A stretch of DNA of 64,000 nucleotides, from assembly GCA_024742605.1 (NCBI GenBank), contig JANSYC010000009.1:1-64000 (forward strand), written 5' to 3'. Source of the stretch: Alphaproteobacteria bacterium (GTDB lineage: Bacteria; Pseudomonadota; Alphaproteobacteria; Thalassobaculales; Thalassobaculaceae). The notes under the pieces were generated by a model. The model was not told the origin of the DNA and did not search any database. It saw only the letters and a program-made list of their open reading frames with translations. Position 1 is the stretch's first letter. Each line of letters opens with the position of its first letter. Shown here in pieces: positions 1 to 64,000 of this stretch. The position numbers and the translations under genes are program-made.

Positions 1-822
1 AAGCTGGCGCGGGTTGTCCTGACGCGCGATCGATGTCGCCCCGGCGGTGTAGACTTGCTGCACCAAGCGCTCGTCCGTGGCATTCCGGTCCAGCTTGGCG
101 GCGATCGGGGCGAACACCATGTAGGCGATCACCGCACCGTAAAAGGTCGTGAGAAGGGCGACCGCCATGGCGGGGCCGATGCTGGACGGGTCGTTGAGAT
201 TGGCCAGCATCTTGATCAGGCCGATCAGCGTTCCGATCAACCCCATCGCGGGCGCCACCTCGGCGGCACGCCGCAACACGTTGGCTGACCGGGTCAGCCG
301 TTCGGTGGTCGCTTCGATCTCGGTATTGAGCACCGTCTCGATCTGCTCCGGGTTTGACCCGTCGACCGCCATCGCCATTGCGCGCTGCAGAAAGGGTTCA
401 CTGCTCAATTGCGGCAGCACCCGGTCCAGGGCCAGGATTCCCTGACGACGTGAGATCTCGGCCAGATTCAGCACCCGTTCGGCGGCGCGTGCGGGGTTGC
501 GGCTGGGGGGGAAGACAGTTCGGCCGATCAGAGGGATCACCGCCAGGACCTCGCCGATCGAGAAGGACACTGCGGTGACCGCGGCGGTGCCCAGTAGCAC
601 GATCAGCACAGACGGCAGGTTCCAGAAGGCGAGGATCGAGCCTTCGCTCAGGATCGCGGCTCCGATCAGCGCAAAGGCGGCGATCAGCCCTAGAATCAGC
701 GCGCCGTCCACGGTTGTCCCGCTCGCCGGAACCTCATAGGCAACGGTCCGCTGGCTCGCAGCGCGTTGGGACGCGGCCTGCGAGGCGGCGCGCGGTTCAA
801 CTTGATCGGCCGGATCTGCCAT
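1..822 (-). CDS. motA: Flagellar motor stator protein MotA/PomA-like (C-terminus beyond window)
   Basis: This is the stator subunit of the flagellar motor, which pairs with MotB to form the ion channel that drives rotation in the inner membrane. The 274 residues visible start at an ATG at 822 and stay open to the window edge. Four hydrophobic segments lie near residues 40-60, 70-90, 187-207 and 219-240. The segment PAMGLIGTLIGL at 191-202 matches the conserved stator helix. A cytoplasmic loop of about 95 residues follows the second helix, as in MotA. The alanine- and glutamine-rich N-terminal 30 residues are not typical. It is read leftward after fliN and probably belongs to the same transcript. 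Whether it uses protons or sodium cannot be told from this piece. Confidence 0.93.
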   Translation of the reverse strand, partial: MADPADQVEPRAASQAASQRAASQRTVAYEVPASGTTVDGALILGLIAAFALIGAAILSEGSILAFWNLPSVLIVLLGTAAVTAVSFSIGEVLAVIPLIGRTVFPPSRNPARAAERVLNLAEISRRQGILALDRVLPQLSSEPFLQRAMAMAVDGSNPEQIETVLNTEIEATTERLTRSANVLRRAAEVAPAMGLIGTLIGLIKMLANLNDPSSIGPAMAVALLTTFYGAVIAYMVFAPIAAKLDRNATDERLVQQVYTAGATSIARQDNPRQL

Positions 823-857
823 CTGTTCGGTTCAGCCTTCTTTGGTGGCGGGTCCGA

Positions 858-1226
858 TCAACTCGGCCGGTCGGATTTGATGATCTCGGTCATGGTCACG
901 CCTAGCCGTTCGTCCACGATCACCACCTCGCCACGGGCGACCAGCCTGTTGTTCACGTAGATATCGATCGCTTCGCCGACCTTGCGGTCGAGTTCGACGA
1001 CGGCACCACGCCCGAGCTTCAGAAGTTGGCTGACCTGCATGCTGGATTTACCGAGTACGGCGGATACCTGAACCGGAATGTCATAGACCGCTTCCAGCTC
1101 CCGCGCGGTGATCTGCCCCTTGCCGTCATCGGCAAGGATCTCATCTGGGGCGTCTGAGTCTCCGCCCATGGCGGCGGCCATGTCGGTCTCGTCGAAGTCC
1201 TGCATTTCGATATCGTCGTCGGACAT
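858..1226 (-). CDS. fliN: Flagellar motor switch protein FliN
   Basis: FliN is a C-ring component that helps FliM switch rotation direction and docks the export ATPase complex. The 122-residue protein has an acidic N-terminus followed by a SpoA (FliMN C-terminal) domain from about residue 46 to the end, with the segment LGRGAVVELDRKVGE typical of the family. The start at 1226 has a strong AGGAGG ribosome binding site. It lies between fliH and motA on the same strand, matching alphaproteobacterial fliF-fliH-fliN arrangements. Length and domain are normal for FliN. Confidence 0.95.
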   Translation of the reverse strand: MSDDDIEMQDFDETDMAAAMGGDSDAPDEILADDGKGQITARELEAVYDIPVQVSAVLGKSSMQVSQLLKLGRGAVVELDRKVGEAIDIYVNNRLVARGEVVIVDERLGVTMTEIIKSDRPS

Positions 1227-1282
1227 GCTGTCCTCCTGTTCCCTAGCGCGGCCGGGGCGGCCGCTAATGCGCTAAAGCCTTG

Positions 1283-2128
1283 TCATTCCGCGTGGGCGGG
1301 CTCGCCGCGCGGCGCCTTGGTATCGGCGGCCTGTTCCTCGTCGGTCGCTTCCGGCGTATCCGACAGCTCCGAAGTTACTTCAGTTTCCGGCTCGGCGTCT
1401 GCGTCGAGTTCAGCCACCAGATCAGGGTTCGGATCATCGTCAGCGGTGGTTTCCCCGTGATCGCGGACCGGAGTATTGTTCAGCGCGCGGTCGACCAAAT
1501 TGTCGATCTGCTGCCATGTTTCGTCGAGCGAGCGCTCTACGGCACCGGCCTGCCAGGACACCCGGCAGTCGTCTTCCTGCAGCTCCGGATCGCCCACCAG
1601 GACCACTTGGCCTTCATAGCCGATCCGGCTCGCCATAAGATTTACTTTGTCGGCAAGCGCCTCCTCCAGCTGAGAGGCGACGCGAATCATGACTTTCGGT
1701 TGCTCGGTCAGGAACCCAAAGGCTTCCTGGATGACGCTCTCGACTTCCGGCAGCGCCTTTTCCCGGGTGAGCTCCGGCGCCAGCTTGTGCATGATAGCAG
1801 ACGAAAGGCGGACCGCATCGGCCTCCATCGCCTTGCTCCACATGGCATGCTCTTCGAACACGCGGGGCAGGCGGGTCATGACCGCGTCCAAGGTGCGCGC
1901 GACCTGTTGATCGATGCTAGCCATGGCGTCGGACATACCCTGTTGGCGCCCGAGCGCCTCCGCCTCGGTCCGGGCCGCTTCCATCTGTTCGACGGTGTAG
2001 GTTGGCGGAGCTTGCTCGGCGGCTTCCTGTGCCGCACGGGCCGCGGCTTCCTCCTCAGCCTTGCGTGCATCGTCAGCTCCGTCATCGAAGCTGTAATCGA
2101 ACATGAAGGGTTTGGGCTTTCTCATCAT
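1283..2128 (-). CDS. fliH: Flagellar assembly protein FliH (export ATPase regulator)
   Basis: FliH binds and restrains the flagellar export ATPase FliI and tethers it to the C-ring through FliN. The 281-residue protein opens with a charged region, followed by an alanine/glutamate-rich coiled coil at about residues 20-75. A FliH/V-ATPase E-type domain at about 90-220 and an acidic C-terminal tail come last. Two adjacent ATGs (2128 and 2125) could start it, and neither has a clear ribosome binding site. It begins about 10 bases after the fliF stop, so the two are probably translationally coupled. The gene resembles Caulobacter FlbE/FliH in context. No fliI lies in this window. Confidence 0.85.
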   Translation of the reverse strand: MMRKPKPFMFDYSFDDGADDARKAEEEAAARAAQEAAEQAPPTYTVEQMEAARTEAEALGRQQGMSDAMASIDQQVARTLDAVMTRLPRVFEEHAMWSKAMEADAVRLSSAIMHKLAPELTREKALPEVESVIQEAFGFLTEQPKVMIRVASQLEEALADKVNLMASRIGYEGQVVLVGDPELQEDDCRVSWQAGAVERSLDETWQQIDNLVDRALNNTPVRDHGETTADDDPNPDLVAELDADAEPETEVTSELSDTPEATDEEQAADTKAPRGEPAHAE

Positions 2129-2137
2129 GCGGGCCCG

Positions 2138-3817
2138 TTAGGTGGCTTCCTGGTACATCCAGTTGCGGATGATCGCGACGGCTTCTTCCGGATGCTTGTC
2201 GACGATTTCTCCGATCTTTCGGAGCGAGGACGCCCGCACGCGGCCTTCCACCTGATTGATGTCGATCATCTGATCGAGCAGGCTTTCCTCATCCTCATCG
2301 CTGTCAAGCAGTTCCGCCATGTCGGCATTGGCACCGGGGCCGGCCAGCTGCGCCAGTTGACCATCCGCCCCGATCATACCGCCACCGGCCCCGCCGGCGG
2401 CAAGCGTGGTGGGCATGCTTTCGAAGAGTCGCGTGAGGACGGGGCGAACCACCAGCAGGATGACCAGCAGACCGACCACTGCAAGAACCAGTACCTCGGC
2501 GAGCTGCAGGAATTCCTCCTTGGAGATTCCGAACAGGAAGCTGCCGTCACCCAGATCTTCCGGCTCCATCCGCACGAACTGCATGTTGACGACCTCGACC
2601 GTGTCCTCGCGCTCGGCATCGTAGCCGACGGCGGACCGGACCAGGGTTGCAATCTGTTCGAGCTCCGCGTCGGTACGGGGCTCGTAGATCCGCTCGCCAT
2701 CGTCGTTGAGCGAATAGCGCCCGTCGACCAGAACCGCGACCGAGAGGCGCTGCAGATCGCCGCCCTCGCGCACGGTTTCCGTCACGGTCCGGGAGATCTC
2801 GAAGTTTGTGGTCTCTTCGGTGATGGACCGGTTGTTCTGCGAGACCAGCGTGCCTTCGCCGTTGTTGCCGGCCTGCGCCTCGGGGAGATTGTTCTGCACG
2901 GTGACATTATCCTGGCCTGAATTGTCCGTGGAACTCTCGGTTTCCTCGGTGGCCTGGGTGGATCTGGCAACCTGACTGTCGGGGTCGAATTTCTCCTGGC
3001 TGACCACCATGCGGTCATAGTCGATATCCGCGGTGACCTCGGCACGTACCCGTCCGAAACCGACGGTGCGTTCCACGAGTTCTTCGATCGACCGGCGCAG
3101 GTCGCCCTCGAATTTGGAGCGCAGCTCGTCGGCGTTCTGTGCGGCGAGCGAGGAATTGTCCTCTTCTCCGAAACCGCGCGCCAACAGGTCGCCGCGGTCG
3201 TTCAGAATGGAGACGCCGGCTGGGGTCAGATCGGGCACCGCTGCCGCGACCAGATGCTGGATTCCCAGGACCTCCTCGCGGCCCGGGCGGCCGGAACCGG
3301 ACAGTTGCAGGACAACGGACGCGCTCGGTTTCTGGCGTTCCCGTGAAAACAGCTCGCGGCGCGGCAGAACCAGATGCACCCGTGCGCCGCGGACGTTGCG
3401 GATCGATGAGATCGTCCGGGACAGTTCGCCTTCGAGGGCGCGCACCAGGTTGACGTTCTGGACGAAACTGGTGGTGCCGAGCCCATCGGTCTGATCGAAC
3501 AGCTCGTACCCGATCGAGCCGTCACCCGGCAGACCCTGCTGCGCCAGGGTGACGCGCAACCGCAGGACTTCATCGGCCGGCACGAAGATCTGCGTGCCGT
3601 TGGCCTTCAACTGGTAGGGAATGCTGCGGGATTCGAGCTCGTTCACGATCTCGCCGGAATCCGCGCTCGCCAGATCGGAATAGAGAAGCGACATGCTGCC
3701 GGTCGATATTCTAGAGACCAGGAAGATGAAAAACCCGACCGTCGCGATCGCGGTGCCCACGAGGGCCGCCAAGCGCATGGGACCGAGATTCTTGATCAGA
3801 TCAGCAAAAGGGTTCAT
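2138..3817 (-). CDS. fliF: Flagellar MS-ring protein FliF
   Basis: FliF builds the MS ring in the inner membrane, the platform for rod, C-ring and export gate. The 559-residue protein has an N-terminal transmembrane helix at about 16-38, a YscJ/FliF secretin-like ring region at about 45-220, and a FliF C domain to about residue 420. A second transmembrane helix follows near 440-465. The last 30 residues, including HPEEAVAIIRNWM, match the FliG-binding tail. The gene starts an operon reading fliF-fliH-fliN-motA. In many relatives fliG follows fliF directly; here fliH does. No GG-N10-GC site was found upstream, which fits early-class control. Confidence 0.97.
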   Translation of the reverse strand: MNPFADLIKNLGPMRLAALVGTAIATVGFFIFLVSRISTGSMSLLYSDLASADSGEIVNELESRSIPYQLKANGTQIFVPADEVLRLRVTLAQQGLPGDGSIGYELFDQTDGLGTTSFVQNVNLVRALEGELSRTISSIRNVRGARVHLVLPRRELFSRERQKPSASVVLQLSGSGRPGREEVLGIQHLVAAAVPDLTPAGVSILNDRGDLLARGFGEEDNSSLAAQNADELRSKFEGDLRRSIEELVERTVGFGRVRAEVTADIDYDRMVVSQEKFDPDSQVARSTQATEETESSTDNSGQDNVTVQNNLPEAQAGNNGEGTLVSQNNRSITEETTNFEISRTVTETVREGGDLQRLSVAVLVDGRYSLNDDGERIYEPRTDAELEQIATLVRSAVGYDAEREDTVEVVNMQFVRMEPEDLGDGSFLFGISKEEFLQLAEVLVLAVVGLLVILLVVRPVLTRLFESMPTTLAAGGAGGGMIGADGQLAQLAGPGANADMAELLDSDEDEESLLDQMIDINQVEGRVRASSLRKIGEIVDKHPEEAVAIIRNWMYQEAT

Positions 3818-4077
3818 GGCGCGTCACTACCCCCACAGAGTCGACGAGGTTGGGTCACAGATCGAAGACAGCGACCCCGATACGGGCTCGGAATTTTTCA
3901 TCTGCAATTTCGATAAAATTTTATACAAAAGTTTTCGATCTCCGGCTACCCCAAGGTGGGCAAAATTTTCCTAGTATCAGTATCATAGTTATCTTTAAAA
4001 TAGAACAAGGAATTAAGAGCAATCGTTGCGCCTTCGCATGAACTAGGTGCTGGGTCTTGAGGGACGGGAGATCAGGG

Positions 4078-5697
4078 ATGGCCAAACGGAATTCCCAAAA
4101 TCGGCGCGGCGCGACCTCTGCGGCGGTGCCAGGCGGTCCGAAACCGGGGGCGTCGAAGGAAGCCATGGTCTGGTCGGATCCGAGGGATCCGAATGCGGCC
4201 CGTCACGCCCAATTGATCGTGGCCGGCATGGAGGCTCTCGAAACCGGAGACATTGAGACCGCTAAATCGCACTTCCGGGCCGTTCTTGATCAAAATGTCG
4301 AACACCCCGATGCGCTTTTTGGTATGGGACAAGTCGCACGTGAGTTGGGGCAGCACCTGACCGGCGCCGAACTGATCCGAAGGGCGATCGCGGTGTCGCC
4401 AAACCCGATTTATTGGTCGAATTTGGGGAATGCTCTGCTTCAATTGGGCGAGTTCGACGGCGCCTTGACAGCCCAGGAAGAAGCCTACCGTTTGAATCCG
4501 GGCCTTGCGGGAGTCGTCCAAAATTACGCGAACGCGCTAAACCACCTCAATCGCTACTATGAGGCCATGCCGCTGTTTCGGAAACTCGCCAGGACTTTCC
4601 CGGACAACATTCACCACTTGGTCAACTACGCCACCGTTCTCACCAGAATTGGCGAATATGCGGCCGCCAACAAGGTTTTCCGACAGGCCCAGGAGATAAG
4701 CCAGACCGATAGTACCTGTAATCTTTACTATGCTGTGAATTTGATGGCGATCGGGCAATGGGAAATGGCGTGGCGTCTTTATGAATGGCGGTTTCTTGCA
4801 CCTGCCTATCGATCATCGCTGCGAAGATATTCTGTTTCGAACGAACTTCCTGAGAACATGCGTGACGAGCGGATATTTCTGTACGGCGAACAGGGGATCG
4901 GGGATGAGATTAGATTCGCAGGTATGGTGAACGAGGTGCTCGAACGCGGTGGAGAGGTGACGCTGGAATGCGCTGAGAAATTGCTCCCGCTATACCAGAG
5001 GTCTTTTCCGAAGGCGCGGGTCGTCGCGGCGCGATGGGAGCCGGCGGAGACCGGTGCGGAGCCGTTCGATCGATACCTGCCGACCGGCAGTCTGGGCAGG
5101 TTCCTGCGCACGGATGCCGGTCGGTTTCCGCGAACAGCCGGGTATGTGATCCCGGATTCCGACAAAGCCGCAGCGATGCGGGCCTGGCTTGACGGATTGG
5201 GAGACGGGCCAAAGATCGGGATCTGTTGGAGGTCTTCTTTGGTCGGCCATCTGCGCTCGACCGCCTATGCGCAGATCGACGATCTGGAACCTCTGTTCAA
5301 GATGCCAGGGGTGACGCTGGTCAATCTGCAATATGACGACGCGACCCAGGAGCTTGAGCGCGCACGGAACAAGTTCGGCGTCGACGTGCATGTCAGCCAG
5401 GATTTGGATTTGTTCAACGACCTGGACGGTGCGGCGGCTTTGACGCTCGGTTTGGATTATGTGGTCAGCGCCAACACATCGGTTGCCTGCATGGCCGGAG
5501 CACTGGGTGTTCCGGGCGCAGAGTTCAGGGCCCAGCCTATTGACAAATCAGGCACGATTGCAGGAAACGATCCCTGGTTTCCATCGATCCGTCTGGTCGG
5601 AAAGCGCCCCGCCGAGCCGTGGTCCGGCGTGTTCCGAACCATCGTGCGGGATATCGAGAAGCGGTTTGCGTCCGCAAGCAAGGCAAAGGCGAGATGA
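4078..5697 (+). CDS. TPR protein with C-terminal glycosyltransferase-like domain, FlmG-like
   Basis: This 539-residue protein carries tetratricopeptide repeats over about residues 40-225 and a C-terminal GT-B/heptosyltransferase-like region from about 255 to 520. That region includes YGEQGIGDEIRFA, GICWRSS and SANTSVACMAGALGVP. The layout resembles Caulobacter FlmG, a soluble enzyme whose TPRs bind flagellin and whose second domain transfers a nonulosonic acid sugar; this assignment is inference. A TTG 21 bases upstream is in frame, but the ATG at 4078 has a GGGAG site just ahead. It is divergent from fliF and convergent with sciP. A paralog lies at 11636-13594 beside the first flagellin gene. 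Confidence 0.72.
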   Translation: MAKRNSQNRRGATSAAVPGGPKPGASKEAMVWSDPRDPNAARHAQLIVAGMEALETGDIETAKSHFRAVLDQNVEHPDALFGMGQVARELGQHLTGAELIRRAIAVSPNPIYWSNLGNALLQLGEFDGALTAQEEAYRLNPGLAGVVQNYANALNHLNRYYEAMPLFRKLARTFPDNIHHLVNYATVLTRIGEYAAANKVFRQAQEISQTDSTCNLYYAVNLMAIGQWEMAWRLYEWRFLAPAYRSSLRRYSVSNELPENMRDERIFLYGEQGIGDEIRFAGMVNEVLERGGEVTLECAEKLLPLYQRSFPKARVVAARWEPAETGAEPFDRYLPTGSLGRFLRTDAGRFPRTAGYVIPDSDKAAAMRAWLDGLGDGPKIGICWRSSLVGHLRSTAYAQIDDLEPLFKMPGVTLVNLQYDDATQELERARNKFGVDVHVSQDLDLFNDLDGAAALTLGLDYVVSANTSVACMAGALGVPGAEFRAQPIDKSGTIAGNDPWFPSIRLVGKRPAEPWSGVFRTIVRDIEKRFASASKAKAR

Positions 5698-5737
5698 AGA
5701 GGCGTCCGAGAGATCTTATCCGGCTGGGGCGATCGAT

Positions 5738-6139
5738 CTAGGCGTTCTTGTGCTCGCGGTCACGGTAATGCTGCAATCGGGTTGCCCGAAGTCCGCGGAC
5801 ACCATGCCGGTCGATCAACCGTTCCCAGGAGCGATACTCTTCCTCGGAGATGTTCCATTTTTCGCAAGCCTCCGGGAGGCTCAGCAAGCCGCCTCGAACG
5901 GCGGCCACGACGATCGCCTTTCGACGAATCACCCACCGATCCGTCTCGTTCGACGGCAGGTCGTCCAGGGTTATGGGCACCCCATCGGGACCCGCTACGG
6001 CCTGAACCGCGCGATCCGAGAGTGGCTTCGGAGATGCGGGAGAGCCTTGATGCCCGCTCCCTTTCGTTTGAGAGCGGCCGGCATCGCCCTGTGATGTCTC
6101 GATTGGGATCGTCCGGTTGGGTTTTGCCATTTTGACCAT
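5738..6139 (-). CDS. sciP: CtrA inhibitor SciP (DUF1153)
   Basis: SciP is a small DNA-binding protein of Alphaproteobacteria that blocks transcription of CtrA-activated genes, many of them flagellar, in part of the cell cycle. The 133-residue protein has a variable N-terminus and the conserved core at about residues 58-125. That core contains RWVIRRKAIVVAAVRGGLLS, EACEKW, and DRHGVRGLRATRLQHYR, the family signature. ATGs at 6139 and 6130 are both possible. A CtrA-box-like sequence lies about 55 bases upstream. Its place inside the flagellar cluster suits a flagellar timing role. Confidence 0.93.
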   Translation of the reverse strand: MVKMAKPNRTIPIETSQGDAGRSQTKGSGHQGSPASPKPLSDRAVQAVAGPDGVPITLDDLPSNETDRWVIRRKAIVVAAVRGGLLSLPEACEKWNISEEEYRSWERLIDRHGVRGLRATRLQHYRDREHKNA

Positions 6140-6192
6140 CTGCCCAGCAGAGCCTTTTGGTGCGTTAAGAGTCTGAGGATGCAGCTATCCGC

Positions 6193-6207
6193 TTAAGAAT
6201 TCGCTAA
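6193..6207 (-). promoter_or_regulatory. Possible CtrA box upstream of sciP
   Basis: On the minus strand the sequence reads TTAG-N7-TTAA, seven of eight positions of the CtrA consensus TTAA-N7-TTAA. It lies 54-68 bases upstream of the sciP start. SciP is CtrA-regulated in Caulobacter, so the site is plausible, but a short motif like this can occur by chance. Confidence 0.35.
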
Positions 6208-6271
6208 CAGAGCGAGCCCTGTTTCCAGTCGCTTTTCCTTGAACTCACGATTTGTCTTTTGGTCCTGAAAA

Positions 6272-6308
6272 CAAAAAAAACGCCCTGACCGAAAGAACGG
6301 CCAGGGCG
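6272..6308 (-). terminator. Rho-independent terminator after flgE
   Basis: On the minus strand a 10-bp stem CGCCCTGGCC/GGTCAGGGCG with one G-T pair and an 8-base loop is followed by eight T residues. It sits 84 bases after the flgE stop and would end the fliK-flgD-flgE transcript before sciP. Confidence 0.88.
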
Positions 6309-6391
6309 GAGGAACGGCGGAATTGTTTTCCCGGACCGAAAGCCGGGCAGTGATCGACCGCGAAGCCGATCCGGTCTTTACCGAGCCAGGC

Positions 6392-7687
6392 TTATCGCTT
6401 CACCCGGATGATCTCATCGAGCAGCTCGTCGCCGGTCGTGATGATCCGCGTTGCTGCCGAATAGGACCGTTGGGTCACGATCAGATCGGTGAACTCTTCC
6501 GCCAGATCGACGGTCGAGCTTTCCAAGGCCGCACTCTCGAACAGGCCGGCGCCCAACTGACCTGCTTCTGTCAGCACAAGGTCGCCGGAACCCGCAGACA
6601 GGGAGTAGGTGTTGCCGCTCTGCGCTGCTAGTTCGGTTGCGGCAGGGACCTGGGCAAGCGCGAGCTTGTAGACCAACCGGGTCTCGCCGTTTGCAAACTG
6701 GGCGGTGACGAAGCCTTCCTGATCCACGTCCACGCCTGTAAGTGACGACGGGCCAGAACCGTCTTGATTCAGGGTGACGGCTTGATATTCACCGGAAACC
6801 TGCCCCAGGCCGCTGGTCGAACCGAAGTTGCCCCAGTTGATGTTGACAGTCGATGCATTGGCGCCATTGCCGAAAGTGGCACCGGGTATGGTTATCGCAG
6901 TTGACGCCGCCGTGCCGACGGTGGCCGCACCGGCGCCAATGCTTTGCAGAGTGCCGTCACCATTGAAAGTGATTGTTCCTGCGACGCCGACGGTTGTTGC
7001 TGCCCCTCCAGGTGGAGTGATCGTCGTTGTGTAGTCCCAAACATTGTCCGTCGCGTTGGCGGTCCAGTTGATCGTCAGGAGGTGGCCGACGCCCAACGAA
7101 TCGAAGATCGTGATGTTCGTGGTCTCGGTGGCCCCTGTTGCAGCCGTGGCAGGCAAGTTGAGTGTGGTGGAGACGTTTCCGGTGGGTGCCGTCGTGCTGT
7201 TGAAACCGCCAATGTTGACGGTCTCCAGGCTGCTCACCAAGTCTTGGGTTGCGGCGTTGGTGATTACACCTTGCGAGTTCGTGGCCCAGCCTTGAAGATA
7301 GAATCCTGCGGTATTGATGAGGTTTCCGTCTTCGTCTGGAACGAAGGATCCGGCTCGTGTCAGCAGATACTCGTCTTGGTTGGGATTAGGCGCTGACTCA
7401 GCGTTCACAACGAAGAATCCGTTGCCGGTGATCGCCAGATCGGTGGTGGAGGTGCTACCCAGAAGCAGGCCCTGCCGTTCGGGATCGGAGAACGGACGCG
7501 CGATCACGCCACCGGGCGTGTATTTGGTCGAGGTCTGGCCGTCGGTGACCAGGGTCTGGAACCTAGCCGAGGACGCCTTATAGCCGACCGTGTTCACATT
7601 TGCGATGTTGTCCGAGATGATTCCGAACGCGGTGGACTGCGCTGCGAGCGCCGACACACCGGAATATAAGCCGCCGTAGATACTCAT
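6392..7687 (-). CDS. flgE: Flagellar hook protein FlgE
   Basis: FlgE polymerises into the hook, the flexible joint between rod and filament. The 431-residue protein has the N-terminal rod/hook motif (SALAAQSTAFGIISDNIANV), an internal TTDLAITGNGFFVV segment typical of FlgE/F/G, and a threonine- and alanine-rich middle. The C-terminal D0 helix contains LAEEFTDLIVTQRSYSA. Size is normal for alphaproteobacterial FlgE. It is the last gene of the leftward fliK-flgD-flgE run and is followed by a strong terminator. No separate sigma54 site was found just ahead of it, so co-transcription with flgD is likely. Confidence 0.96.
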   Translation of the reverse strand: MSIYGGLYSGVSALAAQSTAFGIISDNIANVNTVGYKASSARFQTLVTDGQTSTKYTPGGVIARPFSDPERQGLLLGSTSTTDLAITGNGFFVVNAESAPNPNQDEYLLTRAGSFVPDEDGNLINTAGFYLQGWATNSQGVITNAATQDLVSSLETVNIGGFNSTTAPTGNVSTTLNLPATAATGATETTNITIFDSLGVGHLLTINWTANATDNVWDYTTTITPPGGAATTVGVAGTITFNGDGTLQSIGAGAATVGTAASTAITIPGATFGNGANASTVNINWGNFGSTSGLGQVSGEYQAVTLNQDGSGPSSLTGVDVDQEGFVTAQFANGETRLVYKLALAQVPAATELAAQSGNTYSLSAGSGDLVLTEAGQLGAGLFESAALESSTVDLAEEFTDLIVTQRSYSAATRIITTGDELLDEIIRVKR

Positions 7688-7828
7688 TTTTCCTACTCCG
7701 TCATTGGGAGGAACCCGGTGTCCGGGCCGCCCCGCGAAGGTTGATCGACGGCGTTCTGCCGAGGGGTCCGGGCGCCCTTCTCGAGCCCGGGAAAGTCTGT
7801 GCGCGTCAGGTGACGCAAGGGTTCGCCG

Positions 7829-8500
7829 CTATGCGGTCGCAGGCTCGCGAACCGAGATGATGTCGCTGAGTTTCACAGCGAGGCCGTCCAGCAGGACGTA
7901 AACATCCTCATTGTCCGAAGCGCTGCCGGTGACCCGACCGGTGATATCGGTCTGGCTGGTTCCCACCGTTTCGCCTTCGACATCCAAGGCGTCGACCAGG
8001 AACCGGTAGGATCCCTCGGGAGCCGGAGCGCCGTCCGCATCCATGCCGTCCCAGGTTACGGTGTGGCGCTGCGAGGAGGTCTGACCTTCCAGCGTTCGGA
8101 TGATCTCGCCATCGGTATTGAGGATGTTGATCGAAAGGGTCGCCGCTCCGGCCTCCGGGGTGTACCCGAAGGTGATCAGGTCGCCATTGAAGGTGGTCAC
8201 GTCGCTGTCGATCTGGACGTCTTTGCCGATATAGGACACCGCCGCCGCTCCGGCGCTCGCGTTCTGCAGGTTGATCAGCTGCTCCAGGTTCTTGTTCTGG
8301 GCGATCTGCTGCTCGACGCCTGCGAAGCTCACCAACTGGTTGGTCATTTCGGTATTGTCCATCGGATCCAAGGGATCCTGGTTCTGCAGCTGCGTTGTGA
8401 GCAGCGTGAGAAACATATCAAGATCGTCGGAGATCTTCGCGGCCGCGGCGTCCGCGGAACTCGGATCCTTTATGCCTTGCGTCAGAGTTGAGATGTCCAT
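7829..8500 (-). CDS. flgD: Flagellar hook capping protein FlgD
   Basis: FlgD is the cap that guides FlgE assembly at the tip of the growing hook. The 223-residue protein has the conserved N-terminal region with DMFLTLLTTQLQNQDPLDPM and TNQLVSFAGVEQ. Its C-terminal half is Ig-like, with WDGMDADGAPAPEGSYRF at about 150-167. The ATG at 8500 follows a GAGGAG ribosome binding site and starts about 12 bases after the fliK stop, indicating one operon. Residue features and size are typical. Confidence 0.96.
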   Translation of the reverse strand: MDISTLTQGIKDPSSADAAAAKISDDLDMFLTLLTTQLQNQDPLDPMDNTEMTNQLVSFAGVEQQIAQNKNLEQLINLQNASAGAAAVSYIGKDVQIDSDVTTFNGDLITFGYTPEAGAATLSINILNTDGEIIRTLEGQTSSQRHTVTWDGMDADGAPAPEGSYRFLVDALDVEGETVGTSQTDITGRVTGSASDNEDVYVLLDGLAVKLSDIISVREPATA

Positions 8501-8511
8501 GTTGGATCTCC

Positions 8512-10200
8512 TCAGGCCACCAGGTTCAGGCTACCGTCATCGGCAATGCCATCGCCTGAGGCGGTGTCGATATCAGTGTCTTGCAGATCATCTGAGCCGT
8601 CCGCTTCGTCGGAGGCTCCGGCGCCGCCGGTGTCATTGTCGGCATGCTGCCCTCCCGCGGCGTTCTGTCCATCATGCTTTTCGAATTGAAGTGAGTTCGA
8701 ATCGGTCTTCAGGCCGGCGTCCTGCAACGCTTTTTCCAGGGCGCGGGCATCCCGCTGCATGAGATCGAGGGTTTCCGGGCGGTCCGCAGAGACCGTGGCC
8801 CGAACCGCACCATCGCGTCCGATTTCCAATTTCACATCGACCTTGCCCAATTCTTCCGGGTTCAGTCGGATGCTGATCTTGCCGCCGCCATCCTTGGCGG
8901 TGCTGGTCAGCTTCACGGCGACCTGGTCGACCGCGGCGCCGGGGGTTGCACCGGGCCGACCAGATGTGGCTTGCGCCACAGGAGAGGCCATTGTGGCGGA
9001 AGACGTGCTCTGAGGTCCGCCGAGGCCTGCCGCAACTCCTGATGAGGAGGCACGTGTAGCTGTCGAAGATCCGCTGTTCCCGGCCTGCAGTCCGCCGGGA
9101 GCGTTGCCGAGCGCACTTGGCCGGGCGGTTCGGGTCATCATGATGTCCTGGAACTGGGCGCGGGTCGCTTCGTTGCCGAATCCGCTCTTGCCGTTTGTCG
9201 ATTGGCCGAACTGAAATCCGGGCTGCCCAGCTGCGCCTTGTCCGCCGCCTTGCGGACTCTGTTGACCGCCAGACTGCCCGCCATTGGCGCCGGCGTTCTG
9301 GGCCTGCGCGCCGCCATCGGCGCCAACGAACATCGGCTGTCCGCCATTGGCCGAAGCGGTACCTTGAGCCGGGAGTGTTCCACCGGCCCCATGGCCCAGC
9401 GACGGCAGCGTCACGCCTGGCTGACTCATCCCGTTTGCCGCGGCCTGTTGGGCCTGGAACAAGGTGCCACCCATGCTGGGAAGCGCTTTCACGTGTCCGG
9501 TTGTCTGCGGCGTGGCATCGACTGAAATCTTTATGGAGGTGTCCGTTGGGATCGAGGGTTTTCCGGTCGCACCGTCCTTCGAGTTTGGAGCTGTCGACTG
9601 TGACGCCTGTACGGCCTGCTGCGGTTTTGCGGAGGCCCCCGATGCGTCGGCCGGAACAGGAGTTTGGCTCGACGCTTGAGGCGTGCTGGCTTGCGGCAGC
9701 GGAGTCGGGGCCGGAGCGGCTGTAGCCGTGGCCGCAGCGGCGCCCTTTGAAGCAGTACCCTGCGAGGTCGTGCCATCCGAGAACGCGACGGGGAGCGGGG
9801 TGTTCTGCGGGACGGTCGGCATGCCGTCGACCGCTGTCTCGGTAGAATCTGTCGCCACTTGGGAGACCGCTAGATCTTGATCCGCCCGGCCGTCTACGTT
9901 TGCTTCAGCATCGCCTGAATCCGACGCATAGGGTGCGTCGTCCGAAAAGGCGCTTTGAGTCTTTTGGTCGGCAGGCTCCTGACGGGGCGCCGGAAGCGGG
10001 TCTGACCGGAAGGCGAGCTGTTTCATGTGAGACGAGGCGGGGCGCTGGTCATCCGCCCGAGGGATGTTCCGGACTGAACGGTCCGCCGCCTCTTTCATCT
10101 CGGTCATGAACGTCGCGTGGGCAATCGATGCCAGCGAGAGCTGCTTGCCCTTGCTCGCCGATGTTTTGCCGATCGCCTGGTCTAACGCGTTGATGTCCAT
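8512..10200 (-). CDS. fliK: Flagellar hook-length control protein FliK
   Basis: FliK measures hook length and switches the export apparatus from hook to filament substrates. The 562-residue protein is low-complexity, rich in Ala, Gly, Gln, Pro, Ser and Thr, until about residue 420. A FliK C-terminal domain follows, with ISIRLNPEELGKVDVKLEI and ALEKALQDAGL, then an acidic glycine-rich tail. An in-frame TTG lies 36 bases upstream, but the ATG at 10200 has an AGGTG site and gives the start MDINALDQAIGK. It leads the fliK-flgD-flgE operon, directly downstream of a sigma54-type promoter. Confidence 0.93.
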   Translation of the reverse strand: MDINALDQAIGKTSASKGKQLSLASIAHATFMTEMKEAADRSVRNIPRADDQRPASSHMKQLAFRSDPLPAPRQEPADQKTQSAFSDDAPYASDSGDAEANVDGRADQDLAVSQVATDSTETAVDGMPTVPQNTPLPVAFSDGTTSQGTASKGAAAATATAAPAPTPLPQASTPQASSQTPVPADASGASAKPQQAVQASQSTAPNSKDGATGKPSIPTDTSIKISVDATPQTTGHVKALPSMGGTLFQAQQAAANGMSQPGVTLPSLGHGAGGTLPAQGTASANGGQPMFVGADGGAQAQNAGANGGQSGGQQSPQGGGQGAAGQPGFQFGQSTNGKSGFGNEATRAQFQDIMMTRTARPSALGNAPGGLQAGNSGSSTATRASSSGVAAGLGGPQSTSSATMASPVAQATSGRPGATPGAAVDQVAVKLTSTAKDGGGKISIRLNPEELGKVDVKLEIGRDGAVRATVSADRPETLDLMQRDARALEKALQDAGLKTDSNSLQFEKHDGQNAAGGQHADNDTGGAGASDEADGSDDLQDTDIDTASGDGIADDGSLNLVA

Positions 10201-10236
10201 GTCCGCACCTGTCCGCTTTGGTTCGCCAAGTACCAA

Positions 10237-10251
10237 GCAAGGCGCGGGCCA
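10237..10251 (-). promoter_or_regulatory. Sigma54-type promoter for fliK-flgD-flgE
   Basis: On the minus strand the sequence TGGCCCGCGCCTTGC has GG and GC elements separated by exactly 10 bases and close to the TGGCAC-N5-TTGC consensus. It lies 37-51 bases upstream of the fliK ATG. RpoN with an activator such as FlbD usually drives hook operons in this class. Confidence 0.78.
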
Positions 10252-10486
10252 GTTCGAGACGCGATGCGCGGGATATCTAATTAATTGATAAATATAGGTT
10301 TACCGGGGCGGACAAAGAAAGCTGCGGCAACTGGTTCGGCTTTATGGTGGGTCTGACTTGTCCTGGGCAAAGCCTGCCGATGTGGCCCGGCAAAATCTTC
10401 CCGAAGACGTTCGGCAGCTCTGCCTGGTCCGGCTGCCAGGCCATCCGCTGCCGCAGGACGCGTCGCTTCGGGCAGCAGGACGAGGA

Positions 10487-10503
10487 CGGCACGAAGAGTG
10501 CAG
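10487..10503 (+). promoter_or_regulatory. Sigma54-type promoter of flagellin gene 1
   Basis: The sequence CGGCACGAAGAGTGCA has GG-N10-GC spacing and the conserved GGCACG element. Transcription from it would leave a leader of about 160 bases before the flagellin ATG at 10677. A weaker sigma70-like pair (TTGACA at 10570, TTTACT at 10593, 17-base spacer) lies nearer the gene and is an alternative. Confidence 0.6.
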
Positions 10504-10676
10504 GCGAAAAAGTTCGTCAAAGCCCGTTGAGACATTATATATAATACAAGATAAATTTATCTAAAATACTTGACATTAGACTGAAAGTGCTTTTTACTCA
10601 GTGCTGGGATGGTTGAGTGACCGTCCCGCGTAGGCAAAACGCCCACGCAGCACCCTTAGAATGAGGAAAACAGACA

Positions 10677-11525
10677 ATGGCTATCCAAAACTCGATCAAC
10701 ACGAACCCGGGATCCTTCGTGGCCCTTCGTACCCTCAACTCCGTGAACCGGAATCTGGACACGACCCAGAACCGGGTCTCGACCGGCCTGAAGGTCGGTG
10801 GTGCGCTCGACGACGCTTCGAACTTCGCTATCGCCCAGGGTATCCGGGGTGAGCTGAAGGCGCTCGGTGCCGTCACGCAGGGTCTGAACAACTCGAAGGG
10901 TATCGGTAAGGTCGCGATCGCCGGAACGACCGCCATTTCGAACCTGCTTCAAAATGTGCGGTCGAAGCTGACAGAGCTGTCGAACGAAGGTATCACCAGC
11001 GCTCAGCGGTCCATTCTGGTCAGTGACTTCAATGAACTGCTGTCGCAGGCGAACAACTTCCTCGATAACGCCGTCTTCAATGGCGTCAACCTGCTCGACA
11101 CCGCAGCTCTGAGCACCAACGTCAACACCCTGTCCAACCTGAACGGTGGGACGTTGACCCTGACTGCACAGGATCTGCGTACGACGGTTGGTGCTCTGCA
11201 AGGCATTGCGACTATCGATGCTGATACTGCAGCGGCGGCGACCAATGCGCAGACGGTTATCACAACCGAATACGCAAACCTGGAATCTGCGGTCAACACT
11301 GCCCTGGGCAGTCTTGGCGCCGAGGTCCGTGCCCTGGAGCTGCAGACAACGTTCCTGGAGCAGATCTCCGACGCGACCGAGGAAGGCCTGGGTAACATCG
11401 TGGACGCCGATCTGGCCCGCGAGAGCGCCCGCCTGACCTCCCTGCAGGTGCAGCAGCAGTTGTCGACCCAGACCCTGGGTATCGCCAACCAGCGGCCGCA
11501 GTCCCTGCTGGGTCTGTTCCGTTAA
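10677..11525 (+). CDS. Flagellin (copy 1)
   Basis: This is the filament subunit exported through the flagellar channel. The 282-residue protein has flagellin N- and C-terminal D0/D1 helical domains with almost no variable middle, as in many Alphaproteobacteria. Conserved segments include QNRVSTGLKVGGALDDASNF near residues 36-55 and a C-terminal DLARESARLTSLQVQQQLS helix ending in LLGLFR. The ATG follows a GAGGAAAA site. It is very similar to flagellin 2 at 15027. It is monocistronic, with its own sigma54-like promoter and a strong terminator. Its leader could be a target of FlbT, which binds flagellin mRNA in Caulobacter. Confidence 0.96.
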   Translation: MAIQNSINTNPGSFVALRTLNSVNRNLDTTQNRVSTGLKVGGALDDASNFAIAQGIRGELKALGAVTQGLNNSKGIGKVAIAGTTAISNLLQNVRSKLTELSNEGITSAQRSILVSDFNELLSQANNFLDNAVFNGVNLLDTAALSTNVNTLSNLNGGTLTLTAQDLRTTVGALQGIATIDADTAAAATNAQTVITTEYANLESAVNTALGSLGAEVRALELQTTFLEQISDATEEGLGNIVDADLARESARLTSLQVQQQLSTQTLGIANQRPQSLLGLFR

Positions 11526-11547
11526 GTCACGGGTTCGTAAAAACTGG

Positions 11548-11585
11548 AAGGGCCGAGCGACGGGGGTTGCTCGGCCCTTTACTTT
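11548..11585 (+). terminator. Rho-independent terminator after flagellin 1
   Basis: An 11-bp perfect stem (AAGGGCCGAGC/GCTCGGCCCTT) with a 10-base loop is followed by a T-rich stretch, 22 bases after the stop codon. Confidence 0.9.
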
Positions 11586-11635
11586 TCCGGGTCTGGCTTC
11601 AGAACGGCAAAGACACAGCGTCTCGCTGAAGCGGC

Positions 11636-13594
11636 CTAAACAGCATGATCCGAGAGTATGGATGCCACGCGCTCGGCAGCGCGTTCGGACAATTCGGTCC
11701 ACGCCTCTGGCTGACCATCCGACATCGTGCTGCGTGTCATCACCTCAATGCTCGGAAAAAATGGCCGTCGATCGGTTCCAAGACCGACCCATGTGGCATG
11801 AGACACAAGCCCGACGCACGGAGTGTTCATCCGGGCGGCCAAGGCAAGGACCGCGGTGTCCGCGCTGACCACCAAATCAAGCTCCTCAATCAAGACTGCC
11901 ATTCGCTCCAGGTCGTCCTTTCGATCGAGATCGGGAGGGAAGACCATCGTCGAGCCAAAAAGGTCGTGCGCCTGGTCTACCTCGGCCGCGCATTCATCAT
12001 ATTGCAGGATCACGAAGCACGCGTTCAGCTCCAGGATTGACCGCAGATCCTGGATATCAGGATAATATCGGGTCCGATCTTCGAATCTCAGTGCAGACCT
12101 CCAGCACAATCCGATCCGAGGCTTGCCGGAACATGTGTCGTCTAGCCAGGGTCGCCAGCACTCTGATTTCTCTCGGTCGACCATCAACGGCGCGATCTCG
12201 GTAGGAAAATGATCCAGAGACGGCCGGGTAATCGCGGCCATGTCTCCGGCCAGAGTGACAACGCCATTTGGTGAGAGACTTGGCATCGCCGCCGACAGAT
12301 CGATCGGAAAGTCCTCTGGCCGCTCGATGTCACGCGGAAAGAACGCCAAATCGGGGAAACTCCGCCGCGCCAACCCGATCAGTCTTGGGTCGACCTCGAC
12401 TTCTATCCGGGAAATCTCGCCACGCTGGCGATACCCGACGAGATCCGGCCAGCATGTCGAGAACATCAGCTCGTCGCCCAGGCCTTGCTCAGCGATCACT
12501 CGCAGAACCGAGCAGGGGCCGCCGCTCCAAACCGGGTGCGACCCGAAGCGCGACAGGAGCGATCGTCGTCCGGACCGATTTCGGAACAATGCCCAACCCT
12601 GGGTGAAATTTCCCAAAGCCAGGTGATAGCTGCCGAGGTTTGTGAGGATCTGCGCCGTGCCAGGCGCCAGGATTTGCGCGTGTCGTCCCAGTCGGAGCGC
12701 ATCGTAGAATGCAGCGTGGCGATAGCGGCACTCTGCAAGATTGGCGTAAGGTTCGGCCTGGGCGGGGGAGTGGATCGCGGTCTTTCGAGCGGCCAGTTCT
12801 GAGACGCCGATCCGGTCGAGCTGAAATGATGCCGCCGATATCTCGATTAATGCCGAGGTATGTATCGGTGCGAGATGGAGCGCCCGTCGGCCGGATCGCA
12901 GGGCGTGTCCGGGATGCCGAGTCAGGCGCTGGCACCGTGCGAGGTCGCACCAGCGGTCCGCGACGTTCAACGCGGCTGCGCCGGCACCTGGCGCAAGACA
13001 GAGAGCCCGTTTAAGGTCCTCAGCGGCTTCGACAAAGAAGCCGCTCTCCAGACGTACCATTGCCAGCTCGTGCCATACATCCGGTCGGGATGTTCCAGCG
13101 GTTCTTGCGCGTCGAGCGATTGGAAGCCGGGCTTTCCCCGTGGCGAGACGGCAATTCATCACGCAGGCTTCGGCATGCCCCGGTGCCAAAATCTGCGCGC
13201 GGACAACTGCGCGACTCTGGGCTAGGGGCTCTGAGGACCCCATCATGCAGGCTGCCAGATGAACCCAACCCTCCGGATTGATGGGGCAAGCGCGCAACGA
13301 CGCCTCGATGAGAGACCGGGCCGGCTCGGGTTTCTCAAGTTGATAGAGGGCAAAACCCAGCACGTGATGAAGATCGGCGGTTTGATTGAGGCTCAGAGCG
13401 GGCGCGCCCGAGAGAATTTTTTGATAGGCCTGAGCAGCGGCGAGAACATGGCCTTCCGCGTGAAGCTGCTTGGCAAGCCGCAAGGATTTCTCGACCGTCA
13501 TGGGCGACGTCGTCGGAATCCGAATGGCGCCGCCGACCTGTCCAAATGCCGATGATTGTGCGAATCGGGCATGGTAAGACTCAGTACTCCGCAT
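11636..13594 (-). CDS. TPR protein with C-terminal glycosyltransferase-like domain, FlmG-like (paralog 2)
   Basis: The protein of about 652 residues has many TPR-like helices over roughly residues 35-330. A C-terminal domain from about 360 to 630 shares motifs with the protein at 4078-5697: a glycine-rich EQGLGDELMFS, RIGLCWRSALR and VSADTAVLALAARMNTP. The domain pair resembles Caulobacter FlmG, a flagellin glycosyltransferase, and the gene faces flagellin 1 with its end only about 110 bases away. The start is uncertain: ATG at 13594 has only a weak ribosome site, and an ATG at 13501 is also possible. A role in modifying flagellin is inferred from domains and neighbours. Confidence 0.68.
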   Translation of the reverse strand: MRSTESYHARFAQSSAFGQVGGAIRIPTTSPMTVEKSLRLAKQLHAEGHVLAAAQAYQKILSGAPALSLNQTADLHHVLGFALYQLEKPEPARSLIEASLRACPINPEGWVHLAACMMGSSEPLAQSRAVVRAQILAPGHAEACVMNCRLATGKARLPIARRARTAGTSRPDVWHELAMVRLESGFFVEAAEDLKRALCLAPGAGAAALNVADRWCDLARCQRLTRHPGHALRSGRRALHLAPIHTSALIEISAASFQLDRIGVSELAARKTAIHSPAQAEPYANLAECRYRHAAFYDALRLGRHAQILAPGTAQILTNLGSYHLALGNFTQGWALFRNRSGRRSLLSRFGSHPVWSGGPCSVLRVIAEQGLGDELMFSTCWPDLVGYRQRGEISRIEVEVDPRLIGLARRSFPDLAFFPRDIERPEDFPIDLSAAMPSLSPNGVVTLAGDMAAITRPSLDHFPTEIAPLMVDREKSECWRPWLDDTCSGKPRIGLCWRSALRFEDRTRYYPDIQDLRSILELNACFVILQYDECAAEVDQAHDLFGSTMVFPPDLDRKDDLERMAVLIEELDLVVSADTAVLALAARMNTPCVGLVSHATWVGLGTDRRPFFPSIEVMTRSTMSDGQPEAWTELSERAAERVASILSDHAV

Positions 13595-13698
13595 TCCGGA
13601 CAAAACCGCAAACCGACATTAGCAGGACACAGCAAGGGGAGCGACGCCCCTCTGAAGGGCGTGCTTGACAGGAGCACGACCCATGAGACAATTAGCGC

Positions 13699-14118
13699 AT
13701 GCCATTAAAGTTAAACGTCAAGCCTGGTGAAAAATTTGTCGTGAACGGTGCCGTTATGGTTGCCGGATCTAAAGGTGCGTCCCTTGTGCTTCAGAACGAG
13801 GCGACGATCCTGCTCGGCAAAGACATCATGCAGGAAGAAGATGCCAACACCCCGGCAAAACGGATCTATTTCGCGATTTTGTTAATGTATCTTGATGCGT
13901 CTGGGCGGGACGCAATCAAACCGACTTTCATGGGGTTGCTTGAGGATTTCATGGAGGCGACCACGTTCCCCTCGGTGCGGAAAACTCTTCTTCATATTCT
14001 ACAGGATGTGAATTCCGGAAAATTCTATCGCGCGTTAAAGACCTGTAAAGCACTCATCGCGTATGAAGAGCAGGTTTTTGCATACGCTGAGACCTCGAGC
14101 GAAAGCCAGTCGGCATAA
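13699..14118 (+). CDS. flbT: Flagellin post-transcriptional regulator FlbT
   Basis: FlbT binds the leader of flagellin mRNA in Caulobacter and lowers its translation until the hook is complete; in some relatives it activates instead. The 139-residue protein begins MPLKLNVKPGEKFVVNGAV and contains the family segments LLGKDIMQEEDANTPAKRIYFAI and FYRALKTCKALIAYE. No good ribosome binding site is seen before the ATG. flaF follows after 18 bases, the usual flbT-flaF pairing. Both lie between the two flagellin genes. Confidence 0.95.
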   Translation: MPLKLNVKPGEKFVVNGAVMVAGSKGASLVLQNEATILLGKDIMQEEDANTPAKRIYFAILLMYLDASGRDAIKPTFMGLLEDFMEATTFPSVRKTLLHILQDVNSGKFYRALKTCKALIAYEEQVFAYAETSSESQSA

Positions 14119-14136
14119 CCGGTATCGGATGCGCGA

Positions 14137-14589
14137 ATGTCCCAATACGACGCCTATCGACAGACCATCAAGCAGACGGCCGCCCCCCGCGATGTCGAAT
14201 ACCGTTTGTTGGTTCAGGTTACGTCGGCTCTCTCGGCTGCCAAGGAACAACTCGCAGAGAGCGCGGGAAGCCCCAAAGCCATGAGCAGCGTGATGGACGC
14301 GCTCAACTGGAACAATCAGGTTTGGGATGCCTTCGTCGAAGATGTGGGCACCGAGGGCAACGCGCTTCCACGCGAGCTCCGGGCGGCTATTGTCAGCCTT
14401 GGTATATGGGTCAGCCGCGAGACGAATGACGTTGTTTCCGGAAATGGTGACATCGACTCGCTGATCTCGGTCAATCAGGCCATCATGCGTGGTCTGAACC
14501 CTGATCGGTCCGCCGCCGCGCCGGCAGGTGACGGTCCGGCACCCGATCCCGCAGCGCCCCGTCGCGCGGGGCCTTCCGATCTGGCTTAG
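14137..14589 (+). CDS. flaF: Flagellar biosynthesis regulator FlaF (copy 1)
   Basis: FlaF acts opposite to FlbT and is needed for flagellin synthesis and export, probably as a flagellin chaperone. The 150-residue protein shows the family pattern: DVEYRLLVQVTSAL near the N-terminus, LNWNNQVWDAFVEDV in the middle, and LRAAIVSLGIWVSRETNDV followed by SVNQAIMRGL near the C-terminus. A proline/alanine-rich tail of about 25 residues is extra. It is translated together with flbT and followed by a terminator. A second flaF lies at 15968. Confidence 0.92.
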   Translation: MSQYDAYRQTIKQTAAPRDVEYRLLVQVTSALSAAKEQLAESAGSPKAMSSVMDALNWNNQVWDAFVEDVGTEGNALPRELRAAIVSLGIWVSRETNDVVSGNGDIDSLISVNQAIMRGLNPDRSAAAPAGDGPAPDPAAPRRAGPSDLA

Positions 14590-14667
14590 GTCGCTTCCGG
14601 CGTATCTTGCCGGGTGCCCACAGGCTGATCGTTCCTATTTTTTCCTCATTATTCACGTGCCGTTACC

Positions 14668-14712
14668 GCGGCTTTCCCCGTCTTCTACCCCGAGACGGGC
14701 CGCTAGCTTTTT
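14668..14712 (+). terminator. Terminator after flbT-flaF
   Basis: A stem CCCGTCT/AGACGGG extended by GCGG/CCGC across a small bulge, with a 9-base loop, is followed by TAGCTTTTT. It closes the flbT-flaF transcript ahead of the flagellin 2 promoter. Confidence 0.72.
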
Positions 14713-14896
14713 GTCTGGTGTTCTGAATCCATGATCCTGGGACGTGGGTCTGCAGGATTTGCCGGGACTTTTATGGCGATCCGGCACGATCAGCCCTACC
14801 AAAACTGCCATATCCGGGGGTGAGAATTTTCCCCCCTGGCGGTGAAATCTGCCGCCACAAGATCAAAAATACATAAAAATCAATAAGTTAATAATG

Positions 14897-14913
14897 TGGC
14901 CTGCCGATTGCTC
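14897..14913 (+). promoter_or_regulatory. Sigma54-type promoter of flagellin 2-flaF2
   Basis: TGGCCTGCCGATTGCTC has GG and GC separated by 10 bases and an ATTGC element at -12. It lies about 115-130 bases ahead of the flagellin 2 ATG, leaving a leader of about 100 bases. Confidence 0.72.
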
Positions 14914-15026
14914 TTGTCTTCATGACGAGCCGGGAGGGTCCGCCCTTCCAATCGCAAATCGCGACCCGAAAACCAGCCACTTAAGGCATCGATGGGTCAG
15001 CAGAACGTTGACGAAGGAACGGAACG

Positions 15027-15881
15027 ATGGCTTCAAACTCCATTCTCACGAATCCCGAGGCGCTTGTTGCTCTTCGGAATCTGGAGCGGACCAATAATCT
15101 GCTCGCCAACACGCAGAACCGGGTCTCGACCGGCCTCAAGGTTACCGGTGCGATCGATGACGCCTCAAACTTCGCGATTGCCCAGGGCATTCGCGGAGAC
15201 ATCAGGGCCCTCGGCGCGGTCAACCAGGGCCTTAACAACGCCAAGGGTATCGCAAAGGTCGCCATTGCCGGTACGACCGCCATCTCGGACCTGCTCCAGA
15301 CGGTCCGTCAGAAACTGACGGAACTGTCGAACGAGGGTATTACGAGTACGCAGCGGCAGATTCTGGCAAACGACTTCGACCAGCTGCTGTCGCAGGCGGC
15401 CAACTTCATTGACAACGCGGTGTTCAACGGGGTCAACCTGCTCGACACAACGGCGCTGTCGCCTAACGTAAACACACTCTCCAACATCAACGGCGGCACC
15501 TTGACCCTGACGGCTCAAGATCTGCGCACGACCGTTCAGGCGTTGGCTGGGGTTACAGCGACGTTCGATGCCACTGCAGCGGCTCCGGCCGCGGCGGCTC
15601 AGGCGGTTGTGGCCAATGGGGGCACGTACTCCAACCTCGAATCGGTGGTGAACACGGCTTTGGGTAGCCTGGGTGCCGAGGCGCGCGCCCTCGAACTTCA
15701 GACCACCTTCCTCAGTGAAATCACCGATGCGACCGAGGAAGGCCTGGGTAACATCGTGGATGCGGACATGGCCCGCGAGAGCGCCCGTCTCACGGCTCTG
15801 CAGGTCCGTCAGCAGCTCGGCACCCAGGTGCTCAGCATCGCCAACCAGTCGCCGCAGATCCTGCTCAGCCTGTTCCAGTGA
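15027..15881 (+). CDS. Flagellin (copy 2)
   Basis: This 284-residue flagellin closely resembles copy 1. It has the same QNRVSTGLKVTGAIDDASNF segment near residues 30-49, the NGGTLTLTAQDLRTTV stretch in the middle, and the ESARLTALQVRQQLG C-terminal helix. The main difference from copy 1 is an alanine-rich insertion around residues 175-195. The ATG follows a GGAACG site. The gene has its own sigma54-type promoter and is followed by a flaF paralog, so the two are probably one transcript. Which copy dominates in the filament cannot be told from sequence. Confidence 0.96.
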   Translation: MASNSILTNPEALVALRNLERTNNLLANTQNRVSTGLKVTGAIDDASNFAIAQGIRGDIRALGAVNQGLNNAKGIAKVAIAGTTAISDLLQTVRQKLTELSNEGITSTQRQILANDFDQLLSQAANFIDNAVFNGVNLLDTTALSPNVNTLSNINGGTLTLTAQDLRTTVQALAGVTATFDATAAAPAAAAQAVVANGGTYSNLESVVNTALGSLGAEARALELQTTFLSEITDATEEGLGNIVDADMARESARLTALQVRQQLGTQVLSIANQSPQILLSLFQ

Positions 15882-15967
15882 TCCCGGATGATCTTTCGGG
15901 GCTGGCGGTCTCACGGATCGCTACGCCCACGGGTGAAATCGGGTCGCCGGAGATCTAGGAGGCAGAG

Positions 15968-16339
15968 ATGTCCTACGGTGCGTATAAATCGGTTGTTGCA
16001 GCGAATGCCACGAGTGACACGCGCGATCTGGAGTATCGGCTGTTGGCCCAGGTCACCGGCCAGTTGATCGACGCGCAGGACGGCAAGCTGACACTCCAGG
16101 AGCGGCTGGCCGCGATTCTCAAGAACGAGAAGGTCTGGAGTGTCTTTCTGAGCGACCTGAATGAGCCGAGCAACGGTCTGCCCAAAGCTTTGAAGGTCAA
16201 TCTCGCGGGGCTCGCGCTGTTCGTGATCAAAGAGACGAACCATGTCGTCGATACCGATGCGCCGCTTGACGACCTCATCATGATCAACCGGCAAATCATG
16301 GCCGGTTTGAAACCTCAGTCCCTCTCCATGGCGGGCTGA
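15968..16339 (+). CDS. FlaF family protein (copy 2)
   Basis: The 123-residue protein is a shorter FlaF, with SYGAYKSVVAANA at the N-terminus, DLEYRLLAQVTGQLI, LKNEKVWSVFLSDL and LDDLIMINRQIMAGL at the C-terminus. It lacks the proline-rich tail of copy 1. It follows flagellin 2 by 86 bases with a GGAGGCAG ribosome site and ends shortly before a terminator. A flagellin-specific partner role for copy 2 is an inference from this pairing. Confidence 0.9.
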   Translation: MSYGAYKSVVAANATSDTRDLEYRLLAQVTGQLIDAQDGKLTLQERLAAILKNEKVWSVFLSDLNEPSNGLPKALKVNLAGLALFVIKETNHVVDTDAPLDDLIMINRQIMAGLKPQSLSMAG

Positions 16340-16391
16340 TCGAAGTCTCTCTACCTCGCCGGGTCTGGCGGGTTCCGTTCCGTACAAACTC

Positions 16392-16420
16392 AGCCGGTCT
16401 CCTCGGAGGCCGGCTTTTTC
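16392..16420 (+). terminator. Terminator after flagellin 2-flaF2
   Basis: An 11-bp stem AGCCGGTCTCC/GGAGGCCGGCT with one mismatch and a very small loop runs into TTTTT. Confidence 0.85.
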
Positions 16421-16479
16421 TTGGGCAGCGGGGCCTGACCCAACAGGACCAATTGCTCGCAGGTGTCCGAATCAAATGT

Positions 16480-16496
16480 TGGCAAGGCTTTTGCAT
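16480..16496 (+). promoter_or_regulatory. Sigma54-type promoter of flgK-flgL
   Basis: TGGCAAGGCTTTTGCAT has the GG-N10-GC spacing and both TGGCA and TTTTGCA elements. It lies about 65-80 bases ahead of the flgK ATG, directly after the flaF2 terminator. Confidence 0.82.
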
Positions 16497-16559
16497 AACC
16501 ACTAGTCGACGATGGCTTCGGGCCAGCGAGACCGACCCTCGGTCGGTGAAGGAGATGTG

Positions 16560-18023
16560 ATGACCCTGTTGAACTCTCTGTACTCGGCGCAAAGCGGCAT
16601 TCTGGCCGCTCAGACGCAGATTGACGTGGCATCGCGCAACATCGCCAACGCGAGCACAGATAACTATACGCGGAAAGTCCAGAACCAGAGTTCACGGGTT
16701 GTTGACGGCCGGGCGGGCTTGGTCGTCATCGAGGAGGTGCAGCGCAACATCAATCTGCAGCTGCAGCGCGATGTGATCACTCAGACATCCTTGACCCAGC
16801 GGTTGGAGGTCATCGACGATTTCCTCGGCCGCTTCGAGTTGCAGTTCGGCCGGCCGGAGGACGACTCGTCGCTTTCGGCAAAAATTACCGCCCTGAAAGA
16901 CACCTTTCAGGCGCTCGCGAGCAATCCCGATCAGAGCACGGCGCAGGCTGACGTGTTGCGGGCTGCCGGCGAGGTCGCTCTCGCCTTCAATAGCCTTTCG
17001 AACAATATTCAGGGTCTGCGACAGGAAGCGGACGCCCGGATCGAGGACTCGGTTGAGAGCATTCAAGAAGCGCTCGACAATATCGAAGCGTTGAACGGGG
17101 AGATCGGAGCGCGTCAGTCCGTCGGCCAATCGACCGCCGACCTGGAGGATCAGCGCGATGTCTGGGTCGAGCAGCTTTCCGAGGAGATGGATGTCCAAAC
17201 CTTCCGTCGCCCGGACGGCCAGCTGGCCGTTCTAACCTCGTCTTCACAGTTTCTGCTGGACCAGCAGCCCGTCACCGTGAACTTCACGCCGGCCGGTACG
17301 GTCGCCCCAGATCTGGCCCTCGGAGCGGTCACGGTCACCAACGCCTTCGGCGGGACCGTAGACATTACGGCCAGCATCACACAGGGCAAGCTCGGCGGCC
17401 TGCTGGATCTTCGGGACACCATTCTGCCGGAGGCGCAGGATCAGATCGACTCTCTGGCATTCGAACTCGCACAGCAGTTCGACACGATCACGGTCGGCGC
17501 CAACACAGCGCCCCTCGAGTTGTTTACAGCCCCGCCGACCACCCCGCCGTCCAACCCCGGGGCGGTGGAGGCGGTGCCGGTCGCCGACCAAGGTTATTCC
17601 GCAGTCATGCAGGTCCGGACCACGATCACCGGGGCGGAATTGAGAGACAGCGACGGCGCCGGTACTTTTGTCGTGAACGGTGATGGCGATGCTTCTCTGC
17701 CCCTGGCCATCCTGGACATGTTCGAAACCAAGCACGCCTATGTAGCTGTGAACGGGCTCAATTCGACGGCAGCCACGCTGGAAGAGTTTGCGGCGCAGTT
17801 CATCGGTTACCAGGCCAATCAGAAAGCGGATTTCCAGAGCCAGTTCGGTTTTCAGGACGAGGTGCGGAATCTCCTCGATGAGCGTCTGAAGGATCAGAGC
17901 AGTGTGAACATCGATGAGGAACTGGCAAATCTGATTCAGCTTGAAGCAGCGTTTTCTGCGTCTGCGCGCGTCCTGACCTCGGTTCAGCGCGCGATCGACG
18001 AGCTTCTGCAAGCTGTCGCGTAA
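16560..18023 (+). CDS. flgK: Hook-filament junction protein FlgK (HAP1)
   Basis: FlgK is the first junction protein between hook and filament. The 487-residue protein starts MTLLNSLYSAQSGILAAQTQ, followed by the SRNIANASTDNYTRK rod motif. It ends with the D0 segment LIQLEAAFSASARVLTSVQR. The ATG at 16560 has an AAGGAGATG ribosome site; reading 16 codons further upstream is possible but has no such site. Size and ends are typical. flgL follows after 21 bases, so this is a flgK-flgL operon driven by the sigma54 site upstream. Confidence 0.95.
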   Translation: MTLLNSLYSAQSGILAAQTQIDVASRNIANASTDNYTRKVQNQSSRVVDGRAGLVVIEEVQRNINLQLQRDVITQTSLTQRLEVIDDFLGRFELQFGRPEDDSSLSAKITALKDTFQALASNPDQSTAQADVLRAAGEVALAFNSLSNNIQGLRQEADARIEDSVESIQEALDNIEALNGEIGARQSVGQSTADLEDQRDVWVEQLSEEMDVQTFRRPDGQLAVLTSSSQFLLDQQPVTVNFTPAGTVAPDLALGAVTVTNAFGGTVDITASITQGKLGGLLDLRDTILPEAQDQIDSLAFELAQQFDTITVGANTAPLELFTAPPTTPPSNPGAVEAVPVADQGYSAVMQVRTTITGAELRDSDGAGTFVVNGDGDASLPLAILDMFETKHAYVAVNGLNSTAATLEEFAAQFIGYQANQKADFQSQFGFQDEVRNLLDERLKDQSSVNIDEELANLIQLEAAFSASARVLTSVQRAIDELLQAVA

Positions 18024-18044
18024 GAGTGAGTTAGGAGAGAGACG

Positions 18045-19064
18045 ATGCGCATCTCGACGGTCACCCAAAATCTCAGGATGGATAACTCCATCAACAGTCT
18101 GCTGGATCAGATGGCGGACGCGCAGCTCCAGATATCGACCGGCAAGAAGAGCCAAGTCTACAGCGGTTTGAGAGGGGCGGATTCGCGGGTTCTGATCACG
18201 CTGAAGGAGCAGCGGACGACGCTGAATTCCTACATCAACACAATCAACAATGCATCGGTGAAGACCAAGACAATTGATGCCGCGCTTCGCCAGACCACCG
18301 ATATCGTTACCGATATGCGGACCAAACTCTACGAGCAGGTAGAAGGTCTTTATCCCGAGTCGTCGTCCGCGTTGCAGACCTTCTCGGGCGCGACGATCAC
18401 ACAGATGATTAACCTCCTGAATTCGACCGCTGACGGGCAGTCTCTGTTCTCCGGTAACGACATCAATCAAAGGCCGATGATCGGGCGTGGGACGGTCGAG
18501 ACCAATGCGGTGGCCCTGTCCGGCGCGATCCCGTCCATAGCGAACGGAGATACCGCCGCCGTGATCCAGGCCTACTGGGAAGGGGTCATGGGGAACAATG
18601 CCCCGAACGACGCGAATGAATGGTACCAGGGCGGCACCGGAAGCTTCGATATCCGGATTGATGAAGGCGTAAACACGAGCTTCGGCGAGGTTGGGAACAA
18701 CGATGCCTTTGAAGAGGTCTTCGAGGTCCTGTATGCTTTTGCAAACATCGGATACGACGAGACTGTCGCGAACGCCGATGCGGAATACGGTGCCATGGTC
18801 AACTGGGGCCTGCCCAAGATTGAGGCCGCTTTTGATTTGATCAACGACATGGTGGGCCAGAACGGGGTCACCGGCAGACAGATGGAGGACCGGAAGGAGG
18901 CGCACTCGGAGACGCTCACGCTTCTGGAGAGCCAGATTCTAGGGGTCGAAGACGTGGATTCCTATGAAGCGGTCGCCCGGTTCCAAACCCTGCAATCCCA
19001 ATTGCAGGCGAGCTATCAGACGACGTCTTTGGTCCGGAATCTCAGTCTTACCAATTTTATATAA
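18045..19064 (+). CDS. flgL: Hook-filament junction protein FlgL (HAP3)
   Basis: FlgL is the second junction protein, placed between FlgK and the filament. The 339-residue protein is flagellin-like. Its N-terminus has MRISTVTQNLRMDNSINSLL and DAQLQISTGKKSQVYSGLRG, and its C-terminus has YEAVARFQTLQSQLQASYQT and LSLTNFI. Both fit the family. It directly follows flgK with a GGAGAGAG site. No clear terminator was found after it; AT-rich sequence follows. Confidence 0.94.
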   Translation: MRISTVTQNLRMDNSINSLLDQMADAQLQISTGKKSQVYSGLRGADSRVLITLKEQRTTLNSYINTINNASVKTKTIDAALRQTTDIVTDMRTKLYEQVEGLYPESSSALQTFSGATITQMINLLNSTADGQSLFSGNDINQRPMIGRGTVETNAVALSGAIPSIANGDTAAVIQAYWEGVMGNNAPNDANEWYQGGTGSFDIRIDEGVNTSFGEVGNNDAFEEVFEVLYAFANIGYDETVANADAEYGAMVNWGLPKIEAAFDLINDMVGQNGVTGRQMEDRKEAHSETLTLLESQILGVEDVDSYEAVARFQTLQSQLQASYQTTSLVRNLSLTNFI

Positions 19065-19257
19065 TAAAACCCACAGTAACTCACCTTTATAGGTTGTGGT
19101 CTGTCTGTTGCTTGATTGGCCTGAGGCCGAGTTTGGTTGCGATGAACGCCGCCATATCTCGACAAACTGACCCTCAAGCCCTATCTTAGAAGCTGGAGAA
19201 GAGAATCGCCGCCTCGGCGAATCTCCTGGGAATTCGTTCTCCAGAACGGAGGCCATT

Positions 19258-19827
19258 ATGAACGTTGCGGACCAGATACGCGCTGTGCAGGGACGGCTTG
19301 AGTCGCCTGCGCGCTCTGGTGTGCGTTCGGAGCCGGCGCGTTCAGGGACGTCGGTAGCGGAGTCCGGAAGTTCTGCTGTCCAGTCGGCACCGTCTAATTC
19401 AGCCGACGACCGAGGCCAGGCGCCAGCCCGTACGCCTGCCGGTGGATTCTACATCAGCCCAAATCTGTCCTTCGACGCGAGGGCCTCGACTGTAATATTC
19501 CAGATCCGCGATGCGGTGTCGGGTGACGTGACGCGCCAATTCCCGGCGGAAGCGGCAGTTGAACGCTACCGAAGAGATCCCTCTCAGCAACCTTTCGTCC
19601 TGCCGGCGCCGGCGGCTGGAGACGATGAGGCTCCTGCACCTCGGATCAACAACAGAGATACGCCGGATCCTGCGGAGATTGAGTTGGCGACCGGACCGAC
19701 GGCCGAACTTGAGGGCCAGGGGCCGGCGCCAGCGGGGGGAGATCGGTCCGCCGCCTCAGGTCTTGCTTCGAATCAGGCAGCGCCGTCAATTTCACCGCAA
19801 TCGGCGCCGGTCGATATCCTCACTTAG
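19258..19827 (+). CDS. FlaG-like flagellar protein
   Basis: The 189-residue protein has a small folded segment at about residues 60-103. This contains YISPNLSFDARASTVIFQIR and VTRQFPAEAAVERYRR, the pattern of FlaG proteins (a beta strand pair, then V-I/T-R-Q-x-P). The rest is low-complexity, rich in Ala, Pro, Ser and Glu. FlaG proteins affect filament length, but their mechanism is not well known. It follows flgL by about 190 bases with a GGAGGCC ribosome site. The long disordered tails are unlike most FlaG proteins of about 120 residues. Confidence 0.7.
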   Translation: MNVADQIRAVQGRLESPARSGVRSEPARSGTSVAESGSSAVQSAPSNSADDRGQAPARTPAGGFYISPNLSFDARASTVIFQIRDAVSGDVTRQFPAEAAVERYRRDPSQQPFVLPAPAAGDDEAPAPRINNRDTPDPAEIELATGPTAELEGQGPAPAGGDRSAASGLASNQAAPSISPQSAPVDILT

Positions 19828-19955
19828 CTGCATTGAATGTTCGCTACTGATGCAGGACGGAAGGTGGCTCCTGTCCATCATTCCTGCTGCCCAGCATCCA
19901 CAAGATGTGGTAGCGTAGCCGCGCGTTAATCCAATTGCTGGCATGGGACACAGGC

Positions 19956-20915
19956 ATGACCGACCAAGAGACTATCAAAGCGTGGCTGAGCGCCGCCGTC
20001 CAGCATCACGAAGCCGGCGAAGTTAACGACGCACGCGACTACTACATGAAGGTTCTGGAGGCGGATCCGCGCCACGAACGCGCACTGCAGCTCGCCGGGC
20101 TCTTGTGTCTCCAGGCTGGCGAACTCGATGGGGCCGAGGGGCTGCTCAGGGCCGCTTTGGAGGTCAATCCGCAGAGCACGACGATCCCCAATCATTTGGG
20201 CGCGATCGCGCTGCAGAGAGGCGACTTGCCGAGCGCAAAGGCGTATTTTGAAGAATCCATAAAGCTCGACGGAAATTATCTTGAAGCCCATTTGAACCTG
20301 GGTGTGACGTTGCGTGGTTTGGACGATTTGACCGGCGCCATCGACGCGCTGGAGGCGGCGCATCGTGTGGATCCGGATAACGACCTGGTCCTGCAGTGGT
20401 GCGGCATGGTTTGTCGTGAGCTGGGTGAGTTGGGCGAAGGCGCTGAGTTCCTGGTGCGCGCGTTGGAACTCAATCCCGAAAATCTCCAGGCGCTCCAGAT
20501 TCTTGGTGATATTTTCGTCGATCTGAAAGAGTGGCGTCAGGCTGAAGACTGCCTGCGCAAGGCGGTCGAACTCGACCCGAAGTCGCCACAGCTGCACGGC
20601 AAGCTGGCGAACATGCTTTATCAAGAGGGTCGAATGGAGGAAGCCGGCACCGAGTTCGAAGCGGCACTTGCCGGCGCGCCCGGCGAGCCTTCCTTGATGG
20701 GCGGTATGGCGCTCGTGAAAGTCAGTTCCGGAGCGCTGGAAGAGGCTCGGGGCTTGGCGGATCAGGCGATCGCGGCGGACGACGCCAGCATTGAGGCCTA
20801 TTTCGCGTTGGCCCAGGTGCACAAGGCCACCGGAGACGAGGCGGCCGAGGCGATCGCCGCCGCCAAAGTTCGAGAGCTCGCGCCGGAGAACGCTGAATAC
20901 CTGCAACGTCTCTGA
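19956..20915 (+). CDS. TPR repeat protein
   Basis: The 319-residue protein consists almost entirely of tetratricopeptide repeats, about eight, from near residue 10 to the end. Typical 34-residue units include FLVRALELNPENLQALQILG and CLRKAVELDPKSPQLHGKLA. No signal peptide or membrane segment is visible, so it is likely cytoplasmic. The ATG at 19956 is preferred over an in-frame TTG at 19935. It lacks the glycosyltransferase-like domain of the other two TPR proteins here. Its place between flaG-like and flgN genes suggests a flagellar role such as protein binding, but no specific function can be given. Confidence 0.75.
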   Translation: MTDQETIKAWLSAAVQHHEAGEVNDARDYYMKVLEADPRHERALQLAGLLCLQAGELDGAEGLLRAALEVNPQSTTIPNHLGAIALQRGDLPSAKAYFEESIKLDGNYLEAHLNLGVTLRGLDDLTGAIDALEAAHRVDPDNDLVLQWCGMVCRELGELGEGAEFLVRALELNPENLQALQILGDIFVDLKEWRQAEDCLRKAVELDPKSPQLHGKLANMLYQEGRMEEAGTEFEAALAGAPGEPSLMGGMALVKVSSGALEEARGLADQAIAADDASIEAYFALAQVHKATGDEAAEAIAAAKVRELAPENAEYLQRL

Positions 20916-20997
20916 TGCGTTCCCGGCCTTTCGGTTCTGACAGGAAATGGGTACCCCTTTGTGACCCTTCGGTTCGAAGGGGCCCTCGCTGTCAGAG

Positions 20998-21447
20998 TCA
21001 GGTTGTCCGGTTGATCGCGAACGAGCCTGCAGTACTGGACGTATAGGCACCGTAACCGCGGATCGGCTTGCCGGGAGCGGCCGGTGTCTGACCCTGGATT
21101 CCACGCGCCTTCTTCACGCCGTCGATGATCATCTTGACCGCACGGTCTGTCGCGTCCTGCGCCGCTTTCAGGGCCAGCATGTTTTCGGACAGCGCCTCTC
21201 TGAACCGCGCGTAGAGCGTTCTTAGTTCTCCGCGTTCCTCCGGGCTCAAGGCGGCAAGAACGGCTGCGTCCTTCCGCAGTTCGCTCTGGCATTGGTCATA
21301 GGCCTTGCCCATGACGGCCTTGTGCTGCTGGATTTCCTCAAGCTTGCCATAGTCGCGTGCCTTGAGAACGTCGATCTCCCGGCGCATCAGGGTCATAAGC
21401 TGGGTCATCGTCTCGACAAACTGCTCAACGATATTGCGCGTTGCCAT
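20998..21447 (-). CDS. FlgN-like export chaperone (FlbY-type)
   Basis: The 149-residue protein is mainly alpha-helical with coiled-coil segments over about residues 5-110, and a glycine/proline-rich tail ending in RGYGAYTSSTAGSFAINRTT. Helical pattern and size fit the FlgN chaperone family, which guards FlgK and FlgL before export. In relatives a gene of this type (flbY) lies by flgJ and flgI, as here. The ATG at 21447 overlaps the stop of the rod-binding gene by one base and has a GGAGG site. The convergent TPR gene ends 83 bases away. Confidence 0.75.
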   Translation of the reverse strand: MATRNIVEQFVETMTQLMTLMRREIDVLKARDYGKLEEIQQHKAVMGKAYDQCQSELRKDAAVLAALSPEERGELRTLYARFREALSENMLALKAAQDATDRAVKMIIDGVKKARGIQGQTPAAPGKPIRGYGAYTSSTAGSFAINRTT

Positions 21448-21800
21448 CACTTAACCTCCTGAAGTTGCAGTAGTTCTCGTTCGATCACGCTGGCGATTCC
21501 GATCCCGCCGCGGCTGGTGATCGACTTGCTGATTTCGTCGAGATAATGGGTCTTCCAGACGCCTTCGGCGGACCCGCCCCCGAACATGCCGTCACCGTTG
21601 CCGATGTTCTTGAACATGTGCGAGACCATTTGGCTGATGAACGTCGTCTCGAAGCTCTCAGCGGCCTCGCGAATATGTTCCCGGTTGCCCGACTGGGTGG
21701 CGGCCTCAATCGCGGCGCGCTGCTTGGCACTGGTGCCGGCGGCACGGGCCATATCCATCTGGCCGACGCCGGGCATGTCCATTTGGGAGAGGCTGGTCAT
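21447..21800 (-). CDS. flgJ: Rod-binding protein, FlgJ N-terminal domain type
   Basis: The 117-residue protein corresponds to the rod-cap half of FlgJ, which helps rod assembly. It lacks the muramidase half found in enterobacteria. Conserved features are AAESFETTFISQMVSHMFKN at about 47-66, a glycine-rich loop, and HYLDEISKSITSRGGIGIA. Alphaproteobacteria usually have this short form and a separate lytic enzyme. It lies between flgI and the flgN-like gene, with the stop overlapping the next start. Confidence 0.9.
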   Translation of the reverse strand: MTSLSQMDMPGVGQMDMARAAGTSAKQRAAIEAATQSGNREHIREAAESFETTFISQMVSHMFKNIGNGDGMFGGGSAEGVWKTHYLDEISKSITSRGGIGIASVIERELLQLQEVK

Positions 21801-21824
21801 GGTCGCTATCCTTGCCTTCTGGCC

Positions 21825-22955
21825 TTAGAGAACTTCGAGCTCGGCTTGCAGGGCGCCCGCCGCTTTGATGGTCTGCAGGATGGAAATCATGTCCCGGGGA
21901 CCGACCCCGAGGGCGTTCAGACCGTCGACCAACTGCTGCAGGGTCACGCTTTCCGACAGGATGCTGAGGCGATTGTCGCTATCGTCGTCGATCTCGATCT
22001 GAGTGCGCGGTACCGTCACGGTCTCGCCGGTTTCGGAGAAGGGCTGCGGTTGGCTGACCTGCGCCGTCTCGGTGATGCGGATCGTCAGATTGCCCTGAGC
22101 GATCGCCACTGTGCTGATCCGGACATTCTCACCGATTACGATAACGCCGGTTTGCTCGTCGATAACGACTTTGGCGATATTGTCGGGGGTGACCCGCAGT
22201 TGCTCCACATCGGTGATCAGACCGACCGCGTTGTTCCGATAGGCGTCCGGGATCACCATGCGGACCGTGCCGCTGTCCGAAGGCTGTGCCACCGGCCCGC
22301 CCAGAAAGGCGTTGATCGCCCGCGCGATCCGCCGCGAAGTGGTGAAGTCTGGGTTCCGAAGCGACAGGCGCACCGTTTCCATCTGGTTCATGTCAAACGG
22401 CACTTCCCGTTCGACGATGGCCCCGTTGGAAATCCGACCGGCTGTCGGAACACCTCTCGTTACGGTCTCCGCCGCGCCGCCTGCGGAGAAACCGCTGACC
22501 GCGACTGGACCCTGGGCAACCGCGTAGACTTCGCCATCCGCACCCACCAGCGGTGTTACCAGGAGCTGCCCACCGAGGAGACTTTCCGAATCGCCGATTG
22601 CGGAGATTGTGACGTCGATTCGCGTTCCCTGATTTGCAAAGGGAGCCAGAACCGCGGTGACCATAACGGCGGCCACGTTGTCGGTGTCGAGGTCGTCGTC
22701 TCGCGCGTTCACGCCCAGACGCTCAAGCATTCCAACCAGACTCTCTCTGGTGAAGATCGCGCTGTCCAGGCTGTCACCGGTGCCGTTCAGACCAACCACG
22801 AGGCCGTATCCGATCAGCAGGTTCTCTCGAACACCTTCGAAATCCACGATATCCTTGATCCGGGTCTGAGCCGAAACCGGGGCCGCGGCCGAGACCACGA
22901 CAAAACATAGCGTCGCGGTTGCCAGTAAGTTGAGGATTTTGCCTAGCTTGATCAT
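21825..22955 (-). CDS. flgI: Flagellar P-ring protein FlgI
   Basis: FlgI forms the P ring around the rod in the peptidoglycan layer. The 376-residue protein has a signal peptide at residues 1-29, cut after VSA, then RIKDIVDFEGVRENLLIGYG, LVVGLNGTGDS, and the FlgI C-terminal segment LNALGVGPRDMISILQTIKA. The reading frame is open 34 codons further upstream, but the ATG at 22955 gives the signal peptide. It heads a leftward flgI-flgJ-flgN operon behind a sigma54-type promoter and is divergent from fliX, as in Caulobacter. Confidence 0.97.
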   Translation of the reverse strand: MIKLGKILNLLATATLCFVVVSAAAPVSAQTRIKDIVDFEGVRENLLIGYGLVVGLNGTGDSLDSAIFTRESLVGMLERLGVNARDDDLDTDNVAAVMVTAVLAPFANQGTRIDVTISAIGDSESLLGGQLLVTPLVGADGEVYAVAQGPVAVSGFSAGGAAETVTRGVPTAGRISNGAIVEREVPFDMNQMETVRLSLRNPDFTTSRRIARAINAFLGGPVAQPSDSGTVRMVIPDAYRNNAVGLITDVEQLRVTPDNIAKVVIDEQTGVIVIGENVRISTVAIAQGNLTIRITETAQVSQPQPFSETGETVTVPRTQIEIDDDSDNRLSILSESVTLQQLVDGLNALGVGPRDMISILQTIKAAGALQAELEVL

Positions 22956-23015
22956 CGCTCTATCCCGCGGTCTCAGTGGTTTCTTGCCGGTTTGATCCGA
23001 TCTCCGGAACTGACA

Positions 23016-23032
23016 TGCGAGAACTGTGCCAA
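23016..23032 (-). promoter_or_regulatory. Sigma54-type promoter of flgI operon
   Basis: On the minus strand TTGGCACAGTTCTCGCA has a perfect TTGGCAC at -24 and GC at -12 with 10-base spacing. It lies 61-77 bases upstream of the flgI ATG. Confidence 0.82.
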
Positions 23033-23152
23033 CATTCTTCGCTCGACCGAACCACAAAAAGTGCTCTCATTTCGGCGGTCCGGATTGGGGCATCGAAACG
23101 CGGCAGGTCACATGTTATATATTGCTGATGATTCGAGGGGTTATGGCACGAT

Positions 23153-23569
23153 ATGAAGATTGACCCGACCAAGGTCGCAGGGGTGTCGCAAACGCGGCGG
23201 TCTGAAAAGTCCAAGAAGGCCGGTTCGACGGCGTTCAGCGATCTCCTGGGCGAGACCTCGGAAACCGGATCCGCGCGCCAGACTTCATCCACCCAAAATG
23301 TCGAACATGTCCTCGCGGCCCAGGAGGTCGGCGATCGGGAGGGTAGTGCGCGCAAGGCCCAGGAGCGCGCCGAAGAGATGCTGGAGAAACTCGAGGATAT
23401 CCGAACCGGCTTGCTGCTGGGCGCAATACCGACCGACAAGCTCAAGCAGCTCGCATTGGTCGCGCGGCAGCAGCGGGAGGAGTTCACCGACCCCCGACTC
23501 ACCGAAATCCTTAACGATATTGAGCTCCGGGCACGGGTCGAGTTGGCCAAATACGACCCTTCATCTTAA
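23153..23569 (+). CDS. fliX: Flagellar assembly regulator FliX
   Basis: FliX links early flagellar assembly to activity of the sigma54 activator FlbD in Caulobacter. The 138-residue protein has a polar N-terminus. Its conserved C-terminal half contains LLGAIPTDKLKQLALVARQQ and DPRLTEILNDIELRARVELA, the FliX signature. It is divergent from flgI, the standard arrangement. Together with the many sigma54 promoters here it predicts an FlbD-FliX control circuit; flbD itself is not in the window. Confidence 0.92.
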   Translation: MKIDPTKVAGVSQTRRSEKSKKAGSTAFSDLLGETSETGSARQTSSTQNVEHVLAAQEVGDREGSARKAQERAEEMLEKLEDIRTGLLLGAIPTDKLKQLALVARQQREEFTDPRLTEILNDIELRARVELAKYDPSS

Positions 23570-23698
23570 ATTTGTCACGAATTCAGTGCCTTAGGAGCGC
23601 TTGCAGGCGCGCTGGGGCGAACATATACTCCGCGCCGTTTCGGGGGTGGAAATGCGGGAAAGCCCCCAATTGTCTTGCTATCCGCGTGGAGGCTCTGG

Positions 23699-24115
23699 AT
23701 GCGCGTCACCCTGCCGCCGGACTATGCTCCGTCGGACGACGAAGAGTTCATGAACGCCTATCAGCTGGAGTATTTCCGCCAGAAACTGCTGCGCTGGCGG
23801 GCGGAGCTGGTCCAAGAGGCGACCGACACCCTTAGCAATCTGACCGAACAGAATTTGCAGCAGCCTGACATGGCCGACCGGGCCTCGCTCGAGACCGAAC
23901 ACGCGATTGAATTGCGGACCCGGGATCGGGAGAGGAAGCTGATCAGCAAGATCGACTCGGCCCTGAAACGGATCGAGGATGGCAGTTACGGCTACTGCGA
24001 AGAGACCGACGAGCCGATCGCGCTCCGTCGTCTTGAGGCCCGCCCGATCGCGACCCTGAGCCTGGAGGCCCAGGAACGGCACGAACGGATGGAACGCACC
24101 CACCGGGACGAGTAG
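23699..24115 (+). CDS. dksA: DksA-family RNA polymerase-binding protein
   Basis: DksA binds the RNA polymerase secondary channel and, with ppGpp, adjusts transcription. The 138-residue protein has the long coiled coil at about residues 15-95 and the degenerate zinc-finger region GYCEETDEPIALRRLEARPI near 99-118, then LSLEAQERHERME. Only one cysteine remains of the usual four, which is normal for this alphaproteobacterial subgroup. The ATG at 23699 has a GGAGG site at good distance. dksA next to flgI/fliX and flgH is a known gene order in Alphaproteobacteria; here flgH is displaced by the island. Confidence 0.95.
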   Translation: MRVTLPPDYAPSDDEEFMNAYQLEYFRQKLLRWRAELVQEATDTLSNLTEQNLQQPDMADRASLETEHAIELRTRDRERKLISKIDSALKRIEDGSYGYCEETDEPIALRRLEARPIATLSLEAQERHERMERTHRDE

Positions 24116-24154
24116 CCTGGGCTTTTCCGGATATTTAGGTCTCGCCTCAGATCA

Positions 24155-24183
24155 GAAAGGCCGCCCGTTTTGGGCGGCCTTTC
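24155..24183 (+). terminator. Terminator after dksA
   Basis: A 12-bp perfect stem GAAAGGCCGCCC/GGGCGGCCTTTC with a GTTTT loop follows the dksA stop by 40 bases. It marks the last chromosomal backbone feature before the island. Confidence 0.88.
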
Positions 24184-24640
24184 TCGTCGTGGCGGGCTCT
24201 CCGCGAGGGAGGAGGGGAGGAGGGAGAGCCTCGCCGGTCCGGCATCGGTTCTTTAACAGTTTTCTGAGCGGTAAAAGAAGTTCAAGTGTGTATATAGTCG
24301 TTATCTCCCAATCAGTTCTGAGGTTTCGCCTCAAACGATATTAAAGATTCTGCTGTCAAAGCCGTCTATCCCGCGCAAAAATTTTCATTATTGCGAAGGC
24401 ATGTTCATCGTGCATCCTAAGCATGATTTGTGCCAAGAGCGCCGCGATGGAGTTGTTAATAGGGACCGAGCGCTTAATCGTTTTGAGCGCCGCTCAGTTT
24501 AGGTCGAGGGGCAAAGGTTGCCTACATACAGCGTTTGTACCCTAGAAGCCGCTCACGGGCCCTCAGAGGGCTTCTGGAGGTGCTTGGAGTTGTCTCGCCA
24601 CGTACACCAAATGAACGGGCGCTCATGGAGATAGGGGGGG
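24184..24640. other. Intergenic stretch at left island boundary
   Basis: No gene is supported in these 457 bases. The first part is purine-rich and GC-rich; from about 24250 it turns AT-rich, unlike the flagellar side, so the island edge probably lies here. The repeat AGCGGTA-N4-AAGTTCAAG at 24267-24286 matches, inverted, a sequence at the right end of the island. Confidence 0.5.
24267..24286 (+). repeat. Candidate island-end inverted repeat, left copy
   Basis: AGCGGTA, 4 bases, then AAGTTCAAG. The reverse complement of 52486-52506 reads AGCGGTA, 5 bases, AAGTTAAAG. The shared 7-mer and 8 of 9 following bases suggest recombinase binding sites near the ends, though the repeats are short. Confidence 0.4.
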
Positions 24641-25267
24641 ATGGTGCAATTCGAAGATATTTCAGGGACTCGACCATACTTCCATGAAGCGACAGTCGAT
24701 CTGCGGCATCGTTTCAATTCCGTCAAAACGGGCTTCTCTGAAGCAGAGGTAGTTGAGATCTGGAAAATTTGGCTTGAGCTGATTAATCGGAAGCATCTCA
24801 GATCGAATGGCAGCAAGTTTACACAGGCAGGTACACTCTACGAGGAAGTCGACTACAGGCTCGATGAGCTCAAACTGCTCGGCTTTGCTTGGCCGTTCAC
24901 GCTTGCACCCGGGGGTGACGGTAGTCTGGATGGTAGTGAATGGAAAATGGACAGCCCTCTCTCTCGGCTTGGATATAGCGTTGCCGGAAACGCGGATCAG
25001 ACTGCCCAGAGGCGACGGATTCTGGCCGATGCGTTTGAGGGACAACTTCCTCTTCGAGATGGTGAGAAGGAAATTTGGGGAATGGCTCGCTCCGGCCAAC
25101 GCCTCCATAGAATTGCAACCCTAGTCGCGGCGCTAGTACGAAACCAGAAGCGCCGAACTCGCCCGTCAAAGAGAGCAATAGAGCGCTGGGAAAAAGATCT
25201 CGAATGGATGAAATCCACTTATTACGATCGTACTGCGTTCGCTTTCGGCTGGCCAAAAATCGCATGA
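24641..25267 (+). CDS. Hypothetical protein with conserved C-terminal region
   Basis: The 208-residue protein is not recognised by name. The ATG at 24641 follows a run of G residues that can serve as ribosome site. The C-terminal half has a pattern I have seen in many accessory-region hypothetical proteins: PLSRLGYSVAGN, a basic RNQKRRTRPSKRAIERWEKD stretch, then a YY pair and FGWP. No catalytic motif or membrane segment is visible. It is the first gene inside the island's left edge. A DNA-related or defence role would be a guess from the neighbourhood only. Confidence 0.6.
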   Translation: MVQFEDISGTRPYFHEATVDLRHRFNSVKTGFSEAEVVEIWKIWLELINRKHLRSNGSKFTQAGTLYEEVDYRLDELKLLGFAWPFTLAPGGDGSLDGSEWKMDSPLSRLGYSVAGNADQTAQRRRILADAFEGQLPLRDGEKEIWGMARSGQRLHRIATLVAALVRNQKRRTRPSKRAIERWEKDLEWMKSTYYDRTAFAFGWPKIA

Positions 25268-25413
25268 GTTCGATTGAAGAAACCCCCGAATACCTCTGGT
25301 CCAAAACCGTGACGTAGGTCGGAGCCGGAGCCTTTTCATATGTATTGGTTTTTAAGTGATACGTAAGGGGCGGTTCACAGCGTTTTGACCGGGGTCCATT
25401 AGGTGGTCCAGTT

Positions 25414-26013
25414 TCAGAGTTTGAGTCTGGCCACGCTGGCCGCATTGTTGCGACCGGTGGTTAGACCGTATCCGAGAGGTGGTTTTGCCGGCAAGAAGGC
25501 TTCCAGCGCGGGTGGTCGATAGCCGAGCGAGCTGTGCGGTCGTTCGGTGTTGTAGAACCGTCTCCATTGCTCGATCAGCACCTGGGCTTCACGCAGCGTG
25601 TGGAAGATTTCGCGGTTTAGACATTCGTCCCTGAGGTTGCCGTTGAAGCTCTCGTTGTAGCCGTTCTCCCAGGGCGAGCCGGGTGTGATGAACAGGGTGT
25701 GGACCTGAAGCCTGTCGAGCCAGGCCCGGACGGCGAGGGCTACGAACTCGGGGCCGTTGTCAGAGCGGATATGCTCCGGCGGACCGTGCCTCACGAACAG
25801 TTTGCTAAGCACGTGCGGGACATCCTGGCTGTTGAGCTTGCGCTTCACATAGATCGCCAGACACGTCCGGCTGTACGCGTCGATCACCGTCAGTATCCGG
25901 AAGGTACGGCAGTCATGGGTGCGGTTCTGGACGAAGTCGTAAGACCAGACATGATTGCCATGGGTCGGACGCAGCCGGATGCAGGAGCCGCCGTTCAGCC
26001 AAACCGCTCTTCA
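25414..26013 (-). pseudogene. IS3-family transposase OrfB, 5'-truncated
   Basis: The reading frame contains the C-terminal integrase core (rve, DDE) of an IS3-family Orf[13 protein letters not shown] and NHVWSYDFV open it near 26005, followed by the first catalytic Asp, then [29 protein letters not shown] with the catalytic Glu, and [15 protein letters not shown] near the end. The N-terminal half, the start codon, OrfA and the left IS end are missing; frame and homology stop about 26013. A GGTCCATTAGGTGGTCCA-type end lies near 25397-25412. It is a remnant that cannot transpose by itself. Confidence 0.88.
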
Positions 26014-26047
26014 ACAACTAGAAATAGATGGATCTCGGACATCGCAG

Positions 26048-26962
26048 CTAGGCAACGCTTTCAACCCATGCGCTGGGTGTATTAATCGAATAACGGGGAA
26101 ATAGCGCAGCGACGAGAATCGAAGCACCTTGTTCTCCTGGTCGCTGCTCAAGCGGCACGAGAAGGCGTAAATAGTTGCAAGGCCTCCGCCCACGATCACT
26201 TAGTATGTATCCCCTAACTCGATTCATGGCCGGCTGCCGCGTTGCCGCTACGGTCGACAATTCTGCGACAAGATCTCCTACGAGGTCCGTATCCGGTACA
26301 GCTCTTAAACCGCCTATCCGAATTTTGTTGTCCTGATCTAAATCCCAGCCATATGCGCGTTTGCTGCTGTAACGTTCAAATGAAATTTGATTCCGATCTA
26401 CCCGGACCATCTTCAGAGTCATGTTGGGTTGACGATTATATTCTTCAAATAATTGCTCCACCTTTGCATCATTGTCGAAAATTCCAAGAGCGTATGCTGA
26501 AAGAACTTTGTCAAACGCCCTGTGATCGCTCGCAAATAATTTTCCTAATCTAACGTCTGAACATAATAATGTTCTGTCTGACGGCAGAAGACCGCCTACT
26601 GACAACAATCGATCAGGGAAAACGACAGCCTCATTTAGAGACACGGGGCCATACTCGAAAATCTTTACAGAAAAATTATTATCTAAATATGACACCTCAA
26701 ATCGAAAATTCCTTATTTTTCGAGCCATGAGCCATATAAAATCTACCCAAGCCTGGTGAGATTCATCCGAAAATCGATAACTATTCAAATAAAATTTCAC
26801 AAACGAAATATCCGTATCCCACTCTACATAAATTACATGGTTTTTGTGTTTCTGGTGATCCGATCTTTCGAACAAAAATCCTTTTTGATCAATGAAGATG
26901 TGCCCACATTGGGGTAGGCCTCTGAGACCAAAAATACGAGTAAAACAACTTTCTGGTAACAC
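26048..26962 (-). CDS. Hypothetical protein (304 aa)
   Basis: This protein is not recognised. The start is probably GTG at 26962, with no good ribosome binding site. The N-terminal half is rich in aromatic and charged residues without signal peptide or membrane segment. The C-terminal 170 residues look like a mixed alpha/beta domain and end with a strand-like LRLLVPLEQRPGEQGASILVAALF, distantly like PAS-type sensor folds. The DNA is AT-rich compared with the flagellar genes, a sign of transfer. It lies next to the truncated IS3 and divergent from the XRE regulator. No function is offered. Confidence 0.55.
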   Translation of the reverse strand: MLPESCFTRIFGLRGLPQCGHIFIDQKGFLFERSDHQKHKNHVIYVEWDTDISFVKFYLNSYRFSDESHQAWVDFIWLMARKIRNFRFEVSYLDNNFSVKIFEYGPVSLNEAVVFPDRLLSVGGLLPSDRTLLCSDVRLGKLFASDHRAFDKVLSAYALGIFDNDAKVEQLFEEYNRQPNMTLKMVRVDRNQISFERYSSKRAYGWDLDQDNKIRIGGLRAVPDTDLVGDLVAELSTVAATRQPAMNRVRGYILSDRGRRPCNYLRLLVPLEQRPGEQGASILVAALFPRYSINTPSAWVESVA

Positions 26963-27151
26963 CGCATTCCCCGAATTTCCAAATCTCTCAATCTGAAGTC
27001 AGCTAACACGGTTTCCGTGCGTTCAGCAAGGAAACGCTAGGCGTATGATACCCTTTGGTTACCAGTCCAACTACACTACAATGTGCCCAAAGACACTATC
27101 ACGGTTTTTGGAGGTCACGTCGCGGTGGGCGAAACTGGAGAGTTTTCAAAT

Positions 27152-27523
27152 GTGAACACCGAGGAGGCCATCGATCACATGATTGGCAGCCATGTAGCAA
27201 ACATGCGGAACTCACGAGGGGTATCGCGTCGACAACTTGCTCGCGACATCGGGATTACAGCCCAGCAGTTGGCAAAGTACGAATCTGGGCTAAATCGCAT
27301 TCCTGCTTCAAGACTTGTTACAATTGCGCTAGCTCTGGACTGCTCCTTGTCGCAGATAATGGGCCTTCCGTTTGATAATCCTATTTTGACATCCGATACG
27401 AGCGTTTCCAATGATCCAGAAACGCTCAAGCTCCTTCGAGTCTGGGGTCGACTGGATAGCAACACTCGGATCAGAGTGTTGGGACTAATTGAATCTATTG
27501 ATGACCTCCAACGGCAAAAATGA
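27152..27523 (+). CDS. XRE-family HTH transcriptional regulator
   Basis: The protein has a Cro/C1-type helix-turn-helix: RNSRGVSRRQLARDIGITAQ, QLAKYESGLNRIPASRLVTI and ALDCSLSQIMGLP, near residues 18-70 from the GTG start at 27152. An ATG at 27083 is also in frame; the GTG is preferred because GGAGAG lies just ahead. The C-terminal 55 residues, with KLLRVWGRLDSNTRIRVLGL, resemble those of small alphaproteobacterial repressors. It probably represses a nearby promoter. Regulatory targets in the island are unknown. Confidence 0.85.
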   Translation: MNTEEAIDHMIGSHVANMRNSRGVSRRQLARDIGITAQQLAKYESGLNRIPASRLVTIALALDCSLSQIMGLPFDNPILTSDTSVSNDPETLKLLRVWGRLDSNTRIRVLGLIESIDDLQRQK

Positions 27524-27630
27524 AATTTTTTGCGATTATCGATTGACAATTGATAACCTGAGGTTACCATTCGACCTAAGGCGAACGATTTAACCAACGT
27601 CTGAGTCAATTTGCATTTTCGGCACCAGCA

Positions 27631-27719
27631 AAACACGCCTCGTAGAATTTGCCGGGCCCAGGGTTGGTCCTTTGTTACCTAAAATTCACCACTATGCTGA
27701 GGGCGTAGCATGGCTCAAT
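27631..27719 (+). repeat. Leader repeat, copy A (before RTX gene 1)
   Basis: About 89 bases ending in the start of the gene are nearly identical to copy B at 28840-28928. The first about 44 bases recur at 31226-31269. The shared part includes the GAGGG ribosome site, so RTX genes 1 and 2 have the same leader. Confidence 0.85.
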
Positions 27720-28786
27720 CAACTCAGCATGACAGATATTGGGTCAAGTCAAATCTGACATACACGATCGATCCGAGCATGGACGGATGGCGTGGTTCGG
27801 TGGACCAGGCTATAGCGGCATGGACGAATGTATCTCCATTTAATCTTGTCTACGCCGGCACATCGGGCGGGGATATCCACATAAGGGATGTCATAAATCC
27901 GGCCGGAGGATATTCAGGACGAGCGACGACAACGTTTGATGCGAACGCTGTCATTCAGAATGTTCAGGTCGAGCTATCTGGCGCGACAAGCAATGTGTAT
28001 CTAGCTCTGCATGAGCTCGGGCATGCACTAGGACAGATTCAAGACAATCAGGGCATCACACAGAACGAAACGATCTATACGTCTGTTCTGAACAGCGACG
28101 GATACCTCAATCCCGACGGATCTCTCCCGACGGCTCCGCGTGGTGGAGATATTCAAGCAATTCAAAGCCGTTATGGCGCGTCGAGCGGGAACAACCTGAT
28201 CAACGCAGGTGAAGGTGGGCACATCATCTCCGGTGGAGACGGCTACGACACGATCTACGGCGAGAACGGCGACGACATCATCTACGGCAACAAGAACCTG
28301 GACGCGCTCTACGGGAATGCCGGGAACGACACAATCTATGCCGGCCAGAACGACGGCGTGCCTTCTGGTGATCCGCTCGCCATGCGAGATGGGGTCGAAT
28401 TCATCTGGGGCGGCTCGGGAGACGACGTTCTTTACGGAAACCACGGTGCCGATGTTCTGGAGGGGAATAACGACAACGATATCCTCTATGGCGGCCAGGA
28501 CAGCGATACCCTATCCGGTGGTGCTGGAAGCGACACCATATTCGGCAACAGGGGTGATGATCACATGTGGGGCGGCAGCGGTGCCGACATCTTCGGAACG
28601 AGCGGCGACGGCAATGATGTCGTACACGACTTCAACGTTGCAGAGGGCGATCGGATCGATGTCTTAAACCCAGCAACGGTGACGATCGGTAACAACGGTG
28701 GTCTTGCCATCTTCCAGTATGAAACGGGGAGCATCACGTTGGTCGGTGTCGCACCAGATCAAGCATTAGCAGGCTGGCTAATCTGA
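27710..28786 (+). CDS. RTX protein with N-terminal metalloprotease-like domain (copy 1)
   Basis: The 358-residue protein has no classical signal peptide. Residues about 5-160 resemble a matrixin-type (M10) zinc protease domain, with ALHELGHALGQ near 104-114 and PRGGDIQAIQSRYG near 142-155. From about 170 to 310 there are RTX repeats (GGDGYDTIYGENGDDIIYGN and others) that bind calcium. The C-terminal 30 residues, ending in AGWLI, would be a type I secretion signal. The third zinc ligand expected after HExxHxxG is Gln instead of His/Asp, so activity is uncertain. No type I exporter genes lie nearby. Two paralogs follow directly. Confidence 0.8.
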   Translation: MAQSTQHDRYWVKSNLTYTIDPSMDGWRGSVDQAIAAWTNVSPFNLVYAGTSGGDIHIRDVINPAGGYSGRATTTFDANAVIQNVQVELSGATSNVYLALHELGHALGQIQDNQGITQNETIYTSVLNSDGYLNPDGSLPTAPRGGDIQAIQSRYGASSGNNLINAGEGGHIISGGDGYDTIYGENGDDIIYGNKNLDALYGNAGNDTIYAGQNDGVPSGDPLAMRDGVEFIWGGSGDDVLYGNHGADVLEGNNDNDILYGGQDSDTLSGGAGSDTIFGNRGDDHMWGGSGADIFGTSGDGNDVVHDFNVAEGDRIDVLNPATVTIGNNGGLAIFQYETGSITLVGVAPDQALAGWLI

Positions 28787-28928
28787 GGCCACCCGGATCA
28801 GAAGGTAAGAAGGGCATCGCTAAATTTCCGATGGGCCGCAACACGCGTCGTAGAGTTTGCCGGGCCCAGGGTTGGTCCTTTGTTACCTAAAATTCACCAC
28901 TATGCTGAGGGCGTAGCATGGCTCAATC
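28785..28928 (+). repeat. Intergenic repeat, copy B (between RTX genes 1 and 2)
   Basis: The first part (TGAGGCCACCCGGATCAG onward) matches the sequence after RTX gene 3 at 31170-31269. The second part from 28840 matches the leader of RTX gene 1. The arrangement shows tandem duplication of a gene-plus-spacer unit. Confidence 0.85.
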
Positions 28929-29994
28929 AACACAGTTTGATGCTTTTTGGGTCAAGTCGACGCTAACCTACACAATTGACCCGAGTATGGCCGGTTGGCG
29001 TGGCGCGATCGACCAGGCGATCGCCGCCTGGACCAATGTCACGAGATTTGATCTGGTCTACGCCGGAAGTTCTGGCGGTGACATTCATGTTAGCGATATC
29101 ACCCAGCCACAGCTTGGGTATACAGGTATTGCCTGGACATCGAAGGATCTGAACAACGTCATCCAGCAGGTCAATGTCGAGCTCTCAGGCCCGACTGATA
29201 ACGTCTACCTGGCTTTGCACGAGTTCGGTCACGCGCTTGGACAGATCAACGACAATCAGCCTATTACCCAGAATGAAACGATCTATCGGTCAGCACTCGG
29301 GACAGACGGCTATTACGAGCTTGACGGCTCACTCCCGACGGCACCGCGTGGTGGCGATATCGAAGCAATACAGAGCCGCTACGGCGCTTCGGCCGGAAAC
29401 AACCGCATCGATGCGGGTGAAGGCGGAAATATCATCTCCGGTGGTGACGGCTACGACACGATCTACGGAGGAGATGGAAGCGACATCATCTACGGCAACA
29501 AGAACCTGGACGCGCTCTACGGGAACGCAGGGAACGACACGATCTATGCCGGCCAGAACGACGGCGTGCCTTCTGGTGATCCGCTCGCCATGCGAGATGG
29601 GGTCGAATTCGTCTGGGGCGGCTCAGGAGACGACGTTCTTTACGGAAACCACGGTGCCGATGTTCTGGAGGGGAATAACGACAACGATATCCTCTACGGC
29701 GGCCAGGACGGCGATACCCTATCCGGTGGTGCTGGAAGCGACACTCTATTCGGCAACAAGGGTGACGATCACATGTGGGGCGGCAGCGGTGCTGACATCT
29801 TCAGCACGGCCGGCGGCGGAAACGATGTCGCGTACGGCTTCAATGCGGCTCAAGGAGATCGGATTGATGTTGCAGACCCTGGTTCTGTCTCCCTTCAGAA
29901 CAGTGGTGGGAATGCCGTATTCTGGCACGCCAACGGAAGCATCACGCTCGTGGATATAACCCCAGAACAAGCGTCTGTCGGATGGCTAATTTAA
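28918..29994 (+). CDS. RTX protein with N-terminal metalloprotease-like domain (copy 2)
   Basis: This 358-residue paralog of copy 1 has the same length and layout. The protease-like half has LHEFGHALGQ near residues 100-109 and a clearly diverged sequence elsewhere. The RTX region is nearly identical at the DNA level to copy 1, including the odd linker GQNDGVPSGDPLAMRDGVEF. The extreme C-terminus diverges again (TPEQASVGWLI). As in copy 1 the third zinc ligand is not the usual residue (Asn). It shares the leader repeat with copy 1. Export by an unlinked type I system is inferred. Confidence 0.8.
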   Translation: MAQSTQFDAFWVKSTLTYTIDPSMAGWRGAIDQAIAAWTNVTRFDLVYAGSSGGDIHVSDITQPQLGYTGIAWTSKDLNNVIQQVNVELSGPTDNVYLALHEFGHALGQINDNQPITQNETIYRSALGTDGYYELDGSLPTAPRGGDIEAIQSRYGASAGNNRIDAGEGGNIISGGDGYDTIYGGDGSDIIYGNKNLDALYGNAGNDTIYAGQNDGVPSGDPLAMRDGVEFVWGGSGDDVLYGNHGADVLEGNNDNDILYGGQDGDTLSGGAGSDTLFGNKGDDHMWGGSGADIFSTAGGGNDVAYGFNAAQGDRIDVADPGSVSLQNSGGNAVFWHANGSITLVDITPEQASVGWLI

Positions 29995-30083
29995 CAGCGT
30001 GACACTAGCGATCTACAGGACAAAACTTTCTGGTTTAAAGCTCTATTTTGGGGCCATCACGCGAACGATAAGGATGAAATTTA

Positions 30084-31172
30084 ATGGTAAATTCAACACC
30101 CCATATCAACGGCGGCGTTCGCTTCGACAACGCATCAGATATCACGTGGTCGGTTTTTGATAACCATCCAGCGTCGGCGGCGGTGGTAGCTCAGTCGCTG
30201 AATAATTGGAGTTCGATCTCCAATGTGACTTTCCGTCAGATTGGGGCCAATGATTTTGGTGCAGACCTGCTTTTCACAACAGTTGCTGATATATCGCCGG
30301 GGAGCGTCGGGGCGGCGGGTATCGCCCAGCTGTTTATCACCGGCACAAGTGTCGACTACGCCTTCGTTGGCCTGAGTCCGACAGCCCTTTCACCATCGGC
30401 TACACTGACGCACGAAATCGGTCACGCCGTGTTCGATTTAGTTGATAACCCTGGAAACAGTGATCCAAGTATCCAGGGTCAGTTCTCGATCATGAATTAC
30501 GCCAGAGGAACGCTCGTCGTGCCAGGATCTTCCGACATCAAGGCAGCACAAGCTCTGTATGGACGGTCTGATGCTTCCGACCTTGTTACCCTGACCGACA
30601 CAAACGATGTACTCTACGCCGCCGGAGGCCAGGACACTGTTTGGGGAGGGGCGGGAGCGGATCTGGTGTACGGAAATCTCGGCTCGGACGTTATCTATGG
30701 CAATACCGGAAACGATACAATCTTTGGGGGCCAGAACGACGGCGTGCCTTCTGGTGATCCGCTCGCCATGCGTGATGGGGTCGAATTCATCTGGGGCGGC
30801 TCGGGAGACGACGTTCTCTACGGAAACCACGGTGCCGATGTGCTGCAGGGGAATGCCGATAACGATGTCCTCTATGGCGGCCAGGACAGCGATACCCTAT
30901 CCGGTGGTGCTGGAAGCGACACCATATTCGGCAACAAGGGCGACGATCACATGTGGGGCGGCAGCGGTGCTGACATCTTCAGCACGGCCGGCGGGGGCAA
31001 TGATGTCGTACACGATTTCAACGCCGCAGAGGGCGATCGGATCGATGTCTCAAACCCAGCAACGGTGACGATCGGTAACAACGGTGGTCTTGCCATGTTC
31101 CAGCATGAGACGGGAAGCATCACGTTGGTCGGTGTCGCACCAGATCAGGCATCTGCAGGCTGGCTCATCTGA
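30084..31172 (+). CDS. RTX protein with distinct N-terminal metalloprotease-like domain (copy 3)
   Basis: The 362-residue protein shares its RTX half and C-terminus with copy 1, almost identical in DNA from about 30730 to the stop. Its N-terminal 175 residues are only distantly related. They contain LTHEIGHAVFDLVDN near residues 110-124, a HExxH without the usual glycine and third ligand. SIMNYARG resembles the Met-turn of metzincins, and IKAAQALYG matches the end of M10 domains. Its leader differs from copies 1 and 2. The protein looks like a chimera of a new head on the same export module. Confidence 0.78.
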   Translation: MVNSTPHINGGVRFDNASDITWSVFDNHPASAAVVAQSLNNWSSISNVTFRQIGANDFGADLLFTTVADISPGSVGAAGIAQLFITGTSVDYAFVGLSPTALSPSATLTHEIGHAVFDLVDNPGNSDPSIQGQFSIMNYARGTLVVPGSSDIKAAQALYGRSDASDLVTLTDTNDVLYAAGGQDTVWGGAGADLVYGNLGSDVIYGNTGNDTIFGGQNDGVPSGDPLAMRDGVEFIWGGSGDDVLYGNHGADVLQGNADNDVLYGGQDSDTLSGGAGSDTIFGNKGDDHMWGGSGADIFSTAGGGNDVVHDFNAAEGDRIDVSNPATVTIGNNGGLAMFQHETGSITLVGVAPDQASAGWLI

Positions 31173-31269
31173 GGCCACCCGGATCAGTAGGTAAGAAAAG
31201 CATCGTTAAATTTCCGATGGTCCGCAACACGCCTCGTAGAATTTGCCGGGCCCAGGGTTGGTCCTTTGT
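31170..31269 (+). repeat. Intergenic repeat, copy C (after RTX gene 3)
   Basis: About 100 bases starting in the stop codon match copy B. Similarity ends at 31269, inside what would be the RTX leader; no fourth RTX gene follows. This is the trace of a further duplication or loss event. Confidence 0.8.
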
Positions 31270-31336
31270 CACTGTCGGTCGTCAGGCTTACCGGGATAAG
31301 GCATTTTCTTTCCATTTCGTTGTGGAGGAATAGCGC

Positions 31337-31915
31337 TTGGTGACCGGGCTTTATTTCACATTTGGTGAGATCGCTGAGGTGTCGGGAGTGACCCAGGATT
31401 TCATCGAAGAGTCTGTTGATGCTTGCGGTCTCGTACCTGTGATGCGACTTGATGCAATCACCGGTGAGCGAGTCTCGCACCTACCCTTTAGCGCAGTCAT
31501 ATTCTTCTCGACGCTTCAAAGCGCAGGCTTGTACGAACTTCCAATCGAGCACAAGCGCAGTTTGTGGGAGCTCTTATCAAACATTGAATCCGAGCGATTG
31601 GTGACCGTCGAACTTGTCGGTGTCGCGATTCTAGATCTGCCGAAGTTGGTAGGTAAGAACGCGCGCCAAGCCATCGACTACAATTCCGCTAAGATAGAAT
31701 ATTTGGTCTCAGACCCCAAAATTATGGGGGGAGCGCCAGTCATACGTGGCACCCGCATCACGTGTCAGTCCGTATCTGGCCGACTGGCGGGCGGCGATAC
31801 CATTGATGACCTAATCGATGATTATCCGAGCGTTCCCGAAGAGGCCTTCAGGGCATCTGACGTTTATTTCAGAAGCCATCCAGCATGCGGACGGTCATCT
31901 AACCATAAATGGTGA
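31337..31915 (+). CDS. DUF433-domain protein with N-terminal HTH-like region
   Basis: The 192-residue protein has a C-terminal DUF433 domain (about residues 125-185): EYLVSDPKIMGGAPVIRGTR, then GDTIDDLIDDYPSVPEEAFRASDVY. DUF433 proteins often act as antitoxins to PIN-like DUF5615 toxins. The N-terminal 120 residues resemble a MerR-like HTH (FTFGEIAEVSGVTQDFIEES) plus a linker, an arrangement seen in longer DUF433 proteins. No DUF5615 toxin is visible next to it; the next gene encodes a small protein without PIN motifs. It is therefore either an orphan regulator or half of an unrecognised pair. Confidence 0.78.
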   Translation: MVTGLYFTFGEIAEVSGVTQDFIEESVDACGLVPVMRLDAITGERVSHLPFSAVIFFSTLQSAGLYELPIEHKRSLWELLSNIESERLVTVELVGVAILDLPKLVGKNARQAIDYNSAKIEYLVSDPKIMGGAPVIRGTRITCQSVSGRLAGGDTIDDLIDDYPSVPEEAFRASDVYFRSHPACGRSSNHKW

Positions 31916-31993
31916 TTCTTAAAAACAAATTTGACAAATAGCAGCGAATCACCCGAAATATTTTAACTATAAATGAATGGTGGAGGACTTATT

Positions 31994-32242
31994 GTGGATA
32001 CACACAGGAAGCTCGTTGTACACCCAGACACATATGCTGATGCTTTGCGGAAATTTAAGCCGCGAAAGGCAGAACCAATTGATCCACATGATCCCGAATA
32101 TGCAAAATATAAGGTTGCGGGTACGCCGTTCGCTGTCATAACACGCGCAATGACCGATGATGAAATAGATGTCGAGAAAGAGATATATCGGTCAAAGATG
32201 ATCGCGATGGGTCATGAATTTATTGAGCCAGCCGGTACATAG
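31994..32242 (+). CDS. Small hypothetical protein (82 aa)
   Basis: This small protein is not recognised. The GTG at 31994 is chosen because GGTGGAGGAC lies just ahead of it; an in-frame ATG at 31973 would place that site inside the gene. The sequence is charged, with a Lys/Asp/Pro-rich middle and no membrane segment. It follows the DUF433 gene by about 80 bases on the same strand and could be its partner. AT-rich codon use differs from the flagellar genes. Confidence 0.5.
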   Translation: MDTHRKLVVHPDTYADALRKFKPRKAEPIDPHDPEYAKYKVAGTPFAVITRAMTDDEIDVEKEIYRSKMIAMGHEFIEPAGT

Positions 32243-32477
32243 CAGGCATTCTCCGAGGCTGTTTTTTCTTCTCAATGAAGCTTGGTGGTCTGACTCCGAC
32301 ACTTCGAACCTCCACCCGAGCGTTGGTTGCAATCTGCGACGACGGCTTACGCTAAAGCTCTACATGGCAGAACACGTTAAACGCGTTTCGTTTTGTTTTT
32401 AACCCGCAAGACTCGCGTTGAAAAAGCCTCAGTGTTAATTTTCGACGATGTTTTAGCAACATTGCTCGGGGTGAGGC

Positions 32478-34460
32478 GTGGAACTCAAAAGCTTACGTAT
32501 CCAGAACTTCCGTTCCGTCGAGGACTCCGGAGAGTTCACCGTCGAGCATCTCACATGCCTCGTAGGTAAGAATGAGGCAGGAAAGACCGCTGTTCTTCAG
32601 GCGATAGCTGGCCTGAATCCCCATCCTGCAACGCCGTTCGCGTATGAGCTGGAACGCGACTACCCGAAGCGTTATCTGGCTCGGTATAGGGAGCGGCACG
32701 ACGGCAAAGAAGCCGAAATCATCCGCTCGGTCTGGGAGCTGAGCGAGGGAGAAATCAATGAATTGAAGGGAGAGTTCGGCCCGGAAGCGTTCACTGGCAA
32801 GACGATTATTGTGTCTCGCTCTTACAACTCGACTGGTACGGCTTGGAGACTTCCGATCGACGAGGCGAGTGCCATCGCCTTCCTCATCTCGCGGCATGGC
32901 TTTTCAGCTGCGGAGAAGAGTCAGGTTGGCAGTCCGACGACCATTACCGAGCTCATCGCGAAGCTCACCGAGCTTCAGGCGAATGCTAAGCACAAGGCGT
33001 TGCTCGACCTGGTGAACGCCTACCCGAACAAATCGATCCTCCGTAAAGCGCGAGAGATCCTTGAGCCGAACTTCCCCCAGTTCATGTATTTCTCAAACTA
33101 CGACCGCATGAATGCGATGGTGCATCTGCCATCGCTCAACGTCCAGGCGAGCGACAATACGCTGTTCAGCAATGAGAAATACCGGGGCGACCGGCTCTTT
33201 TGGGAGTTTCTCGAATATTCTGGCGTGCCCCTGTCTGAGATATTGGGCGCGACGACGTTCGAAAGCTTCAACGCAAAGCTGCAAGCTGCATCGAACGTGC
33301 TCACGGAGGAAATCCTCGAATACTGGACCCAGAACCAGGACATAGAGATACGTGTGAACGTTGCCGAGGGCCGTCCCGGCGATCCAGCGCCCTTCAACTC
33401 GGGCGCAGTCGGGCGCGCCCGTATCTACAACCTGCTTCACAAGGCCGACACGTCATTCTCGGAACGGAGCGCGGGCTTTACGTGGTTCTTCTCATTCCTC
33501 ATCAAGTTCGATCGCGTCAAAAAGGATGCTACGGGTAAGGTCTTCCTGCTTCTTGACGAGCCGGGCCTAACACTTCACGGCCTCGCCCAAGCTGATCTGC
33601 TGCGCTATTTCACCGAGAAGCTCGAACCGCACCACCAAATCATCTATTCGACCCACTCACCCTTTATGGTGCCGCACGACAACATCATGGCCTCACGGAT
33701 AGTAGAGGATCTCGTGAAGGTCGATACGCGTGGACGGCGCACCCCGACGGGTACAATGGTGCGTGAAGACGTGCTTAAGGCCGACAAGGACTCTGTGTTC
33801 CCCCTCCAGGGAGCGCTCGGCTACTCGCTAACCCAATCGCTCTTCATCGGAAAACACACGATACTCGTCGAGGGGCCAAGCGACATTCTCTATCTGCAGG
33901 CGCTTTCAGCTGAACTACTCCGCCGCAAGCGAACCGGTCTTGATCCAGAATGGGTTATGTGCCCGGCTGGTGGCATCGACAAAATCCAGTCGTTCGTTTC
34001 CCTCTTCGCAGGCAACAGCCTCGATGTGATTGCGCTCTCCGACTACACTAAGAAGGACAAGTCCAAGCTGGAGAGCCTCAGGAACTCCGAAGTCATCAAG
34101 GACGGCGGTGTGCTGTCGATCGCCGACTTTGTGGCCCAGGAAGAGGCAGACATTGAGGACCTCTTCGATCCGCAACTGTTCTGTTCGATTGTTAATGGTA
34201 CCTACGAGCTAACGGACGGACAGAAGCTTGATCCAGTCAAGTTAAAAGCCGCAGACGAGAACACCGAGCGTCAGGTGAAGATGGCAGAGACGTACTTCAA
34301 TATGCTTCCAGAGCCAACACCGCTCTACAGCCACTTTACCCCGGCTTCCTGGCTGCTGATCCACCCCGAGACACTCGATGGTGATGCAGAGTCGGTCCTC
34401 AAGACACTTGAACGCGCTGAGACCCTTTTTAAAGCGCTCAACGGGCTGATCGCACGGTAA
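32478..34460 (+). CDS. OLD-family ATP-dependent nuclease (AAA ATPase plus TOPRIM)
   Basis: The 660-residue protein joins an ABC-type ATPase and a C-terminal TOPRIM nuclease, like phage P2 OLD and related defence proteins. Visible motifs: Walker A GKNEAGKT at 30-37, signature SERSAGFTWF near 330, Walker B VFLLLDEPGLTLH near 355, H-loop STHSPF near 392, TOPRIM Glu in LVEGPSD near 464, SDYTKKDK near 520 and an acidic DIEDLF near 558. The second acid of the usual D-x-D is Thr here. The GTG start has a GGTGAGG site. No GajB-like helicase follows, so it is not a Gabija pair. A stand-alone anti-phage role is inferred. Confidence 0.82.
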   Translation: MELKSLRIQNFRSVEDSGEFTVEHLTCLVGKNEAGKTAVLQAIAGLNPHPATPFAYELERDYPKRYLARYRERHDGKEAEIIRSVWELSEGEINELKGEFGPEAFTGKTIIVSRSYNSTGTAWRLPIDEASAIAFLISRHGFSAAEKSQVGSPTTITELIAKLTELQANAKHKALLDLVNAYPNKSILRKAREILEPNFPQFMYFSNYDRMNAMVHLPSLNVQASDNTLFSNEKYRGDRLFWEFLEYSGVPLSEILGATTFESFNAKLQAASNVLTEEILEYWTQNQDIEIRVNVAEGRPGDPAPFNSGAVGRARIYNLLHKADTSFSERSAGFTWFFSFLIKFDRVKKDATGKVFLLLDEPGLTLHGLAQADLLRYFTEKLEPHHQIIYSTHSPFMVPHDNIMASRIVEDLVKVDTRGRRTPTGTMVREDVLKADKDSVFPLQGALGYSLTQSLFIGKHTILVEGPSDILYLQALSAELLRRKRTGLDPEWVMCPAGGIDKIQSFVSLFAGNSLDVIALSDYTKKDKSKLESLRNSEVIKDGGVLSIADFVAQEEADIEDLFDPQLFCSIVNGTYELTDGQKLDPVKLKAADENTERQVKMAETYFNMLPEPTPLYSHFTPASWLLIHPETLDGDAESVLKTLERAETLFKALNGLIAR

Positions 34461-34664
34461 GCGGACATCCCTTTGACACGCTTATTCTATGGGAGCTCAC
34501 GGCGGTTGCGTGAGTATGATTGCCAATATGCTCGGTCCGCTTGAGGCCATAAGCTGTTGCAATACCGACGCGGTTTAAATGGCTTCAATTTTTGGGGGGG
34601 TGCGTAACCATCTCACCGGGTATCGATCTCATAACGGTGTCACGTGCGAAATCCCTCTGGCGAT

Positions 34665-35279
34665 CTAACTCAAAGCGTCCGGGACTTCACTGAGTGCCAT
34701 TTTTCCTCTCGCTACAGCTTGGAGTTTGACAATCTCGCGGTTGAGCGTCCGCACGGAAACTCTGAACAAGCCCGCGACTGAGCCCTTTGTGTCTGTCTTC
34801 AATAACTCGACTGCCTTCTCCACTTGAGCACGATTGAGCTTGTTTGGCCGACCAAGCGTTCGACCGCGCTTTCGGGCGGCGGCTAGGCCAGCCTTGGTCC
34901 GTTCAACAATGAGGTCGCGCTCGAATTCTGCCATCTGTGCCATTATGCCGTACGTGAGCTTCCCAGCGGGCGTAGCCGTGTCAATTCCCAGGGTTGTGAC
35001 CACCAGCGATACGCCGCGTTGCCGCAGATCCTCAGCCGTCTGGTGGACGCTAAGTGCCGATCGACCGAGGCGATCGATTTTGTAGACCACGAGTGCGTCA
35101 CCGGCCTCGAGGGTCTGCATGCAGGCCTTAAACTGCGGACGTTCCAATGCCGTGCCGGACATCGTCTCGAAGAAGATGTGCTGACGCTGAACTCCGGCGG
35201 CGCAGAGAGCATCGACCTGAAGGTTGACGTTCTGATCGTCTGTGCTCACTCGAGCATATCCGTACTTCAATTTTGGCAC
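34665..35279 (-). CDS. Serine recombinase (resolvase/invertase family)
   Basis: The protein of about 204 residues has the resolvase catalytic domain. It contains KYGYARVSTDDQ with the nucleophile serine near residue 12, KIDRLGRSALSVHQ, and MAQMAEFERDLIVERTKAGL. A C-terminal HTH follows, with KLNRAQVEKAVELL and VAGLFRVSVRTLNREI. The frame is open further upstream, but the true start is GTG 35279 or TTG 35270. It likely resolves co-integrates or dimers or inverts DNA at a nearby site. A perfect palindrome at 35333-35350 is the obvious candidate. Confidence 0.88.
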   Translation of the reverse strand: MPKLKYGYARVSTDDQNVNLQVDALCAAGVQRQHIFFETMSGTALERPQFKACMQTLEAGDALVVYKIDRLGRSALSVHQTAEDLRQRGVSLVVTTLGIDTATPAGKLTYGIMAQMAEFERDLIVERTKAGLAAARKRGRTLGRPNKLNRAQVEKAVELLKTDTKGSVAGLFRVSVRTLNREIVKLQAVARGKMALSEVPDALS

Positions 35280-35281
35280 CC

Positions 35282-35350
35282 CGTTTTTGACCCAGCTAAA
35301 CAACTGATATCTATAAGATAGGTTTTGCCTGCCAAAAACGTTCGTTTTTG
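35282..35350. promoter_or_regulatory. Candidate res site of the serine recombinase
   Basis: At 35333-35350 a perfect 8-bp inverted repeat, CAAAAACG-TT-CGTTTTTG, lies 54 bases ahead of the recombinase start. Another half-site, CGTTTTTGAC, occurs at 35282-35291. An inverted repeat around a two-base centre plus extra half-sites is how resolvase crossover and accessory sites look. The same palindrome may also act as operator. Confidence 0.5.
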
Positions 35351-35391
35351 TCGATTTGAACTGTCGGCAGCTTCCTCCGACCGGCGGAGCG

Positions 35392-35715
35392 TCAGCAGTC
35401 ATCCGTCGCCAAGCGAAAGAGTGCTGGCTTAGGCCGAGGCTGTTTCTGGCTGACCAGTTGTCCTGACCGGACCATGCCGTCGACCACCTCTGCCGGCATC
35501 CAGCCCGGGCGGATCCGCGCATGCTTAAAGGTCTCCTCGGCGATCCTGAGCCACCCCTCCGCCGTTGGTACTAGGAGCCAATTATCATCCCGATCGGCCC
35601 ACCCCTTATCGATGAAACGCTCGCCGTACATTGCGCCTATATCACCGTCCTCCCAGGGCGAGACATTTCTATCCATGTACAGGACGAAAAGCTCGAGTTC
35701 GCGTGGATCAGCCAT
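35392..35715 (-). CDS. Hypothetical protein (107 aa)
   Basis: This protein is not recognised. The ATG at 35715 follows AGGAG at good distance. The 107 residues are acidic and tryptophan-rich (five Trp), soluble, with a PTAEGWLRIAEETFKHARIR helix in the centre. It is read in the same direction as the serine recombinase, which it precedes by 113 bases, and lies next to the left repeat array. Nothing in it points to a function. Confidence 0.5.
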   Translation of the reverse strand: MADPRELELFVLYMDRNVSPWEDGDIGAMYGERFIDKGWADRDDNWLLVPTAEGWLRIAEETFKHARIRPGWMPAEVVDGMVRSGQLVSQKQPRPKPALFRLATDDC

Positions 35716-35910
35716 GGATCATCTCCTATTGCTGGGAAACAGTCGCCGCCCGGCTGGAACCAGCTCAAATGTTGGCGAACGTCGCGTCTCTCGGCCACTT
35801 GGTTGTGAACGGCCAAAGAGTCAGTAGTTGATTTGTCATGCACAAACCTAATTGTTCGTTGTTTGTTCTTTCTTTCTTGGGACTATAAACTACGGCGGTC
35901 GACCTTGGAA

Positions 35911-36316
35911 CTCGGGAATCGTGTGACGCTTCAGCGGATATGTCATCAAGCGTCATAGGGCTCGGGAATCGTGTGACGCTTCAGCGGATATGTCATCGAG
36001 CGTCATAGGGCTCGGGAATCCTGTTACGCTTCAGCGGATATGTCAGCGAGCGTCATAGAGCTCGGGAATTCTGTGACGCTTTGCGGCTACCCTGGCATCG
36101 AGCGTCATAAAGTTCGGGAATCTTGTGACGCTTCAGCTGATCGAGCGTCATAGAGTTCGGGAATCCTGTGACGCTTCACGTCCGGCATCGAGCGTCATAG
36201 AGCTCGGGAATCCTGTGACGCTTCACGTCCGGCATCGAGTGTCATAGAGCTCGGGAATCCTGTGACGCTTCACGTCCGGCATCGAGCGTCATAGAGTTCG
36301 GGAATCTTGTGACGCA
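35911..36316. repeat. Array of dyad-symmetric repeats, left (9 units)
   Basis: Nine units of CTCGGGAATCCTGTGACGCT occur at about 35911, 35961, 36011, 36061, 36113, 36156, 36203, 36250 and 36297, with spacing 43-52 bases. Each is preceded by AGCGTCATAGAG, so the full element is an imperfect palindrome of about 32 bp with arms AGCGTCA/TGACGCT. The linkers are themselves repeated (TCAGCGGATATGTCATCG or TCACGTCCGGCATCG), so this is not a CRISPR. No gene is supported in the array. A second array lies at 37434-37847. Confidence 0.9.
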
Positions 36317-36357
36317 CCCTTCGAGAGTGGGTCGAGCTAGAAACCGACGGAGCAGGA

Positions 36358-36900
36358 TCAGGCTCGTTTCTCTTCTTCGAGAGACTCTGCGTTTAGCTGG
36401 TGCAGTGCAATTTTGGCATTGAGTGCCGTCGCTGCTTTTCCCGCGCGCAACCACCCGTTAGCGCGTTCGAAGTTCATGCGCGCGCGGCGGCCACCCAGCC
36501 CAGGCTGAGCGATGGCGGCAATCACGTCCGCCACTTCAGAGATACGATAGAGCCCGCTGGCCACCGCGGGAGGCATGGTGCGCTGCTGAAGGGACTGCCG
36601 TTTCACTTCTAATCGCTGAGCTACGTCAGCCAAGCTCACCAAATCTGGCCGGACTTCGCGCAACTTCGTACCCTCGGGGAGGTTCTTCAAGATAGCCCGA
36701 GCTGCAGCCAGGATGACTGCCTCAGGATCTTCCCCAATTGCTTCTAGCTCAACGGCCAACAGCCGAGGATCACCGGAGCCGATAATCGCATCATGGTAGC
36801 CAGCTTCGAATACAGCATCGGAAAGCTCAAAAGCATCGTGTTCGCCGGCTGGAAGCGCATAGACGAGCTCAAACTCAAACCGGTCGGTCATCTTCGTCAT
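36358..36900 (-). CDS. DNA-binding protein, partner of the HicA-like protein
   Basis: The 180-residue protein begins with a region (DRFEFELVYALPAGEHDAFE) that could be a small ligand- or toxin-binding fold. The centre, VSLADVAQRLEVKRQSLQQR, reads as a helix-turn-helix of the excisionase/MerR type, followed by SGLYRISEVADVIAAIA. The start ATG overlaps the stop of the upstream gene by four bases, so the two are co-translated. It is enclosed by the two palindromic repeat arrays. I infer that it is the antitoxin/regulator of a pair and may bind the repeats; I cannot name the family. Confidence 0.65.
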   Translation of the reverse strand: MTKMTDRFEFELVYALPAGEHDAFELSDAVFEAGYHDAIIGSGDPRLLAVELEAIGEDPEAVILAAARAILKNLPEGTKLREVRPDLVSLADVAQRLEVKRQSLQQRTMPPAVASGLYRISEVADVIAAIAQPGLGGRRARMNFERANGWLRAGKAATALNAKIALHQLNAESLEEEKRA

Positions 36901-37166
36901 CCTTCTTTTGCGGTCTTATCCAGTGGGCTGGTGCATCCCTGAACTTTGCTAATCAACTTAGCAGCATGCGATCCAGGATTTTCCGGTGTCGAACTGATCG
37001 ACATCTGACAATACTGACCGCAGCGACACTCATCAGTTCGCTGGGGACATCTCAAGAGCCCCCATGCATGCCCTTTACCCTTCCGCCTAATGATCATCCA
37101 GCCGAGGTCTTCGGCAGCTTGCAGTGCGTCCTCGACCTCTTTCTTCGGATGTCTATCACGTGACAA
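36897..37166 (-). CDS. Small HicA-like protein, candidate toxin
   Basis: The 89-residue protein starts at a TTG at 37166 (start consistent with related proteins beginning with S/A-R-x-RHPKK). KEVEDALQAAEDLGWMIIRR and GKGHAWGLLRCP resemble the double-stranded RNA binding fold of HicA toxins, with a histidine in GHAW. A cysteine cluster follows (CP, CRCGQYC), then the conserved STPENPGSHA. The downstream overlapping gene encodes a DNA-binding protein. HicA-type mRNA interferase activity is inferred from pattern only; the cysteine cluster is unlike classic HicA. Confidence 0.55.
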   Translation of the reverse strand: MSRDRHPKKEVEDALQAAEDLGWMIIRRKGKGHAWGLLRCPQRTDECRCGQYCQMSISSTPENPGSHAAKLISKVQGCTSPLDKTAKEG

Positions 37167-38304
37167 GAATTTGGACCCCTTCTCTTAAATTGTCAACCGA
37201 CAAGATAGGCATGGAATTTCCTACGTTAGCCGTTCTTCCTGTTGATCAGAGGCGCGAACCGCCGTCACCCCATCGGCATCACCGATTAGATCAAGCGCTT
37301 AGGGTGAGCGCTGCTGGCGATTTGTGAACCGTTCCGAGCCGACCGCCTTTCATCAGGCGGCCTACGAAACTGCTCAGCAAGCCGCAGAAAGAGCTGGGGC
37401 AGGAGGCGTGGACAATCCGACGGTCCCCGACGGAGCGTCATAGAACTCCCGAACGAGGGGCCTGATGCGTCACAAGATTCCCGAATCAGATGCCGAAGCG
37501 TCACAGGATTCCCGAATGAATCTGACCGATTTTACCCAAAATCACCTTTTGTTCTCATTTGGCACTCCAAGACCCCCTGCTTTATCAGTGCCAGTATCAC
37601 GCCAAATTGTTTCTAAGTTATTGTAATACCATATATAAATATTCCGATCACATTCAGACATGCGGCACTTCTCCCCGTACTCCGCTCGGGAATCCTGTGA
37701 CGCTTCAGCCCTTCGAGCGTCATAGGGCTCGGGAATCCTGTGACGCTTCAGCGGATATGTCATCGAGCGTCATAGAGCTCGGGAATCCTGTTACGCTTCA
37801 GCGGATATGTCGTTGAGCGTCATAGAGCTCGGGAATCCTATTACGCCTTTGTTTTTCAACTTATTCTTATCGACCCATTAATGATTTCCCTTGGATCTAG
37901 TGCCTCAGGAGTTGGAAATCCTGTATCGCTTCAAGGACCGTTGCAAAGTGATGGGACGGAGCGTGATACGGGCCCACTGCGACATTAGCTTCCCATGCCG
38001 AACAAAGACCGCACTGTCCTGCCCAAGAACGTCCTTATGCAGGCCGTCGACCCTGGCCCGACCACGGACGACCATGTGCTGCGACTGAATGCCTGAGGCG
38101 GAGCATTACAAACCGAAACTCTAGTCCGACGTATGGCGATCGACAATCCGGCAGCCTAGACGTAGGCTGCCAACGCACAATCAGACCGAGAACACTCGTG
38201 CTTAGATATATGTCTTTATATGGTTACCGCCTCATCGTTTTGGCGGGTGTATATAAGGCCGTTCGTCGCATTAAAGCCGGAACAAGATTTATGCGGGGCA
38301 ATCC
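37167..38304. other. Gene-free stretch holding the right repeat array
   Basis: No gene is supported in these 1138 bases. They hold the right array and several single half-sites of the same repeat. From about 38190 to 38300 AT-rich sequence precedes the methyltransferase gene and likely holds its promoter, but no clear -35/-10 pair stands out. Confidence 0.55.
37434..37847. repeat. Array of dyad-symmetric repeats, right (4 units plus half-sites)
   Basis: Four forward units start at about 37685, 37728, 37778 and 37828. At 37434-37516 there are three half-sites ending in TCCCGAA (AGCGTCATAGAACTCCCGAA, GCGTCACAAGATTCCCGAA and AGCGTCACAGGATTCCCGAA), the last two being reverse complements of the forward core. 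The same linker TCAGCGGATATGTC occurs as in the left array. Together the arrays frame the two-gene operon at 36358-37166. Confidence 0.85.
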
Positions 38305-41085
38305 ATGAATGCCGTTGAAATCGAAGAGGCAATCACTGCTCTTTCCGAAGAGCCGTTTGATCCGGCTGAATTTCCTTTCAAATTCCTGGAAGCGTTTGGG
38401 AACAAGCCTGCGACGATCAAAAAATTACGAAGCGGGGATTCAAATCGGTCGGATATCGAAAACTGTGTCCTGCAACGGAGCAACATCCATATTGCAATCT
38501 GCCGCGAAGGAGATGTTGCGAGCACGCTCGCCGCATTGAAGGACAGCCCTGCTACCACAAGGGCTAAAGCCAAATTTATCCTGGCAACGGACGGCATTGA
38601 TCTCGCTGCAGAGGACTTGGTCAATGACGACCAGGTTGCCTGCAATTACGCCGACTTTCCCAACCATTTTGGCTTCTTCCTGCCGCTGGCAGGTATCACA
38701 ACGGTTAAGCAGGTTCGCGAAAGTTCCTTCGACATTAGAGCCACGAGCCGTCTCAACAAGCTTTATGTTGAACTCTTAAAGGACAATCCTGACTGGGCTC
38801 ACTCAGAACGCCGCCGCGACATGAACCATTTTATGTCGAGGCTCATATTTTGCTTCTTCGCTGAGGACACAGGTATTTTCTTAGGTGAAGATTTGTTCAC
38901 CTCCACAATTTCAACGATGAGCTCATCTGCTTCCTCGAACACACACGAGGTGATCGGTGAGCTTTTTCGGGCGATGAACACGAAGCCCGCAGACCGAGAT
39001 GTAGCCAAGATCGCTCGATGGGCGAATGGTTTTCCCTACGTGAACGGAGGTTTGTTCTCAGGATCAACTGAATCCCCACGATTTAGTAGGTCTGCCCGAA
39101 CATATCTTCTTCATATAGGCCGGCTAGATTGGCAGAAAATTAACCCGGACATATTCGGGTCGATGATCCAGGCCGTTGCAGATGATGAAGAACGCGGCGC
39201 GCTCGGAATGCACTACACCAGCGTCCCGAACATCCTAAAGGTCCTCAACCCCCTCTTTCTCGACAACTTGCGCGAGAAGCTTGAGGAGGCGGGCGACAAC
39301 GGGCGGAAGCTGCTCAATCTTCGAAACCGCATGGCCAAGATCAGAGTTTTTGATCCGGCCTGTGGTTCGGGCAACTTCCTCGTCATCGCCTATAAGGAAA
39401 TGCGCGCCATTGAGGCTGAAATCAATAAGCGGCGTATTGAGGAAGATCGGCGCTCGGAGATACCGCTAACGAATTTTCGGGGAATTGAGCTTCGGGACTT
39501 CCCTGCCGAGATCGCGCGGCTCGCACTCGTCATCGCCGAATATCAGTGTGACGTGCTCTATCGCGGCCAGAAGGAAGCCTTGGCAGAGCTTCTGCCGCTC
39601 AATGCTATGAACTGGATAACCTGCGGCAACGCCCTTCGGCTCGACTGGCTGAGCATCTGCCCTCCCACGGGGACGGGCGTGAAGCACCATGCTGACGACC
39701 TGTTTCACTCACCACTTGACCAAGCGCAGATCGACTTCGAGAACGAGGGTGGTGAAACCTATATGTGCGGAAATCCACCTTATGCTGGCCTCAGCTCACA
39801 AACAGACGAACAAAAAGCTGATCTCAAAGCTCTGTTTGAGGATAGGTCCAAATACTGGAAATCATTCGACTACGTTATGGGATGGTTCTGGAAAGCATTT
39901 ATGTACATGCAGCAGCAACCGTCTAAAGCCGCATTCGTTTCCACAAACTCCATATGCCAAGGGCAGCTCGTGCCGATGTTTTGGCCGCTCGTGTTGACCA
40001 AAGATACTAGTATTTTCTTTGCCCATGAATCATTTAGGTGGAGCAATTTAGCTACCAATAATGCTGGCGTAACCGTTGCCGTTATTGGCTTATCAAATAT
40101 TTCGGTCGGTAAGAAGAGGCTATTTGAAATCACGGCGAGTGGAGAGACCACCGAGAAGGAAGTTGAAAATATCAACGCATACTTGGTTCCAACGAAAGAC
40201 ATATTTGTTGAAGCTTTGTCTAAGCCATCGGCAGATCGGCCTCTGATGATTTATGGTAACAAACCTACTGATGGTGGAAATCTGATAATGTCGACCGATG
40301 AGGCCAGGAAAATATTGAACCATCATCCAGATGCGCAGAAGTTCCTGAGGCCTTATTTTGGCTCGGAAGATTTCATCAACGCATCTCCAAGGACTTGTGT
40401 TTGGGTCGGAGATAGCGAGAAAGAAGCTGCTTCAAAAGTTCCTCAACTTAAGAGACGCTTTGAATCCGTCAGTAATTTTCGTGCGTCTAGCAAAGCCAAG
40501 GAAACACGGGTTGCCGCAAGTTACGGGCACAGATTTCGCCAAATTCAGGGTAAACCGGGCAACAAATCCATTATCATTCCAAGGCATTCTAGCGAGACAA
40601 GATCGTATCTGCCGGTAGGTTTGCTTCCGAAGGGTGCTATTGTATCAGATGCGGCATTTGCCATTTATGATGCTCCATCTTGGAGTTTGGCGATACTGCT
40701 TTCCAATTTGCACCTTGTTTGGGTGGCGGCGGTCTGTGGAAAATTGGAAACTCGGTATCGCTACTCAAACACTCTTGGGTGGAACACTTTTCCTATTTCT
40801 AAGCTGACTGAGAAAAACAAGGAAGATTTGGCACGCTGCGCCGAAGACATTCTTCTAGCGCGCGAGGCTCACTTTCCCGCCACGATCGCAGAGCTCTACG
40901 AGCCGGACAAGATGCCTGCCAATCTGCGGGCCGCACATGATCGCAATGACGAAGTTTTGGAACGTATCTACATCGGCCGCCGCTTCAAAAATGATACGGA
41001 ACGGCTAGAAAAACTCTTTGAGCTTTACACTAAAATGACGACAGACGCTGCCTCTGCTGGGAAAACAAAGAGAGAGGCATCCTGA
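38305..41085 (+). CDS. DNA methyltransferase of a three-gene restriction-modification-like operon
   Basis: The 926-residue protein is a class I (N6-adenine type) DNA methyltransferase: SAM motif I VFDPACGSGNFL at 348-359 and catalytic NPPY at 490-493. A C-terminal target recognition region of the MmeI/type IIG style contains FLRPYFGSEDFI near 685 and TRYRYSNTLGWNTFPIS near 815. The N-terminal 170 residues do not show a PD-(D/E)XK nuclease motif, so cleavage probably lies in the partner GIY-YIG protein. The helicase gene starts 2 bases after the stop. The set resembles gene trios annotated next to each other in many genomes; the mechanism is not established to my knowledge. Confidence 0.86.
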   Translation: MNAVEIEEAITALSEEPFDPAEFPFKFLEAFGNKPATIKKLRSGDSNRSDIENCVLQRSNIHIAICREGDVASTLAALKDSPATTRAKAKFILATDGIDLAAEDLVNDDQVACNYADFPNHFGFFLPLAGITTVKQVRESSFDIRATSRLNKLYVELLKDNPDWAHSERRRDMNHFMSRLIFCFFAEDTGIFLGEDLFTSTISTMSSSASSNTHEVIGELFRAMNTKPADRDVAKIARWANGFPYVNGGLFSGSTESPRFSRSARTYLLHIGRLDWQKINPDIFGSMIQAVADDEERGALGMHYTSVPNILKVLNPLFLDNLREKLEEAGDNGRKLLNLRNRMAKIRVFDPACGSGNFLVIAYKEMRAIEAEINKRRIEEDRRSEIPLTNFRGIELRDFPAEIARLALVIAEYQCDVLYRGQKEALAELLPLNAMNWITCGNALRLDWLSICPPTGTGVKHHADDLFHSPLDQAQIDFENEGGETYMCGNPPYAGLSSQTDEQKADLKALFEDRSKYWKSFDYVMGWFWKAFMYMQQQPSKAAFVSTNSICQGQLVPMFWPLVLTKDTSIFFAHESFRWSNLATNNAGVTVAVIGLSNISVGKKRLFEITASGETTEKEVENINAYLVPTKDIFVEALSKPSADRPLMIYGNKPTDGGNLIMSTDEARKILNHHPDAQKFLRPYFGSEDFINASPRTCVWVGDSEKEAASKVPQLKRRFESVSNFRASSKAKETRVAASYGHRFRQIQGKPGNKSIIIPRHSSETRSYLPVGLLPKGAIVSDAAFAIYDAPSWSLAILLSNLHLVWVAAVCGKLETRYRYSNTLGWNTFPISKLTEKNKEDLARCAEDILLAREAHFPATIAELYEPDKMPANLRAAHDRNDEVLERIYIGRRFKNDTERLEKLFELYTKMTTDAASAGKTKREAS

Positions 41086-41087
41086 CG

Positions 41088-43139
41088 ATGTCCGAGCACA
41101 AATCCATACCCTCCGTGTCCGTTACCTACGCCCAGAACGGCAGCTCTAAGAAACCCAATGAGCTGGGAATGCGGGTTATGCAGGAGCGCGCCTACGATAA
41201 GCGTGGTGAGCAGTATCTGCTGATCAAATCGCCACCTGCGTCGGGTAAGAGCCGCGCCTTGATGTTCATTGCCCTGGACAAGCTTGCGAACCAGGGATTG
41301 AAGCAGGCGATCATTGTGGTGCCTGAGAAGTCCATTGGTGCGAGCTTCAACAACGAGCCCCTCAGCAAGTTCGGCTTTTGGGCGGATTGGAATGTTGAAG
41401 CGAAATGGAACCTTTGCAACGCACCGGGAGAGGACGGGGGCAAGGTCAACTCCGTCAAAGCATTCCTGGAAAGCTCAGATAAGGTGCTGGTTTGTACCCA
41501 TGCAACATTCCGGTTCGCGGTCGATCGGTTCGGCGTTGCAGCGTTTGATGATCGGCTGATTGCCGTAGATGAGTTTCACCATGTGAGCGCTAACCCAGAC
41601 AATAAGCTGGGTAAGCATCTGGGCGACCTCATAGCGCGCGACAAAGTTCATATTGTAGCGATGACCGGCTCATACTTTCGAGGCGATTCTGAAGCGGTTT
41701 TGTCGCCTCAGGATGAAACGAATTTTGAAACCATCACCTACACGTACTACGAACAGCTGAATGGCTACGACTATCTTAAGACACTGAATATTGGATATTT
41801 TTTCTATTCCGGCTCCTACGCTGACGAGATCCTTGAGGTTTTGGATTCCCACGAGAAGACGATTGTCCATATTCCCAATGTGAATTCCCGTGAAAGCACG
41901 AAGGATAAGATCAAAGAGGTCGATCATATCATCAACCAACTCGGAACGTGGCTCCACGCTGATCCAGTCACCGGCTTCCATTTGGTTGAGACACCCGATG
42001 GACGAACCATCAAGATTGCAGATTTGGTCGATGATGATGTGGCGAAGCGGGACAAGGTTTCGGCAGCCCTTAAAGACCCCGATGAAAAGAACAACCGTGA
42101 CCACGTCGATATCATCATCGCACTCGGCATGGCCAAGGAGGGGTTCGATTGGATCTGGTGTGAACACGCCCTTACCATTGGGTATCGTCAAAGCCTGACA
42201 GAAATCATCCAGATTATCGGTCGAGCAACGCGCGATGCGCCTGGCAAAACGCATTCTCGTTTCACCAACTTGATTGCTGAGCCTGACGCTTCTGAGGAGG
42301 CCGTCACAGAAGCGGTAAACGATACGCTGAAGGCAATTGCCGCGAGCCTCCTTATGGAGCAGGTGCTCGCGCCAAAATTCAATTTTACCTCCAAACAGCT
42401 TACCAGTGGGCCGGTTGAAGGTTTCGACTATGGCGAAGGTGGATACGATCCTAAGCAAGAGAACATCGGGTTCAACCCGGGAACCGGCCAATTTCAGATC
42501 GAAATTAAGGGCCTAGCCGAACCGAAAAGCGATTCCGCGAAACGAATTTGTTCGGACGACATCAACGAAGTCATAGCTGCCTTCGTCCAAGATAAATCAT
42601 CGTTGGAAAAAGGCCTTTTTGACGATGAAACGGTGCCTGAGGAGCTTACTCAAGTTCGCATGGGGAAGATTGTTAAGGACAAGTACCCAGATCTCGACCC
42701 CGAAGATCAGGAGGCGGTGCGTCAACACGCGATCGCCGCTTTAAACCTAACTCAGCAAGCCAAAGCAGCTGTAAACGCTGGTCAGATCGATATCGAGACC
42801 GGCAACACGGCGCTTATCGACGGGGTCCGTAAGTTCGCGATGGATGTTCGCGATCTCGACATCGATCTGATCGACCGGATCAATCCGTTTGGCGAGGCGT
42901 ATTCGATTCTCGCCAAGTCGATGAATGAGCAAAGCCTCAAAGAGATTGCTGCCATAATCTCGGCCAAGAAAACCGCGATCACGCCCGACGATGCTAAAGC
43001 GTTCGCCATTCGTGCAGTGCAGTTCAAAAGAGACAATCAACGCAGCCCTTCATTTACTTCGACAGACGCTTACGAGCGGAAATTGGCTGAAGGAGCGGCC
43101 GCCTTTATGCGGTTCAAGAAGGAAGGCCGTTATGACTGA
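41088..43139 (+). CDS. SF2 DEAD/DEAH-like helicase of the restriction-modification-like operon
   Basis: The 683-residue protein is a superfamily 2 helicase. It has Walker A SPPASGKS at 48-55, motif II DEFH at 161-164 (a DEAH variant), motif III MTGS at 192-195, and motif VI QIIGRATRD near 370-378. The remaining 300 residues are largely helical and without visible nuclease motif. It resembles the ATPase part of type III Res subunits but is separate from the nuclease. It sits between the methyltransferase gene (2-base gap) and the GIY-YIG gene (8-base overlap). It probably translocates along DNA to find or activate cleavage. Confidence 0.86.
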   Translation: MSEHKSIPSVSVTYAQNGSSKKPNELGMRVMQERAYDKRGEQYLLIKSPPASGKSRALMFIALDKLANQGLKQAIIVVPEKSIGASFNNEPLSKFGFWADWNVEAKWNLCNAPGEDGGKVNSVKAFLESSDKVLVCTHATFRFAVDRFGVAAFDDRLIAVDEFHHVSANPDNKLGKHLGDLIARDKVHIVAMTGSYFRGDSEAVLSPQDETNFETITYTYYEQLNGYDYLKTLNIGYFFYSGSYADEILEVLDSHEKTIVHIPNVNSRESTKDKIKEVDHIINQLGTWLHADPVTGFHLVETPDGRTIKIADLVDDDVAKRDKVSAALKDPDEKNNRDHVDIIIALGMAKEGFDWIWCEHALTIGYRQSLTEIIQIIGRATRDAPGKTHSRFTNLIAEPDASEEAVTEAVNDTLKAIAASLLMEQVLAPKFNFTSKQLTSGPVEGFDYGEGGYDPKQENIGFNPGTGQFQIEIKGLAEPKSDSAKRICSDDINEVIAAFVQDKSSLEKGLFDDETVPEELTQVRMGKIVKDKYPDLDPEDQEAVRQHAIAALNLTQQAKAAVNAGQIDIETGNTALIDGVRKFAMDVRDLDIDLIDRINPFGEAYSILAKSMNEQSLKEIAAIISAKKTAITPDDAKAFAIRAVQFKRDNQRSPSFTSTDAYERKLAEGAAAFMRFKKEGRYD

Positions 43140-44325
43140 CATCGACTTGGATGAACTGGCGGAGGCCCTTGGGCCTGATTTTGATGTCCCTGAGAAGAAA
43201 ACCGGGAGGTCCTCTAGGGATGAACGGATCATCGCCGGGTTCGAGGAGATACAGCGGTTTGTCGAAGAAAACGGCCGGTCCCCACAGCATGGTGAGGGAC
43301 GGGATATTTTCGAGCGCCTCTACGCGGTGAGGCTCGATCGTCTCCGAGATCAAGAAGAGTGTCGCGTCCTGCTGGAGAGCTATGACCACCAGGGTTTGCT
43401 TGGCGCACAGAGCGTGGACTCAAGCCCTGGCGCTGATGAAATAGACGATGATGAACTGCTCGCTGAGCTGTCAGATTTGGATGAGGACACGCCTAGCATC
43501 ACCGAGCTGCGTCACGTGCGTACGGCGGCAGAAAAACGAGCCGCCGAGGATATCGCGAGCCGCCAGAGATGTAGCGACTTTGATCACTTCAAGCCTCTCT
43601 TTGAACAGGTCCAGAAGGAAATTCAAACGGGCATCCGGGAGACACGCCCGTTCGAGCTCAAAGCTGACATTGAGGTCGGTCGTTTTTTCATCGTCGGCGG
43701 ACAGAAAGCTTACGTCGCAGAGAAGGCGGAAGAGTTTACCAATGCCCAAGGGCGAACCGATGCCCGCCTCCGAGTTATTTTCGACAATGGCACCGAGAGC
43801 AATATGCTGCTTAGGTCCTTGCAGCGCGCGTTGAATGAGGATGATGCCGGTCGGCGCATAACGGATTCAACAGCGGGCCCACTCTTTTCTGATGCGGCTA
43901 GCGATGGAGATGAAGCGAGCGGCACAATCTATGTTCTTCGAAGCTTGTCAGAGCTGCCATTGATCGCTGAGAACCGCGATCTTGTTCACAAGATCGGCGT
44001 TACAAATCTGAGTGTGGAGAAGCGCATCGCTGGGGCGCGGCTTCAGCCTACATTTCTCATGGCTGAAGTTGAGATTGTTGCTCGATACGAGCTCTACAAC
44101 ATCAATAGGGCTAAACTGGAAAACCTGATCCACCGAATTTTCGACCCCGCACGGCTCGATATCAAAATAAAGGACCGTTTCGGAAATCCAGTGGTACCAC
44201 GAGAGTGGTTTCTAGTTCCCCTTTCTGCGATTGATGATGCGGTAGAGAAAATAAAGGATGGCTCAATCACCAGGTACGTTTACGATCCTTCGGAGGCCCG
44301 CCTCCGGGAACGGGCGCAAGAATAA
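43132..44325 (+). CDS. GIY-YIG nuclease (T5orf172-type) of the restriction-modification-like operon
   Basis: The 397-residue protein has an acidic, helical N-terminal two thirds and a C-terminal T5orf172/GIY-YIG nuclease domain from about 265 to 385. Visible pieces are IYVLRSLSELPL, HKIGVTNLSVEKRIAGARLQ with the conserved Arg, KLENLIHRIF with the likely catalytic Glu, and VVPREWFLVPL. The ATG at 43132 has an AAGGAAGG site and overlaps the helicase stop; the frame is open further upstream. It is likely the cleaving subunit of the operon. Mobile-element nucleases with this domain also exist, but the tight operon argues for restriction. Confidence 0.84.
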   Translation: MTDIDLDELAEALGPDFDVPEKKTGRSSRDERIIAGFEEIQRFVEENGRSPQHGEGRDIFERLYAVRLDRLRDQEECRVLLESYDHQGLLGAQSVDSSPGADEIDDDELLAELSDLDEDTPSITELRHVRTAAEKRAAEDIASRQRCSDFDHFKPLFEQVQKEIQTGIRETRPFELKADIEVGRFFIVGGQKAYVAEKAEEFTNAQGRTDARLRVIFDNGTESNMLLRSLQRALNEDDAGRRITDSTAGPLFSDAASDGDEASGTIYVLRSLSELPLIAENRDLVHKIGVTNLSVEKRIAGARLQPTFLMAEVEIVARYELYNINRAKLENLIHRIFDPARLDIKIKDRFGNPVVPREWFLVPLSAIDDAVEKIKDGSITRYVYDPSEARLRERAQE

Positions 44326-44428
44326 ATTACGAAATTTTGATGCAAATAGCATGAAAAATAATGTTGTTTTTCGATCATTACGCGCATGATCTGTTGGCAG
44401 TTGTGCATGTTCGAATGAGACCCACGTA

Positions 44429-46462
44429 CTAAGGCAAAGTAGCGTGATTTATTGAACAACCAGACAATCTAAAACCCACGTTGCGAGTCAAAAATGCCGG
44501 CTTCCGCTTCAGCGCGGTAACAAGGTCGCTTGTCGCTCCCACAATTATCACTTGGCGCTCTGCCCTGGTAATTGCCGTGTAGAGCCAAGTCGGTTCTATA
44601 AGCAATGACGGTTCAATGAGAACGATAACTCGCTCGGCCTGCGATCCCTGCATCTTGTGCGCTGTGAGTGCGTAGGAGAGGGAGATGTTACCTAGTCTCT
44701 CTTCGTCAAACTCGTATATTTCCCCCATGAACTCGCAGGTCAGCTTATGGTCATGCGGCTGCGCGCCCGTGACGTACCCCAGAACTCCATTGAAGAGTCC
44801 TCGCTTGTAGTCGTTGACTGTGTGAACGACCGGATCGCCGGCGCTGAAGCTTTGGCCGCCGGTTCCCCTCAGGTAAGGTTGACCAGCGCGGTACGCATCA
44901 TGGAAGTGATGATTAAACCGACCTACCGTCTCGTTTCGGGCCGCCAAAATTTGAACCGAGTGATCTTGAGCGGGGAAGCCGCCCAGATCGGTGATCACGG
45001 ATTCAGCCTGTTCCAGTAACTCTCGGTCAGAGCAATCCAGCAGGAACACGCCATCGGATTTGCCTGCGTATCTGTTCCACTGCAGCTTGCTGCGTCCCGG
45101 GCTTCGGATCGCCTGAGCCACCACCGGAATACCTGAAGCCTCGGTTTGCCGATGGATGGTCGTCAGGCGCGTCGCGTATCGGTCGTCGCCCGCCAGAAGG
45201 TGAAACACGAGACCCGGGCCGATCGGGGGCAACTGACCGCTATCCCCGAGCAAACAGATCGATGCGCCGCGGCGTTCGACCCAATCAATAATTTCCGCCC
45301 AGTCCCCGAGCGCCGGCATGGAGGCTTCATCGATGAGCACCAGGCTCTTTGAGCCAAGGTGGATCTGATTGTACCGGATCAACTCAGGCTGTTCGGGGGC
45401 GTTGTCCTCGCCTTCGCGCAGCTCTCGCAGCAGCCGGTAGATCGTTCGCGCCAATCGTTTGGTCTTCTTCGACAGGACCTGGGCCGCCTTGCCGGACAAG
45501 GTCGCCATCTCGACGTTGCCGCCCGTCAAAATTTCCCACGCCTCCACAAGGGCCAACGCTGTTGTGGACTTTCCTGTTCCAGCTGAGCCAGCGATCACCG
45601 AGGCTCGCTGCCCAAGAGCAAATTCGATCGCGTGACGCTGTTCTGGGTGCAGATTGTTCCGTTGAGAGACCGTATCGAGCACCAGTGAGATTTCTGCGGC
45701 GGTGTAGCGGCGTTCCTCCCGCCAAGCCTCCAAGCGCTCGAGGACACGGTTCTCCATGAACCGGCATCCGGGCGGGCGGGCCAGCTTGCACTCGTAAAAC
45801 AGCCGCTGTTTGATCAGAGCGTGATGGATAGCCCTTTTAGCGAGTTCGCGGGAGCCTAGTAGGCGCTCCATACCGTTTCTCAGATCGGTCATAGAGGCCG
45901 CTGTATGCCCCCGCTGGCGGCGATCTGACCATAACCTCTCAAGCGCCCCCAGAAGTCGCTCAGGAGCCTCTAAAGCGCCTTTGAGTCCATGTTTGTTCTC
46001 AAGGACGGGTATGCCGATCCGGTCGGCTCTAGACCACGACAGAATGGATACGAGCGTGTAGGGATTCTCGTTCAGAACCTCGACGGCCCGCTCGCCGAGC
46101 AATCCTATGATCCGGCGGGCAACTACGGCATCTGTTCCGGCTACCCCGTGTTCCTCAAGCCAGGCCATCGCGGACCACTCGGCTTCGGCAGCCGGCCAAG
46201 CGACATGCATCTGCAGGGCAAGTCTCGGCCCGAGGTTGGGTAGAAATTTGCTCAGGAAGGGAACCAGTTCTTCCACGACGCTGTCATAATCCGCCAGCAC
46301 CCTGGGGAGGTCCTCGCCGAAGTGGCTCAGCAGTTTTTCGGCCCTGGACAGGCCGATATTGTGAAAGCGCATCAGAAACTGTTTGCGCAGTCCTTCAGGT
46401 TGGAACAGGTGCTGTGCCTTCGCCGAGATCCGAGCAACCGGATTTGCTTCAAGCGCCGTCAC
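44429..46462 (-). CDS. RecD-like/TraA-type SF1 DNA helicase
   Basis: The 677-residue protein resembles RecD2-type 5'-3' helicases. Helix-hairpin-helix-like segments in the N-terminal 200 residues are followed by Walker A GSAGTGKST near 289-297, Walker B VLIDEAS near 372, GDSGQLPPIGPG near 400, and motif V/VI AHKMQGSQ and YTAITRAERQVIIVG near the end. The frame is open upstream, but GTG at 46462 has GAGGAG ahead and overlaps the previous gene by 14 bases. It ends the leftward recombinase operon, so it may help excision, transfer or processing of the island. It converges with the GIY-YIG gene. Confidence 0.83.
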   Translation of the reverse strand: MTALEANPVARISAKAQHLFQPEGLRKQFLMRFHNIGLSRAEKLLSHFGEDLPRVLADYDSVVEELVPFLSKFLPNLGPRLALQMHVAWPAAEAEWSAMAWLEEHGVAGTDAVVARRIIGLLGERAVEVLNENPYTLVSILSWSRADRIGIPVLENKHGLKGALEAPERLLGALERLWSDRRQRGHTAASMTDLRNGMERLLGSRELAKRAIHHALIKQRLFYECKLARPPGCRFMENRVLERLEAWREERRYTAAEISLVLDTVSQRNNLHPEQRHAIEFALGQRASVIAGSAGTGKSTTALALVEAWEILTGGNVEMATLSGKAAQVLSKKTKRLARTIYRLLRELREGEDNAPEQPELIRYNQIHLGSKSLVLIDEASMPALGDWAEIIDWVERRGASICLLGDSGQLPPIGPGLVFHLLAGDDRYATRLTTIHRQTEASGIPVVAQAIRSPGRSKLQWNRYAGKSDGVFLLDCSDRELLEQAESVITDLGGFPAQDHSVQILAARNETVGRFNHHFHDAYRAGQPYLRGTGGQSFSAGDPVVHTVNDYKRGLFNGVLGYVTGAQPHDHKLTCEFMGEIYEFDEERLGNISLSYALTAHKMQGSQAERVIVLIEPSLLIEPTWLYTAITRAERQVIIVGATSDLVTALKRKPAFLTRNVGFRLSGCSINHATLP

Positions 46463-46979
46463 GCAGCAACTCCTCAACAACCGCAGCCGGCAATTCCCCG
46501 TTCTGATAGATGGCGCGAAGCGCGGATTTGTAGCGATCTCGCTGTTTGGTGATCTGCGCGACTTCAAGCGTCAAGTGCTCGATCTGCCGGCGGAGGCTCA
46601 CCGAGTCTTCTGATGCCCGCTTTTCCGTGGCAGAGAGTTCCTTTATCCGAGCATCAGCCAGCCGTTCCTCTGGGCTGCGTGTTCGAGCGCCAATTGGCGC
46701 GAGTTCCATCTGAGCTGCGACCTGATCGACAGCCTCTTTCAGAGCCTTTCTGTTGTGGAAGTGTTGTGTGTCCGAGGGCTTCACCAGTTCAGGTTCGCGT
46801 TCGATCAGAGCCTTGACGAGCCCTTCCACGTTGACCTTACCGTCTATCGTCTTCGGCAGTGTCGGGCCACTTTCCGGATCTGCCTGATAAGCCTCGAGCG
46901 CCTCGTCAAGATAGGGCAGGAGGGCATCCATGAGAGCGCCTTCCACGTCCGTTCGGCGTGGTGACTTACTCATACTCAT
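46449..46979 (-). CDS. Coiled-coil protein of the recombinase operon
   Basis: The protein of about 176 residues begins MSMSKSPRRTDVEGALMDAL (ATG 46979 or 46973) and overlaps the end of the small HTH gene. The C-terminal half, from about residue 105, is a predicted coiled coil: LADARIKELSATEKRASEDS, then LRRQIEHLTLEVAQITKQRD. No enzyme motif is visible. By position it could be a structural or DNA-bridging helper of the recombinases. I do not recognise the family. Confidence 0.68.
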   Translation of the reverse strand: MSMSKSPRRTDVEGALMDALLPYLDEALEAYQADPESGPTLPKTIDGKVNVEGLVKALIEREPELVKPSDTQHFHNRKALKEAVDQVAAQMELAPIGARTRSPEERLADARIKELSATEKRASEDSVSLRRQIEHLTLEVAQITKQRDRYKSALRAIYQNGELPAAVVEELLRDGA

Positions 46980-47406
46980 AGTCTTGCCCGCGATAAATTT
47001 TGGGGATCGGAGCATTCAGGTTATCGGGTGTGAGACCCTTAAGGTGTCCCGCATTGTAGACGTAGCGGGCGAACCGCTCATCATAGGCTGCGATGACTTT
47101 TTCTTTGTCTCTTAGCTCCAGTTCAAGCTTCTGGATGTGCTGCTTGAGATCTTCGACCTCGGGATCTTCGTCGCCCAAAATGCTGCCGATGGTACCGTCT
47201 CTTAAGGCCTTACGAAGCTCGCTCTTCTTGGTCTCGAAAGCGGAGACGATCGCCGGTCTAGCGTTCAGTGTGGGATAGGACCAACTGGCACCAAGCTTTT
47301 GTTGCAGAACTTCTCTGAGACCCCGCCACGTCAGTTTCGCACTTGGCCATTCGATGATTATCGCGATGATCCGTTGCGTATCCCGGTCGGTGATATGCCT
47401 AGCCAT
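46966..47406 (-). CDS. Small HTH/coiled-coil protein, GinD-like
   Basis: The 146-residue protein has an N-terminal HTH-like region (LTWRGLREVLQQKLGASWSY, about residues 25-44) and a coiled coil at about 80-115 (LKQHIQKLELELRDKEKVIA). It overlaps the third recombinase gene by 8 bases. GInt islands carry a fourth small gene, ginD, required for recombination; Tn554-like elements have a similar small tnpC. Size, position and layout fit this role. The assignment rests on context plus the HTH pattern, not on catalytic residues. Confidence 0.68.
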   Translation of the reverse strand: MARHITDRDTQRIIAIIIEWPSAKLTWRGLREVLQQKLGASWSYPTLNARPAIVSAFETKKSELRKALRDGTIGSILGDEDPEVEDLKQHIQKLELELRDKEKVIAAYDERFARYVYNAGHLKGLTPDNLNAPIPKIYRGQDYEYE

Positions 47407-49501
47407 TGACTACCTCCGTAATCGGTCGGCCGTCTTGCATCGTGACCTGAACCAGAGTTCCGTCGGGTATTTCCGAGTTGTCGTGGATGCTGAGAATTGC
47501 CTTAGAGAATGCCAGGGTTCGACCTAGATGTTCGAGGTGATTGTTGGCTCCCAACGTGCCGTCTTCGTCTTCCTCAATTGCCCGTTCAAGCAGCCAAGCG
47601 TTGTCGTCGGAGTCGCGCTGGACTTTGTTGCGGTTCAACTCATTGCCTTTCTCGACAACCAGTTGGGCACAGCCAACGCAGCGGCCGTGTTCTTGGCAAG
47701 GAAGGCTCGACCAATCGAGGATGCAGTAGCCGTAGTCTGTGACATGGGCGGATTCGAGCACGGTCTGACGGTAGGTTGCACGGTCGGCCGGCTCCATCTT
47801 TGCAAGAATTCGCGCGAGCGGGCCCTCAGCCTCGCCTTCTTCAAATTTTTTGCGAAGGCTCCGACCGCGCTGCACCGGCGTTCTGTGGTCGTAGGCTTCG
47901 TTCTGAGAGATATCTTTTCGGCCAAAATGTCGCGCCAGGAGGTGTTCTGGCAACCCGCCTTCGGCGAGGACCGTGTTCAGATAATGCCTCGGCTTGTGCG
48001 TGCTGAACTGGATGATCGTGCCGGTCTCGTCGCGGATATCGAACTTCTCGAATACGGATTCTTGCTGACCCCGGTCACCCTTCTTGCTTACGAGCCAAGA
48101 ATAGATCTGATTATCGCTAACAGGGATCACGGTGCCGGGGACGACGGCCTTTTGCGAGGCAAAGAAATGGACCTCGGCGAGGAAGAGCGAATCGCGCATT
48201 TCTTGCCGAACAGGTTTAGTCATCAGCGGATTGAGATTTGATTTTGCCCTGATGTAGTCGTGCAATTTGCCGATCGTCGTGGCTTTGACCTGAGCCCTTG
48301 GAGCGGTGCTTTTTCTAGCGTGCTTCGCTTGATTCTGCGGCGTGCCGGTGCGCGGCTTGTCGACCATCGAAAACTCGATGCTACCGCTGGAGAGGGCCTG
48401 TTTGCCCAGCCCTAGTTCACGCTCAAGGGCCGTCAGAAGGATGTTCTGATCCTCTGGCAGCAGTTGTAGGCTCGCGGGTAGCGGGGCCTTACCTGGGTTT
48501 TCATGCATGTAGCGAGCGTTGCTTCGAGCCTGCTCTGTAATTGCACCGATGTCGGCGATCGCACGTCTAACTACGTCGACTAGGGCCGTAGGCATCCACT
48601 TGATCATCGTCTTCGTGTGCCCGCCCTTCTCAGGCCAGTACCGAAGACCAAGGTCGATTTTCTGCTTGCCAAAGCGGTCGAGCAACGGCGATCCATCTTT
48701 GTGGCGGGCAGGTTGCTCGACAACGCAATCGGCTGGGATCGTCAGAAGCTCATTGATCCTGAAGCCGCCGCAAATCAGAATCTCGACGGCGCGCTGGCGA
48801 AGCACGTCCGCAGGCGTTTCAACCAACTGGCTCGCCCGGGCGATGCCGGAGATGTGCGCATCCGTCAGCATCTTGTCTCCGGTATAATCCTGTGGATTCT
48901 CCCGGATCGTCTTGGCTTTCCTGCCGCTAGCCTCCCATGGACGGCCTTTGGGCTGTTTCCACTCGAAAGGCACCACGAGAAGGTTTTTGCGTCTCAGTTC
49001 CTTGGCTATGCGTTGAAGGTACGCGCCGACTTGATACGCGGTAGAAGGTTTTTCTCGTTTCTGGAGATTGCGTTGAGCCGCATCGAAATCGGATACGGTG
49101 AGTCTTGTTGGGTCGTAGTCGCATCGCGCCAATTGCGCATGAAGATATCGCCCCGCTCTTACAAACGTAGTGTGTGTGCCGACACCCTTGGGTTTTATGT
49201 GTTCCTCGAAGCGCATGAGTGCCTTGAGGAACGAGCAGAAGGGTTCACGTATCAGCTCTTGCGATTTGGTCTTCCAGCCTTCCGATAGGGTGGTGAAATG
49301 GACGCTTGTAGCGGCTCGCGAAGACTCTCGGCCAACCTCGCTGATCTGCCAGGTCATGGCATCAAAATTACTGCCGAAGGACACCGGCAGCGCTCTGGAT
49401 TCCTGGATATAATCCTGCAACGCCGAAGTCTTGTCGCGCTCAACGCTTGTTATCAAGCGCGCAACGTTTGATCCAGTGAGAGCCGAGTTTCTGGGCTTCA
49501 T
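47399..49501 (-). CDS. Large tyrosine recombinase, third of trio (GinC-like)
   Basis: The 700-residue protein carries tyrosine recombinase motifs: first Arg in GGFRINELLTIP near residue 246, box II THKPRHYLNTVLAEGG near 505, HFGRKD, and the likely nucleophile in EAYDHRT near 540. A long C-terminal extension contains cysteines (CILDWSSLPCQEHGRCVGCA), a possible zinc-binding element. The gene starts inside the stop of the second recombinase (four-base overlap). Three different recombinases in one operon plus a small HTH gene is the plan of GInt islands and of recombinase-in-trio elements. Confidence 0.82.
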   Translation of the reverse strand: MKPRNSALTGSNVARLITSVERDKTSALQDYIQESRALPVSFGSNFDAMTWQISEVGRESSRAATSVHFTTLSEGWKTKSQELIREPFCSFLKALMRFEEHIKPKGVGTHTTFVRAGRYLHAQLARCDYDPTRLTVSDFDAAQRNLQKREKPSTAYQVGAYLQRIAKELRRKNLLVVPFEWKQPKGRPWEASGRKAKTIRENPQDYTGDKMLTDAHISGIARASQLVETPADVLRQRAVEILICGGFRINELLTIPADCVVEQPARHKDGSPLLDRFGKQKIDLGLRYWPEKGGHTKTMIKWMPTALVDVVRRAIADIGAITEQARSNARYMHENPGKAPLPASLQLLPEDQNILLTALERELGLGKQALSSGSIEFSMVDKPRTGTPQNQAKHARKSTAPRAQVKATTIGKLHDYIRAKSNLNPLMTKPVRQEMRDSLFLAEVHFFASQKAVVPGTVIPVSDNQIYSWLVSKKGDRGQQESVFEKFDIRDETGTIIQFSTHKPRHYLNTVLAEGGLPEHLLARHFGRKDISQNEAYDHRTPVQRGRSLRKKFEEGEAEGPLARILAKMEPADRATYRQTVLESAHVTDYGYCILDWSSLPCQEHGRCVGCAQLVVEKGNELNRNKVQRDSDDNAWLLERAIEEDEDGTLGANNHLEHLGRTLAFSKAILSIHDNSEIPDGTLVQVTMQDGRPITEVVNG

Positions 49502-51105
49502 GGTGCACCCGCCGCTTCGCGCTTGCAGAGTTCGACTACGTGCGCGATCGCGCGGATCGTATTGTCATTGATCTGGGTATTCTTGGGATCTGCGCCAGCT
49601 TCAAGTTTGCGCTCCCGCTCGTCCATAAGGACATCGAAAACGGCCTGATGGGGCCCCTCCTTCCATGGCCTGAAGTTCGAACAAGTATAGCAGGCCAGTG
49701 GCGCGTACAGCCCGCAATAACCGAAGGAACCGCAGCTTCCGACGGGTTTGGCTAGTCGAGCCGCTGCCGGTGGATAAATGCGGCTGGCGGGATCATCTCC
49801 TCGTTCCGCCTCGCTCTCGTGGGCGACCAGCTTGCCAAGGAACATCTGTGCGACAGCAATCAGCTGTGTGTTTGCGCGGTCGAGATGCCGAACCATCTCC
49901 GAGCGCACGTCGAAGTAGATATGAACATTCTGCAAGTCGGAGTGGTCGAGTGCCTCGGCGACTTGTTGTGGGCTAGCGCCGTCGTTCACCAGCCGTGTCG
50001 CGAACGTGTATCTGAGCCGCCGGGGCGTGACATGTAAGGGCACGTTTGGATCGACCGATGTTCTGACATCGAGTTTGTGGCAGGCGGTGCGGACTATTGT
50101 GGTCAATTCCCTTGCATCGAAATGCCACGCGAACTGGGAAGCATCTGTTTCTAGCCATTTGCTTGGCTCTGAGCGCATAAGGAGTGGTTTGTGGAAGTCC
50201 TGCTTCTCCCACACATCAAAGTGCTCCCGGATCTTTTTATTGTGCCCGATAAGTTCTTCAAGCATTCGACCTAGGAATGGGGCGATCTTCCTTTCCTTAA
50301 CCTCCTCGCGGATACCTCTGCCTCGCTTCTTGATACGGGGAATTGAGAGCGTGTAGACGCTATTGTCGTCTTGGTCATCGAGTTCTACTCGTAGGTCCTC
50401 TTCGTTTAAAAAAGCAATGTTCCGGGGGTTGCTTCCCAGGGCAATCAACAGCCAGACAACGCATTGCTCCTGCAGCGTTAGAATGGGAGTCTGGCTCGTT
50501 GCTTGGTCACGTAACTTGTCGGTCAGAGCAATAAAGTCGACATCGGTTATAGGCCCTTCGTTTGGGTCCTGCGATAGAACTGCAACGCCCTTAGCGTTGT
50601 TACCGATTATCAAATCGGCCAGTTTATCAGCCTCTTCTGGGTCAAATCCTGGAAAACCCATATCTGTGCACCAGATGTACCAGCGACGTACATCTGACTC
50701 ATAGTTCATGTAGTTTAATATACCTTCTGCTTTGCATAATTCACCGACTTCCCTAACAATACTGCTAGATATCGAGTGCTTATGATTCTTTAATATACTG
50801 CTGATTTTCTGTAGTCTGTTTGCGCTGTTCTCCGCTGTTTTTGCAGAGAGAAATTTTATTTGATCTACTACATATAGAGCAATTGCTCTCTTGTATTTAG
50901 CCGGCACAGCATCAAATGATTTCCATGATATTCCTGTGTATCCACCAAATACGCTCCAACGATCTATTGTCAAATCAACGCTGTATCCTTCTCTATCCAT
51001 AATGGACGATGGGAGATCTGGCATGCCGGGAATGGAAATGCCATAGGACGATCCAGAGAGATCTTCAGTCTTTGCAAAGAGGGGCAGTTGGTCTGTGTCT
51101 TTCAT
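49498..51105 (-). CDS. Tyrosine recombinase, second of trio (GinB-like)
   Basis: The 535-residue protein has the recombinase C-terminal fold. Box I Arg is probably in LIALGSNPRNIAFLNEED near residue 228. Box II reads TPRRLRYTFATRLV, where the usual leading His is Arg, then EALDHSDLQNVHIYFDV with the likely Tyr nucleophile. A cysteine-rich tail (FGYCGLYAPLACYTCSNF) follows. The start overlaps the first recombinase stop by four bases. The DNA of its first 130 codons is AT-rich compared with the rest. It should act with the other two recombinases on the island ends. Confidence 0.82.
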   Translation of the reverse strand: MKDTDQLPLFAKTEDLSGSSYGISIPGMPDLPSSIMDREGYSVDLTIDRWSVFGGYTGISWKSFDAVPAKYKRAIALYVVDQIKFLSAKTAENSANRLQKISSILKNHKHSISSSIVREVGELCKAEGILNYMNYESDVRRWYIWCTDMGFPGFDPEEADKLADLIIGNNAKGVAVLSQDPNEGPITDVDFIALTDKLRDQATSQTPILTLQEQCVVWLLIALGSNPRNIAFLNEEDLRVELDDQDDNSVYTLSIPRIKKRGRGIREEVKERKIAPFLGRMLEELIGHNKKIREHFDVWEKQDFHKPLLMRSEPSKWLETDASQFAWHFDARELTTIVRTACHKLDVRTSVDPNVPLHVTPRRLRYTFATRLVNDGASPQQVAEALDHSDLQNVHIYFDVRSEMVRHLDRANTQLIAVAQMFLGKLVAHESEAERGDDPASRIYPPAAARLAKPVGSCGSFGYCGLYAPLACYTCSNFRPWKEGPHQAVFDVLMDERERKLEAGADPKNTQINDNTIRAIAHVVELCKREAAGAP

Positions 51106-52463
51106 TCTTCACCTTCTTCAAGCGCATTTCTCAGACCCTGCGCCGTCATAACATCGCGCTGTAGAGACAAAGAGCGCTCATTGGCCAACTTCTGGATGGA
51201 CCGGCGACCGTATCGGTCGGGCATCGTGGATGTGGGCGACCAGCCCATTTGGTACTTCTGATCCCGGGCGATCTCGTCAGCAGATATGCCGTTCGCTTCA
51301 GAAAACTCGTTTAATCGATCATTCCAGTCGTGTCGGAGAACGTGAGCACACAGATCCTTGAGTTCCGGGTGCCTTTCTCGGATTCGCTCGAACAACTCAT
51401 CTGTCCGGCGCAATGAGAGCGGCTGTGCGACCAAGCGTCCTCGGAGGTCAGGCTTTGCGCGGCGGCTCACGAACAGAAACGGACTTCGCTTCGCGCCCGG
51501 ATAGCGCGTTTCGTCCTTGCGGTGCTTCTGAACCCACTCCTGCACGGCGCTGTGCGCCTGACCGCCCTCTTTGAAATAGAGAAGGCGGCTCAGGGTCTTT
51601 ACGACAGGTTGATTCTTGCGAGGATCTTCAGGATCGTCGTGAAACCGAGTGATCCAGATTGAGGGTTGGTTGGTTGCCGCGCCATATTCTTTTGCGAATT
51701 GGCCTGTCAGATCGACGCTTGGAGGATATCGGCCGCCGCCCGGCTTTTGGGGACCCACTACCCTGAGTGACAGAAGCTCCCCCAACCTCATTCCGAACTC
51801 AAAGTACATCAGGATGAGAGCGTAGTTGCGGTGCCGGTGCACGCTTTGGAAGGGGTTTTCCAGGCTGTCCGGGTGGATGACTTCCAGCAATTTTTTCCGT
51901 TGATGCTCGAGCAAACCGTAACGGGGTTTTGATACCGGATTGTTGGTTGCCCCCATGCGGCGGTTTGCTTTAACCCGGCTTCTGAATGCCTGCTGCGAAG
52001 CTTTTGCGGCATTGAGCTTTGGGCTATCGAACGAAGAGATCCTCGAAAGCGCATCATCTCCCAGCCAAAACAGAAATCGACTGATTGCGTCGTATCGACT
52101 TTGCGCGGTCGATCTACTGATTCGCGGGCGCTCACCGATCTGTGCCGCGACTGACCCGTCAAGCATCTTGCGATGTCGACGCAGCGGGATCATCAAGTGA
52201 TCCTTGAGTCGGATCAATTCGGAGGCCGACAAGAATTCGAACGACTGGCAGCGCTCCACAGCGTCGATGCCTTCGAATTTCTCCCATACCCGTAACAGCA
52301 ACAGAGCGCGCAGGTGATGCTCAATGCTCTTGGCCGTCCCGACATTCTGTCGGAGGCTCGCAATCGCGTAATGCGTTAGGTGGGGGTCAGGCAAGCCGTC
52401 GTCGCCAATGAGCATCGGAAGCCGTTCCCCCGATTCGAGAACGACCGTGCGAACTGTGATCAT
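51102..52463 (-). CDS. Tyrosine recombinase, first of trio (GinA-like)
   Basis: The 453-residue protein is a tyrosine recombinase with a core-binding helical N-terminal part. It shows box I Arg in FGMRLGELLSLRV near residue 230, box II HVLRHDWNDRLNEFSE near 385, and a C-terminal Tyr in PDRYGRRS near 425. It is the promoter-proximal gene of the overlapping recombinase operon and starts about 150 bases from the flgH stop, so the operon sits at the right end of the island. AGCGGTA repeats lie just upstream and could be its binding sites. Confidence 0.85.
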   Translation of the reverse strand: MITVRTVVLESGERLPMLIGDDGLPDPHLTHYAIASLRQNVGTAKSIEHHLRALLLLRVWEKFEGIDAVERCQSFEFLSASELIRLKDHLMIPLRRHRKMLDGSVAAQIGERPRISRSTAQSRYDAISRFLFWLGDDALSRISSFDSPKLNAAKASQQAFRSRVKANRRMGATNNPVSKPRYGLLEHQRKKLLEVIHPDSLENPFQSVHRHRNYALILMYFEFGMRLGELLSLRVVGPQKPGGGRYPPSVDLTGQFAKEYGAATNQPSIWITRFHDDPEDPRKNQPVVKTLSRLLYFKEGGQAHSAVQEWVQKHRKDETRYPGAKRSPFLFVSRRAKPDLRGRLVAQPLSLRRTDELFERIRERHPELKDLCAHVLRHDWNDRLNEFSEANGISADEIARDQKYQMGWSPTSTMPDRYGRRSIQKLANERSLSLQRDVMTAQGLRNALEEGEE

Positions 52464-52485
52464 GATGTTGGTCCCGAACGGTAAA

Positions 52486-52506
52486 CTTTAACTTTAATAT
52501 ACCGCT
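52486..52506 (-). repeat. Candidate island-end inverted repeat, right inner copy
   Basis: On the minus strand this reads AGCGGTA-N5-AAGTTAAAG, matching the left-end copy at 24267-24286. A further AGCGGTATATT occurs at 52602-52612, only three bases from the flgH stop codon. Confidence 0.4.
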
Positions 52507-52564
52507 AAGCATCACGAGAACAAGAGGGGAACTTCAATTTATTTGAATCCGATATAAAACAAGT

Positions 52565-52598
52565 AAAGCCAGGCAGTTAATATGCCTGGCTTTAATTT
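52565..52598. terminator. Hairpin between the recombinase operon and flgH
   Basis: An 11-bp perfect stem AAAGCCAGGCA/TGCCTGGCTTT has a 7-base loop. On the minus strand it follows the flgH stop by about 22 bases and runs into a T-containing stretch, so it can end the flgF-G-A-H transcript. On the plus strand AATTTTT follows, so it may be bidirectional. Confidence 0.65.
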
Positions 52599-52601
52599 TT
52601 G

Positions 52602-52612
52602 AATATACCGCT
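52602..52612 (-). repeat. AGCGGTATATT repeat beside flgH
   Basis: This 11-base sequence is identical to the one at 52496-52506. Two direct copies about 106 bases apart flank the hairpin, and the outer one touches the end of flgH, a likely island border. Confidence 0.4.
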
Positions 52613-52614
52613 GG

Positions 52615-53391
52615 CTAGAAGGGCATGATGACGTCGAGCACCTGGCTTCCGTAGCGCGGCTGCTGCACATCGGTCAGCTGACCGCGTCCGCCGTAGGAGA
52701 TGCGTGCCTCGGCCATCTGGTCGTAGTTGATGGTGTTGGTGGATGCGATGTCCTGGGGCCGGATCACGCCGCCCACGACGATCTCGCGGACTTCGAAGTT
52801 GACGCGCACCTCTTGCCGTCCGTACAGGACAAGATTGCCGTTCGGCAATTTCTGCGTGATGACACCGGCGACCCGCAGATTGATTTCCTCCTCGCGGCCG
52901 ACCACCCCGGTTCCGACATTGCTGGTGTTCGAGCCGAGGCTCAGCAGATTGTCGCCGGTCACGGCCTCGGGGAAAACTTGACCGAGCGCGCTTTCGTAGC
53001 CGAAGAAGCCACCCATGTTTGCCGCATCAGAGTTCGCTCGAGAACGGGTGGTGGTGTTGCTGACGTCGGCGGTATCGTTGATCTCGACCACCACGGTGAT
53101 GATATCCCCGACTTCGCTCGCCCGCTGGTCCTTGAAGAAGGCACGACTGCCTTCCTGCCAGAGCGAGTTCGCCTGGCGGGTGGCGACCCTTGGCGCCGGC
53201 ATCGGCATCGAAACCGGCTGATAGCCAGCCTGATCCGTCGGATTCGCGATCTTGGTCATCTCCGGCGCCTGGCCGATATTCGCCAAGCGATCCATAGCAC
53301 TGCATCCTGAAAGGGCGATCATCGACAGGGCGATCACGGCGGAAACGCGTGGGAGCCGGGATGCGTCTGTCCAATTCTGTGTCTGTGTCAT
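52615..53391 (-). CDS. flgH: Flagellar L-ring lipoprotein FlgH
   Basis: FlgH forms the L ring in the outer membrane around the rod. The 258-residue protein has a lipoprotein signal with lipobox LSGC, the lipidated Cys at residue 30. Conserved FlgH segments follow: NSLWQEGSRAFFKDQRASEV, GDIITVVVEI, NGNLVLYGRQEVRVNFEVRE and IRPQDIASTNTI. The ATG at 53391 has a GGAGG site, while an ATG four codons upstream does not. It ends the flgF-flgG-flgA-flgH operon, and its stop lies immediately next to the island border, so the insertion left the gene intact. Confidence 0.96.
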   Translation of the reverse strand: MTQTQNWTDASRLPRVSAVIALSMIALSGCSAMDRLANIGQAPEMTKIANPTDQAGYQPVSMPMPAPRVATRQANSLWQEGSRAFFKDQRASEVGDIITVVVEINDTADVSNTTTRSRANSDAANMGGFFGYESALGQVFPEAVTGDNLLSLGSNTSNVGTGVVGREEEINLRVAGVITQKLPNGNLVLYGRQEVRVNFEVREIVVGGVIRPQDIASTNTINYDQMAEARISYGGRGQLTDVQQPRYGSQVLDVIMPF

Positions 53392-53453
53392 TTTTTCCTC
53401 CATCCGCGCCTTTCAGCGCGTCCTCATAATGATTGGGCGACGTTCTCCGGCCC

Positions 53454-54473
53454 TCACCGGATCTGCGCGTACTGCGCAGGACGAACGATCACCGTATCCG
53501 TGCTTGCGACCTGGGCTTCGACGGTCTTTCGGCTTTGGGAATTCCTCACCCGGATCACGTCCCCGCGTGCGCCCCTCTGCAAGGCGCTGCCACGCGCCGT
53601 CAGCGTCATTTTTCCGTTCTGGAGCACGATGGTGACCACGTCGCCCTTTTGCACCAGGTAGTCCGGCACCACGTCGGTCATCCGGATCGGCTGACCGCTT
53701 GCGATCGGACGTCTCGGGGTTTGGCCGACCAGCTCGCCCAGCCGGGATATCGCCGTTGTGGTGGCGCGTCGGGTCGAGACCCGCTGCCAGGCGATATCGC
53801 GCTCGGCAATGATTTCACCCGGCATCATGTGCCGGTTCAGCACCGGCAAATCCACCATCGCTTCCACCCGACCCGCGACCTCAACCTGATGGCCGGACGC
53901 TCCGGCAGCGGTCAAGGTGGCGCGGAACCGATTGGACCGTGCGTCGAAATCCAGATTGCTGACGATCACCTGAAGGTCGTGTCCGGCGGGCACGTGCAGA
54001 CCCACCGACCGTTCGAACACGCTCACGTCGAAGTCGCCGCCGACATACTGCTCGGCAATGGCGCCCGCGATCGCCTGTTCGACCATGGACATCGGGATTG
54101 ACTGACTGTCCCGGGTCACCACCACGCCCTGACTGGGGTCGGACGGCGCCCAATACAGCTTGGCCTGCCGGGTTATGTGCCCCAGCTGCCGGGCGCTGAA
54201 CGCCATCGTCGCCCCCGGCGCCGGAGCGTCCGAGATTGGCATGTCCTGGGTGAACGGGACATTGGTGAAGAGATCCGAAAGGTAGATCTGCTCACCCGCC
54301 ACGGTCGCCCTTTGCTTCAGGATCAGCGGAGCGGCGGGCGCGCCGGTGTCGACCGCGTTGCCTGCGAAGGCTTGCCGACTGTCGCCGGTCGCGACCGTCA
54401 GGGCCAAGGCCGCGATCAGTCCTGCGAGCAGGACATTGGAGCGTTTGGCACCTTTGGTGGGTTGCATGATCAT
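53454..54473 (-). CDS. flgA: Flagellar P-ring assembly chaperone FlgA
   Basis: FlgA is a periplasmic chaperone for FlgI. The 339-residue protein has a signal peptide with hydrophobic core LLAGLIAALALTVATG. The middle part is FlgA-like, and the C-terminal SAF/FlgA domain contains VLNRHMMPGEIIAERDIAWQ, RRPIASGQPIRMTDV, VQKGDVVTIVLQNGKMTLTA and a final VRNSQSRKTVEAQV. GGAGGGAG precedes the ATG at 54473. It sits between flgG and flgH, the standard alphaproteobacterial order. Confidence 0.94.
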   Translation of the reverse strand: MIMQPTKGAKRSNVLLAGLIAALALTVATGDSRQAFAGNAVDTGAPAAPLILKQRATVAGEQIYLSDLFTNVPFTQDMPISDAPAPGATMAFSARQLGHITRQAKLYWAPSDPSQGVVVTRDSQSIPMSMVEQAIAGAIAEQYVGGDFDVSVFERSVGLHVPAGHDLQVIVSNLDFDARSNRFRATLTAAGASGHQVEVAGRVEAMVDLPVLNRHMMPGEIIAERDIAWQRVSTRRATTTAISRLGELVGQTPRRPIASGQPIRMTDVVPDYLVQKGDVVTIVLQNGKMTLTARGSALQRGARGDVIRVRNSQSRKTVEAQVASTDTVIVRPAQYAQIR

Positions 54474-54498
54474 CTCTCAGCTCCCTCCGTTCTGGCGG

Positions 54499-55284
54499 TT
54501 AGCGGACGTTATTGATGGTGGACATCATCTGATCCGAGGTCTCGATGACCTTGGAGTTCAGCTCGTAGGCGCGCTGGGCGGTGATCAGGTTGGTGATCTC
54601 CTGAACCGGATCCACATTGGAGGATTCGACGAACCCTTGCTGAATGCTGCCAAAGCCGATACCGCCAGGAACGCCGGTGTTGGCGGCTCCGGAGGCAACC
54701 GTTTCAAGCAACAGGTTCTGCCCGATCGCATCGAGCCCGGCGACGTTCTGGAAGGTGGCGAGCTGCAGCTGACCGACGTTGGTCTCGTTGATCTGACCAT
54801 CGATCTGGGCGAACACCTGTCCGCTCTCGTTGATGGTCACGGAGATCGCGTCGGCTGGAATGCTGATGCCCGGCTGAACCTGATAGCCGTCAGGGGTCAC
54901 CAGGGTGCCGTTCTGATCCAACTGAAGCGATCCAGCTCGGGAGTAGCCGGTGGTGCCGTTCGGAAGGTCGACCTGCAGAAAGCCCTCGCCCTTGATGGCG
55001 ATGTCGAACTCGTTGCCGGTGGAGATCAGCGATCCCTGTTCGTTGATGCGGTAGGTGGCGGCCGTCTTGACACCGACACCCAGCTGAATGCCTGACGGAA
55101 CGGTCGTTCCGGCGTCCGACGAGTTGGTGCCGACCCGGCGCTGATCCTGATAGAGAAGATCCTGGAACTCTGCCCGTTGGCGCTTGTAGCCCGTGGTGTT
55201 CATGTTCGAGATGTTGTGGGAGATAACTTCCACGTTCAGGGCCTGGGCCGCCATACCTGTGGCTGCGATATTGAGTGACTGCAT
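54499..55284 (-). CDS. flgG: Flagellar distal rod protein FlgG
   Basis: FlgG makes the distal rod that crosses the peptidoglycan and outer membrane. The 261-residue protein starts MQSLNIAATGMAAQALNVEV with SHNISNMNTTGYKRQRAEFQ. The centre has FDIAIKGEGFLQVDLPNGTT and YSRAGSLQLDQNG, and the C-terminus has SSNVDPVQEITNLITAQRAY. All are typical and the length is normal. It lies 26 bases ahead of flgA in the leftward operon. Confidence 0.97.
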   Translation of the reverse strand: MQSLNIAATGMAAQALNVEVISHNISNMNTTGYKRQRAEFQDLLYQDQRRVGTNSSDAGTTVPSGIQLGVGVKTAATYRINEQGSLISTGNEFDIAIKGEGFLQVDLPNGTTGYSRAGSLQLDQNGTLVTPDGYQVQPGISIPADAISVTINESGQVFAQIDGQINETNVGQLQLATFQNVAGLDAIGQNLLLETVASGAANTGVPGGIGFGSIQQGFVESSNVDPVQEITNLITAQRAYELNSKVIETSDQMMSTINNVR

Positions 55285-55380
55285 GGTCTTCTCCTTGATC
55301 GGCGGTGCCGGTGGTCCGGTGCGCCGTTTCCTCTCCGGTGATCGACCGGGGGGCCTGATGCCACCCGATCGCCGTCCTCG

Positions 55381-56109
55381 CTAGGCGTTTTGCAACGGGC
55401 GTGCCAAACGCTGGGTGACTTGCTTCTGGCGCTCGTTTTCCTGGTCCATCAGCCGTTTGACCGAATCATAGGTCCGGTGGATTTCGATCATCTCGGTCAT
55501 CTCGACAATCGGGTTCACGTTCGAGGTTTCGAGCGAGCCTTGAAGGACCCGCGTGTCTTCGGCCGGCTGCGGGTCCTCCTCGCTGATGAAGAGGCTGTCG
55601 CGCGATGCCTTCAGGTCTTGCGGATTCTGGAACTCGACCACGCCGAGACGGCCGATTTCGATCTCGTCGTAGGTGATCAGGCCGTCACCCGCGATGTTCA
55701 GGGAACTCCCGCCGCCCGGAACCACGATCGGTCGGGCGTTGTCGTCCAGGACAAGATTGCCCTGTTGGGTGACGAGACGGTTCTGATCGTCAAGGGCAAA
55801 CGAGCCATTCCGGGTGTATTTCACCGAGGCCCCATCATCGATCTGGAAATAGCCCTGGCCCCGCAATGCGACGTCCATCGAATTGCCGGTGACCTTGAAG
55901 CCACCCTCCTGGAGATCCATGGCCGTGCCGATGTCGATGACGAAGGCCAGCTTTTCGCCGTATCTAATCCGCTGATCATAGGCTTGGTTGACGTTGATCT
56001 GCCGCTTGAAGGCGGTGGTATCCATGTTCGCGATGTTGTTCGCGACCACGCCGATCTCCCGCCGCAACTGGGCTTGCCGTGACAGACCGATATAAATCGG
56101 GTTTTCCAT
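55381..56109 (-). CDS. flgF: Flagellar proximal rod protein FlgF
   Basis: FlgF is a proximal rod subunit. The 242-residue protein begins MENPIYIGLSRQAQLRREIG with NNIANMDTTAFKRQ, and has MDVALRGQGYFQIDDGASVK in the centre. It ends with SNVNPIVEMTEMIEIHRTYD. It leads the flgF-flgG-flgA-flgH operon downstream of a sigma54-type promoter and is divergent from fliL. About 95 bases separate it from flgG. Confidence 0.95.
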   Translation of the reverse strand: MENPIYIGLSRQAQLRREIGVVANNIANMDTTAFKRQINVNQAYDQRIRYGEKLAFVIDIGTAMDLQEGGFKVTGNSMDVALRGQGYFQIDDGASVKYTRNGSFALDDQNRLVTQQGNLVLDDNARPIVVPGGGSSLNIAGDGLITYDEIEIGRLGVVEFQNPQDLKASRDSLFISEEDPQPAEDTRVLQGSLETSNVNPIVEMTEMIEIHRTYDSVKRLMDQENERQKQVTQRLARPLQNA

Positions 56110-56180
56110 CGTCTTGCTCCGTACCGTAATTCAGATGCCGCGTCGGTTGATCCGGCTGCGGTCTGCTTCGGACCAAGCTA

Positions 56181-56197
56181 TGCAGGGAGCATGCCAA
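56181..56197 (-). promoter_or_regulatory. Sigma54-type promoter of flgF-G-A-H
   Basis: On the minus strand TTGGCATGCTCCCTGCA has GG-N10-GC spacing and a good TGGCA element, 72-88 bases ahead of the flgF ATG. The divergent fliL promoter lies about 180 bases away, so one activator region may serve both. Confidence 0.78.
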
Positions 56198-56373
56198 CAC
56201 CCGCGGTCGTCCCGTCAGCGGCGGGTCGCACGGTTCTTGTGCATCTTTGTTCCCGAGGAGGAACGTGCCTCGTTCGTGTCAAAATCTGCCTGGAATATGA
56301 GTGATTGGCTCAGGTTGGCAGATCGCTTCCGATTCCTCGCTGAATCACCTATGATTCCAAGGTGATTCACTGG

Positions 56374-56390
56374 TCGGCACAGGGTTTGCT
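56374..56390 (+). promoter_or_regulatory. Sigma54-type promoter of fliL-fliM operon
   Basis: TCGGCACAGGGTTTGCT has GG-N10-GC spacing with GGCAC and TTTGC elements. It lies about 115-130 bases ahead of fliL. In Caulobacter fliLM is an early (CtrA) operon; a sigma54 element here would be a difference. Confidence 0.65.
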
Positions 56391-56504
56391 GAGAAGTGAC
56401 GATCAAGGTGCGCCGTCAGGGGACGTGCGGAACCAGGCGTGCGGCGCTCTGTGATGCGCTTGGTCCGATGACCACGTTCACAAGGCGCCTAAGAGGAGGC
56501 AGGG

Positions 56505-57023
56505 ATGGCCGAGGAAGCTCTCGAAGACGGCTTTGAAGAAGGTGCAGAGCCGTCAACCAAGAAGGTGAGCGGCAAGCGTCTCATCATCGCCGCGGTAGTT
56601 CTGCTCATCTTGGTCGGAGGTGGCGTGGGCGCCGCACTGGTCCTTCTCGGTGGCGAGGAGCCGCCGCCGGCCGAAGCCGTGGACGGCGCCGCACCGCCTC
56701 CGCCGCCGGTCGATACCCGTGCTTATTTCTTCGAAGTTCCGGACATGATCGTCAACCTCAATACCAATGGACGAAAATCGACCTTTTTGAAGATCAAGAT
56801 CGCGCTGGAACTGCAAAGCGCCGGAGATGCGGACCGGATCGACGAGGTTTTGCCGCGGATCGTGGACAATTTTCAGATCTATCTCCGGGAGCTCCGGGTC
56901 GATGATCTGGACGGGTCGGCGGGAATGTATCGGTTGCGGGAAGAATTGCTGCGTCGCGTGAACCTCGCGGCACGGCCTGTGCAGGTGGAAGACGTGCTGT
57001 TCAAGGAAATGCTCGTTCAATAG
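56505..57023 (+). CDS. fliL: Flagellar basal body protein FliL
   Basis: FliL is an inner membrane protein around the stator that supports torque. The 172-residue protein has a cytoplasmic acidic N-terminus, a transmembrane helix near residues 26-48 (LIIAAVVLLILVGGGVGAAL) and a proline-rich linker. The periplasmic stomatin-like domain contains YFFEVPDMIVNLNTNGRKST and ends LRVDDLDGSAGMYRLREELL. AGGAGG precedes the ATG. fliM follows after about 47 bases, the common order. Confidence 0.94.
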   Translation: MAEEALEDGFEEGAEPSTKKVSGKRLIIAAVVLLILVGGGVGAALVLLGGEEPPPAEAVDGAAPPPPPVDTRAYFFEVPDMIVNLNTNGRKSTFLKIKIALELQSAGDADRIDEVLPRIVDNFQIYLRELRVDDLDGSAGMYRLREELLRRVNLAARPVQVEDVLFKEMLVQ

Positions 57024-57070
57024 CGGGTATGACCGGCATCAATGTCGATTGGGGCTGACGGGGATACGTC

Positions 57071-58099
57071 ATGGCGAGTGAAGAGGATCTTGCGGCTGAA
57101 TGGGATGCCATGGGCGATGGCGACGAAGAGGAAGATGTCGGCTCCGCCAGGGTCCTAAATCAGGACGAAATCGACAGCCTGCTGGGCTTTGACGAGGCGG
57201 GTGGCGGCGAAGCCGACACCTCCGGTATTCATGCGATCGTCAACTCGGCGCTTGTGTCCTACGAACGTCTGCCGATGCTGGAGGTTGTTTTCGACCGTCT
57301 GGTTCGGATGATGTCGACCAGTTTGCGGAACTTCACCTCCGATAACGTGGAGGTCTCGCTCGATAACATCACGTCGATCCGGTTCGGAGATTACCTGAAC
57401 TCGATCCCGCTACCGGCCATGCTCTCGGTCTTCAAGGCGGAGGAATGGGACAATTACGGTCTGCTGGTCGTCGATTCAGCTCTGATCTACTCGATCGTCG
57501 ACGTCTTGCTAGGTGGCCGACGGGGCACTGCCGCGATGCGGATTGAAGGCCGACCGTACACGACGATCGAGCGCAATCTGGTCGAGCGCATGGTCAACGT
57601 GGTGTTGAGCGATCTGTCGGCGGCCTTCGACCCGCTGTCGCCCGTCACCTTCCGATTTGACCGGCTTGAAACCAATCCCCGGTTCGCGACCATCGCACGG
57701 CCTGCCAATGCGGCGGTTCTGGCGCGCCTGCGGATCGACATGGAAGATCGCGGCGGACGGCTGGAGCTGATGCTGCCTTACGCGACTCTCGAGCCGGTGC
57801 GCGAACTGCTGCTGCAGATGTTCATGGGTGAGAAGTTTGGGCGGGATTCGATCTGGGAAACCCACTTGGCGAACGAGCTTTGGAACACGGATGTCGAGCT
57901 CGAAGCGGTGTTGGACGAGGTTGTGATGCCCCTGAACGAGGTTCTGAACCTGAAACCCGGCAGTCGCATCCTGTTGAACTCGATGCCGAACTCCACAATT
58001 GATATGCGATGCGGCAATGTCTCTCTGTTCGGCGGCAAGATGGGCCGAAAGAGCGGCAATATCGCGGTTCGGATCAGCCACCGTCTGCGCAAGATGTGA
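57071..58099 (+). CDS. fliM: Flagellar motor switch protein FliM
   Basis: FliM is the C-ring protein that binds phospho-CheY and FliG. The 342-residue protein has the N-terminal acidic CheY-binding region with LNQDEIDSLLGFDEA near residues 30-45. The FliM middle domain (LPMLEVVFDRLVRMMSTSLR, TIERNLVERMVNVVLSDLSA) and a SpoA domain at about 265-335 (VVMPLNEVLNLKPGSRILLN) follow. Size and order are standard. It is the second gene of a long rightward operon. Confidence 0.96.
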   Translation: MASEEDLAAEWDAMGDGDEEEDVGSARVLNQDEIDSLLGFDEAGGGEADTSGIHAIVNSALVSYERLPMLEVVFDRLVRMMSTSLRNFTSDNVEVSLDNITSIRFGDYLNSIPLPAMLSVFKAEEWDNYGLLVVDSALIYSIVDVLLGGRRGTAAMRIEGRPYTTIERNLVERMVNVVLSDLSAAFDPLSPVTFRFDRLETNPRFATIARPANAAVLARLRIDMEDRGGRLELMLPYATLEPVRELLLQMFMGEKFGRDSIWETHLANELWNTDVELEAVLDEVVMPLNEVLNLKPGSRILLNSMPNSTIDMRCGNVSLFGGKMGRKSGNIAVRISHRLRKM

Positions 58100-58109
58100 G
58101 GGCTAGGAC

Positions 58110-58604
58110 GTGATATCTCTTTCCCTCGGTCTCGATATTCTGCTGGTGGTCCTGCTCCTGGTGACGATCATCTATGCGGTGCTGTTGAGCCGCCGGCTGT
58201 CGGCCCTGCGGTCCGGCAAGGTCGATCTGGAAGGGTTCATCATGCGTATGAACGAGGCGAGCGCGCGTGCGGAGGCGAGCTTGGCCGGAATCAGGCAAGC
58301 GGCAACATCCGCCAAGGGCGAACTCGACCAGCCGGTGGCCAAGGCCCAGTCCTTGCGTGATGAATTGGTCTTTCTGATCGATCGGGCAGACGCTGCCGGA
58401 GAGCGTTTGGCCAATACGGGTGCCACTGCGACGCCGTCAGCCCCCGCGGCACGGGCTGCGTCGTCTCAATCAGCGCCACGCGCACCTGCGAAGGCAGCAC
58501 CGGTCCAGGCACCAGTTCGCAAGACGGACGGCGATGATGAAACCGGCGCCCCGAGATCCAAGGCGGAACGTGATCTGATGAACGCCTTGAAGAACGCGAA
58601 ATGA
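58110..58604 (+). CDS. DUF6468-type membrane protein of flagellar operon
   Basis: The 164-residue protein has one N-terminal transmembrane helix (residues about 5-25, LGLDILLVVLLLVTIIYAVL) and a helical cytoplasmic part (LEGFIMRMNEASARAEASLA) with AKAQSLRDELVFLIDRADAA. An alanine/proline-rich linker follows, and the tail ends ERDLMNALKNAK. Proteins of this type (I believe DUF6468) are found after fliM in Alphaproteobacteria, with unknown function. The start is GTG at 58110, ten bases after fliM. It may be a motor accessory. Confidence 0.75.
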   Translation: MISLSLGLDILLVVLLLVTIIYAVLLSRRLSALRSGKVDLEGFIMRMNEASARAEASLAGIRQAATSAKGELDQPVAKAQSLRDELVFLIDRADAAGERLANTGATATPSAPAARAASSQSAPRAPAKAAPVQAPVRKTDGDDETGAPRSKAERDLMNALKNAK

Positions 58605-58689
58605 AGACCATGGATCCGGTTATGCATTGCATGAGTGCTGCGTGTGTAATCAATGAAACCAAGCCCCTATGCTTTGGAGGCGGAAAACG

Positions 58690-59526
58690 ATGACATATGA
58701 TCGAATGGGCCGGAAAGCCGCACCGAAACCAGACGCGGACTCGGAGACGACCGGAGGCGGCGCCGCTGCGACGCCCAATGCCGCGCGCCTGACCCGTGGT
58801 GCTGTGGCCTCGGCGGGACCAAGACTGTCCTCAGGCCCAGCGCCGATCGCCGGTGACGTTCGAAACCGAGCGGCCACGCGGGATCGTATTTTCCGTATGC
58901 GTGTTCTGCCGATGACCTTGCTGGTGGCGGTGCTGGCCCTGGGCCTGAAGGTTGAGGTCCTGTGGGACCAAAGGAACGAGATCACGACCGCATTGACCGT
59001 GGGGTCTCCGGCGATCGCCGCGGACGGGCCGTCAGAGACCCAGCAGGCTCAATCGTCGGCGCCGATGCAAGTCGCGCAGGCATCGACCGACGAGAAGGTG
59101 GACCCGTTTTCGCTTGGCAAGTCGCAAATCGAGCTTTTGCAGGACCTCGCCAAACGGCGGGAAGAACTTGAGGAACGGGAACAGACCCTGATTCTGAGGG
59201 AAGGCCTGCTCGCGGCCGCCGAGCATCGTATTGAAGGCAAGATTGAAGAACTCAAGACCGTGAAGGGCGAGATTGAAGCCCTGATCAAGGTCTACGACGA
59301 ACAGGAAGAAAAAGAGATCGGAGAATTGGTTTCGATTTATGAAAAAATGAAACCGAAAGACGCGGCGCGGATCTTCGATCAGCTCGATATGGATGTGCTT
59401 TTGGATGTGCTGCAGCGCATGAAGGCTTCCAAGACGGCTCCGGTTCTCGCCGCGATGGATGCCAATCGGGCGCAGGAAATCACCGTTCGGATCGCCGAGC
59501 GCCGCCAGATGCCGACGATCAACTAG
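58690..59526 (+). CDS. MotE-like flagellar protein
   Basis: The 278-residue protein has a cytoplasmic low-complexity N-terminus and one membrane helix near residues 72-92 (RVLPMTLLVAVLALGLKVEV). A periplasmic coiled coil at about 145-215 (RREELEEREQTLILREGLLA) leads into a C-terminal MgtE-N-like domain (MKPKDAARIFDQLDMDVLLD, VLQRMKASKTAPVLAAMDAN). MotE of Sinorhizobium, a periplasmic chaperone for MotC, has this plan. The ATG at 58690 has GGAGG ahead; the frame is open 7 codons upstream. It is probably a stator or rod accessory. Confidence 0.83.
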   Translation: MTYDRMGRKAAPKPDADSETTGGGAAATPNAARLTRGAVASAGPRLSSGPAPIAGDVRNRAATRDRIFRMRVLPMTLLVAVLALGLKVEVLWDQRNEITTALTVGSPAIAADGPSETQQAQSSAPMQVAQASTDEKVDPFSLGKSQIELLQDLAKRREELEEREQTLILREGLLAAAEHRIEGKIEELKTVKGEIEALIKVYDEQEEKEIGELVSIYEKMKPKDAARIFDQLDMDVLLDVLQRMKASKTAPVLAAMDANRAQEITVRIAERRQMPTIN

Positions 59527-59572
59527 TTTGCCGCGGGTGCGGCTCAGGGCGCGGACCCCGTCGGGAGAGACG

Positions 59573-59977
59573 ATGACGAAGAGTGAGGCCGCAACGGTTT
59601 CCGAGGATCTGGATCTGGAGTTGGCTGCAACCGATGATGATATCGGTGTTGCTTTCGATCGGATCGTTGATGCCACCACCCGTCTGATGGACATGGCGGT
59701 CGACCTCCCCGGAGAAACCGCCGGTGCGGTGCATGAGGCACTGGGTGAAATTCTGGAAGCTGCCGCTGCCCGCGACATCGCTGGCCAGCGTCTGAGCAAT
59801 GTCCGGAAAGCTGTCCGCTCGCTCTCGGAGCCGGATCAGATGCCTGATGAACGGGACGACGATCTTCTAAACGGGCCGCAACGGGCGGGGACGGCACCCA
59901 CTCAGAACGCGATTGATGCGATGTTCGCCGATGCACCGGGTCTAGACGCTCCTGAGGACGAAACGGATCCGAAGTGA
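59573..59977 (+). CDS. Short CheZ-like protein
   Basis: The 134-residue protein resembles the C-terminal half of CheZ, the phosphatase of phospho-CheY. A helix has GEILEAAAARDIAGQRLSNV at about residues 60-79, compared with the family EACSFQDxTGQRI. The acidic tail contains LLNGPQ and AIDAMFAD, like the CheY-binding end of alphaproteobacterial CheZ. The central Gln is present in GQR, but the preceding Cys-Ser-Phe-Gln is replaced by AAAR. The ATG at 59573 has GGGAGA ahead. Phosphatase activity is uncertain. Confidence 0.6.
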   Translation: MTKSEAATVSEDLDLELAATDDDIGVAFDRIVDATTRLMDMAVDLPGETAGAVHEALGEILEAAAARDIAGQRLSNVRKAVRSLSEPDQMPDERDDDLLNGPQRAGTAPTQNAIDAMFADAPGLDAPEDETDPK

Positions 59978-60654
59978 TGTCCAAACTGGCAACTCCCCCA
60001 CCGAAGCCCCGCACGGACGCGGACAAAGGGAACAGCCAGACCCTGTTTCTGAGCCTGTTCCTGCTGTTGTTGGCGTTCTTTATTCTGCTGAATTCCCTGT
60101 CGACCTTGGAAGTGGGCCGCAGCACGCAGGTGATGGAAAGCGTGAAGGACGCCTTTCCGAGCAGCGTGCGGGCGCAGATGGAGGATGGTTTTCTCTCCGA
60201 GGATCCCGGTCAGATGATCGGTGAGGGGTTGCGCGCCCGGCTTGGGACCGTCTTCGAGGAGAGCCTGCCCGTGGTCGAGATCACTGCGGATCCGAGCGGA
60301 AACCCGATGTACGTCAAGCTGCGGGCGGAAGATGTTTTCGCTCGGACCACCGGGCGGATCACTCCGGCTGCCGAAGATCTTGCCAGACGTTTGGCGCCGA
60401 TCGTGGCGCAACCGCCCGCCGGAAGCATGTTGTTCCTGGACATCGTGTTCGGTCGGAACATGTCGCCGGGAAACGCGGGGCAGTCCTCTATTTCTGAGAC
60501 AACGATACTCATCGCGTCCAGGACTGTGGAACGGTTTGCAGAGCTCGGTCTGCCGGCGGATCGGATCAGCACCGGTTTGGAGCGGGGCGATCCCGATTCC
60601 GTCCGGTTCATCTTCCGTACCCGGCCGGCCCGCGCCGGTCGGACGGGGGGCTGA
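59977..60654 (+). CDS. MotB-like membrane protein lacking the channel aspartate
   Basis: The 225-residue protein has a single N-terminal transmembrane helix (TLFLSLFLLLLAFFILLNSL, about residues 22-41) aligned with the MotB stator helix through LAFF. A periplasmic region with weak OmpA-like pattern follows (LFLDIVFGRN, ISETTILIASRTVERFAELG, ADRISTGLERGD). The position of the ion-binding Asp is Ser. The ATG overlaps the preceding stop, and a true MotB-like gene follows after 3 bases. It may be a structural partner of the next protein rather than an ion channel subunit. Confidence 0.72.
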   Translation: MSKLATPPPKPRTDADKGNSQTLFLSLFLLLLAFFILLNSLSTLEVGRSTQVMESVKDAFPSSVRAQMEDGFLSEDPGQMIGEGLRARLGTVFEESLPVVEITADPSGNPMYVKLRAEDVFARTTGRITPAAEDLARRLAPIVAQPPAGSMLFLDIVFGRNMSPGNAGQSSISETTILIASRTVERFAELGLPADRISTGLERGDPDSVRFIFRTRPARAGRTGG

Positions 60655-60657
60655 GCC

Positions 60658-61422
60658 ATGCCGGACTCCCGCCAGGCGCCGGTCGAGGTGCACAGCCCGG
60701 TCCTCGGAAAACGCGCCGGTCGCAAATACGGCGGCGGCGCGAGTTGGCTTGTGACCTTTGTGGATCTTGTCTCTCTGATGCTGGCGTTCTTCGTGCTCCG
60801 TTTTTCGATGACCACGCTGGAGACCCCACGCTACGAGGAGGCTGCCAGATCGATCAGCATCACCCTGGGCCGGGAGGTCTCGGTCGTGGAGCAAGGGCCG
60901 CCGATCACCGATGGGGTTCAGACAGAAACCAATGGGCGCGGGTTTCGACTGGGGTATCTTGAACCTCTGCTCCGCGCGAAACTGGAACGGGACCCGGTGC
61001 TGCGGTCCGCGCGTCTTGAGCAACGCGGCGAGGAACTGGTGATATCGCTGCCGTCCGATCTCTTGTTTGAGTTGGGACGCGCGAAATTGACGGCCGATGC
61101 GGACAGTGCCGTCCGGGAACTCGCAACGGCGCTCTCCACATTGCCGAACAAGGTCGATGTTGTGGGGCATGCGGATCCGCAACCAATCACCGGGGCGGAT
61201 TCGCCCTATCCGAACAATTGGGGGCTGTCCCTGGCGCGGGCCGATGCCGTCGCACGTGGTCTGATCATGGGCGGTTACCCCCACGTTCCGGTCGTCGAAG
61301 GTCAGGGCGACAGCCGGTTCGCCGATACCGGACTCACCCGTCCGATTGAGGAGCGCTATGCCCTGGCCCGTCGGGTTGATGTGGTGATCCATCCCGAACG
61401 TCTGTCGGAGTCCCGGCCATGA
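60658..61422 (+). CDS. MotB-like OmpA-family stator protein
   Basis: The 254-residue protein has the MotB membrane helix with channel Asp: SWLVTFVDLVSLMLAFFVLR, Asp near residue 36. A linker and an OmpA/MotB peptidoglycan-binding domain at about 125-245 follow, with VDVVGHADPQPI, LSLARADAVARGLI and RRVDVVIHPE. It could be the MotB partner of the MotA at 1-822, although the two lie far apart. The last gene overlaps by four bases. The name motB is likely but a second motB may exist elsewhere. Confidence 0.82.
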   Translation: MPDSRQAPVEVHSPVLGKRAGRKYGGGASWLVTFVDLVSLMLAFFVLRFSMTTLETPRYEEAARSISITLGREVSVVEQGPPITDGVQTETNGRGFRLGYLEPLLRAKLERDPVLRSARLEQRGEELVISLPSDLLFELGRAKLTADADSAVRELATALSTLPNKVDVVGHADPQPITGADSPYPNNWGLSLARADAVARGLIMGGYPHVPVVEGQGDSRFADTGLTRPIEERYALARRVDVVIHPERLSESRP

Positions 61423-64000
61423 CGGAACTCCGGACCCTCAGACGGCGTGTCTTTTTTGCGGTGGCCGCTTTGGCTGCGCTGATGGGGTCGATGATGTCAC
61501 CCGTTCATGCGGATCCCGTCGCGGTGGTCGGCAGTGCGGGAGACGGATATGACCGCCTGATATTCGCCTGGCCGCGGTCGATCGAGTACACGGCGGAACG
61601 GTTTGGCGATCAGCTGGTGATCCGGTTCTCGCGACCGATCGAGGCGGACATGTCGAGTGCCGCTGCTCCGCTGGGGACCTATGTCTCAGGGGCCCGTCTT
61701 GGAAGTGACGGACGCAGCGTGGTGGTCGATCTGACCGGAAACCACCGGCTACGGGGATCCCGAAACGGAAACCAGATCATCGTCGACCTGATTTCGAGAT
61801 CGGCGAACCCGCCGCCGCCCCAGGTCGCCCAATCCGCTACGCCTCCACCGGCTCGAGCGGCCGCCGAACCGCAAGCGGTGCCGAGCCCAGCGAGAGCCCC
61901 GGTCGTCGGGGTCCGGACGGGTCGGCACCCGAGCTATGATCGGATTGTCCTGGACTGGACTGGGCCGGTCGATTTTCAGGTCCGCCAGGGAGACGGTCAG
62001 GCAACCGTCATGTTTGATCGGCCCGCTCGGGTCAACGACGGCGCAGTGCGGTCGGCCCTGCCGGAGGAACTCCGGGGGTTCTCGACGGAAACCACCGACG
62101 ACGGTCTGAACGTGACCGTGCCATTGCCGAACGGGCGCAGTCTGGATGCGTTCCGATCGGGTCCCAAGGTTGTCTTGGATGTGAAACGGGGCGCGGCCGG
62201 CGCTGCCCCGACTTCTTCTAGCCCGCCTCCGTCCGCCCAGACGACGCCTCCGCCGGCCGCTCCATCTGAGGCCCCTCCTGCTCAAGCCGAAGCGCCCGCC
62301 CCATCGCCCGAACGATCTGCGGCCGAGCGGTCGCCGGATCAGGCGATCGCTCCGGATCCGGCACAGCCGGTCGCCCCCGCTCCGTCTCCGGCGGACCAGG
62401 CGGCGGCGCAAACCTTTGCACCCACTCCCGCCACGGCACCCGAAACGCCCGCGCAGGATTCGGTTCCACCACCCTTGGCCACGACAAGCGACCCGTCTGC
62501 GGCTGCAGGCGAGTCGGGCAGCCCTCTGCCAGCCACCGAAGGGGCCGACGGTGTGGCGCCGCCCCCACCGGATCCCGCCGGCACCAACGTGACCCGTATG
62601 ACGGATACGACCACCGGCGTGATTGCGGGTGAGATCGTCCCGGTGACCGCACAGAATCTGAACGACGCGGTCTCCTTGCGTTTCAACTGGGAGGAACAGG
62701 TCGGCGCGGTGGCGTTCACGCGTGGCGGTTATCTTTGGGTCGGCTTTGACCGCCCGGCCCGGTTCGACACCTCTGGCGTCGGCGCCGCGACCGCAGAGAT
62801 TGGCGGTCGCGCCGAGCAGGTTCCGGTTGCCGTCGGCTCCGTCCTGCGGATGCCGGTAGTCGACGGGATAAGTCCGCGTGTCTGGCGTGACGGAAATGCC
62901 TGGGTCTTCGATCTGCAGGCGCAAACCGCCCGTCCGGATGTGGCGCTGCGTGTCGACGCGCAAATGGTCAGCCCGCAGGGGCCACGCCTGTTCGTTCCGG
63001 TCGAGGGCGCGGGCGAGACCATTTTGATCCAGGACCCCGAGGTCGGCGATCGTCTCTTCCTGATCCCGGTCACGCCGTTGAGCCGCGGGGTGGACGGCGA
63101 TCGGAACTATGTTCAGGTTTCTCTCCTGTCCTCGGTTCAGGGGATCGTCGTACGTCCGCGCACCAGCCTGATTGAGATACGGCTTCTGCCGGACGGGGTC
63201 GCGATTGCCATCGAAGGGGGTATGCAGCTCTCGGGCCCGGTCGCGCGCAGTGCGGAAGATCCTTTCGGCGGAGCGCGGTTCGACGGGATGGCCCGGGGCC
63301 TTCCGCCGGGTCGCATTTTCGACATGAGCAATTGGCGCCGTGGGACGGAGAACGCCTACCTGCGGGAGAAGCAAGACCTGCAGTTGCGGGTCTCCGAAGC
63401 GACCAGCATCTCCCGCAGCGGTCCTCGGTTGGAGTTGGGGCAGTTCTATTTCGCGCGCGGATTGGCCTCGGAGGCGATCGGCTTGCTCCGGACGATTGCC
63501 CAAACCGACGAAGACCTGGCGAACCGTCCGGACGTGAAGGCCCTGCGCGGCGCGGCGAGCTTCATGCTGGGCCGTTACGAAGAGGCCGAGCAGTTTCTGG
63601 ATGACACCGCCCTGAACGGGTTCTCCGAAGCGGAACTGTGGCGCGGCGCGGCGACGGCAGCCCAGGGAAAGTGGGATGAAGCGGTCGAGCATTTTGCGCG
63701 CGCAGGCGAAATTCCAGGCGGCTATCCACGCAATTTCACCACCGATCTGGCTCTGCTTGCGGCCGAGGCGGCAATCCTGGCCGGCGACTACCGGGGCGCC
63801 GGTGCCTATCTCGACGTGATTGCCGAAGAGGCACCGACTCCGTCCGAGGCGGCTCGCATTGATTTTCTGCGCGGCCGCGTACTCGCTGCTTTTGGCGACG
63901 AGGACGCGGCGCTCGATATCTGGCGGCGCTTGGCCAATGGCGAGGACCGATGGGCGCGGGTCCGGTCGGAACGAGCCCTGATCGAACACGATCTGGAACA
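61419..64000 (+). CDS. Large secreted AMIN-like/TPR protein (C-terminus beyond window)
   Basis: At least 860 residues are visible, starting at ATG 61419 inside the MotB-like stop. A signal peptide covers residues 1-31 (cut after VHA). Two AMIN-like beta domains follow at about 35-125 (YDRLIFAWPRSIEY, IIVDLISRS) and 160-250 (YDRIVLDWTGPVDF, VVLDVKRG). A proline/alanine linker covers about 250-385, then a beta-rich region, and TPR repeats run from about 655 to the edge (GQFYFARGLASEAIGLLRTI). It is periplasmic and possibly peptidoglycan-binding. Similar large proteins end flagellar stator operons in relatives; their function is unknown to me. Confidence 0.75.
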   Translation, partial: MTELRTLRRRVFFAVAALAALMGSMMSPVHADPVAVVGSAGDGYDRLIFAWPRSIEYTAERFGDQLVIRFSRPIEADMSSAAAPLGTYVSGARLGSDGRSVVVDLTGNHRLRGSRNGNQIIVDLISRSANPPPPQVAQSATPPPARAAAEPQAVPSPARAPVVGVRTGRHPSYDRIVLDWTGPVDFQVRQGDGQATVMFDRPARVNDGAVRSALPEELRGFSTETTDDGLNVTVPLPNGRSLDAFRSGPKVVLDVKRGAAGAAPTSSSPPPSAQTTPPPAAPSEAPPAQAEAPAPSPERSAAERSPDQAIAPDPAQPVAPAPSPADQAAAQTFAPTPATAPETPAQDSVPPPLATTSDPSAAAGESGSPLPATEGADGVAPPPPDPAGTNVTRMTDTTTGVIAGEIVPVTAQNLNDAVSLRFNWEEQVGAVAFTRGGYLWVGFDRPARFDTSGVGAATAEIGGRAEQVPVAVGSVLRMPVVDGISPRVWRDGNAWVFDLQAQTARPDVALRVDAQMVSPQGPRLFVPVEGAGETILIQDPEVGDRLFLIPVTPLSRGVDGDRNYVQVSLLSSVQGIVVRPRTSLIEIRLLPDGVAIAIEGGMQLSGPVARSAEDPFGGARFDGMARGLPPGRIFDMSNWRRGTENAYLREKQDLQLRVSEATSISRSGPRLELGQFYFARGLASEAIGLLRTIAQTDEDLANRPDVKALRGAASFMLGRYEEAEQFLDDTALNGFSEAELWRGAATAAQGKWDEAVEHFARAGEIPGGYPRNFTTDLALLAAEAAILAGDYRGAGAYLDVIAEEAPTPSEAARIDFLRGRVLAAFGDEDAALDIWRRLANGEDRWARVRSERALIEHDLE

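What the first reader, a model, noticed from the sequence alone, without database searches (positions are those of the whole stretch)
38305..44325. Restriction-modification-like trio: methyltransferase, free SF2 helicase, GIY-YIG nuclease
The three genes are tightly coupled (2-base gap and 8-base overlap). The methyltransferase carries its own target-recognition region but no visible nuclease. The helicase has motor motifs only. The nuclease is of T5orf172/GIY-YIG type. This does not match the subunit plans of types I, II, III or BREX/DISARM, so it may be a distinct restriction class in which a translocating helicase directs a GIY-YIG enzyme.
Basis: partly seen in the sequence, partly recalled or inferred. 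Interest (0 to 1): 0.65.

Follow-up and report, generated by a model that had tools for sequence, protein, structure and literature searches.

The report
Three-gene restriction system with GIY-YIG nuclease
These three linked genes are a complete copy of a known but little-studied bacterial DNA-defence system, in which a DNA-marking enzyme has lost its own cutter and works with a separate DNA motor and a separate cutter.

Summary
It is not a new restriction class. Blow et al. 2016 (PMC4752239) describe exactly this plan (prototype OspHL35III, several hundred REBASE members). Bacillus subtilis DnmA-YeeB-YeeC is the same trio (PMC7261158, PMC9973331). I file it as a new member of a known Type IIG-like kind.

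New computed points:
- The methyltransferase keeps an MmeI_N domain whose D...ExK motif is gone. All 15 such proteins sampled lie with the partner genes or their remains. None of the 11 motif-bearing relatives checked does.
- Catalytic residues of all three proteins are invariant in 74-108 homologues.
- The target-recognition cassette evolves independently of the motor, while the N-terminal half of the methyltransferase tracks it.
- MmeI contact-residue rules predict methylation at NCGR(m6A)C.
- In 52 of 101 loci, a slot between methyltransferase and motor holds changing extra genes (RhuM, YhcG, AlbA_2 and others). RhuM and YhcG also sit inside Type I operons, RhuM inside a Type III-like one.

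Restriction activity of this copy, and the cutting mechanism, are inferred and untested.

The parts
38305..41085 (+). MmeI-family gamma-class m6A DNA methyltransferase with its own TRD (DnmA/YeeA-like; modification and specificity subunit)
   Evidence: Pfam MmeI_N/hel/Mtase/TRD/C; PADLOC Type IIG model 948 bits over residues 5-914; MmeI 5hr4 E=1.4e-138; DPACGSGNF invariant and NPP[YF] nearly so in 74 homologues
38305..38784 (+). MmeI_N domain (residues 1-160): PD-(D/E)XK-derived, catalytic D...ExK motif lost
   Evidence: PF20464 E=2e-33; alignment with intact relatives that read 'DLFWPGVLLVEQK'
39745..40824 (+). Exchangeable specificity cassette, about residues 481-840 (NPPY region plus TRD); contact residues Y650 K653 R760 D782 A783 E815 R817 R819 (MmeI 642/645/751/773/774/806/808/810)
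   Evidence: TRD mean pairwise identity 42% against 66% for the MTase domain; no correlation with motor distances; G+C 45.3% against 52.6% and 52.9% on either side; contacts mapped
41088..43139 (+). SF2 motor/helicase (YeeB-like translocase), Walker A SGKS52-55, DEFH161-164, GR378-379, R382
   Evidence: Pfam DEAD/ResIII; motif residues invariant in 108 homologues except one F163L; fold matches to SF2 helicases and EcoR124I HsdR
43132..44325 (+). GIY-YIG (T5orf172/MUG113) nuclease (YeeC-like): helical N-terminal domain, SH3/Tudor/KOW-like barrel about residues 173-245, nuclease domain 264-374
   Evidence: Pfam; Y267, K287, G289, R298, E330, H334, E358-W359-F360 invariant in 106 homologues; model mean pLDDT 84; barrel matches Z about 5
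41086..41087 (+). Junction between methyltransferase and motor: empty here (2 bases), an accessory-gene slot in 52 of 101 loci

Best explanation
This is an intact, horizontally acquired restriction-modification system of the OspHL35III / DnmA-YeeB-YeeC kind. The methyltransferase recognises an asymmetric site, predicted 5'-NCGRAC-3', and marks adenine 5 on one strand (m6A). Its MmeI_N domain has lost the nuclease active site and, with the helical spacer, probably serves as the docking surface for the motor. When the methyltransferase meets an unmethylated site, it loads the ATP-driven SF2 motor. The motor, carrying or recruiting the GIY-YIG protein through its C-terminal region, moves along the DNA. 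Cutting is probably licensed when two complexes from oppositely oriented sites converge. That would spare newly replicated host DNA, where one site of each such pair is always methylated. Shown by sequence: gene content, intact catalytic residues, loss of the D...ExK motif, TRD with MmeI contact logic. Inferred: docking, translocation, convergence rule, cleavage.
For: Same three-protein plan described as an R-M system in PMC4752239 and as dnmA-yeeB-yeeC in PMC7261158 and PMC9973331. Trio conserved across phyla. Active-site residues of all three invariant. D...ExK loss goes with presence of the partners: 15 of 15 nuclease-dead N-domains lie in a trio or trio remnant, 0 of 11 D...ExK-bearing relatives do. 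Contact pairs co-vary as in MmeI: positions 806/808 are E-R or K-D in 56 of 74, no shuffle of 2000 reaches this (rules in PMC4833311). N-domain and spacer distances track the motor (r 0.65, 0.62), the TRD does not (r -0.03); motor C-part tracks the nuclease N-terminal domain (r 0.76). T5orf172 nuclease Odn cuts DNA using the conserved E (PMC8263062). A reported deletion of dnmA or yeeB homologues in Vibrio crassostreae raised phage sensitivity (cited in PMC9973331).
Against: In B. subtilis, dnmA-yeeB-yeeC did not restrict transformation or three phages, and its motif is not avoided by phages. The authors call it a relic. Co-variation of distances can reflect recombination history rather than contact; the nuclease N-terminal region and the motor C-terminus are also physically adjacent in the genome. 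No translocation, cleavage or methylation was measured for this copy. The motor model is of modest confidence.
Confidence: 0.72

Rival explanations
1. Orphan methyltransferase with decayed restriction partners, kept for gene regulation, as proposed for B. subtilis DnmA.
For: B. subtilis precedent: methylation affects expression, no restriction seen.
Against: Here all three genes are full length with every catalytic residue intact, and motor and nuclease active sites are invariant across more than 100 homologues from at least eight phyla, which is purifying selection on restriction functions. The B. subtilis proteins are reported to lack several stretches of their C-terminal domains.
Confidence: 0.12
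2. BREX-like exclusion: methylation marks self, and the motor and GIY-YIG protein block phage replication without cutting DNA at or near sites.
For: MmeI-type methyltransferases also serve BREX; the partners are separate proteins. PglX and DrmMI profiles match the methyltransferase weakly.
Against: No PglZ, BrxC, DrmA or DrmB type gene was seen among the flanking proteins scanned. The nuclease keeps its catalytic R and E in every homologue.
Confidence: 0.1
3. Free-standing nuclease: the GIY-YIG protein finds DNA by its own helical and barrel domains, and the motor only clears or remodels DNA (for example removing the methyltransferase), so cutting does not depend on translocation between sites.
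For: The nuclease has an N-terminal helical domain with an HNH-repeat-like stretch below Pfam's cut-off and an SH3/Tudor-like barrel. T5orf172 enzymes such as Odn act alone.
Against: The motor-nuclease gene junction is almost never interrupted, while the methyltransferase-motor junction often is, and motor C-part and nuclease N-part track each other, which suggests a motor-nuclease unit.
Confidence: 0.15
4. A new restriction class.
For: Does not fit the subunit plans of Types I, II, III, BREX or DISARM in their textbook forms.
Against: Already described as a group with several hundred members (PMC4752239).
Confidence: 0.02

Closest known systems
OspHL35III-type Type IIG-like R-M systems (Blow et al. 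2016, PMC4752239)
   Same: MmeI-like methyltransferase/specificity protein without the N-terminal nuclease motif, plus separate translocase and GIY-YIG endonuclease proteins.
   Different: No difference found in plan. The OspHL35III sequence itself was not available for alignment; target site and host differ.
Bacillus subtilis DnmA(YeeA)-YeeB-YeeC (PMC7261158, PMC9973331)
   Same: Same gene order and protein families; DnmA is an MmeI homologue without the nuclease motif that makes m6A at the asymmetric site GACGAG.
   Different: B. subtilis YeeB and YeeC are reported to miss stretches of their C-terminal domains and no restriction was seen; here motor and nuclease are full length and intact. 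A different target site is predicted.
MmeI (Type IIL/IIG; structure 5hr4, PMC4833311)
   Same: All five MmeI domains; E806/R808, A774/R810, Y642/K645 contact residues shared; one-strand methylation expected.
   Different: MmeI cuts with its own N-terminal PD-ExK domain and has no partners; here that active site is lost and motor plus nuclease are separate.
Type ISP (LlaGI) and Type III R-M
   Same: Asymmetric site, one-strand marking, SF2 motor; likely two-site (head-to-head) logic. The same RhuM accessory family sits between Mod and the helicase gene in a Type III-like operon.
   Different: ISP is one polypeptide with an Mrr-like nuclease; Type III Res carries its own PD-(D/E)XK domain. Here the parts are separate and the nuclease is GIY-YIG.
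AchA6III-type Type IIG-like systems (PMC4752239)
   Same: MmeI-like methyltransferase without nuclease motif and a separate restriction protein with a translocase.
   Different: There the nuclease is a PLD domain fused to the translocase.

Membership tests
OspHL35III / DnmA-YeeB-YeeC type R-M system | MmeI-like methyltransferase with its own TRD | tested here: met
OspHL35III / DnmA-YeeB-YeeC type R-M system | N-terminal PD-ExK motif absent | tested here: met
   no D...ExK in the window protein or its trio relatives, present in solo relatives
OspHL35III / DnmA-YeeB-YeeC type R-M system | Separate SF2 translocase protein | tested here: met
OspHL35III / DnmA-YeeB-YeeC type R-M system | Separate GIY-YIG (T5orf172) endonuclease protein with catalytic residues | tested here: met
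   role of the conserved E and R by analogy with Odn
OspHL35III / DnmA-YeeB-YeeC type R-M system | Gene order methyltransferase-motor-nuclease on one strand | tested here: met
   101 of 110 related loci
OspHL35III / DnmA-YeeB-YeeC type R-M system | m6A at a non-palindromic site | not testable with these tools
   No methylome; NCGR(m6A)C predicted from contact residues
OspHL35III / DnmA-YeeB-YeeC type R-M system | Restriction of unmodified DNA | not testable with these tools
   Published results conflict: none in B. subtilis, phage sensitivity of mutants in V. crassostreae
Type IIL (MmeI proper) | Active PD-(D/E)XK nuclease in the same polypeptide | tested here: not met
   Domain present, motif lost
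Type I R-M | Separate HsdS with two TRDs and HsdR with fused nuclease and motor | tested here: not met
   TRD lies in the methyltransferase; nuclease is a separate GIY-YIG protein
Type III R-M | Res subunit with C-terminal PD-(D/E)XK nuclease | tested here: inconclusive
   No nuclease family matched in the motor protein and its C-terminal third is mostly helical, but the model is of modest confidence
Type ISP (LlaGI) | Single polypeptide nuclease-motor-MTase-TRD | tested here: not met
   Three separate ORFs
BREX / DISARM | PglZ/BrxC or DrmA/DrmB partner genes next to the methyltransferase | tested here: not met
   None among the flanking proteins scanned, about 30-52 kb of the window

The most novel reading that the evidence does not exclude
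The dead nuclease domain of the methyltransferase has been repurposed as the loading dock for a motor-nuclease unit. The junction between the modification gene and the motor gene is a shared exchange point through which Type I, Type III and MmeI-type systems trade the same back-up effectors (RhuM, YhcG nuclease, AlbA_2 proteins), much as the anticodon nuclease PrrC is carried inside a Type I operon.
Probability: 0.4. Interest if true: 0.55.

Novelty: new member of a known kind. Interest (0 to 1): 0.33.

Why it matters
The kind is widespread (553 motor relatives confirmed in one capped scan of species genomes), yet in the papers read here no member has a demonstrated cleavage reaction and the best-studied one looks inactive. 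This copy is complete and comes with a concrete target-site prediction, so it is a good test case for how a one-strand-marking enzyme distinguishes self from newly replicated self. The accessory slot gives a list of candidate back-up defence genes.

Tried and rejected
(1) New class: rejected after the literature match. (2) Active PD-(D/E)XK in the methyltransferase: rejected by alignment with intact relatives. (3) Hidden nuclease in the motor: none by sequence or in the modest-confidence model. (4) BREX or DISARM membership: no partner genes seen. (5) Foldseek against PDB with the nuclease model found no GIY-YIG chain, only the central barrel; the GIY-YIG assignment rests on Pfam and invariant residues. 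(7) Search of phage records with the nuclease: no match. (9) No structured RNA in Rfam around the locus; promoter and terminator scans no better than shuffles or weakly so. (10) Morgan et al. 2009 (PMC2731913) is not held and is cited through later papers.
Full report
Observation. Three + strand ORFs lie at 38305-41085, 41088-43139 and 43132-44325, with a 2-base gap and an 8-base overlap. The first matches all five MmeI domain families over its length, a PADLOC Type IIG model at 948 bits and the solved MmeI structure 5hr4 at E=1.4e-138. The second is an SF2 DEAD/ResIII motor. The third is a MUG113/T5orf172 protein of the GIY-YIG clan.

The trio is a conserved unit. Searches in plasmids, class-level genomes (17 of 385 genomes have the motor) and species genomes (553 confirmed motor relatives, capped) gave 110 loci, the window's own among them. 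Of these, 101 carry all three genes. Of the nine others, four begin close to a contig end (L046, L056, L068, L109) and one ends there (L094). Two have the methyltransferase just beyond the fetched flank (L020 and L021, compare L130 and L127). One is degenerate (L002), and one is a plasmid fragment next to blaOXA-23 (L028). Hosts of the genome-contig set span Pseudomonadota, Bacillota, Acidobacteriota, Cyanobacteriota, Verrucomicrobiota, Nitrospirota, Myxococcota and Thermodesulfobacteriota. A 7.7 kb Pediococcus plasmid record lists only these three genes.

The methyltransferase has a nuclease-dead MmeI_N domain. MmeI_N relatives in the same class of bacteria fall into two sets. Stand-alone enzymes read ...DLFWPGVLLVEQK... 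or ...LEAK..., i.e. an intact D...ExK. The window protein and its trio relatives have lost all three residues. All 15 sampled nuclease-dead proteins lie in a genome with the motor, except one on a 5.5 kb contig, which is a decayed trio: a truncated methyltransferase followed by pieces of the nuclease gene. Eleven 16-kb neighbourhoods of D...ExK-bearing relatives hold no motor or nuclease homologue. By simple counting (15 of 15 against 0 of 11) chance is about 1 in 8 million, ignoring relatedness.

All three active sites are under selection. In 74 methyltransferases DPACGSGNF is invariant and the NPP[YF] motif nearly so. In 108 motors the SGKS, DEFH, TGS and Q..GR..R residues are invariant except for one F163L. 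In 106 nucleases Y267, K287, G289, R298, E330, H334 and the EWF motif are invariant. The T5orf172 nuclease Odn, with the same catalytic R and E and likewise no His/Tyr in the first helix, cuts DNA and is killed by mutation of the E (PMC8263062).

Specificity. MmeI contact rules (PMC4833311) transfer to this protein by alignment. E815/R817 (MmeI 806/808) give C at position 6. R760/D782 (751/773) give G at position 3. A783/R819 (774/810) give a purine at position 4. Y650/K653 (642/645) are as in MmeI and suggest C at position 2. Position 1 is open. The prediction is 5'-NCGR(m6A)C-3'. Across the family the 806/808 pair is E-R or K-D in 56 of 74, more than any of 2000 shuffles, so the code is in use. 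The TRD is the most variable domain (42% mean pairwise identity against 66% for the MTase domain). From about residue 480 to 840 its distances do not follow the motor at all, while residues 1-440 do. In the window this same cassette has 45.3% G+C between flanks of 52.6% and 52.9%. These are the marks of specificity exchange by recombination, as expected of an active R-M system.

Inter-subunit hints. Within the close clade, distances in the dead nuclease domain and spacer correlate with the motor (r 0.65 and 0.62) and the motor C-terminal part with the nuclease N-terminal domain (r 0.76); the TRD does not (r -0.03). The first pair is not explained by adjacency on the DNA, because the intervening TRD and C-terminal domain do not correlate. 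I read this as docking of the motor on the N-terminal part of the methyltransferase and of the nuclease on the motor's C-terminal part; recombination history could give the same pattern. The nuclease model (mean pLDDT 84) shows a helical N-terminal domain and a central SH3/Tudor/KOW-like barrel (Z about 5). The motor model (mean pLDDT 65.5) matches SF2 helicases including EcoR124I HsdR and has no visible nuclease domain.

An accessory slot. In 52 of 101 loci 0.4-4.3 kb lies between methyltransferase and motor, and in 39 of these an ORF starts inside the methyltransferase stop codon (4-base overlap). A few of the loci are the same contig drawn from two collections. The motor-nuclease junction is tight everywhere but in one locus (L011, 158 bases). 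Slot families recur: RhuM (8), AlbA_2/HATPase (7), YhcG/DUF1016 PDDEXK (5), PLD RE_NgoFVII-like (5), and several without a Pfam match. On the motor tree the slot changes state at least 23 times, 15 of them forced by well-supported branches. RhuM and YhcG relatives sit directly behind hsdM in Type I operons, and RhuM lies between mod and the helicase gene in a Type III-like operon; a fourth neighbourhood examined had no R-M genes. This parallels PrrC inside the EcoprrI Type I operon (PMC3874165). The slot of the window copy is empty. I did not find this slot described in the papers read.

What is known. Blow et al. [quoted passage not shown] Morgan et al. 2009, cited in PMC7261158 and PMC9973331, noted DnmA with YeeB and YeeC and proposed a Type I-like system. 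In B. subtilis no restriction of transformation or of three phages was found; in Vibrio crassostreae, deletion of dnmA and yeeB homologues reportedly raised sensitivity to some phages (as cited).

Mechanism. Shown by sequence: components, intact active sites, dead N-terminal domain, MmeI-type recognition. Inferred: the methyltransferase reads an asymmetric site and marks one strand, loads the motor at unmarked sites, and the motor-nuclease unit cuts after ATP-driven movement. One-strand marking leaves one daughter site unmarked after replication. A rule needing two opposed sites, as discussed for MmeI and Type III enzymes in PMC3874165, would spare the host, and a separate motor is a natural way to bring distant sites together.

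Verdict. Correct observation, known kind. The value lies in an intact copy with a testable target prediction, and in the family-level patterns above.

Noticed in passing
L014, L042, L047, L003, L018, L049 and others, between methyltransferase and motor genes: Accessory-gene slot filled in 52 of 101 trios with recurring families (RhuM, AlbA_2, YhcG/DUF1016, PLD and unknown 137-, 260- and 290-aa proteins). RhuM and YhcG are also found inside Type I operons (L142, L144) and RhuM in a Type III-like one (L143).
   Followed up: partly
L029:1-7677: A 7.7 kb Pediococcus pentosaceus plasmid record lists only the three genes of the trio.
   Followed up: no
L028:8001-10692: In Acinetobacter plasmids a truncated motor and GIY-YIG gene lie between ISAba1 copies next to blaOXA-23, apparently hitchhiking fragments of such a trio.
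   Followed up: no
L157 (G100:C102): Decaying trio: the start of a nuclease-dead MmeI-like methyltransferase followed directly by two pieces of the GIY-YIG gene, motor deleted.
   Followed up: partly
window 47399-52463 (- strand): Three consecutive overlapping tyrosine-recombinase genes with two small ORFs behind them (46449-47406), like a recombinase-in-trio or Tn554-type mobile unit next to the defence trio.
   Followed up: no
window 44429-46567 (- strand): RecD2-like SF1 helicase (NCBIfam helicase_RecD2 at 265 bits, below its cut-off of 500), convergent with the trio.
   Followed up: no
window 32478-34460: AAA_15 ATPase protein resembling OLD / PARIS AriA families, a second candidate defence gene upstream of the trio.
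   Followed up: no
window 36358-37166 (- strand): Two small overlapping genes; the 180-aa protein matches a PADLOC candidate family (PDC-M06B, 2e-20).
   Followed up: no
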